Below, one piece after another: positions 1 through 44,375 of a stretch of 44,375 bases of DNA. The stretch covers positions 1-44,375 of the forward strand of contig CAILXF010000022.1 in the NCBI GenBank assembly GCA_903838125.1, given 5' to 3'. Every line of letters starts with the position of its first letter. Position 1 is the stretch's first letter. The translations under genes were made by a program, and so were the position numbers. The stretch is from an uncultured Pseudomonadota bacterium (GTDB taxonomy: Bacteria > Pseudomonadota > Gammaproteobacteria > Burkholderiales > Methylophilaceae). The notes below the pieces were generated by a model. The model was not told the DNA's origin. It saw only the letters and a list, made by a program, of their open reading frames with translations, and ran no database searches.

Positions 1-1894
1 CATTAACCATTCCACCATCGATGATTTTTACATCGCCAATTTGCCAAAGTTGGTGGCCGATAAAGCGTGAACCTGCCGCAAATACACGCTCATTAAAACT
101 ATCAAACCCATATTTGTTTTCTAGCACGCGATTAATCAACGCGAATTTAGTTTGAATTTTGGCAGGAATATCTGGGCGCTGCGTATAAAAGAACCAAGCT
201 AAAGCAACACCAGAGGCTGCCAGCATAAAGGGTAGTGAACTGAACCCATGTAAAGCCATACCGCAAGCAGTATGCAATGCTGTATGCCACTCGTGGGTGA
301 GCTCATGCATCGCAGGATGTGCGGCTGAGTCTATGAAGATCACACCTTTAAAGAATTCACCATAGAGCATCGGCTCCACGGCAACATACCCAATAGCCAA
401 TGAAGGAATGGCTAATAGAATTAAAGGTAACTTAATCACCCAACCCGGTTCATGTGGATCATCTGTCGCACTTAATCCATGATGGTGCGCATCATGATCA
501 TCGTGATCGCGATGATCATGTTTAGGCGTACGCCATTTTTCAGCACCATGAAATACTAGGAAGTAGAGTCGGAAACTATAAAAAGCAGTCACGAACACAC
601 TGGCCAATACAGCGAAATAGGCAAAGCCACTGCCAGTGATCGTCGATGCCTTGGCAGCCTCAATAATACTGTCCTTAGAATAAAAACCGGCAAAGAAAGG
701 CGTACCAATAAGTGCTAATGAACCAACCAATGAGGTAATCCAAGTTACTGGCATATACTTTTTAAGGTTTCCCATATTGCGGATATCTTGATCGTGATGC
801 ATGCCCATAATTACTGAACCTGCTCCCAAAAATAATAATGCCTTAAAGAACGCATGAGTCATCAGATGGAAAATAGCGACTGAATAAGCCGATGCACCCA
901 AGGCGACAGTCATATAACCTAGTTGCGATAAGGTTGAATAAGCAACAATGCGTTTAATGTCGTTTTGAATGACACCAAGAAATCCCATAAACAAGGCGGT
1001 AATACTGCCGATAATCATCACAAATGACAATGCTGTGGATGACAATTCAAACATTGGTGACATACGCGCCACCATAAAGATACCGGCAGTCACCATGGTC
1101 GCCGCATGAATTAAGGCTGAAATTGGGGTTGGGCCTTCCATAGAATCCGGCAACCACACATGCAAGGGCACTTGTGCTGATTTACCCATCGCGCCGATAA
1201 ACAACAAAATACAGGTCACCGTCATGAGAGACCACTGCACATTTCCAATTAAGCTAATTTGAACGTCTGCCATTTGTGGCGCTACTGAAAACACAGCGGC
1301 GTAATCTAAGCTACCAAAATGAAATAACACCAAGCCGATGCCTAGTAAGAAGCCAAAGTCACCAACGCGATTCACGAGAAAGGCTTTTAGATTGGCATAC
1401 ACTGCAGTCGGCCTTGTATACCAGAAACCAATCAGCAGGTAAGAAACCAAACCTACTGCTTCCCAACCGAAGAATAACTGCATAAAGTTATTACTCATCA
1501 CCAGCATCAACATGGCAAAGGTAAACAGTGAGATATAGCTAAAGAAGCGTGTATAGCCTTGGTCTTCTTCCATATAGCCAATAGTGTAGATATGCACCAT
1601 TAGCGATACGAAAGTGACGACTACCATCATCATGGCGCTGAGATTATCAATTAAGAAACCAATCTCTAGGGTAATATTGCCCGACTTCAACCAGGTATAA
1701 ATGCTGTCATTAAACACATGGCCAGAAATCGTATCATTAAGCACATAGAGCGATAAAACGAATGATGCAGCAACGCCGAGTATGGTTAACACATGCGCAC
1801 TGGCGCGTGGCAAATACTTAGAAAACAGACCGACCACTACGGCGGCGGCTAAGGGCAGCATTGGTATTGCCAAATAAATCTGTTGCATGCTCAT
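1..1894 (-). CDS. nuoL: NADH-quinone oxidoreductase subunit L (partial, C-terminus outside window)
   Basis: Open frame on minus strand from the edge to ATG at 1894 (or 1888); manual translation MQQIYLAIPMLPLAAAVVVGLFSKYLPRASAH..., ...GKSAQVPLHVWLPDSMEGPTPISALIHAATMVTAG..., typical NuoL; position downstream of nuoK. Confidence 0.97.
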   Translation of the reverse strand, partial: MSMQQIYLAIPMLPLAAAVVVGLFSKYLPRASAHVLTILGVAASFVLSLYVLNDTISGHVFNDSIYTWLKSGNITLEIGFLIDNLSAMMMVVVTFVSLMVHIYTIGYMEEDQGYTRFFSYISLFTFAMLMLVMSNNFMQLFFGWEAVGLVSYLLIGFWYTRPTAVYANLKAFLVNRVGDFGFLLGIGLVLFHFGSLDYAAVFSVAPQMADVQISLIGNVQWSLMTVTCILLFIGAMGKSAQVPLHVWLPDSMEGPTPISALIHAATMVTAGIFMVARMSPMFELSSTALSFVMIIGSITALFMGFLGVIQNDIKRIVAYSTLSQLGYMTVALGASAYSVAIFHLMTHAFFKALLFLGAGSVIMGMHHDQDIRNMGNLKKYMPVTWITSLVGSLALIGTPFFAGFYSKDSIIEAAKASTITGSGFAYFAVLASVFVTAFYSFRLYFLVFHGAEKWRTPKHDHRDHDDHDAHHHGLSATDDPHEPGWVIKLPLILLAIPSLAIGYVAVEPMLYGEFFKGVIFIDSAAHPAMHELTHEWHTALHTACGMALHGFSSLPFMLAASGVALAWFFYTQRPDIPAKIQTKFALINRVLENKYGFDSFNERVFAAGSRFIGHQLWQIGDVKIIDGGMVN

Positions 1895-1901
1895 TCTTGG
1901 C

Positions 1902-2207
1902 TTACCCTTTTAAACTATCTAAATCATCAACATTAATGGTGTGTAAGTTTCTAAATAACACCACTAAAATCGCCAAACCAATAGCCGCTTCAGCAGCCGC
2001 TACGGTGAGAATAAAAAATACAAAAACTTGGCCAGCAATATCATTTAAGTAATGTGAAAAAGCAATGAAATTAAGATTGACCGCTAACAACATCAACTCA
2101 ATCGCCATCAATAAAATAATCACATTTTTACGATTTAAGAAGATACCAACAACGCTAATAGCAAATAACAGCGCCCCAAGGATAAGATAGTGCGAAAGTC
2201 CGACCAT
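1902..2207 (-). CDS. nuoK: NADH-quinone oxidoreductase subunit K
   Basis: 101 aa, three [20 protein letters not shown] motif; nuo operon order. Confidence 0.98.
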
Positions 2208-2860
2208 TATTTAGTGTCCTTCGATGTGGCAGTTGGTTCAGGCACTTCAACTACAGCATCCATTTTAATGATGCGTAGACGATCCTGCTTCTTGACCAAT
2301 ACTTGTTTAGCGGGGTCCATTGATTTACTTTCTTTACGATCACGCAGTGTCAGTGCAATCGCCGCCACGATAGCTACCAAGAGTACGACTGAGGCCAATT
2401 CAAATGGTAATAAGTAATCGCTATAAAGCACATGTCCTAATTCTGCTGTATTGCTGTAATTTGCTGGATGCGCTGTTGGAGCCTGTACTTTATCTACGCC
2501 GAAATTACGCACGCCTAAAATCATTACCATCTCTAATGCCATTAACCCACCTACCGGCAAAGCAATTGGCAGCGCATTCCAAAAACCCTCTCGTAGCTTA
2601 TCAAGGTTAATATCAAGCATCATGACGACAAATAAGAACAGCACCATCACCGCGCCCACATACACTAGCACGAGTGCTATCGCCAAGAATTCGGCTTCTA
2701 AAAGCAACCAAATACCAGCGGCAGTAAAGAACGCCAATACTAGATTAAGCGCCGCATGCACTGGATTGCGCGCGGTAATCACCCGCAACGCGGCAAACAG
2801 CAATACGCCTGCTAAACCATAAAAAACTAGATCTAAAAAATGTAAGCCAAAATATGTCAT
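2207..2860 (-). CDS. nuoJ: NADH-quinone oxidoreductase subunit J
   Basis: 217 aa, [51 protein letters not shown] typical of NuoJ. Confidence 0.98.
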
Positions 2861-2872
2861 CGATGTGTGTGC

Positions 2873-3364
2873 CTATCTAAATGCTTTATCAATTGCGCGA
2901 TCCGCTGCAATTTGTTTTTCATGTTTATCACCTACTGCTAGCAACATGTCTTTTGTGTAGAGTAAATCGCCGCGCTGTTCCCCGTGATAATCAAAAATTC
3001 TGGTTTCAACAATAGAATCGACTGGGCATGATTCTTCACACATGCCGCAGAATATGCATTTAGTCAGATCAATATCATAGCGGGTAGTGCGACGTGTATT
3101 GTCTTCGCGCTGCTCAGACTCAATCGTGATGGCCATCGCTGGGCATACGGCCTCGCATAGCTTGCAAGCAATACAACGCTCCTCACCATTAGGGTAGCGG
3201 CGCAGTGCATGTAAACCTCTGAATCTTGGCGATTGCGGGGTACTTTCTTCTGGGTACTGAATAGTAATTTTTGGCGCAAAAAAGTAACGCCCAGTCAGCG
3301 CCATGCCTTTTAGTAGCTCTATTAGCATTAAGCTAGTTAGCGTAGATTTAATTTTTGCGATCAT
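2873..3364 (-). CDS. nuoI: NADH-quinone oxidoreductase subunit I
   Basis: Two 4Fe-4S motifs [12 protein letters not shown] and [12 protein letters not shown]. Confidence 0.98.
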
Positions 3365-3399
3365 AAATTGAACGAGTCTTTATCAATCAGTAAATAAGT

Positions 3400-4428
3400 T
3401 TAATGGAACAAATAAGCCCATGGCGTTTGCATCATGGCGCCAACAAACACGATCCACACGATGGTAATGGGTATAAAAACCTTCCAGCCCAACCGCATAA
3501 TTTGGTCATAACGATAGCGTGGAAAAGTTGCCCTGAACCATAGAAACATAAAGAGCAAAAAGCATACTTTGGCTAATAACCATAAGAAGCTATCTGGAAT
3601 AAACGGTACTGGTGATAACCAGCCACCCAAGAACATTAAGGCAGCCAAGGTAGCCACTAGCCACATGTTGGCGTATTCAGCTAAGAAGAACACCGCAAAT
3701 GACATACCTGAGTATTCCACGTGGAAACCAGCCACAATTTCAGACTCACCTTCTGCCACATCAAACGGTGCGCGATTGGTTTCAGCCACAGCACTGATAA
3801 AGTAGACGATAAATAATGGAAACAAAGGAATGAAGTACCAGTGCCAAAATCCACCCGATTGTCCCAATACAATTTTGCCTAAATTAAGGGAATTGGCGCA
3901 CATAAGCACGCCGACTAAAGCAAAACCCATGGCAATTTCGTAAGATACAATCTGAGCAGCTGAACGTAAAGCGCCTAAAAACGCATACTTAGAGTTTGAT
4001 GCCCAACCGGCGATAATTACGCCATACACACCTACTGAAGTCATGGCTAAAATATAGAGTAGCCCCGCATCAATATCTGCCAAGACCATATCAAGATCAA
4101 ACGGCACTACTGCCCAAGCCGCAAAGGCAGGTGCAATCACTAACACTGGGCCTAACAAGAACAATGCCTTATTTGAGGCAGTAGGCACCACAATCTCTTT
4201 AAACAACAACTTAAGCCCATCTGCAATTGGTTGCAACAAGCCGAAATAGCCGACGCGGTTAGGGCCAATGCGCACTTGCATATAGCCAATCACTTTACGT
4301 TCGGCTAACGTCAAATAAGCGACAGCACCCATTAACGGCAATACAATGGCAACGATTTTTAGTAGCGTCCACACTGTCAGTTGCACCGGTGCCCAATAAG
4401 TACCAAACAAGTCAGCTAACCATTCCAT
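3400..4428 (-). CDS. nuoH: NADH-quinone oxidoreductase subunit H
   Basis: [57 protein letters not shown] signature. Confidence 0.98.
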
Positions 4429-6836
4429 TACGCTGAGACCCCTTTAGTTGATGGTAATTTTTCAATGCTGATATCACCCATCAAATCACCTAAACTCACA
4501 CTCGCTTCATGAGCCGCTGCAACGCGCACACAACCCATGGCGACATGGTTATCAAGTCTGACCGATAAGACAGCACTACCTTGATCTTGGCGAACCAATA
4601 CTTGCTCACCTTCCACTAGGGCTAACTGATCCATTTGTTTTGCACACATACGTGCTAACGGCTTAGTGTTGTATTTTGTTTTTTGTAATGAGGGTGAACG
4701 ACGCACCAATGGGTCAGCATTGTATTGTGGAACCTCACCAATACGCTGCAAGCCATCATGCTTGATATTCACTTGAATCTCTACCAGCTGCTTAAGGTTG
4801 TTATTTAAACTACGCCACACCACGGCCGATGGTTTTTCACCGCCAAAGATGGCCGTTTTCACTTGCTCACTAGTTTCATACTCAAAGCCCGCAATACCTA
4901 GAGTGTTGGCTAATACACGTAGCACTTTCCAGCCAGGACGGCACTCACCTAACGGCTTGGCGGCAGCGGTAAAGCTTTGTACCCTGCCCTCCATACTCAT
5001 AAAGGTGCCTGAAGTTTCAGTAAATGGTGCTATCGGTAACAAAACATCCGCATGTTCTAGGGCTGCTGATTTATAAGCTGTAAGCGCAACGACACACTCC
5101 GCTTTCTGCATTGCAGACTTAGCTAATGCTGCATGCTGGCAATCTAACTCAGGCTCTATATTGACGATTAAATAAGCTTTACGCGGCACTTCCAACATTG
5201 CGCGCGCGTGCATACCCGTGCTACTCGGCATCACGCCGATAAAGTGCATACCAGTACTATTAGCTGCCGCTGGTAAGATGCCGCCTTTTGCACCAGAAAT
5301 TCCGCCGATCGCCTCTGCCATACTGTACATTTCAGTAAACCGTGGATCACTCAATGCCATATTCCCTAGGAAAATTCCGACTTTAGGCGCAATCAAATCC
5401 ACCTCTGCACCATGACCAGCTAAACTCTCAGCCATTGCTTGCGTATTAGGACGTACTTTGATTTCTTCTAACAACTGATTGAGCGATGGTGGCAAACATA
5501 GCGATAACCGTTGTAAGCCAGACATTGCTTTTAGTACCTGACCCAATACATTCACCATGTCATTGGGGCGCACAATCACTTTATGTGCAATGTCCATTAA
5601 CGGATCATTATCCAACGGACTGATAATTGATAACTGTGCACCATTAGCCACCGCTTTGCGGAAACGTTGTGCCAGTAAGGGATGTTCATTACGTAAATTA
5701 GAGCCAATCACCAGAATGCGATCCAACTCCTCAATTTCCTGAATGTTGCAACCCATCCATGGCGTACCGACACGTTTGCCGTCTAACCTAAAATCCGTTT
5801 GGCGTAAGCGATAATCTACATTGCCACAATTCAAACCATTGGCTAACTGCTTGGCGAGATAACCTTCCTCCATCGTACTATTGGGTGAAACCAATACACC
5901 TAAAGCTTCACTTCCATACTCATTCGTAATATCTTTGATTTGACCTGCAGCAAATTCTAGCGCTGTTTTCCAATCTGTTTCTACCCAATTGCCATTATGC
6001 TTAATCATCGGCACTTGTAAGCGATCAGGGCTATTTAAACCTTCGTAAGAATAGCGATCACGGTCAGACAGCCAACATTCATTGATACTTTCTTTATCAC
6101 GCGGCAATACGCGCATGACTTTATTGTCTTTCACATGGACTTCTATATGCGACCCTAGACCATCATGTGGAGCAATGCTCGGCCTACGGGTGAGCTCCCA
6201 ACTGCGCGCAGAGTAACGGTAAGGCTTACTAGTAAGGGCACCTACGGGACATAAATCGATAATATTGCCTGAGAGTTCAGAGTTGACACTCTTATCAACA
6301 TAAGCTGTAATTTCGGCATGCTCTCCTCGGCCCACCATACCCAATTCCATCATGCCGCCGACTTCTTGTAGGAATCGTACACAGCGCGTACATTGAATAC
6401 AACGCGTCATATCCGTGCTGATTAATGGGCCAATATTTTTATTAAAAACTACGCGCTTTTCTTCGGTGTAACGTGAACCAGCAGTGCCATAGGCCACAGC
6501 CACATCTTGTAAATCACACTCACCGCCTTGGTCACAGATTGGACAATCGAGCGGATGGTTGATTAGCAAGAATTCCATCACACTTTTTTGCGCCTCAATG
6601 GCCGCTTTGGATCGGGTAAATATCTTCATGCCATCAGCCACTGGTGTAGCACAAGCCGGTAATGGTTTATTGAATTTTTCTACCTGCACTAGACACATAC
6701 GGCAGTTAGCAGCGACCGATAACTTTGGGTGGTAGCAAAAACGCGGTATAGCAATTCCTAGCTTATCTGCCGCATCAATAATACTGCTGCCGTTTTCAAC
6801 TTCAAGCGCTTTTCCGTCAATTTCAATATTTAACAT
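4428..6836 (-). CDS. nuoG: NADH-quinone oxidoreductase subunit G
   Basis: 802 aa; N-terminal 2Fe-2S domain, [14 protein letters not shown], molybdopterin oxidoreductase-type domain. Confidence 0.98.
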
Positions 6837-8167
6837 TACTGTGGTTCCACCATGCTCTTGCCATGCTGAATGTAATACTCAAACTCTGGCCTGAAATGTT
6901 TTATAAAACTTAATACCGGGGTTGCTGCCGCTTCGCCGAGCGCGCAAATAGTGCGTCCGGAGATGTTGTTACTGACATCTGTCAGTAAGTCCAAATCTTC
7001 CATCTTGCCTTGGCCATTTACAATACGCGTAATGATGCGGTAAACCCAGCCAGTACCCTCGCGGCATGGCGTACATTGACCGCAACTTTCTTCATAAAAG
7101 AAGTAGGACAAACGATGTAAAGCTTTCACCATACAAGTCGTTTCATCCATCACAATCAGAGATCCAGCACCTAAGCTGGATCTGGCTTTGCTTAAGCCAT
7201 CGTAGTCCATGGTTGCCGACATGATAGTAGCGGCTGGTAGCACTGCAGTTGAAGGCCCCCCAGGGATAACGGCTTTAAGCTTGCGCCCTTTCCATACTCC
7301 GCCGACCATCTCTAAAAGCTCAGAGAATGGCATACCCATTTTCACTTCGTAATTGCCTGGCTTTTCGACATGTCCAGATACTGAAAATAATTTAGTACCG
7401 CCTGAATTGGGGACACCTAATTCAGCAAAAGCTGCGCCGCCATGCTGCATAATCCAAGGAATGCTGGCATAACTTTCGGTATTGTTGACATTGGTCGGTT
7501 TGCCAAACACACCGTAACTTGCTGGGAATGGCGGCTTGAAGCGTGGCTGGCCTTTTTTACCTTCAATCGATTCAATCAGCGCCGTTTCTTCACCGCAAAT
7601 ATAGGCGCCGTAGCCATGTACTGCGTATAAATTGAAGCAAAAATTGGTACCGAATAAATTTTCACCTAAATAGCCCGCATCTTTCGCTTCATGCAAAGCC
7701 GCTTCAAAGGTTTCGTAATCCTGCCAAATTTCACCGTGAATATAGTTATAACCAACATGAGCACCTAAGGTATAAGCTGCAATGGCCATCCCTTCAATTA
7801 ATTGGTGGGGGTTATAACGAATGATATCGCGGTCTTTAAAAGTTCCAGGTTCGCCTTCATCCGTGTTACATACCAAGTACTTAGTGCCGTCAAAATAACG
7901 CGGCATAAAGCTCCATTTAAGACCGGTAGGAAAACCCGCACCGCCACGACCACGTAAGACTGAATCTTTTACCTCGGTAATAATATCAGTGGCTTTGGTT
8001 TTTTCAGTCACGATACGTTTTAACGAGCTATAACCGCCGAGCTTAATATAAGTAGCCAAGGACGCTGGATTTTCTTCAGTCAATGTGCGAAGACAAACTA
8101 ACGTTTGACCTTTTAAATCTGTCATCACAGGCTTCATCGTGTCTAATTTTTTCATTTTGGTCGTCAT
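6836..8167 (-). CDS. nuoF: NADH-quinone oxidoreductase subunit F
   Basis: 443 aa; [20 protein letters not shown] motif, [15 protein letters not shown] 4Fe-4S motif. Confidence 0.98.
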
Positions 8168-8640
8168 TATTTTAACGCTTCCAAAATTTCATCTACTTTT
8201 TCTGGGGTTAGAAACTCGTGCATCGCATGGTTATTCACCGTCATTAAAGGTGCACCACCACAAGCGCCCATACACTCACCCTCTTTTAGGCAGAACTTAC
8301 CATCCGCGGTCACTTCATTAAAACCCACACCCAATTTAGTTTGCAAATGGTTTACGATTTCATCGCTATCGCGCAGCATGCAGGAGATATTAGTACACAC
8401 GGTAATTTTATATTTACCTACTGGCGATAAATCATACATATTGTAAAAACTAGCGACCTCTAAAGCGGCAATCTCAGGCATACCTAAGTATTGCGCAACC
8501 TCTGAAATACTGTCTTTGGATAACCAACCCCGCTCAGTCTGAACGATGCGAAGCGCGCTCATTACAGCGGCTTGGCGTTGGTCTGCTGGATACTTCGTCA
8601 GCTCGTAATCTATCTTTTCAATGGCTTGTGGACTTAACAT
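8167..8640 (-). CDS. nuoE: NADH-quinone oxidoreductase subunit E
   Basis: 157 aa thioredoxin-like 2Fe-2S protein, [11 protein letters not shown]...[15 protein letters not shown]. Confidence 0.98.
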
Positions 8641-8642
8641 TT

Positions 8643-9896
8643 TTATCTATCAATTTCACCAAATACGATATCTTGGGTACCAATAATTGCGACTAAGTCG
8701 GCAATCATATGGCCGCGGGTCATTTCGTCTAATGCCGCTAAATGAGGGAAACCAGGTGCACGAATTTTAAGTCTATATGGCTTATTGGCGCCGTCTGAAA
8801 CCATGTAAATACCGAACTCACCCTTAGGATGTTCAACCGCAGCATAAGCTTCTCCTGCCGGCACATGAAAGCCTTCAGTAAATAGCTTAAAATGGTGAAT
8901 CATGTCTTCCATATTGGTTTTCATGCTTTCACGGTTTGGCGGCGCTACTTTTGTATCACTAGTAATCACTGGGCCCGGATTCTTACGTAACCAGTTGATA
9001 CACTGCTTAATAATGTGATTAGATTGTCTAAACTCTTCCATCCGCACCAAATAGCGGTCGTAACAATCACCATTAACGCCCACGGGAATATCAAAATCCA
9101 AATCGGCATAAACTTCATATGGTTGCTTCTTACGTACATCCCAAGCAATCCCAGACCCACGTAACATTGGTCCAGTCATACCAAGTGCTAATGCGCGCTC
9201 TGGCGTCACGATGCCCACACCTACTGTACGCTGCTTCCAAATACGGTTATCGGTAAGCAGAGTTTCGTATTCATCCACATACCCTGGAAAACGATTACTA
9301 AAATCTTCGATAAAGTCCAATAAAGAACCTTGGCGATTTTCATTTTGTTTTTTGACTGTTTTGGCATTACGTAAAGGCGAAACTGCATACTGCGGCATTT
9401 GCTCAGGCAAATCACGGTATACGCCACCTGGACGGTAATATGCGGCATGCATACGCGCACCTGACACAGCCTCGTAGCAGTCAAATAAATCTTCGCGCTC
9501 ACGGAAAGCGTACAAGAATACGGTCATCGCACCTACATCCAACGCATGCGCTCCAAGCCATAACAGATGGTTGAGCACTCGGGTAATTTCATCAAACATG
9601 ACGCGTATGTATTGCGCACGTAGTGGCACATCAATACCCATCATCTTTTCAATCGCCATTACATAGGCATGTTCATTGGACATCATGGACACATAATCTA
9701 GCCTATCCATATAAGGCACAGATTGCAGATAAGTACGATTTTCCGCTAATTTCTCAGTACCTCGATGCAATAGACCAATATGCGGATCAGCGCGCTGGAT
9801 AACTTCACCATCCAACTCCAGCACCAAACGCAACACACCATGTGCTGCAGGATGCTGCGGACCAAAGTTCATCGTGTAATTTCTAATCTCAGCCAT
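8643..9896 (-). CDS. nuoD: NADH-quinone oxidoreductase subunit D
   Basis: 417 aa; [22 protein letters not shown] signature. Confidence 0.98.
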
Positions 9897-10485
9897 GGTG
9901 AACGCCCTCTTTGCGGATTACGCGCGGTACGTTATTACGCTCATCAATCGTGACGGGCTGATAGATCACACGTTGTTGTTCAGGGTCGTAACGCATTTCT
10001 ACAGTACCGATCATTGGGAAATCCTTACGGAACGGATGACCAACAAAACCATAATCGGTCAATAAACGACGTAAATCTGGATGGTTTTCAAACATAATGC
10101 CAAATAGATCAAAGGCCTCACGCTCATACCAGTTTGCCACTGGCCAAATATCCACCAACGTCGGCAGTACAGGAAAGTCCGTGTCGGTCGCGTATACACG
10201 CAAACGCAAACGCTGATTCAAGCTTACTGACAAGAAATGAGACACCACAGCATAACGCAATCCAGCGTAACTGCCGTCAGCATAATCCTGATAATCAACG
10301 CCGCATAAATCAATTAACTGCTCAAACTTCAAACCTTCGGCATCTCGCAAAATCATGCATACTGCAAGATAGTCGGCCGAGGCACATTCAATACTAATCT
10401 CACCTAAAGCGTTGGTAAGCTTACTTATTTTTCCGCCAAGCGCCTTTTGCAAATTCGCTGACAACTGATTTAATCTAGATGACAT
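9889..10485 (-). CDS. nuoC: NADH-quinone oxidoreductase subunit C
   Basis: 198 aa; [37 protein letters not shown] signature. Confidence 0.98.
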
Positions 10486-10518
10486 ATTATGTTTAGCTGG
10501 CTATTCGTTTGATTGGCA

Positions 10519-10995
10519 CTAGCGTGCAATTGTATTGGTACGTTTGATTTTATTTTGCAACTGGATAAGGCCATAAAGCAAAGCTTCAGCTGTGGGTGGA
10601 CAGCCTGGCACATAGACATCAACTGGCACGATGCGATCACAACCACGCACAACAGCATAAGAGTAATGGTAGTAGCCACCACCATTGGCACAAGAACCCA
10701 TGGAAATCACCCAACGCGGCTCAGCCATTTGGTCATACACCTTACGCAGAGCTGGTGCCATTTTATTCACCAAGGTCCCCGCGACAATCATCACATCAGA
10801 CTGGCGTGGACTGCCACGAAAAACAATACCAAATCTATCCAAGTCGTAACGAGAGGCACCTGCATGCATCATCTCTACCGCACAACACGCCAAACCAAAA
10901 GTCATTGGCCACATAGAGCCGGTGCGAGTGTAGTTAATCACGGTATCTAGCGTGGTAGTAACAAAGCCTTTTTCTAAAATACCTTCTAAACTCAT
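10519..10995 (-). CDS. nuoB: NADH-quinone oxidoreductase subunit B
   Basis: 158 aa; [13 protein letters not shown]...[16 protein letters not shown]2 cluster ligands. Confidence 0.98.
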
Positions 10996-11095
10996 ACCAC
11001 ATGATCCATTTCAACATCAAAAATAACTACACCTGATACCGCAGGTAACGGAACTAGCCGAGATTGAAAAACTAAGCGTTGACTTAAATTTGAAA

Positions 11096-11452
11096 TTAAT
11101 CCCATTCCAATGCGCCCTTCATCCACTCGTAAATAAAACCAATCACAAGTACACCCAAAAAGAACATCATGGCAATAAAACCAGACAGCCCGATATCTTG
11201 AATCACCACGGCCCATGGGAATAGGAAAGCAATTTCTAAGTCGAATAAAATGAAGAGTATGGCAACCAAGTAATAACGCACGTCAAACTTCATGCGCGCA
11301 TCTTCAAAGGCTTCAAAGCCACATTCATAGGGAGAGTTTTTTGCGGCATCTGGTTTATGGGGTGAAACCAGCTTACCTAATACCAGTGGGCCAACGCCGA
11401 CGGCTAAACCCACAAGGATAAACAACAATATCGGAAAGTAATTTTCTAGCAC
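11096..11452 (-). CDS. nuoA: NADH-quinone oxidoreductase subunit A
   Basis: 118 aa; [41 protein letters not shown]. Confidence 0.98.
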
Positions 11453-11841
11453 TTGCTAGCCCCAATGTGAATCGTTAAATTAAGCGATTAAGAATTTTAA
11501 TAATAATGACAGATTTTTATTACATTACTGTTACGTAGATTGAATGCCATTAATTAAGTTGCAATTGTAACCTAATACCAGTCAGCTTTGAAGCAGAGAA
11601 CGACTAATATTGAAGCTATTTCCACTAAACTTGCAACGCATAACCATTGACGTCAATTTCCATTTGTAAGCGCATTGTGCCAAGGATCGTACTCCATCTT
11701 TTCACTTAACAGTTTGACGAAGATCAAGGTGTGATTTTAAATACACTAACAGCCGTTACCATATATTTTTAGCCTGTCATCATTTCTTCACCTAGCGTGC
11801 ATTACAATAAAGCTATTCTATTTATTTACAAAAGAGCCACA

Positions 11842-12357
11842 ATGGAAAACTTTCTTGAAAATATGATTTTTCGCAGTCGCTGGGTATTAGCACCTATGTA
11901 CCTAGGCTTGGTGGGCGGGCTATTTATTCTGCTTATTAAATTTGTTCAGGAGTTCTCTCATATTGTCATCCATATATTAGATACAACAGAACGTGATGCA
12001 GTTTTGTCTTTATTAGCTTTAGTCGATATTACGCTAGTAGCCAATCTGTTAATTATGGTCATATTCAGTGGTTATGAAAATTTTGTGTCTAAAATTGACG
12101 TGGATGACCATGTCGACAAGCCAGATTGGATGGGTAAAGTCGATTACTCTGGCTTAAAGCTAAAGTTGATTGGCTCTATCGTTGCGATTTCAGCTATAGA
12201 CTTGCTAAAAGCATTTATGCACATTTCAACCCCTGGCGTGGAACATCTGAACAACATGCAAATGGCTTGGATGGTAGGCATTCATATCACACTGATTGTT
12301 TCCGGCGTGCTGTTTGCCTTAATGGATAAGATTGCCGAACCAAAGGGTGGCCATTAA
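11842..12357 (+). CDS. UPF0114 (YqhA-like) inner membrane protein
   Basis: Frame from ORF 11797; likely start ATG 11842 (MENFLENMIFRSRWVLAPMYLGLV). YqhA-like sequence, four TM. Confidence 0.85.
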   Translation: MENFLENMIFRSRWVLAPMYLGLVGGLFILLIKFVQEFSHIVIHILDTTERDAVLSLLALVDITLVANLLIMVIFSGYENFVSKIDVDDHVDKPDWMGKVDYSGLKLKLIGSIVAISAIDLLKAFMHISTPGVEHLNNMQMAWMVGIHITLIVSGVLFALMDKIAEPKGGH

Positions 12358-12390
12358 TCTAAAGGCGACTTCAAACATCACAGTTTTATC

Positions 12391-13080
12391 ATGTCAAAAA
12401 AATTTGAGCCATCTCCGTTTTTAATTGCCTGCGCGCGCTTAGTGACAGCGCGACTCAGGCTATTTGTCTCCATAGTGATTGGCGTGATTGTTGCGCTCGT
12501 GCTGCCTGAGTCTCTAGCCCTACATACTATTACGCGCATCATTATTGGCTGGAATGTGGGTACTTGGCTATACTTAATATTGGCCGCGCGCATGATGTTC
12601 TGGAGTAGTCATGAAAAAATGCGTAGCCGCGCTATTTTGCATGATGAAGGCAAGTTTTTTGTCTTGGCTATGGTCATCTTTGCCGCTATCGCCTCATTGG
12701 GCGCAATTGTTGCAGAGCTCTCAGTAGTGAAAGACATGCATGGCATGCTACGCTACTTACATATTGCGCTTGCCGTACTCACAATTTTATCGTCATGGGC
12801 ATTTACGCAAGTCATGTTCGCCTTGCATTACGCACATGACTTTTATGTCGCCACCGAACTTGGCGAGAATGGAGGGCTGTCATTTCCTGGCGTTACTACA
12901 CCAGACTACAGCGATTTCCTCTATTTTGCATGTGTGATTGGCACTTCCGGGCAAACTGCAGATGTAAGCTTTACGCGTAGATCAATGCGCAGAACTGGCT
13001 TAGCGCATTGTGTGCTGGCTTTTTTCTTTAACACCACTTTAGTGGCTTTAACTATCAATATTGCTTCAGGCCTTATTTAA
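12391..13080 (+). CDS. DUF1345-type membrane protein
   Basis: 229 aa, [27 protein letters not shown] and [21 protein letters not shown] motifs resembling DUF1345. Confidence 0.8.
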
Positions 13081-14510
13081 AGGGGCAGACTTAAGCTAGG
13101 CTCCGGCCTGTTAAATAATATCGTAATCTTTAAACCTCCGTCAGGACTGGCTTCAGTTAAAGAAATGCTTGCACCGTGCAATTTGGCAATTTCTTGAACA
13201 ATAGCCAAGCCTAACCCACTTCCTTCCTGCTCAGATCCAACGACACGGTGAAAGCGATCAAAAATCTTATCGCGCTCTGCTACGGGGACACCTGGACCAT
13301 TATCCTCAACGACTAATGCAACACCGTCAGCACTTACGTTAGTCGCCATGGTGACCCGTCCACCTTCCTGCGTATAACGAATCGCATTATCGAGAAGGTT
13401 ATATAACAGCTCCCGCAATCGCTCCTCATTTCCTTTAATCACTACTGGCAATTCGCTTTGCTCAAAACCCAAGTCAATCTGTTTGTGAATGGCGGTAGGA
13501 AGCATCAACAATACAATTTCCTTGGAGATTAAATTAAGATCAATTAATTCCATTTTAATCATTGGCAAAGCCTCCGGCTGACTTCTTGCCAATATCAACA
13601 ACTGATTAATTGTGTGCAATAAACGGTCTAAGCTTTGACGTACTTTAACGAAAATAGATTGCAACACCTCGGGGTCGCTTTCAATTTCAGCGAGCTCAAG
13701 CTGCGCTTGTGCACCTGCAAGTGGCGTGCGCAACTGATGTGCGGCATTAGCAATAAAGTTATTTTGAGCTGAGATTGAATTTTGGAGTTGAAGCATCAAT
13801 TGATTGATCGATCTAGCCACCAAAGCAACCTCTTTAGGAATATTCGGCAAATCAATAGGACTCAAATTTTGCTCTGACCTTGCTAGCACCTCATTCTGCA
13901 GAGAGTTTAATGGTGCCAATCCTTTCTTAACGCCTATTAGAATGATGAAATAGGTCAGCAGTACTAGGAGTAACTGCGGTAAAACCACCCCAATTAATAT
14001 CTTACTAGCCAAGGCATTACGACGATTCATTGTAGTTGCTACCTGCACCGTTAACTGATGCGAGACTGATCCGCTTCTAACCCAGAACGAAGATCGCGCT
14101 ACCCTGTATTGTGTTTGATTAATTTCGGTCAAAAAGAACTCAGGGTTTAATCTGGAGAGCTTGCTTGGCGACACCTGTGAAAGTTGCGGATTACCATTTA
14201 ACAATTTGCCCTGTGCATTGTTGACACTATAAATCACAGTATCCACTTCATCCTTAAGCAAAATTTGACTGAAATTCTCTAACATTTCAAAATCTTTTGC
14301 ATCTAGATTGGTGTGATTTAAGTAAGCAGCTATCTCTTTACTTGAACCGTATAAATCGGCATCCAATTCTTTTTCTAACGCGCCTATCGCTAACCTGTTT
14401 AACAATGTGCTATCAACTAAAATCAATAGCAACATCAATGGCATTAACCAAGTGAGTATTTTTTTACGTAAAGATGGATGTTCGCGCTGCATAATCACAT
14501 TTATATTCAT
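13077..14510 (-). CDS. Two-component sensor histidine kinase (TctE/QseC/PmrB-like)
   Basis: 477 aa; two TM, H-box [17 protein letters not shown]-box [14 protein letters not shown]-boxes DNGPGVP and GSGLGLAIV; alternative start 14492. Confidence 0.92.
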
Positions 14511-14524
14511 ACTATTTTAATAGC

Positions 14525-15193
14525 CTAATCCAGCTTATCCAACATATAACCCAAGCCACGTACTGTCCGAACTTCAACGCCGACACTCAGTAGTTTTTTG
14601 CGCAATCGATGCATATACACTTCAATTGCATTTTTACCCAAAGTATCATCCCAATCACTGATGTTTTCTATCAAACTTTCCTTACTTACGACTTTACCAA
14701 CACGCAAAAGCAAGCTTTCAAATAAGCTTAATTCACGTGGTGACAAACCAAAAGGTTGATCGCGATAGCTAACAACCCTTTCTTTAAGATGTAGCGTTAG
14801 GGGAGGATATTCGATACTAGAAACTAGCACAGCATGCTCTCGGCGCAACTGCGCACGCAATCTAGCCGCCAATTCAGCCAATTTAATGGGTTTAACTAAA
14901 TAATCATCAGCACCTGCATCTAGGCCGGCAATACGATCATCCAAACCATCTTGAGCAGTTAAGATGATGACTCGCGTACTTTGCTTTCTAAAACGCAAAT
15001 TTCTTAATATGCTTAATCCATCCATACTAGGCAATCCCAAGTCGAGCACCACCACATCATAGACGTCCTCATGCAATGCTGCATCAGCATGATTACCATC
15101 CCTAACCCAATCCACGACATAACCACTGTTTCGCAAATAAACGCTAGTGGCATTGCCAAGTATCGAATCATCCTCTACTAATAAAATACGCAT
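14525..15193 (-). CDS. OmpR-family response regulator (TctD/QseB/PmrA-like)
   Basis: 222 aa; MRILLVEDD receiver, phospho-Asp VVLDLGLP, DDYLVKP, C-terminal winged helix ...VYMHRLRKKL...VRTVRGLGYML. Confidence 0.95.
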   Translation of the reverse strand: MRILLVEDDSILGNATSVYLRNSGYVVDWVRDGNHADAALHEDVYDVVVLDLGLPSMDGLSILRNLRFRKQSTRVIILTAQDGLDDRIAGLDAGADDYLVKPIKLAELAARLRAQLRREHAVLVSSIEYPPLTLHLKERVVSYRDQPFGLSPRELSLFESLLLRVGKVVSKESLIENISDWDDTLGKNAIEVYMHRLRKKLLSVGVEVRTVRGLGYMLDKLD

Positions 15194-15283
15194 GAAAAAT
15201 TAGTTGTTAGGCCAAATAAATGAGTGTATTCATCATAATTCATTGCTAGCTAAAACACACCCAAATTAAATAATGCTTACCCC

Positions 15284-15315
15284 GTAAGTAAATTGTAAGT
15301 ATGTTTAATTATGAT
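15284..15315 (+). promoter_or_regulatory. Putative OmpR-family response regulator box overlapping the -35 region, plus -10 element
   Basis: Tandem 11-mers GTAAGTAAATT / GTAAGTATGTT (9/11 identical) at 15284-15305; -10-like TATGAT at 15310-15315; in the intergenic region between the response regulator and the HAD gene. Confidence 0.5.
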
Positions 15316-15358
15316 GTACTAATGTTAAAGGTACATATCAATAATGTGAAGGAAATAC

Positions 15359-16042
15359 ATGCTTTTTGTAATTGATTTTGATGGCACACTTTCTGTCGGT
15401 GATACTGTTGACGCCATGTTGGAAAGATTTGCTGACGATAGCTGGCAAGACCTTGAGGCAGAGTGGCTAAAGGGTAATATTTCTGCCATCGAATGTATGA
15501 AGCAACAATTAGATTTAGTTAAAGTTGATCAAGTTACGCTCGAAAAGTTTTTCCGCGGCATTCAGTTGGATGCAAGCTTTATCCCATTTCACAAATATAT
15601 CAGTCAATTTTCAAAAGTTGCCATCGTCAGCGACGGCTTGGATCATGCGATAGATGTCGCAACACGGAATGCAGACATACCCAGCATGCCAATTTATGCA
15701 AATAAATTACATTTCAAACCCAACGGCGTCTCAATCAGTTATCCGTTTCGCAACCCAGATTGCAAGGCTGGCAACGGCGTATGTAAATGCAAAATTGCAG
15801 AAGAACTATCTGCTAACGTGGGTGGGCCAGTAATACTAGTGGGTGACGGGAAGTCAGACTATTGCCTAGCTAAGCATGCTGACATTGTATTTGCTAAGGG
15901 CAAACTGATTACACATTGCGAAAAAGAGAATATCCCCTTCCACCGTTTCCAAACTTTTGCCGAAGTGCTTAAGTTAGTTAAACAATGGGATGTAACTAAC
16001 AAATTACCTGTGAGCGCAATACACCAAAACAAAGCGGCTTAA
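15359..16042 (+). CDS. HAD-family phosphatase (MtnX-like)
   Basis: DFDGTLS motif, SDG, GDGKSD motifs; Cys-containing CKAGNGVCKCK insert resembling MtnX/PSP-like HADs. Confidence 0.8.
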   Translation: MLFVIDFDGTLSVGDTVDAMLERFADDSWQDLEAEWLKGNISAIECMKQQLDLVKVDQVTLEKFFRGIQLDASFIPFHKYISQFSKVAIVSDGLDHAIDVATRNADIPSMPIYANKLHFKPNGVSISYPFRNPDCKAGNGVCKCKIAEELSANVGGPVILVGDGKSDYCLAKHADIVFAKGKLITHCEKENIPFHRFQTFAEVLKLVKQWDVTNKLPVSAIHQNKAA

Positions 16043-16090
16043 GCTTAAGCCACTCATTATTTAACTTTGAGAAAGAAAGAGCCCAATCTA

Positions 16091-17464
16091 ATGGATGCAA
16101 AAATTATTGAAATTTTAGATAAAAACAACAAGTACTGTTCGCACGGTGACACCGTTAACTATGCTGACCCACCTAAAGTATTTGAGGATTGCGATGGTAG
16201 CTTTTTGTTTGATGAGAATAAAACACCTTATCTTGATTGGCAAATGTGGTATTCAGCAGTCAATTTTGGATATAAAAACAAGCGCTTAAGTGATGTTTTG
16301 CACAAGCAAGTAGACACCTTACCTCAATTAGCCAGCCAATATTTACATAAAGAAAAAGTTGATTTAGCTGAAATAATCTGTAAATACATGGAAGAGAAAT
16401 ACGGCGAAAAAGGCCGCGTTCACTTTAATGTTGGTGGCGCACAAGCAGTTGAAGATTCACTAAAACTTGTGCGTAATCACACTGGAAAAGTTCATCAATT
16501 CGCCTTTATGGGCGGCTACCATGGCCGTACACTAGGCGCATCAGCGATTACTTCTAGCTACCGTTATCGCCGTCGTTTTGGTAACTTTGCTGACCGTGCA
16601 CATTTTGTGCCTTACCCATACTGCTTCCGTTGCCCGTACGATATGAAAGTGGAAACTTGTGACACTTATTGCCACAAAGAATTTGAAAAATTATTTGAAA
16701 CAGAATACCAATCTGTATGGGATACCAAAGCAGAGGAATGTGAATTTGGTGCTTTTTACATTGAGCCTATGCAAGGAACTGGCGGCTACATTATTCCACC
16801 TGATGGTTATATGGAAAAGCTCCAAGCTAGCCTTAAAAAACGTAATGTGTTGTTAGTTGCCGATGAAATTCAAATGGGTGTCTATCGTACTGGTAAGCTA
16901 TGGTCTTGGGAAAATTTTGGCATTGTGCCAGACGTATTTGTTTTCGGTAAAGCCATTACAAACGGTCTAAATCCATTGTCAGGCATTTGGGCTAAAGAAG
17001 AATATATCAACCCAGAAAAATTCCCTCCTGGCACTACGCATTCAACGTTTGCATCTAACCCATTAGGAACAGCAGTTGCGTTAGAAGTCATGAAAATGAC
17101 ACAAGAGGGCAATTTTGGAGCAGAAGTTAATGAACGCGGTGCGTATTTTTTAAAGCAAATTCAAGCATTAAAAACACGCTGGAAAGTTGTTGGTGACGTC
17201 AGCGGTCTTGGTTTAGCTCTACGTATTGAGCTTTGTACCGAAGATGGTTTTACACCAAGCCGTGCGCTAGCGGACAGAATGTTTAATGAAGGATTAAAGG
17301 GCGACATCATGATTGATGGCAAGCAATATGGCTTGGTATTAGACATCGGTGGTTATCAAAAAAATGTGATTACCTTGGCTCCTTCATTATTAATTACTAA
17401 TGAAGAAATTGACCTAGGCATAAAATTGTTTGAAGCCTTACTTAAACGTTGTGGAGCTGCGTAA
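16091..17464 (+). CDS. Class III (fold-type I) PLP aminotransferase
   Basis: ADEIQMGVYRTGKLW, VFGKAITNGLNPLSG (PLP lysine), GGAQAVEDSLKLVR; likely start ATG 16091 (the track's 16067 is a TTG). Confidence 0.88.
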   Translation: MDAKIIEILDKNNKYCSHGDTVNYADPPKVFEDCDGSFLFDENKTPYLDWQMWYSAVNFGYKNKRLSDVLHKQVDTLPQLASQYLHKEKVDLAEIICKYMEEKYGEKGRVHFNVGGAQAVEDSLKLVRNHTGKVHQFAFMGGYHGRTLGASAITSSYRYRRRFGNFADRAHFVPYPYCFRCPYDMKVETCDTYCHKEFEKLFETEYQSVWDTKAEECEFGAFYIEPMQGTGGYIIPPDGYMEKLQASLKKRNVLLVADEIQMGVYRTGKLWSWENFGIVPDVFVFGKAITNGLNPLSGIWAKEEYINPEKFPPGTTHSTFASNPLGTAVALEVMKMTQEGNFGAEVNERGAYFLKQIQALKTRWKVVGDVSGLGLALRIELCTEDGFTPSRALADRMFNEGLKGDIMIDGKQYGLVLDIGGYQKNVITLAPSLLITNEEIDLGIKLFEALLKRCGAA

Positions 17465-17564
17465 CGCAATTTCACATAAAACAGAATAGTTTGAAAAATT
17501 TATTTCAGCTAATTTGAAAATACGTGCATCAGACATTAAATGCTTTGCAATAATATTTACATAT

Positions 17565-17583
17565 CCACCATCTTAGATGGTGG
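17565..17583. repeat. Perfect inverted repeat CCACCATC-TTA-GATGGTGG
   Basis: 8-bp perfect stem with 3-nt loop in the gap between aminotransferase and hydrolase; no following T-run. Confidence 0.7.
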
Positions 17584-17638
17584 GTATGGTATCTGTAATT
17601 AAACTTAATCAATAACCATGAAAGTAAACATTTCATAG

Positions 17639-18550
17639 ATGCAAAACAACAAGGTAATTAAATTAGAAACATTCAAGAAGCCAAGTATAGATGCTCTATT
17701 GGGTGAAAATGGCTTTATTGAGCGTAAAGGTAGCGTTGGCGTTCTATTGGTGCATGGATTAACAGGCACCCCGACTGAAATGAAGCAATATGGCAGAGTA
17801 ATTGCACGTCAAGGTTTTACCGTTGCCTGCCCCGAACTAGCAGGACATTGTGCAACCATTGAAGCGCTAACGGCGACTCAGTGGCAGGATTGGTATCAAT
17901 CAATTGAAGATGCCTTTGAGGCACTAAAAGAAGAGTGCGAACATGTATTTGTGTCAGGACTGTCTATGGGTGCATTAATAGCATTGTTGCTTGCAGCTAA
18001 AAAAGGTCATCAAGTAGCCGGTGTTATCCTACTATCCACCACATTCTTTTATGATGGCTGGAATGTACCAAAACTTAAACGCGCCCTATTATTACCATTA
18101 GTGCTCTACACACCCCTAAAATATTTTATGCAGTGGGAAGAAACATCCCCCTATGGTATTAAAGATGAGCGCGTACGGGCTATGGTGCATGCTATTTTAG
18201 AAAATCGCGACCATTTAGCCGCTGACAAAATAGGTTACTTTAAAACACCTGCTCTCGTTGTTTTAGAAAGTGTACGACTTATTAAGGCAGCAAAAAAAGC
18301 TTTGAAAGATGTGGTTTCTCCGACACTTATTGTTCACTCAACCGAAGATGATATGGCCAGTCTTAAAAATGCTTACTACACACAAGCGCATATAGCATCA
18401 AAAACGGTTGAAACTTTTTTTGTAGATGACACTTACCATGTACTGACGCTGGATAAACGTAAGGATGACGTAGCTAAGCGTGCTGCAAAATTTTGTAAAG
18501 AACAAGCAAAAATACTTAATAGCTTTAATAAAATAGCCGTATCTGCCTAG
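17639..18550 (+). CDS. Alpha/beta hydrolase (carboxylesterase/thioesterase-like)
   Basis: LLVHGLTGTPTEM oxyanion region, GLSMGA nucleophile elbow, HSTEDDM Asp, TYHVLTLD His. Confidence 0.88.
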   Translation: MQNNKVIKLETFKKPSIDALLGENGFIERKGSVGVLLVHGLTGTPTEMKQYGRVIARQGFTVACPELAGHCATIEALTATQWQDWYQSIEDAFEALKEECEHVFVSGLSMGALIALLLAAKKGHQVAGVILLSTTFFYDGWNVPKLKRALLLPLVLYTPLKYFMQWEETSPYGIKDERVRAMVHAILENRDHLAADKIGYFKTPALVVLESVRLIKAAKKALKDVVSPTLIVHSTEDDMASLKNAYYTQAHIASKTVETFFVDDTYHVLTLDKRKDDVAKRAAKFCKEQAKILNSFNKIAVSA

Positions 18551-18587
18551 ATTTAAGCCACGACATAACTAACAAGGACCTGAAATA

Positions 18588-18845
18588 ATGACCACCCCAA
18601 CTCTCGATGAAGTCGCGCAAGCTTTAAGTCAAATGGTTGCAGACAAAATGGATATTGATGTCGCTAGTATAAAAGCTGATAGCAGCTTGCAATCACTAGG
18701 CTTAGATTCTCTAGATACCTTTGATTTGATTTTCAGTGCTGAAGACCATTTCAAAATTAAAGTGCCTAATGACCAGATTAAAATTGAAACCCTACATGAT
18801 GTAAGCGTTTTGGTACATAAACTGACGATTGAACAAAACAAATAA
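18588..18845 (+). CDS. Acyl carrier protein
   Basis: 85 aa; LGLDSLDTFDLIFSAEDHFKIKVP, DSL phosphopantetheine attachment site. Confidence 0.93.
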   Translation: MTTPTLDEVAQALSQMVADKMDIDVASIKADSSLQSLGLDSLDTFDLIFSAEDHFKIKVPNDQIKIETLHDVSVLVHKLTIEQNK

Positions 18846-20095
18846 TGAGCATTATTTTAAATCGTCGCCGTGTTGTGATTACCGGCCTAAGCGTGGTGTC
18901 GCCGTTAGGAAATACGATTGCCGACTTAACTCAGAATATATTTTCTGGCGTATCTGGGATTAAATTACTTGACGCCGATTTCGTTGATAAATTAGATTGC
19001 AAGATCGCGGCACAGGCCCACTTTGACCCCGCAGATCATTTCAGCAAACACACTTACGGCATGCTGGATCGCACTAGTCAGATGGCACTTCAAACTAGTA
19101 TTGAAGCGATTAAAGACGCTAATCTAGAAATCACAGATCAGCTTAAACCGCGCATGGGTGTCTACCTAGGCACTGGCATGGGTGGGGCAAATTCGGTTGA
19201 AGAGGCTTATATAAGACTATACCGCGATAATGCCAGTCGCTTAAAACCGTTTACCGTGCTGATGGGAATGAATAACGCCGCGGCAGCGGCTATTGGGCTT
19301 GAGCATCAGCTCACCGGTCCTAATTTAACCTTTTCCACGGCCTGCTCTTCTTCATCTGTTGCTATAGGAGAGGCCTCAAGGCAAATTCGACACGGCTACG
19401 CTGATGTAATGCTCGCAGGTGGCAGTGAATCGCTACTGACCTTCGGCACCATTAAGGCTTGGGAAGCACTTAGAACATTGGCTGAACAAGATGTCAATGA
19501 CCTCACTAGCTCATGCAAGCCGTTTTCTGCAGATAGAACTGGCATGGTATTGGGTGAAGGTGCCGCGATGATGGTATTAGAGTCTTATGAGCATGCAATT
19601 GCTCGTGGAGCCACTATTTATGCTGAGATTTTAGGATACGGTTCAGCCAGCGATAGTGCACACATTACAAAACCATCAATTGATGGGCAGGCCATCACAA
19701 TACAAACCGCGATTCTGGATGCTGACATTCCATCGGAAGCTATTCAGTATATCAACGCGCATGGTACCGGCACTATGCTTAATGATGTCACTGAAAGCAA
19801 TGCGATTAAAAAAGCATTTGGCGATCATGCATATAACCTGAGCATCAGTTCAACTAAATCTATGCATGGTCATTTGATGGGTGCGACAGGTGCTCTGGAA
19901 GCAATTATTACTACACTGGCTGTGTATAACAACAAATTGCCACCTACGATTAATCTAAGTAATCCAGATCCTGAATGCGATTTAGATTATGTGCCCAATG
20001 TAGCCAAAACTTTGCCTAGACTTAATTATGCAATGTCGAATTCATTTGCCTTTGGTGGTACCGGCGCATCATTAGTATTTAAAAAAATTAATTAA
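18845..20095 (+). CDS. Beta-ketoacyl-ACP synthase (KASII/FabF-like)
   Basis: 416 aa; TACSSSS, INAHGTGT, STKSMHGHLMGA: intact C-H-H triad; start overlaps ACP stop (TAATG). Confidence 0.93.
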   Translation: MSIILNRRRVVITGLSVVSPLGNTIADLTQNIFSGVSGIKLLDADFVDKLDCKIAAQAHFDPADHFSKHTYGMLDRTSQMALQTSIEAIKDANLEITDQLKPRMGVYLGTGMGGANSVEEAYIRLYRDNASRLKPFTVLMGMNNAAAAAIGLEHQLTGPNLTFSTACSSSSVAIGEASRQIRHGYADVMLAGGSESLLTFGTIKAWEALRTLAEQDVNDLTSSCKPFSADRTGMVLGEGAAMMVLESYEHAIARGATIYAEILGYGSASDSAHITKPSIDGQAITIQTAILDADIPSEAIQYINAHGTGTMLNDVTESNAIKKAFGDHAYNLSISSTKSMHGHLMGATGALEAIITTLAVYNNKLPPTINLSNPDPECDLDYVPNVAKTLPRLNYAMSNSFAFGGTGASLVFKKIN

Positions 20096-20129
20096 TGATG
20101 TTGCTAAAGATTTAATCTAAGACCACCAT

Positions 20130-20486
20130 TTGTCTCAACTCGCCATTTTTGTCTGGTTACTAAATATCATCGTCGATACGTTGGGCCATATGGCGTTTAA
20201 ACGGGCAGCCATTATTGATCATGATAGCGAATGGGACCGTTGGAAGCAGATGCTCAGTTCATGGCCTTTGATGGTCGGCATTTTCTGCTTTGGATTAGAA
20301 TTCGTTTTGTGGCTGATACTGCTATCTATACTGCCGTTATCCATCGGCGTATTGTTAAGCGCGTTTAATACTGTTTCCATTATGATGGCCGGCAGAATAA
20401 TCTTTAAAGAAATGCTAGATCCCTTAAGGCTAGTTGGTATTGGTCTAATCACAATCGGCGTGATGCTAGTAGGAGGTTATGCATGA
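20130..20486 (+). CDS. Small EamA/SMR-like membrane protein (ArnE-like size and topology)
   Basis: 118 aa, four TM; TTG start; stop overlaps next gene. Confidence 0.75.
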   Translation: MSQLAIFVWLLNIIVDTLGHMAFKRAAIIDHDSEWDRWKQMLSSWPLMVGIFCFGLEFVLWLILLSILPLSIGVLLSAFNTVSIMMAGRIIFKEMLDPLRLVGIGLITIGVMLVGGYA

Positions 20487-20869
20487 GAAAACGTGACTTT
20501 TACGCCATAGGCTTTAGTGTGCTAATCGTTTTTGACACCCTCACTCAAGTATCAATCAAACTAGCCTCAACCCATGCTGGCGAATTTTCCATGAAAACAG
20601 AATGGTTGCTGAAAGTATTACAGAACCCTTGGTTATATGCTGCAATGGGCGGTTATTTAGGTGCATTTGGCGCATGGATGACCTTGCTTAAGCGTGCGCC
20701 GGTTGGACCTGCTTTTGCCGCATCGCATCTTGGATTAGTCGCCGTACTCGCAATTTCAGTCGCCTATTTCGGTGAGCATTTATCTATTATGCAAGTAGTT
20801 GGAGCTCTATGCATTGTGGTCGGCATCGTCTTTTTAAGCTTGAGTGAAGCCAAACAACCGCATGCTTAA
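20483..20869 (+). CDS. Small EamA/SMR-like membrane protein (ArnF-like size and topology)
   Basis: 128 aa, four TM, ALCIVVGIVFLSLSE C-terminal helix; paired with preceding gene. Confidence 0.75.
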   Translation: MRKRDFYAIGFSVLIVFDTLTQVSIKLASTHAGEFSMKTEWLLKVLQNPWLYAAMGGYLGAFGAWMTLLKRAPVGPAFAASHLGLVAVLAISVAYFGEHLSIMQVVGALCIVVGIVFLSLSEAKQPHA

Positions 20870-22061
20870 TTGGCGCACAGAACCCCCTCCGACCGCTGGA
20901 CTACAGTTGACTTGGCGTGATTTCCTGCCGCAATCATCCTCATTAGAACAAGATTTAGCTAAATTCCTTAGTAGTGCAGAAAGTCAAATTGAGTGCTCCG
21001 GCACTGCAGCCATTATGGTTGCCCTCGCCGCCCTAAAAGGCACCAGCAAAAGGCGTAGTGTTGTAATTCCAGCCTACACCTGCCCCTTTGTACCTCTGGC
21101 TATATTGCGATGTGGTCTTACCCCTATCCTGTGTGACACTCGAAGTAACCATTTTGATTTTTGCCCAGATGCACTTGTAAGAGTGTGTGGCGATGACACG
21201 CTAGCCATTATGCCCACCCATCTCGGTGGACGCTTGGCAGACCTGAAAACAACAACAATAATTGCAAAAAAAGTGGGCGCTTATGTGCTAGAAGATGCAG
21301 CACAAGCTTTAGGCGCGCGATATCAAGGTCTGCTGGCTGGCACGATAGGTGATATCGGTTGTTACAGCTTAGGCGTTGGCAAAGGACTCACTATTTATGG
21401 TGGTGGCGCCATCGTTGCACATGATGCAAACATACGTCAGCTACTACGAAATACAGCACAAGAAATTGTACCAATCCAATTTAAATGGGAGGCGCGCCGA
21501 CTAGTTGAATTAATAGGTTACTACGTCCTATACCGCCCAATCGGATTAGGATTAGCTTTTGGTATATCACTGAGACGAAAACTTAAACAAGGTAAGTTAA
21601 TAGAGGCTGTTGGTGACGATTGCTCAGCCAACTTCCCATTACATCGTGTGGGACATTGGCGCAAAGTGATTGGAGCACGGGCACTAAAACGCTTGCCTGA
21701 CTTTATCTCACTAACCCGTGCACAAGCAAAAGCACGCAAAGGCCAGCTAGCAAAAATTATAGGCTTAAGCGTGATTGATGATGCCGTCGGAGACGAAGGA
21801 ACTTGGCCATATTTTCTAGTGCTCATGCCCAGCGAACAAGTGCGTAATAAAGTGCTGTCAGAATTATGGTGTGCTGGTCTAGGAGTAGGTCGCTTGTTTA
21901 TCCACGCCCTGCCCGATTACGCATTTCTAGACTTAGTACAACCGGATACACCTAATGCGCGTGACTTTGCAGCACGTACATTAACTATCTCTAATAGCCC
22001 TTGGCTCGTTGATCAAGATTTTATGAAGATTTGTAAAGTATTGGAGCATGCCGTTGCCTAA
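20862..22061 (+). CDS. DegT/DnrJ/EryC1-like PLP-dependent enzyme
   Basis: VVIPAYTCPFVPLAILRCGLTPILCD, LEDAAQALGARYQG, GDIGCYSLGVGKGLTIYGGG (putative PLP Lys); track start 20844, more likely ATG 20862 (MLNWRTEPPP). Confidence 0.82.
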   Translation: MLNWRTEPPPTAGLQLTWRDFLPQSSSLEQDLAKFLSSAESQIECSGTAAIMVALAALKGTSKRRSVVIPAYTCPFVPLAILRCGLTPILCDTRSNHFDFCPDALVRVCGDDTLAIMPTHLGGRLADLKTTTIIAKKVGAYVLEDAAQALGARYQGLLAGTIGDIGCYSLGVGKGLTIYGGGAIVAHDANIRQLLRNTAQEIVPIQFKWEARRLVELIGYYVLYRPIGLGLAFGISLRRKLKQGKLIEAVGDDCSANFPLHRVGHWRKVIGARALKRLPDFISLTRAQAKARKGQLAKIIGLSVIDDAVGDEGTWPYFLVLMPSEQVRNKVLSELWCAGLGVGRLFIHALPDYAFLDLVQPDTPNARDFAARTLTISNSPWLVDQDFMKICKVLEHAVA

Positions 22062-23208
22062 ATATTCGGTGAACTGGGTAGATTCAGAATCTGAAATTGC
22101 GTTGGAGTTATGGCAAGCATGCTTTCCTGCACCCTATGAAGGTCATTGGTGGTATCAAGCCTTAGAGCGTTGCGGCATCCTAGATCAATTTACTTTTTTA
22201 TATGCTGTAGTAAGCGATAAAACTGGTCCGATCGCCATCGCGCCTGCCTTTGTCATGAATGTACCTATGCGCCTAGTGTTACCACCACCATTATTGCCTT
22301 TGGCCAATATTGTAGGTTATATGCTTCCCTCGGCTTTATATCAACGCACACTGTTTATCGGCTCACCTTGCAGCGATGAAGGCCACGTTGGCATGCTACC
22401 AGGCACGGATAGCCTGGCAGTATTGCAATGCGTAGAACAGGCTATGCTCGTAAAAACAAAACAACTTAAAGCCAGTATGCGAGTATGGAAAGATTTTCCA
22501 CAAACGTACGCTAAAGATTTCTCAAAATTAAGCGCTAGCCTATTTAAATTAGTAAGCTTCCCTGGCACCATGGTCGAATTGCCAAATGCTAGTAAAGAAG
22601 GATACCTAGCTACGCTCAAGTCTTCACGTCGCAATAAGCTAAAGAAGAAACTTCGCTTAGCTGCGGAAAGCCCAGTCGACATAGAGGTGATGCAGCAACC
22701 AGACACTGCAACCATGGATCAGATTTTCAGTCTATTTTGGCAAACCTACGAAAAAGGTGGCACTAAATTCGAACGCTTAAATCGCAAGTTTTTTGACTTA
22801 CTAGCTGCAGAAACTAATAGCCACTTTGTCATATTACGGGAACAATCGAACGGTAAAATAGTGGCCTTTATGCTGTGCTTTTCGCTAGGCGACCATATGA
22901 TTAATAAATTTATTGGCATTGACTACCAAAAGCCAAAAGAATGGTTTTTGTACTTCAAATTATGGGAAGCAGCCGTGGACTGGGCAGCTAAAAATGGCGC
23001 TAAAGCTATACAAAGTGGTCAAACTGGCTATGCCCCTAAAATAGAACTGGGCAATCAATTGGTGCCACTCACCAATTATTGTGCGCATATCAACCCTGTA
23101 ATTAACTGGGTCTATGCCAAGGTAGCAAAAACTATTAACTGGGATACTTTAGATGCTGATTTAGCCATCTACCTAAAGGCTTATCCTGATGAAAAACCAA
23201 AACTATAG
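22048..23208 (+). CDS. GNAT/FemAB-like acyltransferase (Acetyltransf_6/BioF2-like)
   Basis: 386 aa; LKSSRRNKLKKKLRLA and FVILREQSNGKIVAFMLCFSLGDHMINKFIGIDY resembling FemAB/Acetyltransf_6. Confidence 0.7.
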   Translation: MPLPKYSVNWVDSESEIALELWQACFPAPYEGHWWYQALERCGILDQFTFLYAVVSDKTGPIAIAPAFVMNVPMRLVLPPPLLPLANIVGYMLPSALYQRTLFIGSPCSDEGHVGMLPGTDSLAVLQCVEQAMLVKTKQLKASMRVWKDFPQTYAKDFSKLSASLFKLVSFPGTMVELPNASKEGYLATLKSSRRNKLKKKLRLAAESPVDIEVMQQPDTATMDQIFSLFWQTYEKGGTKFERLNRKFFDLLAAETNSHFVILREQSNGKIVAFMLCFSLGDHMINKFIGIDYQKPKEWFLYFKLWEAAVDWAAKNGAKAIQSGQTGYAPKIELGNQLVPLTNYCAHINPVINWVYAKVAKTINWDTLDADLAIYLKAYPDEKPKL

Positions 23209-23236
23209 GCATGAGCTCGTTATAAAAGACTAAGTC

Positions 23237-23974
23237 ATGCGTGATAGATATTTAATACCACTATTCTTAACCTGTATTATAAGTATTCAGCCTCTGATAG
23301 CGTTAGCGGAAGCACCAGTCGCAACTAACGACCCAATCGCCTTCAAGTTCACTCCCTCTTACTATTTTTCATCTAATGGCAACAATGCCACCGACCTTAA
23401 TTTGCGCGCTAGTCGTGATGGGCATTCTGCTTGGCTAGGCGAATACGTAGACAAAAGTGGCTACCAACAAACCCGTCTAGGTTATGAATATAAGTTTGAT
23501 GGCGGTATGTTGAGGCCGACCTTATCGGCACAATTGGCCAGTGGCGGATTTGTGGGCGGTTCGTTAACAACCGAGGTAGGTGGTGAGTACTACGCTATTC
23601 TCGGATTAGGTCGCACAAACCTTAAAGATTACTACAACTTAAATTTCGACCCTAATGACGCCATCACATTCGGCCTTGGTACTCGTGCACTTAATAATAC
23701 TGAATTATCTTTACAACAAGTAAGAGATGATCGCCTAGGCACTGGGCAACAAATTACACACCTAATTTGGCGTTATAAACCAACGGAAGCAGAGAGAATT
23801 AGCATTGATGGCGCCTATAAAAGTTGTTTAGGTACCAATGCAACTTATGTACATGGCTACAGCCTAAGTGTTGATTATGACTACCATCAGTATTTTTCCA
23901 GAATAGCTTATGATCAATATGCAAATTTTACACTTAATAATTTAACGCGACTTTCAATAGGCATACGATTTTAG
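23237..23974 (+). CDS. Putative outer-membrane beta-barrel protein
   Basis: 245 aa; N-terminal signal peptide, alternating aromatic/polar strands, C-terminal LTRLSIGIRF. Confidence 0.65.
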   Translation: MRDRYLIPLFLTCIISIQPLIALAEAPVATNDPIAFKFTPSYYFSSNGNNATDLNLRASRDGHSAWLGEYVDKSGYQQTRLGYEYKFDGGMLRPTLSAQLASGGFVGGSLTTEVGGEYYAILGLGRTNLKDYYNLNFDPNDAITFGLGTRALNNTELSLQQVRDDRLGTGQQITHLIWRYKPTEAERISIDGAYKSCLGTNATYVHGYSLSVDYDYHQYFSRIAYDQYANFTLNNLTRLSIGIRF

Positions 23975-24052
23975 CTGCGCTGTTAATTCATAATGCTTAA
24001 CTAAGCAATAAGATGTTATCGTGCCCGGGTTTAAGTAGGATTTGATGATCTT

Positions 24053-24084
24053 CTGTAAGGTTACTGTCAGCTTAGGGCTATAAT
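24053..24084 (+). promoter_or_regulatory. Putative OmpR-family response regulator box plus TATAAT -10 upstream of czcCBA-like operon
   Basis: Tandem 11-mers CTGTAAGGTTA / CTGTCAGCTTA (9/11 identical) at 24053-24074; perfect TATAAT at 24079-24084. Confidence 0.55.
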
Positions 24085-24162
24085 CTGCATCAAGTATTTT
24101 TGCCTGAAAACCAACATGTAATGGCTTAGGCAGCTTTAGTATTAATCTTTGAAGGCAACAAC

Positions 24163-25482
24163 ATGAAATTTCGTGCTTTAACTTATCTTGCAATGCTCAT
24201 AATCGCCACATTTGCCAACTCGGCATATGCTGATGATGCGACACTGGAGCATTTAAGTTTTAGTGACGCAAATACATTATTTAGTAGCAATAACAGAGAA
24301 TTACTTCTAGCAAAACGTATGTTAGAGTCTGCACAGACTGGTGCAGTTATTGCCGCACAAAAACCCAACCCTGTGTTATCACTGGGCATTTCAAGTTTGA
24401 ATATTAATCGCGGTCAGGGAAATGCAAACCCTAATGGTAGTAATAGTCTAGCCGATAAAACCTTAAATAGTAGCGTACAAATTAATCAGTTATTTGAGCG
24501 TGGAGATAAACGTGAAATACGCATGGCCTCTGCTGAAAATGGTATTAAAGCTTCAAGCTATGATCTAAAAGACACACGCAGACAACAAACTCTGACGCTA
24601 GCCTATGCTTATTATGATTTGGTTCTGGCGCAGGAGTCAGAACAGATTCAAATAAGTAATGTGGCATTATATGAAAACACCCTAAAAGCAGCAGAACTGA
24701 GATTAAAAGCCGGCGATATATCGGCTTCTGATGTGGCTCGTATTAGGGTAGATTCTTTGCGTGTTAAAAATGACTTACGCCAGGCCAATGCCAATCACCA
24801 AAAAGCACAGGCCAATATTGCTTACTTAATGGGTAAAGAAAATGAAGCTAACAAAATCATTGCAACAGATCATTGGCCTTCAGCCAACTTAATTAGTCCT
24901 AACGCACTTAATCTGGCACCACTAAGCTTAGAAGCCAAACTCAACCAACGTGCTGATATTCTGGCGGCAGAAGCCAGAACGCAGCAGGCGGAAGAAAATA
25001 GACGCTTTGCAAATTCACTTAAAACAAGAGATCTTAATATTGGCGTTCAATATCAACATTTTCCTGGTCAAGGTCCAGCTGTAGGTGAGAATACAGTAGG
25101 TGCTTTTGTCAGCATACCGCTCTTTACTAACTACCAATATCAAGGTGAGATCGCCCGCTCTGAAGTTGATTACGTAACAGCAATGGAAGCCAAGGCGCAA
25201 GCACGCGCAACCGCCATAGGTGAAATTACCCGCAGCCAGGCTGATCTTGATGCGGCTATCGATAAAGTGCAGCGCTTTGAGCAACAAATGCTAGGGGAAG
25301 CTCAAAAAGCTACTGATGCGGCTGAATTTGCCTACCAACATGGAGCAATAGGCGTAACCGACTTACTAGACTCACGCCGAGTGCTGCGCGCATTGCAATT
25401 AGAATCAGCTTCGGCTCATGCTGACTACGCCAAAGCGTTTGCTGCATGGCAAGCGGCTACCAATACCGAGGAAAACCAATGA
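24163..25482 (+). CDS. czcC: Outer membrane efflux protein (TolC/CzcC-like)
   Basis: 439 aa; signal peptide, repeated alpha-helical OEP domains; first gene of a C-B-A operon. Confidence 0.85.
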   Translation: MKFRALTYLAMLIIATFANSAYADDATLEHLSFSDANTLFSSNNRELLLAKRMLESAQTGAVIAAQKPNPVLSLGISSLNINRGQGNANPNGSNSLADKTLNSSVQINQLFERGDKREIRMASAENGIKASSYDLKDTRRQQTLTLAYAYYDLVLAQESEQIQISNVALYENTLKAAELRLKAGDISASDVARIRVDSLRVKNDLRQANANHQKAQANIAYLMGKENEANKIIATDHWPSANLISPNALNLAPLSLEAKLNQRADILAAEARTQQAEENRRFANSLKTRDLNIGVQYQHFPGQGPAVGENTVGAFVSIPLFTNYQYQGEIARSEVDYVTAMEAKAQARATAIGEITRSQADLDAAIDKVQRFEQQMLGEAQKATDAAEFAYQHGAIGVTDLLDSRRVLRALQLESASAHADYAKAFAAWQAATNTEENQ

Positions 25483-26591
25483 ATAAAGTTTCACTAGTGT
25501 TGCTATTAGCAACGGCATTCACACTGCCAAATGCTTATGCAGCTGAAAAAATAGCCGCAGTAAAAAAGGCTTTATCTGATGAAGTAAGCTTTGCAGCCAA
25601 TGCTCCTCAGTTAGCTAATCTTAAAATAGAACCTGTCATAGAAATTACCGCGTCTACAACTTCTCCACTTAACGGTAAAATAACTTTCGATGAAAATTAT
25701 ACTAGTCGAGTTAGCTCTCCAATTTCAGGACGCGTGCTTAGTATCAAAGCGCAAGTTGGCGAAAAAGTAAAAGCGGGACAAGTCTTGGCGACCATTGATT
25801 CGCCAGAACTTGGCAGTGCGTTGGCTGACGCACGTAAAGCCTCTGCTGACCTACAACTTAAACATAAAGCATTTGAACGTAATAATTTACTCCTAGAAGG
25901 TGGCGTGATTGCTCGCAAAGATTTTGAAACTAGCCAATCCGATTTAGCCCAAGCGACCGCTGAAGAACAGCGCGCTAACGCGCATTTAAAAAATCTAGGT
26001 GCACAACGCAATGCCGATGAAAGCTTTATGCTACGCTCTCCGATTTCTGGCACAGTAGTCGACAGGCAGATTAATCCCAGCTCTGAAGTGCGCCCAGATG
26101 CAGCACTACCCCTCTTTATTATTACCAATCCAGACCACCTGTGGGCAAGCATAGATCTGCCCGAGCGCGATCTAGCTAAGGTTTCACCAGGTCAAAAATT
26201 AGCCATTCATGTTGATGCTTATCCAGATGAAGTATTTACCGGCAATATAGACTCCATAGGTGTAATGGTAGACCCTACCACTAGGAGAATTACCGTACGC
26301 TGCTCAGTACAAAGTCGCGGAAAACTTAAACCTGAAATGTATGCGCAAATTACACCGTTGAACACACAAAATGTAAAGGTGATACGCCTAGCGAATACTG
26401 CGTTAATTACTGAAGGTTTATATAACTATGTATTTGTTGAGATTACGCCCAACCACTTTAAGAAGCGTCGTGTAACACTTAATTCACAAGAGCGTGAGTT
26501 TGCTACTGTAAAAAGTGGATTAAACGTTGGTGAGCGTGTAATTAGCTCAGGTGCTTTTTTGCTTAACTCCGAATTAGCTATTGCCAAGTAA
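25479..26591 (+). CDS. czcB: RND membrane fusion protein (CzcB-like)
   Basis: Start ATG 25479 (MNKVSLVLLLATAF); lipoyl/barrel-sandwich motif SPISGRVLSIKAQVGEKVKAGQVLATIDSPEL. Confidence 0.88.
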   Translation: MNKVSLVLLLATAFTLPNAYAAEKIAAVKKALSDEVSFAANAPQLANLKIEPVIEITASTTSPLNGKITFDENYTSRVSSPISGRVLSIKAQVGEKVKAGQVLATIDSPELGSALADARKASADLQLKHKAFERNNLLLEGGVIARKDFETSQSDLAQATAEEQRANAHLKNLGAQRNADESFMLRSPISGTVVDRQINPSSEVRPDAALPLFIITNPDHLWASIDLPERDLAKVSPGQKLAIHVDAYPDEVFTGNIDSIGVMVDPTTRRITVRCSVQSRGKLKPEMYAQITPLNTQNVKVIRLANTALITEGLYNYVFVEITPNHFKKRRVTLNSQEREFATVKSGLNVGERVISSGAFLLNSELAIAK

Positions 26592-26618
26592 CTTGCCACC
26601 TTAAGTAAAGCAAAAACC

Positions 26619-29600
26619 ATGTTAAAAAATCTCATCACTTTCTCGCTTCAGCAGCGCATCTTTGTGTTGCTAGGCGCTTTAGTCATTATTGTTGCCGGCT
26701 ACTTTGCAGTTCAAAATTTACCAATTGAAGCATTCCCCGACGTTGAAGATGTGCACGTAGGCATTGTCACGCAGGCGCCTGGCTTAGCTCCAGAAGAGGT
26801 AGAGCGAGTGGTTTCACTGGCGATTGAACATGTTATGAGTGGAGTGCCTCATTTAATGCAAATGCGGTCAGTATCGATTACCGGCCTATCTGTTGTGACC
26901 CTAACTTTTTCAGAGCATACCGATGATTACTTTGCTCGCCAGCAGGTATTAGAGCGTCTACAGGAAGTAACATTACCACCAGGACTCCAACCAACATTGG
27001 CACCTCTAACAACTGCTGTGGGTGAAATTTACCGTTATGTTGTTGAGGCTCCCAAAGACATGCCTCAACGGGAAATACGTGCAATTCAAGATTGGAAAAT
27101 CATCCCAATACTTAGAACCGTTCCAGGCGTGGCAGACATCACAAGTTTTGGGGGGGCTGTCAAAGAGTATCAAGTACTACTCAATCCTTATCTCTTAACA
27201 AAATTTGGCATCAGCATTGATCAAGTCAACAAGGCCCTAGGCAATAATAGTAGCAATGTCGGCGGCGGCTTAATGCGTCGAGGTGATGAATCACTTGTAG
27301 TGCGTGGCGTTGGCTTATATGAAAACTTAGATGACATTGCCAAAACCGTAATTACTTCACGCGGTGGCAAGCCGATACTTATTAGTGACATCGCCAAAGT
27401 AGAGATAGGTGACCGACCTCGTTCAGGTATTGTTTCGTATAACAGTCAAGACGATGTAGTGGAAGGCATCGTCATTATGAATAAAGGCCAAAACCCAGCA
27501 AAGGTCATTGATTTATTGCGCTTGAAGGTAGAAGAAACAAATAAAAAATTACCAGCCGGAGTTCGTATAGCGCCGTTTTATGATCGGACCAACTTAATTA
27601 AACACACAGTAAGCACCGTCTCAGAGAACTTGATTGTTGGCGCACTATTGGTTGTGGCAATCTTAATTGTTTTTCTACGTAATTGGCGTGCTGCACTAAT
27701 TGTAGCTTCGGTGATTCCACTATCTTTACTATTTGCTTTTATCATCATGGATATCTGCGGTGTATCTGCCAACTTAATTTCTTTAGGCGCAGTCGACTTC
27801 GGAATTATTATCGATAGTGCCGTGGTGTTAGTAGAAGCTTTGATGGTGAAACTAGCGTTTACCCAACTCGATAAGTTTCCTCAACATGCCTCTTATAGCT
27901 GGCGTATTCAGACGCTAAAAAATACTGCAGTGGAAATGGGACGCCCGATTTTATTCTCAAAATTCATCATTATTCTAGCGTTTCTGCCTATTTTTACATT
28001 CCAGCGTGTGGAGGGAAAAATATTTTCACCCATGGCATTTACTCTTAGTTTTGCGTTATTAGGAGCTATCGTTCTAACGCTTACATTAATTCCAGCTCTA
28101 CTTTCATTTACCATGCGTCGTGAAGATATGGGCGAAAAACACAGCGTCTGGATGGAAAAAATTAAAGAAAGCTATAAAGATTTCTTACTTAATATGGCCA
28201 AAATGAGATTGCTTGTCATTGCTGCTTCTGTAGGGCTACTGGTTTTATCATTATCCTTATCACCTATGCTAGGTTCAGAGTTTTTACCAAAACTTGATGA
28301 AGGTAATATTTGGTTAACTATTAGCCTCCCCCCTTCTACCAACTTATATAAATCTAAAGAAATTGAACGCCATGCAAGAGAGATATTAAGAGGGTATAAA
28401 GAAGTGAAAATGGTGAGCTCTGGAGTAGGTCGTCCTGATGATGGAACCGATCCTAAAGGACCCAATAATATTGAAATATTTGCTGACCTTACGCCGTCCG
28501 ACACATGGAGCTTCCCAAACAAAGAGGCATTAATTAAAGATATGTCGGCAAAAATACATATTATTCCAGGTATACCGACAAACTTTTCACAAGTTATTCA
28601 GGATAATGTGGAAGAGGCAATGTCAGGCGTTAAGGGTGAGATTGCGATTAAGATTTTCGGTCCTAATCTTGGCATACTTGAAGAAAAAGCCAATCAAGTG
28701 GTTAGCGTACTTAATACTATTCGTGGTGCTAGTGATGTAGAAGCTATCCGTATTTCAGGTAACTCTGAATTAAATATCACCTTAGATAGAACCAAGCTTT
28801 CACGATATGGTTTGGCTGTTGGCGACGTCAACAATACAGTCCAAACTGCACTCGCAGACACTGCAGCAAATACCTTTTATGATGGAGATCGACGTTTTGA
28901 TGTCACGCTAAGGTTGGATGCTCCATACCGCCAATCAGTTGATAGCATCGATAATTTACCAATCACACTGCCTGATGGTGTTAGTACTATCCCACTAAGC
29001 GAATTGTCTGACATTAGTATAAAACAAGGTGCGTACCGAGTTAGTCGTGAAGGGGTATCTCGGATAGTCTCTATTAAATGTAATTTAATTAATCGTGACC
29101 AAGGTGGCTTTGTGAAAGAGGCTATGGCTAAGGTTCAAGCAAATGTCATTTTACCTGCTGGCTATAATATGACTTGGGGTGGTCAGTTTGAAAATCAGCA
29201 ACGTGCAATGAAACGTCTTGAAGTAATCGTGCCGCTGTCCATCCTTTTAATTTTTGTCATTCTTTTCTGGGCGTTTAAGTCTGTGCGTAATGCCATTTTG
29301 GTCTTACTAATGATTCCATTTACATTAATAGGTGGCTTGGCTGGATTAGGTTTAGCTGGTTTACACCTATCAGTCTCTGCCGCGGTAGGCTTTATTGCCT
29401 TAGCTGGGATCTCTGTCCAAAATGGTGTCATTATGGTGGAGCAAATTAAACATCTGATACTGGAAGGAGCCAGTCTGTCTAATGCAATTTTAGACGGCGC
29501 TGTAGCGAGACTGAGACCGATTTTGATGACAGCTTTAATGGCTGGCTTAGGCTTATTGCCTGCAGCTCTATCGCATAGCATAGGTTCTGAAACTCAACGA

Positions 29601-29738
29601 CCGTTTGCGGTAGTAATTGTAGGCGGACTCATTACCGCCACCTTTTTTACTTTACTATTATTACCACTATTGTTCCCATTCTTCTCTGATGAAAGTAAAG
29701 AAGAGAAAACTACGGGCAAAGAATCTACTGCTGAATAA
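26619..29738 (+). CDS. czcA: HME-type RND transporter (CzcA-like)
   Basis: 1039 aa; TM4 motif DFGIIIDSAVVLVE, PIEAFPDVEDVHVGIVTQAPGLAPEEVE typical CzcA. Confidence 0.92.
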   Translation: MLKNLITFSLQQRIFVLLGALVIIVAGYFAVQNLPIEAFPDVEDVHVGIVTQAPGLAPEEVERVVSLAIEHVMSGVPHLMQMRSVSITGLSVVTLTFSEHTDDYFARQQVLERLQEVTLPPGLQPTLAPLTTAVGEIYRYVVEAPKDMPQREIRAIQDWKIIPILRTVPGVADITSFGGAVKEYQVLLNPYLLTKFGISIDQVNKALGNNSSNVGGGLMRRGDESLVVRGVGLYENLDDIAKTVITSRGGKPILISDIAKVEIGDRPRSGIVSYNSQDDVVEGIVIMNKGQNPAKVIDLLRLKVEETNKKLPAGVRIAPFYDRTNLIKHTVSTVSENLIVGALLVVAILIVFLRNWRAALIVASVIPLSLLFAFIIMDICGVSANLISLGAVDFGIIIDSAVVLVEALMVKLAFTQLDKFPQHASYSWRIQTLKNTAVEMGRPILFSKFIIILAFLPIFTFQRVEGKIFSPMAFTLSFALLGAIVLTLTLIPALLSFTMRREDMGEKHSVWMEKIKESYKDFLLNMAKMRLLVIAASVGLLVLSLSLSPMLGSEFLPKLDEGNIWLTISLPPSTNLYKSKEIERHAREILRGYKEVKMVSSGVGRPDDGTDPKGPNNIEIFADLTPSDTWSFPNKEALIKDMSAKIHIIPGIPTNFSQVIQDNVEEAMSGVKGEIAIKIFGPNLGILEEKANQVVSVLNTIRGASDVEAIRISGNSELNITLDRTKLSRYGLAVGDVNNTVQTALADTAANTFYDGDRRFDVTLRLDAPYRQSVDSIDNLPITLPDGVSTIPLSELSDISIKQGAYRVSREGVSRIVSIKCNLINRDQGGFVKEAMAKVQANVILPAGYNMTWGGQFENQQRAMKRLEVIVPLSILLIFVILFWAFKSVRNAILVLLMIPFTLIGGLAGLGLAGLHLSVSAAVGFIALAGISVQNGVIMVEQIKHLILEGASLSNAILDGAVARLRPILMTALMAGLGLLPAALSHSIGSETQRPFAVVIVGGLITATFFTLLLLPLLFPFFSDESKEEKTTGKESTAE

Positions 29739-29812
29739 TTACAAAGGCCGCGATAGCTGCAACGCCTTTGTCTTGGAATTTCCTGTTACTTAACAAACAG
29801 TAAGTAACAGGC

Positions 29813-29837
29813 AAAAAAAAGGGCGTTGTATCCGCCC
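29813..29837 (-). terminator. Rho-independent terminator of the minus-strand Ala/Lys-rich gene
   Basis: On minus strand GGGCG-GATACAA-CGCCC-TTTTTTTT. Confidence 0.8.
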
Positions 29838-29875
29838 TTGGTACTTCGATCAGAACTAAATAGCTACGTTATTTA

Positions 29876-30121
29876 TTATTTAACTGTAGCTGGTTTAGCA
29901 GAAGCTTTCTTCGCTTTAGCTGCATGTTTCTTAGCTTTTTTAGGCGCAGCCTTAACAGTTGCTGTTGGTTTAGCTACATCAGCTTTAACTTCTGGCGCTG
30001 CTGCAGCAGCTACTGGAGCTTTTGCGGCTTCAGCTGGTTTAGCAGCGTCTGCTGCAAATGCTGTTGAGCCTAAAGATAATGCAAAAGCGCCAGCTAATAA
30101 TGTTGCTAATAATTTATTCAT
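29876..30121 (-). CDS. Small secreted Ala/Lys/Pro-rich protein
   Basis: MNKLLATLLAGAFALSLGSTAFAA signal peptide, then AAKPAEAAKAP...KKAKKHAAKAKKASAK; RBS GGAG before ATG at 30121; own terminator. Confidence 0.75.
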   Translation of the reverse strand: MNKLLATLLAGAFALSLGSTAFAADAAKPAEAAKAPVAAAAAPEVKADVAKPTATVKAAPKKAKKHAAKAKKASAKPATVK

Positions 30122-30337
30122 TATAATCTCCAAAAATAAGTAAGTATTGCGTTAACAAAGCTGGTTAAGAATTTTTTTAATCTTTTACCATGAATGACAT
30201 CGTAAGCCTCGAAACTGTCACAAACCTTACAAATTTCTTTATGTATCAAATTTATTAAAGCCCGTTACGCTTAAAGCAGGCCTATCGAAGGCAACAAAAA
30301 TAAATGGTCAACCTACATTTCCATTTTACAAAAGTAT

Positions 30338-30949
30338 TTATTGGGCTTGCAGGTATTGCGCTATAGCTTCGATATCAGTTTCTGACAAGCCTTTCACCAC
30401 CTCATGCATGACCACTGCGGCAGGACGTTCATTACCATAAAAGACCTTGAGTTGCCTTGTAAGGTAAACCTCATGTTGACCGCCGAGTCTAGGTGTAGCC
30501 CCCTGGCCTTCACCCTTTTCCCCATGGCAAGCCATGCAAGGTGGAACAGCTTTATCAGGATGACCTTTTGTAAAAATATCTTTGCCTAAGTCATACTTCA
30601 CTTGATCTGAAATTTTACCAAGATGCGAGGGTGTTTTAGTTTCATAAAAAGAGGCCAATTGCTCAATATCTTGATCCGAAAGCCTCGAAGAAATGCCCCA
30701 CATAAATCTCTGAGCATTTTCTTCTGAGCGCGATTTGTCCCTAAATGCTTTCATTTGGGCAATAAAATAAGGTGCTGGTTGCCCTGCAAGCTGAGGGAAA
30801 AGCTCTGAGCTAGTTGTACCCCCTCGCCCGTGACATACTGAACAAAGCTGGCTTTCAAGTTTACTGCCAGATTCTGCTGCAAAAGCAGATGAGACCATAG
30901 CAAAGCCGATTAATCCAAGAGACACCAATATACGATAATTCATCATCAT
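30338..30949 (-). CDS. Dihaem cytochrome c (c4-like), periplasmic
   Basis: 203 aa, signal peptide, two haem motifs CSVCH and CMACH. Confidence 0.9.
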   Translation of the reverse strand: MMMNYRILVSLGLIGFAMVSSAFAAESGSKLESQLCSVCHGRGGTTSSELFPQLAGQPAPYFIAQMKAFRDKSRSEENAQRFMWGISSRLSDQDIEQLASFYETKTPSHLGKISDQVKYDLGKDIFTKGHPDKAVPPCMACHGEKGEGQGATPRLGGQHEVYLTRQLKVFYGNERPAAVVMHEVVKGLSETDIEAIAQYLQAQ

Positions 30950-30961
30950 TCTCCGATTAGA

Positions 30962-32314
30962 TTAAAAAGCAAACCAAGTGCTAAGGAGCAGTGTGTTTCT
31001 ATCACTTGGCTTTAGGCCCAACCCATCCACTTCTCTAGAACCGTCAAACTTGGTATAACCTGTATATTGCAATGAAACTCTAGCGAATGTCCAAGGATTG
31101 TAATCTAACTGTATGACGTAGCTTTGGGTATCTGGCTTAGTTACAGGATTACTTGAGCTATTAAACGCAAATGCATCATTACTCCCCGTAGTGTTAAAGT
31201 AAGCAAGAGAGGCGCCATATTTTCTGTCGTATAAATAACTCGCTTTAGCCTTGAATGTGTTCAAGTGATTCTGGGGATTACATGGCCCATTTGCGCAAGT
31301 CGAGTCATAACTAGCCCTGTTATCCTGCTTCTCATGCAGAAAAGTAGTCTGCACCGTGACGATATGAGGGTCAGACAAAAACTGATATTGAGCATCTAGA
31401 GCAGTATCTGTTAACCTGTCCGTTGGGCCATAGGGACTTAATGGATCAGGGAATTTATCTACTTGCATACCATACGTACCAAACATCAGCGAATGAGCAC
31501 CCCAATCTTCGTTCCATGCCAAGCGCCAATATGGGTTATTCCTCCCATCTATTCTAGTTACAGAGCCATCATTCCAGTTCTGCCCAGCACTTAAAATACG
31601 GAATGCCTTATTCGCATTTCCATAGAATGACAGTTCACCATATAAATGACGGTCATACCAAACATAGGCGCCCAGACCGGCCACCTGCTGACTAAGGCCA
31701 CCTTCTATAATAGAACTAGTAAAGCTTGGGCCTGGAACGCCAGGTAAATTGGGGCCATTAAATGGAAATCCCCAAGCAGGCGTTGTGTTCCATACATCCT
31801 GCACAGAAGGGTTGTTGTTTAAATTCAAACCAAAGACTGTATTTTTCCCAAGAATATCATGCGTCATAATCAATCTTAGGTCAGTGTTATCCAGTCCACT
31901 ATGCCCTACGAGCTTACCGTCACTATTTGTGATCCCATTGTTTGAGTAAGTCCATTGCACAAACATGCCCGCATAATCGCTCAACTTGCCTGCAGCAAAA
32001 ACTCCTAACACATCAAATTGCGGGTCATTCTGATGTGGCATCATTTGCGCACCAGTATTATCATGATTCTTAGCAACATTGGTCATCGAAAACTGCATCA
32101 TGGCAGCTAGTGGTATCAACTGCCGCTCACCCAAGGTATATCCATTAAGCTTAAACTCTCTACCAAAAGGTGTAAGTTCTGGAAAACTGGTGTGGCATGC
32201 AGCACAATTCATTCCTGTCTGCCGTCCGAAGGATGGAACAGCAAAACTGGTAATAGGAGATAGAGTGATTACGACCGTAACTAGGAATAGTATTGCTTTT
32301 AAAGTTTTTATCAT
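30962..32314 (-). CDS. Cyc2-like fused monohaem cytochrome c / outer-membrane porin
   Basis: 450 aa; signal peptide, VPSFGRQTGMNCAACHTSFPELTPFGREFKLNGYT (single CxxCH), long beta-barrel-like region ending LLLSTWFAF. Confidence 0.75.
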   Translation of the reverse strand: MIKTLKAILFLVTVVITLSPITSFAVPSFGRQTGMNCAACHTSFPELTPFGREFKLNGYTLGERQLIPLAAMMQFSMTNVAKNHDNTGAQMMPHQNDPQFDVLGVFAAGKLSDYAGMFVQWTYSNNGITNSDGKLVGHSGLDNTDLRLIMTHDILGKNTVFGLNLNNNPSVQDVWNTTPAWGFPFNGPNLPGVPGPSFTSSIIEGGLSQQVAGLGAYVWYDRHLYGELSFYGNANKAFRILSAGQNWNDGSVTRIDGRNNPYWRLAWNEDWGAHSLMFGTYGMQVDKFPDPLSPYGPTDRLTDTALDAQYQFLSDPHIVTVQTTFLHEKQDNRASYDSTCANGPCNPQNHLNTFKAKASYLYDRKYGASLAYFNTTGSNDAFAFNSSSNPVTKPDTQSYVIQLDYNPWTFARVSLQYTGYTKFDGSREVDGLGLKPSDRNTLLLSTWFAF

Positions 32315-32356
32315 TTTATAAAACCTTTTATATATTAAGGTATAGATTATGTTGGT

Positions 32357-32398
32357 AATATAAAAGATCTCTGTAAGCTCATGTTTGATTTACATCAA
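32357..32398 (-). promoter_or_regulatory. Putative class II FNR/CRP-family promoter of the cytochrome-porin operon
   Basis: Perfect TTGATTTACATCAA at 32385-32398 (centre 32391.5) and minus-strand -10 TATATT at 32362-32357; inferred start near 32350 puts the box at about -41.5. Confidence 0.7.
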
Positions 32399-32562
32399 TC
32401 TTTAATACTTAAGGATAAAAAATAAGTATTATTCGTCTTAGTTCTTAGGTTAAATAAACACTGTCTTTTATTTAAATGATCAAATGCCTACAATGAATAT
32501 CAGATGGTTTGAATAACTTTTAGGTCAGAGAATGACTGTTATGAAGTCTTAAGGGAGATGAT

Positions 32563-33099
32563 ATGCGTGATGAAAAAAAAGAGGTATGGCTGAATTACTT
32601 GGCATTAACAACAGTGATATTTGCTGTTTGTGCGACACTCTCTACTTTTAAGGGTGGAGGTTTTTCTACTAGATCAGTAATATCACAAGAGCAAGCTTCA
32701 GATGAATGGGCCTACTTTCAGGCTAAGGGAATTAAATCCTATATCTACCAAGTGCAAGTAGACAAATTAGAACTCGATTTAATTGAACTTCAGCAAGGTT
32801 CAAACCAAAAGCTTGCATCTACATATGCCGAGAAAATTGCAGATTACAAAAGTAAAATTGAGAAGTATGAAAAAGAAAAGTCAGAGGCTCAAGTAAAAGC
32901 AAAGCAGCTTGAGAGTGTTAGAGATGAAGCTCAAATCCACTCTAAAGCCTTTGGCATGGCAGTTATTTATTTGCAAATTGCAATTCTCTTGTCATCAATA
33001 GCTGGATTGCTGAAAAAGAAAGCTGTATGGTTAGCGGGCACTTTGGCGGGCTTAGTGGGTATGATTTATTTTGCTGATGGTTTTCTCGTATTTTTATAA
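32563..33099 (+). CDS. DUF4337-like membrane protein
   Basis: 178 aa; N-terminal TM, central coiled coil, two C-terminal TM. Confidence 0.75.
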   Translation: MRDEKKEVWLNYLALTTVIFAVCATLSTFKGGGFSTRSVISQEQASDEWAYFQAKGIKSYIYQVQVDKLELDLIELQQGSNQKLASTYAEKIADYKSKIEKYEKEKSEAQVKAKQLESVRDEAQIHSKAFGMAVIYLQIAILLSSIAGLLKKKAVWLAGTLAGLVGMIYFADGFLVFL

Positions 33100-33139
33100 A
33101 AAATACATCGAGTTGTCACTAAGGATAAATCTTCTAAGA

Positions 33140-33170
33140 AAAAGGGTTGGAATAAATTCCAACCCTTTTT
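33140..33170. terminator. Bidirectional rho-independent terminator
   Basis: AAAGGGTTGGAAT-AA-ATTCCAACCCTTT flanked by A and T runs between convergent genes. Confidence 0.9.
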
Positions 33171-33193
33171 CATTTCATAACATCTAGGTAAAC

Positions 33194-36100
33194 TTAAGCC
33201 TTTCTGTTTTCGCCTAATTGCTTCAACTTCTCTTTAAACAAAAGCTTAAAATCATCAACATAACTAAATACTGCAGGTATTACCAATAAACTTAAGAAAG
33301 TAGACGTCATTAAACCACCTATGACGGCCACCGCCATCGGTGAGCGGAATGATGTATCACCAGCACTCCAACCAGCAGCAATTGGCAACATACCTGCACC
33401 CATAGCAATGGTAGTCATCACAATGGGGCGTGCACGCTTATGGCATGCGTCCAACAAGGCATCAAAGCGACTTAATCCGTGCTCACGTTGTGCCAAAATA
33501 GCATATTCAACCAGTAAGATAGAGTTTTTGGTAGCGATTCCCATCAACATAACCAAACCAATTAACGACGGCATAGAAAAACTTTTGTGTGCTACTAATA
33601 ACGCTATAAAAGCCCCCCCTAATGACAGTGGCAAAGCCACCAAGATAGTCAATGGCTGTAAAAAATCCTTAAATAATATTACCAGCACAATATAAATACA
33701 GAGCACCCCAGTGAGCATGGCTAGGGCAAAGCTACCGAAAAGCTCGGTCATTACCTCAGCATCGCCCACTTCAATTTGCCTAACTCCAGCTGGAAGCCTT
33801 TGAATGCTCGGGAGCTTTTTCACTGCAGCAGTAACCTCACCTAAAGTAAGTTTGGATAGCTCCACCTCAATCTGCACATTACGCGAGCGGTCATATCTAT
33901 CAACTACTGCAGGACCGCCTTCTAAGTTAAAACTTGCCACTTGCGCTAGCATAACTGGCCCTTTGGACCCAGGTATAGTTAAGCGCTCCAGCACACTTTG
34001 ATCTTGGCGTGCTTCATCTGCCAGTTGCACTACCACAGGGACTTGGCGCTCACTTAGGTTCAATTTAGCCAAGCCAAAGTCATAGTCGCCATTGGTGGCG
34101 ATACGCAGAGTCTCACTAATGGCACTGCTAGTTACACCCAAATCAGCAGCCTTGTTAAAGTCTGGACGAACAATCATCTCTGGGCGAATTAAGCTGGCAC
34201 TTGAAGCAATATTGCCGATTCCCACTATAGTGCGAAGATCTTGCGTAACGGCCTCTGCCGCACTGCGTAAAGTCACTGGATCATCGCCACTTAACATCAG
34301 CACATACTTCTCACCGGAGCCACCAAGACCGACTTTGCTGCGAACACCTGCTAAATTCATTAGTGCTAATCGCATATCTGCTTCAATTACTTGCTTACGA
34401 GGCCTTGAACCACGATCATCAAGGAGAATTGTTAATGTGGCTTGACGCGTTTCAGCTACACCAGAATTTACAAAGGCATCAGCACCAGCATTACCACCAC
34501 CGACAGCGGTGTAAATAGTTTTAATATGCGGAATATCTTTAATCAGCACTCGGGCCTGCTCCGCCGATTGTGTGGTTTGTGAAAGTGTAGCCCCAGGAGC
34601 CAACTCTAAATAAACTTGGGTTTGGGAGCTGTCATCGGCTGGAAGAAAGCCGGTAGGTAGCAATGGTATTAAGCTGACTGATCCAATTAAGAATAGAACC
34701 GCACTTACTACCGTAATTAATCGATGTTTCAAACACCAGCTAGTTAAACGCATGTATCGTTGCATCATCTTTGTATCAACAGCTTGCCCTGGCATTGGCT
34801 TTAATAGGTAAGCCGACATCATCGGGGTCAGTACCCGTGCAACAACTAAGGAGGCAAAAATTGCAAATGCCGCAGTCCAACCAAACTGCTTAAAAAATTT
34901 ACCCGGAATACCACTCATAAAAGCAGTCGGTAAAAATACGGCAATCAAAGTAAATGTAGTCGCAATCACTGCCAAACCAATTTCATCTGCCGCTTCCATC
35001 GCCGCTTGGTAAGGGGATTTACCCATACGCAAATGACGCACGATATTCTCTACCTCAACAATAGCATCATCAACCAAAATTCCGATTACTAATGATAAGG
35101 CCAATAAGGTCACGATATTAATACTAAAGCCAAAGCTAGCCACGCCGATAAACGCAGGGATCACTGATAAAGGTAATGCCACAGCACATATAAATGTTGC
35201 TCTAACATTACGCAAAAACATAAACACCACCAACACGGCTAATAACGCGCCCTCAATTAGCATGGTCAGTGAAGCTTCATATTCGTCCTGCACGGGTTTT
35301 ACAAAATTAAAGGCTTCAGTAAGCACAACCTCTGGGTATTTAAGCCTAAGTTCAGAAAATGCTTTATTTACACCTGCACCTACCTCAATTTCACTAGCAC
35401 CTTTACTTCGTGAAATTTCAAATCCAACTACTGACTTGCCATCTAAGAGCGCAGATGAACGGGGCTCAGAAAAACCATCACTGACATTAGCCACTTGATT
35501 AAGCTTAATTTTACGTCCATCAGCTAGGGCTAATTCAATCTCAGCGACATCCTGTGCTGAACCAACTGTGGCAACAGTACGCACAGGTTGCTCACTGCCG
35601 CCTAACTTTGTGCGGCCACCCGCGGATTCCATTTGAATGAGTTTTAACTGATGAGAAATTTCTGCAGCCGTAGCATTAAGCGCCTGAAGCTTAGCTGGAT
35701 CCAACTTAACACTAATCTCACGATTAACACCACCAACGCGAGCCACTTTACCTACGCCTTTTACATTCAGCAGTTTTTTTGAAAGCTCATTATCAACAAA
35801 CCAAGAAAGCGCCTCATCATCCATATTTGTGGCGCTAATGGTGTAGGAAAGAATCGGCGTTGCAGCCACATTAAGCTTATTTATTTCAGGGTCACGAAGG
35901 TCACTCGGCAAGTCCGCGCGGACTTGCGCCACAGCAGAACGTATGTCATCCACAGCTTCTTGTACAGGCTTCTCAAGGCGAAATTCAGCCGTGATCGTGA
36001 CTACCCCATCTTGTATCGTGGTGTAAATATGTTTTAAACCCTGCAAAGTGGCGATACTATTTTCTATCTTACGCGCGACATCCGTTTCTAGCTGTGATGG

Positions 36101-36265
36101 GGATGCACCAGGTAGTGATGCCGTAATATTGACCGTGGGTAAATCTAGATCGGGAAAATGTTGTACTTTCATTAACTGATAGCTAATGATGCCAGCGAAG
36201 CTAAGCATCACAAAAAGCATGATGGCGGGAATTGGGTTTCTAATACACCAAGCAGAAATATTCAT
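33194..36265 (-). CDS. RND-family efflux transporter (HAE-type)
   Basis: 1023 aa AcrB/MdtB-like; LVIGILVDDAIVEVENIVRH; 12 TM. Confidence 0.92.
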   Translation of the reverse strand: MNISAWCIRNPIPAIMLFVMLSFAGIISYQLMKVQHFPDLDLPTVNITASLPGASPSQLETDVARKIENSIATLQGLKHIYTTIQDGVVTITAEFRLEKPVQEAVDDIRSAVAQVRADLPSDLRDPEINKLNVAATPILSYTISATNMDDEALSWFVDNELSKKLLNVKGVGKVARVGGVNREISVKLDPAKLQALNATAAEISHQLKLIQMESAGGRTKLGGSEQPVRTVATVGSAQDVAEIELALADGRKIKLNQVANVSDGFSEPRSSALLDGKSVVGFEISRSKGASEIEVGAGVNKAFSELRLKYPEVVLTEAFNFVKPVQDEYEASLTMLIEGALLAVLVVFMFLRNVRATFICAVALPLSVIPAFIGVASFGFSINIVTLLALSLVIGILVDDAIVEVENIVRHLRMGKSPYQAAMEAADEIGLAVIATTFTLIAVFLPTAFMSGIPGKFFKQFGWTAAFAIFASLVVARVLTPMMSAYLLKPMPGQAVDTKMMQRYMRLTSWCLKHRLITVVSAVLFLIGSVSLIPLLPTGFLPADDSSQTQVYLELAPGATLSQTTQSAEQARVLIKDIPHIKTIYTAVGGGNAGADAFVNSGVAETRQATLTILLDDRGSRPRKQVIEADMRLALMNLAGVRSKVGLGGSGEKYVLMLSGDDPVTLRSAAEAVTQDLRTIVGIGNIASSASLIRPEMIVRPDFNKAADLGVTSSAISETLRIATNGDYDFGLAKLNLSERQVPVVVQLADEARQDQSVLERLTIPGSKGPVMLAQVASFNLEGGPAVVDRYDRSRNVQIEVELSKLTLGEVTAAVKKLPSIQRLPAGVRQIEVGDAEVMTELFGSFALAMLTGVLCIYIVLVILFKDFLQPLTILVALPLSLGGAFIALLVAHKSFSMPSLIGLVMLMGIATKNSILLVEYAILAQREHGLSRFDALLDACHKRARPIVMTTIAMGAGMLPIAAGWSAGDTSFRSPMAVAVIGGLMTSTFLSLLVIPAVFSYVDDFKLLFKEKLKQLGENRKA

Positions 36266-36300
36266 GCGGCTATTGGGTCTTTATATAAGCTTATGAGGAA

Positions 36301-37434
36301 TTATTTTTTAATGCTGATGGCAGATACCACTTTAACCACATCGTTATCTGATAAAAATGCGCCACCTAAAGCAACCACTGATTGCTGAGCTTGCAATCCG
36401 CTGACAATTTCTACTAGATTAAGTAGTCGACGACCAGGTTGTACTTTCATTTGCTTCACGATGGTTCTTCCTTGCTCAGATTTCACTACAAACACATAAG
36501 TAAATCCATCACGAAGCACCAATGCTTGTTGGGGTATGGCTAATGCACTTGATTGCCCAGACACAAATTCACCCTTTGCATACATGCCGGCTTTTGCTGT
36601 ATTGTTGGATGGTATGTCTACGTAAATCAAGCTGTTACGTGTTTGCATATCCACTGTCGGTGATAACTTTCGGACTTTTCCACTGAGCTTAGATCCGTCT
36701 GCCACAGTGATATTGACCTGCATACCCACTTTAACTTTGGCAATGTCAGATGACACCACTTCAGCGCGCCACTCTAATCTACTCTGACGTATTAGTCTAA
36801 ATAGTTCGCTACCTGCACTAATGACGGCCCCTACAGTTGCCGTACGGGCTGAAATAACACCACTATCAGGCGCGTAAATCTTGGTATTTTTTAATTGTAT
36901 TTGTTGTGTTTGTACAACCGCTTTCGCTACTTCCACTCTGGCTTTAGCCGTATCAGCAGCGGTGAGATATTGGTCAATCTGTTGGCTAGACATCGCCCCT
37001 GTATTTTGTAGCGTGCGTGCGCGCTCTGCATTAGCTATCGCCTCATGACCTTGCGCTTCAGCTTCCATCAATTTAGCTTTAGCTTGATTTAAATCTGCCA
37101 ACACCGCTTCTTCCGAAAATTCTGCCAGCAACTGGCCCTTAGACACAGTATCACCTACGTTGGCGTGCACCTGTGTCAGGCGCAAGCCATTAGCCTCACT
37201 ACCGATAATGGCTTCCTGCCATGCTGCTATATTGCCATTGGCAAATACTTTAATTGGCAGTGTAATGCGTTGTGCTTGTATCACGTTAACGGTCAGTGCC
37301 GGCCTTGCTACAGAAGCTTCTTTGGCTGTTGCGGCGTGACTCATCATCGATAACATTAAAAACAAAGGCAATAGCTTAGTGATAAGTAATTGGCTTTGTA
37401 AGCCCTGCATAGTGGATATCATGGTTAATCTCAT
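36301..37434 (-). CDS. RND membrane fusion protein (HlyD/AcrA-like)
   Basis: 377 aa; VHANVGDTVSKGQLLAEF, IYAPDSGVISARTATVGAVISAGSELFRL. Confidence 0.9.
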   Translation of the reverse strand: MRLTMISTMQGLQSQLLITKLLPLFLMLSMMSHAATAKEASVARPALTVNVIQAQRITLPIKVFANGNIAAWQEAIIGSEANGLRLTQVHANVGDTVSKGQLLAEFSEEAVLADLNQAKAKLMEAEAQGHEAIANAERARTLQNTGAMSSQQIDQYLTAADTAKARVEVAKAVVQTQQIQLKNTKIYAPDSGVISARTATVGAVISAGSELFRLIRQSRLEWRAEVVSSDIAKVKVGMQVNITVADGSKLSGKVRKLSPTVDMQTRNSLIYVDIPSNNTAKAGMYAKGEFVSGQSSALAIPQQALVLRDGFTYVFVVKSEQGRTIVKQMKVQPGRRLLNLVEIVSGLQAQQSVVALGGAFLSDNDVVKVVSAISIKK

Positions 37435-38933
37435 GGAATGGTTTCCGGGTTTTGCAACTCAGTTTGTTTAAGTTCGTGATCAAATATCAGGACAGGACTA
37501 TTCAAGGCTTGTGTCCAACCACCGCCCATGGCTCTGTATAGTGAAATCCAAGACAACACTCGCTCATTAGTTAAAGTAACGACATTCGTTTGCGCCTGTA
37601 AATCAGCGCGACGCGCATCTTCCAGTTCAAATAAGTTTGCCAAACTTGCTTGGTAACGCATTTGAGTAGCTGCTAATGAAATCTTAAAGCCTTCTGCGGC
37701 TTTATTTACATCCTCAAGTCTTTGTGAAGTGCTGTTAAGTTTAGCCATTGCTTCCTCAACCTCCCGCACCGCATTACGCGCCACACTTTCATAAGTATTT
37801 TTAGCTGCCTCGTACTGGGCTTTCGCTGCAGTTATATTGGCTGCTCGTACACCCGCATCAAAAATCGGTAATGAAACCGCTACTGGGCCTATGGACCAAG
37901 TTACTCCATCTCTTACTTTTCCCGTTGTCTTAGGGAAAAAATTACGCATAGTATTGTCGTAAGTCAGCCCGATATTGCCAGCTAAACTTAAACGCGGGTA
38001 ACGCTGCGCCTGACTAATGGTAACTTCAAAGCCCGCCGCTGCGACGTTGCGCTCAGCATTCAGGACATCTGGGCGTTGCAGTAATAAATTGGCAGGTATT
38101 TGACTAACTGTAATGTTGTTTGGCATTGGCATTACAGCACTATCTTTTGCTAGTGCAATGCGTAGATCAGACTCAGGCATGGCCGTGAGCGCAACCAAAC
38201 TTTTAACCATTAAAGTGCATTGCAGTGATTGTTTTTTAAATTGACTGGAAGCCTCAGCTGCAAGGGCTAAAGCTTGGCTTGCACTGGCTGGCGCTAAAAA
38301 TCCAGCATTCGCGCTTAAATTGGTTAGGCGTGCTGTTTCTGAATTAGAGTCTGCATTTTGCTTGGCAATATTGTTTAAGTTTTCGCATAAGCGATAGTCC
38401 AAATATTGTGTTGCAGTTTGCGCAGCCACAATCACACGAGCCTCATGCCAAAGCGCAGAAGTTCCACTTAACTGCGCTTGCTTTTCATTCTTATCGGCTT
38501 TATTTTTACCCCAAACATCAAGCTCCCAGCTAGTATTAAGGCCTATGTTGGCTGTATTACCAACAGGGAATACCACGCCATTCTGGTTGCGACTTGCACT
38601 AGCATCTGCTGTGAGGGTTGGTAATAATTGCCCTTCTGTTAAGGTAAAAGCGGCTTGTGCAGCCACGACTCTGGCTTTTGCACTTTCTATGTCGGGGCTG
38701 ACCTTCTGTGCAGCTTCGATGAGCTGCAATAAGACCGGATCGTTAAACTGTTGCCACCAATTTTTAAGGTCAGTCAGCTTGCCGTCATGTGCTTGTTTGA
38801 AAGGTAATGGTTCAACCCAAGCAGTTGGCGGTGCGATCGGTTGATACTTGGCTAGTGGCGAAATTGCACAACTGGCTAATGCCAGTTGGCTCAGCAGTGC
38901 GAATAGAATTAAAGGTCGTTGAGTATAGGTCAT
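37431..38933 (-). CDS. Outer membrane efflux lipoprotein (NodT family)
   Basis: 500 aa; lipobox LALASC, OEP repeats, LLQRPDVLNAERNVAAAGFEV. Confidence 0.9.
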   Translation of the reverse strand: MTYTQRPLILFALLSQLALASCAISPLAKYQPIAPPTAWVEPLPFKQAHDGKLTDLKNWWQQFNDPVLLQLIEAAQKVSPDIESAKARVVAAQAAFTLTEGQLLPTLTADASASRNQNGVVFPVGNTANIGLNTSWELDVWGKNKADKNEKQAQLSGTSALWHEARVIVAAQTATQYLDYRLCENLNNIAKQNADSNSETARLTNLSANAGFLAPASASQALALAAEASSQFKKQSLQCTLMVKSLVALTAMPESDLRIALAKDSAVMPMPNNITVSQIPANLLLQRPDVLNAERNVAAAGFEVTISQAQRYPRLSLAGNIGLTYDNTMRNFFPKTTGKVRDGVTWSIGPVAVSLPIFDAGVRAANITAAKAQYEAAKNTYESVARNAVREVEEAMAKLNSTSQRLEDVNKAAEGFKISLAATQMRYQASLANLFELEDARRADLQAQTNVVTLTNERVLSWISLYRAMGGGWTQALNSPVLIFDHELKQTELQNPETIP

Positions 38934-39196
38934 GCTTTTAGTGCATTACTTCTCTGCTGATAACAACAAGCATTATGGTTGGTGATAATATTTGACTAAT
39001 ATTGTAACGCAAGAACGCTTACCACTCATTGCCTTATTGATCACAACTTGGCAATTTAGGCAAAAAAAGAGTCTCGATCGCCATTGAGATATCAAAGGGT
39101 TAAAAAAACCTATGTTCAATCGCAACATTTAAAGCTATTTCGAACTGGGCTACGTTAAGATGATTATTACCTAAACATAACTTACGAATTAACCCG

Positions 39197-39952
39197 ATGT
39201 TAACCGACCCAAATCTTACTGTACTTTTTTTCATAGGCCTTGCTGGGTTTTATGCTGGCACCCAAAACACACTGGCAGGTGGAGGCTCATTTATTACTTT
39301 TCCTGCGTTGATGCTGGCAGGTCTTGATCCTTTGGCCGCCAATATCACCTCAACCGTTGCGCTCTTCCCCAACCAAATAACCTCGGCCGTGACTGGTCGT
39401 AAATTAGCGGGTGGCATTGGCGAGATAAGCCTAAGAAAACTACTCATCATCAGCGTACTGGGTGGTGTCGTTGGTGCGTTACTTCTGCTAAACACACCTG
39501 TCACATTCTTCGCACGCCTAGTCCCATGGCTAGTGCTGTTTGCGACTTCAGTTTTTGCTTGGGGTACTTTAAGAAAAAAACCGTTGCACGCAGTAAGCTC
39601 TGTATCAAACAGAGCGCTCATCACAAGTCAGTTTCTCATTGGCGTCTATGGTGGCTATTTCGGAGGCGGTATAGGATTTTTAATGCTGGCTGCACTAACA
39701 GTTGCTGGTCAACAAGTACGCATGGCTGCCGCCACTAAGAATATACTCGCCATGGCAATGAACGCATCAGCCGTGGCTTTATTTGTGTTTTCTGGCCAGG
39801 TGCATTGGTATGCAGCACTCGCTTTAGCCATCGGTGGAATCGGCGGCGCCTTTGCTGGCAACTACCTTTTGCACCGCGTTTCACCAAAACTGCTTCGTGG
39901 CTTTGTGATATTAGTAGGGTTTACTCTAACAATTTGGTTGTTCTTACGTTGA
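39197..39952 (+). CDS. TauE/SafE (TSUP) family permease
   Basis: 251 aa; GLAGFYAGTQNTLAGGGSFITFPAL and YGGYFGGGIGFLMLA repeats. Confidence 0.9.
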   Translation: MLTDPNLTVLFFIGLAGFYAGTQNTLAGGGSFITFPALMLAGLDPLAANITSTVALFPNQITSAVTGRKLAGGIGEISLRKLLIISVLGGVVGALLLLNTPVTFFARLVPWLVLFATSVFAWGTLRKKPLHAVSSVSNRALITSQFLIGVYGGYFGGGIGFLMLAALTVAGQQVRMAAATKNILAMAMNASAVALFVFSGQVHWYAALALAIGGIGGAFAGNYLLHRVSPKLLRGFVILVGFTLTIWLFLR

Positions 39953-40020
39953 CATTACCCCGGTCCTGAAAGGCAGGAATATGTCACTAGGTCGATTCGT
40001 AGCGAGGGCAACAAACTAAA

Positions 40021-41058
40021 TTAACATAGCTTCATATTCATCCCCGGCCTGATGTATCTCACATTGGGATTTAGATCAAAAAAACGATCTATTTTTAGGT
40101 TGAATTTCTTTGACACACTTTCAACACTATCGCCAGTAACGGTCCGATATTGTTGACTGCTACATTCATTGTGATTATTTGACTTTCCTCTGTTATTAAA
40201 AGATATTTTCTTAAGTGAAAAGTATCTTGAAAATAGCCGTGTTGGCACTAGGATTTCTTTGTTGGCACCTAGCTCTGGCGAAGCCTCAAACCCATTCATA
40301 TGCTTGAGTACCCAATGATTAAGCTCAGCTAAGTCTGGGTTAATGAGCAGGTATTGGTTAAGATCTTTAGTTCTTATTTTAGTTAAATAAGCTTGGTTAG
40401 GATATTTATTCAAGGGAGCTTGCAGACTTTCGGCTTTAATTAACTGGTTAAACCGATGAAACTCTAGTAAATAAACTTGTGTTTCTAAGGGCAGATATTT
40501 AAAGTTGATTTTGCCTTCTGGAGTGACAAGGCCTTTTTTTAAAGCTTTTTCAACTGAGCCAATTCCCCAATTGTATGCAGCTAAGACAAGATTCCAGTTA
40601 TGGAATTTTGCATACAAAGCCTTTAGATATTTAGCAGCTGAAACGGTTGATTTTTGCACATCCACACGCTCATCTAACATGGCGGTTTTTTGCAACCCCC
40701 ATTCCGAGCCGGTAGAGGGAATAAATTGCCATAAACCTAATGCATTCTTGGGAGATCTTGCTTGTGGGTTATTACCGCTCTCAATGAGCGGCAAAACAGC
40801 AAAATCCACTGGAACGCCTTCAGCACTTAACACATCCGCGTAATACTTAATGAGTGGTGTTGCATTGGCGATGCGATCAACGTTCACGAATCGGTGATTG
40901 ATGACGGTATTTACATTAAAATCAAAAGAGCTAGGATTCATGACTTGATGGTTCGTAAGCCACTGATATAAGAGAGGAGAACTCTCAATATAATTATCCC
41001 CAAAAGCTTTAATTGGGGCTAAAGCTAGAATCAGGATAATGCCTAAGTAACGCATCAT
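40021..41058 (-). CDS. Lytic murein transglycosylase with LysM (MltD-like)
   Basis: 345 aa; LPLIESGNNPQARSPKNALGLWQFIPSTG SLT motif, C-terminal LysM-like YRTVTGDSVESVSKKFNLKIDRFFDLNP. Confidence 0.92.
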   Translation of the reverse strand: MMRYLGIILILALAPIKAFGDNYIESSPLLYQWLTNHQVMNPSSFDFNVNTVINHRFVNVDRIANATPLIKYYADVLSAEGVPVDFAVLPLIESGNNPQARSPKNALGLWQFIPSTGSEWGLQKTAMLDERVDVQKSTVSAAKYLKALYAKFHNWNLVLAAYNWGIGSVEKALKKGLVTPEGKINFKYLPLETQVYLLEFHRFNQLIKAESLQAPLNKYPNQAYLTKIRTKDLNQYLLINPDLAELNHWVLKHMNGFEASPELGANKEILVPTRLFSRYFSLKKISFNNRGKSNNHNECSSQQYRTVTGDSVESVSKKFNLKIDRFFDLNPNVRYIRPGMNMKLC

Positions 41059-42296
41059 TAGCCTGTCACAGCACTACCCATTTTGAAGATTGGCATGTAC
41101 ATGGCGACTAAAATAAAGCCAATCAAAACACCCAAAAATACAATCATAATCGGTTCTAATAGTTGCGAGAATTCTGCGACCGAGTTATCAAACTCATCCT
41201 CAAAAAACGTTGCAATGGTTTCCAGCATGTCGTTTAACTTACCAGTTTCTTCGCCTACCTCAACAAACCCACACAAGGTTTCAGGGAATGCTTTGGTTTC
41301 CCTGAGTGAAGATGCGAGTGGACGACCTGAATAGACATCTCTTTTTACATTCTCTAAGGCTTGTTTGATGTACTCGTTATTGATAGCACTTTTTGCAATA
41401 TCAATTGACTCAATTAATCCTACACCACCTGCAATTAAATTGGACAAAACAGTTGATAGACGCGCCATAATTGAATTTTCAATGAGCTTGCCAACAATGG
41501 GGAGCTTTAGATTATTTTTATGCACTTTCTTCCTAAACTCTACATTATTTTTTAGAGTGCGCTTAAAGGATTGAAATGCGAAAAAGATTAAGGCGACTAG
41601 CCCAACCATATAATAGCTTCTAAAAAAATCACTGATATTCATGACGATGCGAGTAGGCAATGGCAGCTCAACCCCACCAGCACCGAATATTTCAACAAAA
41701 ACTGGCACCACATAGACCATCATCACAGAGACGACAATTACAGCGACGGTAAGTAAGGCAATTGGGTACATGAGTGCAGCTTTGAGACCGCGAATGATTT
41801 TGAGTTTTTTTGCTAAATTAGTTGCAATTTTTTTAAGGAAAATATCAATGCTACCGCCGACCTCACCTGCTTTAACAAGGCTGATATAGACATTATCGAA
41901 TAGGTGAGGATAGACTTCTATCGCTTTGGATAGTGGGATGCCAGCGTTAACCTTACTCACCACTTCTTCAAGTATCTCGGTGAGCGATGGGTTCTCTGAT
42001 TGCCTAGTCAGCATATTAAGTGCTGGCACAATTGCTAAACCAGCTTGAATCATGGTGGCAAATTTACGAGTAAACAACAATAGATCTTGTTCTTTAATTT
42101 TTTTCTTAAAAAATGAAGGTTTTTGCGCCTTGGTTATTTTAGTTTCAATCTCTTCCAAACCGCCATGAATATCAGTAACAATCACCCCTTCTGCTTTAAG
42201 CTTAAAAACAGCCTCATCTCGAGAGGTAGCTTCAAGTTCACCAGATACAAACTCGTTGGCTTTTAGCCCCCGCCAATTGAATATTAATGGGTTCAC
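41058..42296 (-). CDS. Type II secretion / type IV pilus inner-membrane platform protein (GspF/PilC/MshG family)
   Basis: 412 aa; two GspF repeats, LLLFTRKFATMIQAGLAIVPALNML; LCGFVEVGEETGKL. Confidence 0.93.
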   Translation of the reverse strand: MNPLIFNWRGLKANEFVSGELEATSRDEAVFKLKAEGVIVTDIHGGLEEIETKITKAQKPSFFKKKIKEQDLLLFTRKFATMIQAGLAIVPALNMLTRQSENPSLTEILEEVVSKVNAGIPLSKAIEVYPHLFDNVYISLVKAGEVGGSIDIFLKKIATNLAKKLKIIRGLKAALMYPIALLTVAVIVVSVMMVYVVPVFVEIFGAGGVELPLPTRIVMNISDFFRSYYMVGLVALIFFAFQSFKRTLKNNVEFRKKVHKNNLKLPIVGKLIENSIMARLSTVLSNLIAGGVGLIESIDIAKSAINNEYIKQALENVKRDVYSGRPLASSLRETKAFPETLCGFVEVGEETGKLNDMLETIATFFEDEFDNSVAEFSQLLEPIMIVFLGVLIGFILVAMYMPIFKMGSAVTG

Positions 42297-44104
42297 AAGC
42301 TCGCCTCAACATAATGAGGAATCACTCGGACGTATTCTTCTAACGACAATATACCTGATTTTACATGCTCTAATGCCGTATCAGCCATTGGCAGAAAACC
42401 TTCTTGCTTGGCAATGGTCACTATGTCATTTTCAGTCGCTAGTTCATTCATGGCTTTTTGAATTCTTGGGGTGATTTTCAGCACTTCATGTACAGCCATT
42501 CGTCCTGAATAACCAGTTTGTGAACATTGCTCACAGCCTTGTCCTTGCTTTAGCACCTTGCCTACTAAATCTGGAAAACTCGATAATTGATTGGAGTTGT
42601 GATCACTAATTTGGTCGATTTCAGTGGTGCAATTCTTGCAATTCACTCTCACTAAACGTTGGGCAACGACCAAAGTTAATGCGCTCGATACTAAATAAGG
42701 TGGTAAGCCCATATTAATGAGGCGATTGATGGCTCCAACGGCGCTATTAGTGTGGAGAGTACTGAGTACCAAATGACCTGTTAATGCAGCTTTAGTTGCT
42801 ATATCCGCTGTCTCTGTGTCGCGAATTTCACCTACCAGAATAATCTCGGGGTCTTGCCTCAAAAAAGAACGTAGAGCTTCGGCAAAACCAAGTCCAATAT
42901 CCTCTCTTACCTGGACTTGGGATATGCCACTCATGGTGTATTCAACAGGGTCTTCTGCCGTCAGAATATTGACATCAGGTTTATTGAGATATTGTATTGC
43001 ACCATAGAGCGTGGTGGATTTTCCACTTCCTGTAGGGCCAGTGACAAGTACCAAGCCTTGAGGTGCACCAATGGCTTCTAGAAAGTCATTCTTTTGACGC
43101 GTATTGAATCCTAAGGCATCAATGGAAATTGCAAGGCTGCTTGAATTTAATATGCGGACAACAATACGCTCGCCAAGGTTAGTAGGAAGCACAGAAACTC
43201 GAAAATCAACCTCTGTTCCACCTTCAGCCTTAAATGATATCTTTCCATCCTGCGGCAACCTTCGTTCAGCAATATCCAAGTTTGATAAAATTTTAATACG
43301 TGCAATCACCGCATTGTAATTATCACTAATAAATTTCACGTACTCAGGGATAGAAACTAATCTACCATTCTTGCGGAACCTAACATTGGCTGTATCTTTA
43401 AAAATCTCGAAGTGAATATCGCTGCACCCATTATTCACCGCGTGGGATAAGATGTTTTCAACGCCTGTGACGACGTCACCGCTGAGCAGGATAAGATCTT
43501 TTTTATCGCTTTTGCGACGCTGGTAAGTGGGTGCGTGGCTTACTTCTATTTTCTTATTTTCACTAACGGAAATCACCAATTGATCCTCATTGACTGGCGC
43601 GGCATTAACCAAACCACCTGAAGCGTTTTTTGTGCCTCGTCTATCAATGAAACTATTGCTCGCTTCATCAAAGCTTCGAATAGCATACATGAGTACGCTT
43701 GCACCAATAAATTTCGCCGCCACTTTTCTGCCGGTAAGAAGATTGAGGTTTTTAATAGAGTTAAGGCAACTTGGTGCACACACACCAATCTCTAACGTAA
43801 CGCCATCATCACCAATCGGAATTAGGCCACTTTTAAAGCAAAACTGATAAGGAAAGTTTTTAAAGTTAGGAATCACAGGCTTTGCTGCATAAACGGCCGG
43901 AATGCCATATTTATCTTCCAACGCTTTTAATAGTTTTTCCTCTGTAGCATGCCCATCTTTTAAAATCAGATCATATAGATTGCCTTCAGTATTTTTAGCA
44001 TGCTTACTTATAACATCGAACTGTTCGGATGAGAGTAAATGCTGGTCTAGGCAAATCTTGCCAATCTCATTTTTTAGCTGAATAAAAAAGTCTTCTTTTG
44101 ACAT
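42293..44104 (-). CDS. GspE/PilB/MshE-family ATPase
   Basis: 603 aa; Walker A GPTGSGKSTTLYG, RQDPEIILVGEIRDTETA, zinc-binding CKNC...CEQC. Confidence 0.94.
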   Translation of the reverse strand: MSKEDFFIQLKNEIGKICLDQHLLSSEQFDVISKHAKNTEGNLYDLILKDGHATEEKLLKALEDKYGIPAVYAAKPVIPNFKNFPYQFCFKSGLIPIGDDGVTLEIGVCAPSCLNSIKNLNLLTGRKVAAKFIGASVLMYAIRSFDEASNSFIDRRGTKNASGGLVNAAPVNEDQLVISVSENKKIEVSHAPTYQRRKSDKKDLILLSGDVVTGVENILSHAVNNGCSDIHFEIFKDTANVRFRKNGRLVSIPEYVKFISDNYNAVIARIKILSNLDIAERRLPQDGKISFKAEGGTEVDFRVSVLPTNLGERIVVRILNSSSLAISIDALGFNTRQKNDFLEAIGAPQGLVLVTGPTGSGKSTTLYGAIQYLNKPDVNILTAEDPVEYTMSGISQVQVREDIGLGFAEALRSFLRQDPEIILVGEIRDTETADIATKAALTGHLVLSTLHTNSAVGAINRLINMGLPPYLVSSALTLVVAQRLVRVNCKNCTTEIDQISDHNSNQLSSFPDLVGKVLKQGQGCEQCSQTGYSGRMAVHEVLKITPRIQKAMNELATENDIVTIAKQEGFLPMADTALEHVKSGILSLEEYVRVIPHYVEASL

Positions 44105-44107
44105 CGC

Positions 44108-44375
44108 TTAAAGTACCTTTGGGGCAAGGAATATATAGAGCTGATTACGTTTATTGATATCTCCCTTGCTTTTAAAGAAGTTTCCGATGATGGGAAGTTT
44201 AGCTAAGCCTGGCACGCCATCTTCGGAAGAGGTTGCTTCGGATTTATTAATTCCACCGATCATGGCAACGCCACCATCTTTAACAAGAAGTTTGGTTTTA
44301 AGTTCTTTTTTAGTAATAGCTGGCGGAGAACCTGTCGATGCAACAGAATCTTTATTGACGGTTAAGTCTAAATAG
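44108..44375 (-). CDS. Secretin (GspD/PilQ/MshL family), C-terminal part only
   Basis: Manual minus-strand translation ending ...SEDGVPGLAKLPIIGNFFKSKGDINKRNQLYIFLAPKVL*, a secretin C-terminus; open to window edge. Confidence 0.88.
   Translation of the reverse strand, partial: YLDLTVNKDSVASTGSPPAITKKELKTKLLVKDGGVAMIGGINKSEATSSEDGVPGLAKLPIIGNFFKSKGDINKRNQLYIFLAPKVL

Follow-up and report, generated by a model that had tools for sequence, protein, structure and literature searches.

A block of co-directional genes in an uncultured member of the Methylophilaceae very probably serves to synthesise a fatty molecule that contains nitrogen and to carry it across the cell envelope, under two-component control. 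We favor, at slightly less than an even chance, the explanation that the locus is regulated and directs both the synthesis and the export of an N-acylated amino lipid. In this model the established part comprises the genes and their conserved linkage, the catalytic motifs, and the regulator with its box. The cluster is conserved together in many unrelated proteobacteria and has apparently never been described: the open-licence PMC literature yielded no description of the gene set, or of such clusters in Xanthomonas sacchari or Methylotenera, in line with a preliminary description of this DNA that could name no characterised pathway with these genes. If the model is true, it reveals an overlooked biosynthesis and export route for an envelope or secreted lipid, one found in methylotrophs of fresh water, in Xanthomonas living with plants and on plasmids of rhizobia. 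The product is testable by a few gene deletions, given the part list, a regulator with a predicted genome-unique box, and cultured relatives that carry the whole block.

Gene content and catalytic motifs

The ORF listing of the window (i.e., the whole stretch of 44,375 nucleotides that was analysed) contains ten same-strand (+) ORFs at 15359-23974, nine of which were assigned by Pfam/NCBIfam matches. The block opens with a HAD-IB phosphatase (HAD; 15359..16042), MtnX/SerB-like and with an intact DFDGT nucleophile motif, and a class III PLP aminotransferase (AT3; Aminotran_3; 16091..17464) with invariant HGRT and RYRRR motifs. For AT3, the ATG at 16091 is a likelier start codon than the TTG at 16067 where the ORF begins, because its homologues open with MDAKIIEI or MDQKIIEI. 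These are followed by an alpha/beta hydrolase-fold protein resembling monoacylglycerol lipases (HYD; 17639..18550), a dedicated acyl carrier protein (ACP; PP-binding; 18588..18845), a dedicated FabF-like ketosynthase (KAS; 18845..20095), two 4-TM SMR/EamA subunits that are ArnE-like (20130..20486) and ArnF-like (20483..20869) by best match, a DegT/DnrJ/EryC1/StrS-type PLP enzyme (DegT; DegT_DnrJ_EryC1; 20844..22061), and a FemAB_like plus Acetyltransf_6 protein (FemAB/GNAT; PF04339 and PF13480, by Pfam; 22048..23208), a putative N-acyltransferase. The co-directional block and its overlaps had been recognised in the preliminary description, and both hold: ACP and KAS share 1 base (TAATG), and the overlaps are 4 bases for SMR1/SMR2, 26 for SMR2/DegT and 14 for DegT/FemAB. 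The tenth ORF (23237..23974), taken from the ORF listing, encodes a protein predicted to be secreted or to reside in the outer membrane, which has no Pfam match and belongs to no known family; it is tied to the cluster in a sub-lineage only, lying 3' of it in L111, L133 and L180, with 60-62% identity for the homologues of L133 and L180. Rhizobial loci have MipA/OmpV genes at a similar position. The functional unit probably extends further to the left and takes in the two-component genes transcribed divergently at 13077-15193.

The KAS residues C167, H306, H343 and K338 are all conserved in the family and include the intact Cys-His-His triad (C167/H306/H343) noted previously, and the same is true of the DSL serine S41 of the ACP and of K180, E150-D151 and other motif residues of DegT. 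The HYD nucleophile is Ser in the window and Cys in rhizobial orthologues, and this swap falls inside a PhaC-like GICVGG box, which suggests acyl transfer. No PDB relatives of the FemAB protein were found by sequence or profile search, and AlphaFold models built from 2-4 sequences had confidence too low for use (mean pLDDT 37 for FemAB and 52 for DegT). No ketoreductase, dehydratase or enoyl reductase (KR, DH, ER) occurs among the window genes scanned, as previously reported, and this lack carries little weight because the host genome encodes fabD-fabG-acpP-fabF and fabB-fabA elsewhere. Phylogenetically, the KAS falls in a distinct clade (97/96 support), separate from the FabF and FabB of the same genome, and one sub-clade comprises genes adjoining rpfF (DSF synthase) in related genomes. 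Such members suggest that the products are acyl-ACPs of the ordinary reduced or hydroxylated kind, and they illustrate how a dedicated ACP-KAS pair can be re-used.

Regulation, transport and distribution

Divergent from HAD are genes for an OmpR-family response regulator (14525..15193, - strand), PmrA/TctD/QseB-like by NCBIfam (best match PmrA, 211 bits; cut-off 330), and a sensor histidine kinase of the PmrB/QseC-like subfamily (13077..14510, - strand) with 2CSK_N, HisKA and HATPase domains (best match PmrB, 187 bits; cut-off 314). This two-component system adjoins the cluster in most homologous loci. Sixty bases upstream of HAD, a sequence-pattern search placed a predicted response-regulator box (15284..15299, + strand), a direct repeat GTAAG-N6-GTAAG with an 11-base period; no other exact copy exists in the 1.6-Mb genome, in which a reversed control pattern occurs 2 times. 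Exact copies lie 41-162 bases upstream of HAD in 21/25 family loci, loci from beyond the family yielded no exact match, and the box also accompanies desaturase genes in L131, L136, L140 and L141. This strong sequence evidence suggests that a PmrAB/TctDE/QseBC-like system controls the operon through the box.

For transport, the best matches of the SMR subunits are ArnE (35.7 bits; cut-off 92) and ArnF (28.6 bits; cut-off 99). RND or ABC-HlyD-TolC genes adjoin many cluster loci. In the window, an RND permease, HlyD-type adaptor and TolC-type outer-membrane protein (33194..38933, - strand) form a candidate export partner, proposed from neighbourhood, and members of the same family are beside the cluster in L096, L097, L104, L131, L132 and L135. 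Neither the type nor the position of these pumps is strictly conserved. The two-component system, the box, the adjacent exporters and the arginase-family partner discussed below were absent from the preliminary description.

Gene neighbourhoods, proposed there as a check on whether these proteins co-occur, show the genes travelling together, and the arrangement is far beyond chance. A cluster-type KAS is present in 42/44 family genomes with AT3 vs 9/143 without it, and Fisher tests over the 187 family genomes, in which kinship among genomes is ignored, gave p = 2e-30 for AT3-KAS and 4.6e-12 for AT3-DegT. The distribution of AT3 itself is patchy (44/187). Over 56 AT3 loci its partners were HAD in 53, HYD in 49 and KAS in 33, whereas in the 31 loci outside the window's family KAS was found in 10. 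The recurring core consists of HAD, AT3 and the hydrolase, usually the SMR pair, and often ACP-KAS, FemAB/GNAT and DegT; further examples come from other families of proteobacteria and from plasmids of Rhizobium, Agrobacterium and Xanthomonas sacchari. Many homologous loci lack ACP-KAS and about 40% lack FemAB, thus neither is strictly required, and many loci that are otherwise complete have no DegT (19/56 AT3 loci). No KAS was seen in the rhizobial versions examined, and AT3-HAD-HYD units without a nearby KAS or ACP are common outside the family, including annotated Rhizobium and Agrobacterium loci. In some genomes the SMR-DegT-FemAB operon is unlinked from the cluster, with no box upstream. 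Other lineages include fatty-acid desaturases and CFA synthases in the unit, and an arginase-family enzyme recurs in homologous loci; 11/43 family genomes with AT3 carry one, and it was sought in the window genome and is absent. This partner keeps its metal-ligand motifs and is closest, among solved structures, to agmatinases and arginases, and its match to the NCBIfam agmatinase is far below cut-off.

A proposed pathway and its alternatives

We hypothesize that AT3 acts by transamination on a keto compound that is probably phosphorylated, and that the HAD phosphatase then removes the phosphate to give an amino-alcohol or amino-sugar-like head group, the same logic as in SerC-SerB and HisC-HisB. 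The dedicated ACP and KAS, with host FabG, FabA and other fatty-acid synthesis enzymes acting in trans, would supply a special acyl chain in the manner of NodF/NodE; the FemAB/GNAT protein would transfer this acyl group to the amine (i.e., N-acylate it), the hydrolase-fold protein could either release the acyl group or carry out a further acyl transfer, and DegT, or the arginase-family enzyme in other lineages, may tailor the head group. The SMR heterodimer would flip the product across the inner membrane, from where export may proceed through an RND or ABC-TolC system. The N-acylated amino lipid is supported by linkage and co-occurrence in the 187 family genomes and across other families and classes, by the constancy with which HAD and HYD accompany AT3, by acyl-chain modifiers (desaturases and CFA synthases) in the unit elsewhere and desaturase genes that share the box, by the separate KAS clade with its rpfF-adjoining sub-clade and the presence of host fabG and fabA, by the Ser-to-Cys swap of HYD in rhizobia, and by the ArnE/ArnF and PmrA/PmrB best profile matches together with the unique box upstream of HAD. 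It is weakened by the homologous loci that have no ACP-KAS or no FemAB and by the unlinked, box-free SMR-DegT-FemAB operons. The head group and the acyl linkage are guesses, because the unit has no conserved glycosyltransferase, OlsA-like O-acyltransferase or ligase.

The preliminary description read the locus as a biosynthesis and export unit, which the appearance of the gene set supports, and had KAS and ACP make a short beta-ketoacyl-ACP that AT3 turns into a beta-amino acyl-ACP before release or transfer and export. This chemistry would suit the mutual adjacency of ACP, KAS and AT3 in nearly all family loci, and the invariant basic RYRRR motif of AT3 could dock an acidic ACP, but it is disfavored and now appears quite improbable: AT3 tracks HAD far more closely than KAS, units that have no KAS or ACP nearby are frequent in other families, and the near-universal HAD phosphatase is left without a role. 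Since many AT3 loci, including rhizobial ones, have no KAS, the AT3 substrate is not in general made by the cluster KAS. Still harder to credit is a polyamine or guanidine conjugate, in which an amine derived from arginine or agmatine would be processed by the arginase-family enzyme and AT3, then acylated and exported through the SMR pair; the retained metal ligands and the solved relatives of that enzyme suggest such a route, whereas its absence from the window genome and from most family genomes with AT3, its poor agmatinase score and the unexplained HAD speak against it.

Two further readings are unlikely but less so. The exporters would fit a secreted signal or antibiotic as well as a membrane lipid, and the same enzymes could yield a diffusible product that RND or ABC-TolC pumps secrete, giving self-protection; the pump genes beside many loci, the KAS re-used beside rpfF and the patchy distribution agree with this, but pump type and position vary, and the PmrAB-like regulator and SMR pair fit envelope modification equally well. 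An Arn-like amino-sugar lipid, with DegT making the amino sugar, FemAB N-acylating it and the SMR pair flipping a lipid-linked form that modifies the envelope under PmrAB-like control, is improbable to a similar degree. DegT does match sugar aminotransferases, and the transporter and regulator matches lean the same way, but the unit has no conserved glycosyltransferase or nucleotide-sugar enzyme, DegT reaches 67.9 bits against an ArnB cut-off of 631, and it is missing from many loci that are otherwise complete. Returning to the N-acylated amino lipid, we suggest, a little more tentatively than for the model itself, that it (or a lipid signal) represents a new exported class, defined by a HAD-AT3 head-group module, lineage-variable ACP-KAS, desaturase, CFA synthase, DegT or arginase-family parts, dedicated SMR flipping and its own PmrAB-like regulator, and spread across alpha-, beta- and gammaproteobacteria.

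Comparison with known systems

Three other identities were rejected. Eight cluster proteins gave no PADLOC match to anti-phage defence; a type II PKS or aryl polyene cluster does not fit the single KAS, with no KR, DH or second KS/CLF in the cluster; and an exosortase-A-associated cluster does not fit a hydr2_PEP score of 23.6 bits for the hydrolase (cut-off 202.75), with no exosortase among the window genes examined. Exosortase-A-associated genes (hydr2_PEP) do resemble the locus in placing a hydrolase and an ACP in an envelope-related cluster, and FemAB-like proteins also occur there.

The arn operon and PmrAB combine an ArnE/ArnF SMR pair, a DegT-type PLP enzyme and a hexamer-N5-hexamer box. 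Our locus may resemble them in its SMR pair, DegT-type enzyme, PmrAB-like two-component system and candidate box of that type, with all matches far below curated cut-offs, and differs in having no ArnA, C, D or T genes, in the lack of a glycosyltransferase from both the cluster and the rest of the window genes scanned, and in the presence of ACP, KAS, HAD, AT3 and the hydrolase. By analogy, the AT3-HAD pair would also fit the serinol branch of rhizobitoxine synthesis, where RtxA leads from DHAP to serinol (PMC3222319), a phosphorylated ketone being transaminated and then dephosphorylated to an amino alcohol.

In the synthesis of aminolipids by OlsB/OlsA, GlsB and GluB, the N-acyltransferases are of PF13444 (PMC11631085). 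The FemAB protein has no PF13444 match, and unlike OlsBA the cluster has no OlsA-like O-acyltransferase and apparently obtains its head group from local enzymes; the proposed step is otherwise alike, with an N-acyltransferase joining acyl-ACP to an amine to give a non-phosphorus amino lipid (PMC11631085). The Nod factor pathway uses NodA where the cluster has FemAB/GNAT (PF04339/PF13480), and neither NodA nor NodC (chitin-oligosaccharide synthase) is among the window genes scanned, whereas AT3, HAD, hydrolase, SMR pair and DegT or arginase-family enzymes are additions of the cluster. As with NodF/NodE and NodA (PMC9048898), however, a dedicated adjacent ACP and FabF-like KAS would work with a putative N-acyltransferase, borrowing the other fatty-acid synthesis steps and exporting the product.

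Gene content and conservation of the block

An ORF check of the window recovered ten plus-strand ORFs across 15359-23974, in line with the preliminary description, and the gene overlaps agree with its account. In order, they encode a HAD-IB phosphatase (HAD), a class III aminotransferase (AT3, probably starting at ATG 16091), an alpha/beta hydrolase (HYD), an ACP, a FabF-like ketosynthase (KAS), an EamA/SMR pair (SMR1 and SMR2), a DegT-type PLP enzyme, a FemAB/GNAT protein, and a predicted secreted or outer-membrane protein (the tenth ORF). The KAS active site is kept (C167, H306, and H343), and ACP S41, the DFDGT motif of HAD, and DegT K180 are conserved. In an alignment of HAD homologues including the window (15359-16042), the cysteines C46, C135, C142, C144, C169, and C187 were invariant and possibly form a metal site. 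A CusA/CzcA-type heavy-metal RND system (24163-29738) lies downstream of the cluster on the same strand, and a 450-aa ORF (30962-32314) has no Pfam match. The host genome is 1.6 Mb and 86% complete.

Of 187 genomes from the family to which the window belongs, 44 had AT3 (E < 1e-110), 25 had DegT (E < 1e-40), and 51 had cluster-type KAS (E < 1e-125). AT3 and KAS occurred together in 42 genomes, KAS alone in 9, and AT3 alone in 2 (Fisher p = 2e-30, relatedness ignored), and the two genes lay less than 6 kb apart on one contig in 38 of the 42. DegT and AT3 were shared by 21 genomes (p = 4.6e-12, relatedness likewise ignored), a count that includes genomes with both genes far apart or on separate contigs. 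Complete or near-complete blocks were found at loci L096, L097, L104, L098, L099, and others. In one genus (L107, L108, L109, and L110), the DegT gene adjoins an RND pump, apart from the HAD-AT3-KAS operon.

Genuine instances of the block also exist beyond this family, though they are sparse. AT3 was detected in 5 other genomes of a class sample (369 genomes), 16 of 120 genomes in the family of genome G460, and 18 other genomes of a phylum sample (249 genomes), with HAD, HYD, SMR1, SMR2, DegT, and FemAB recurring nearby, together with a partner absent from the preliminary description, an arginase-family protein (PF00491). Across 56 AT3-anchored loci, partners numbered at least 53 (HAD), 49 (HYD), 37 (SMR1), 34 (FemAB), 33 (KAS), 33 (SMR2), 31 (ACP), 25 (arginase), and 19 (DegT), these being lower bounds because of contig ends. 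Comparable gene sets are carried by annotated plasmids of Agrobacterium fabrum, Rhizobium, Sinorhizobium, A. salinitolerans, and Xanthomonas sacchari, and a partial set by Bartonella plasmids. The X. sacchari block holds all nine window enzyme, carrier, and SMR genes plus the arginase-family gene, and adjoins HlyD-ABC-TolC genes and a two-component system. At a Bartonella locus without HAD (L172:10177-15445), AT3, GNAT, and arginase-family genes adjoin a D-serine/D-alanine/glycine transporter gene.

A two-component system and a candidate regulatory box

The two genes at 13077-15193, divergent to HAD, encode a sensor histidine kinase and a response regulator of the OmpR type; their best profile matches were PmrB/QseC-like and PmrA/TctD/QseB-like, respectively, all under the cut-off. 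Intergenic regions before HAD have in common an 11-base direct repeat, GTAAG-N6-GTAAG (15284-15299 in the window), which we predict to be the regulator's target. Of the 25 family loci having HAD, 21 carry an exact box 41-162 bases ahead of that gene, and the same box precedes fatty-acid desaturase genes adjoining the cluster (L131:2487, L136:13286, L140:7939, and L141:5985). It is degenerate in L096 and L097, both of which are without a two-component system beside HAD. The window box is the sole exact copy in the host genome; since the reversed control pattern gives two copies, an isolated chance copy would be no surprise, and it is the conserved position that counts as evidence. As the box was first spotted by eye in the very sequences later counted, the case for it depends on how many loci share it and on the independent desaturase sites.

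Proposed head-group and acyl modules

All substrates assigned here to the cluster enzymes are ones that we infer. AT3 keeps the HGRT arginine typical of glutamate-type class III aminotransferases, and its RYRRR motif is invariant. Because a SerB/MtnX-type phosphatase (HAD) constantly accompanies it, the simplest reading is that AT3 would transaminate a phosphorylated ketone, from which HAD would then remove the phosphate. RtxA, which makes serinol from dihydroxyacetone phosphate (PMC3222319), is a precedent for this logic that says nothing on the actual substrate of AT3.

The ACP-KAS pair is similar in arrangement to NodF/NodE (PMC9048898), and its reductive steps could come from the fabG and fabA that the host genome carries. 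In the KAS tree, cluster KAS stood apart from host FabF and FabB (support 97/96), and the KAS genes beside rpfF formed one group nested inside it. In AT3-negative relatives, the neighbours of such a KAS are rpfF, which encodes DSF synthase, and a gene for a hybrid histidine kinase. A profile match confirmed rpfF at L176:7714-10262 and L178:8088-10646, KAS genes of this clade also occurred in L177, L179, L181, and L183, and an ACP was detected in L178 and L179. Given this reuse, and since DSF precursors are 3-hydroxyacyl-ACPs (PMC5941067), the acyl chains served by the KAS clade are probably fully processed. The desaturases and CFA synthases that accompany the block in other lineages likewise act on acyl chains.

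The HYD nucleophile is Ser at the majority of loci, but rhizobia have Cys instead, within a PhaC-like GICVGG box; Cys replaces Ser in L170, L171, L173, L174, and L175, and also in L127 and L163 (motifs GICVGG, GICAGG, and GLCAGA). PHA synthases likewise use a Cys nucleophile, and the motif suggests that HYD forms an acyl-enzyme and may pass the acyl group on instead of hydrolysing it. Where their activity is known, FemAB-type proteins move acyl or aminoacyl groups; here FemAB would N-acylate, and movement of the product would fall to the SMR pair and pumps.

Comparison with known systems

The cluster lacks defining features of OlsBA aminolipid synthesis, the Arn system, the Nod factor pathway, type II PKS, the exosortase-associated cluster, and a defence system. 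The gene assembly appears undescribed in the openly licensed literature, and its component families are all known. We rate the cluster as one of the lipid biosynthesis and export clusters, and it may work like OlsBA aminolipid synthesis or Arn despite the features that it lacks.
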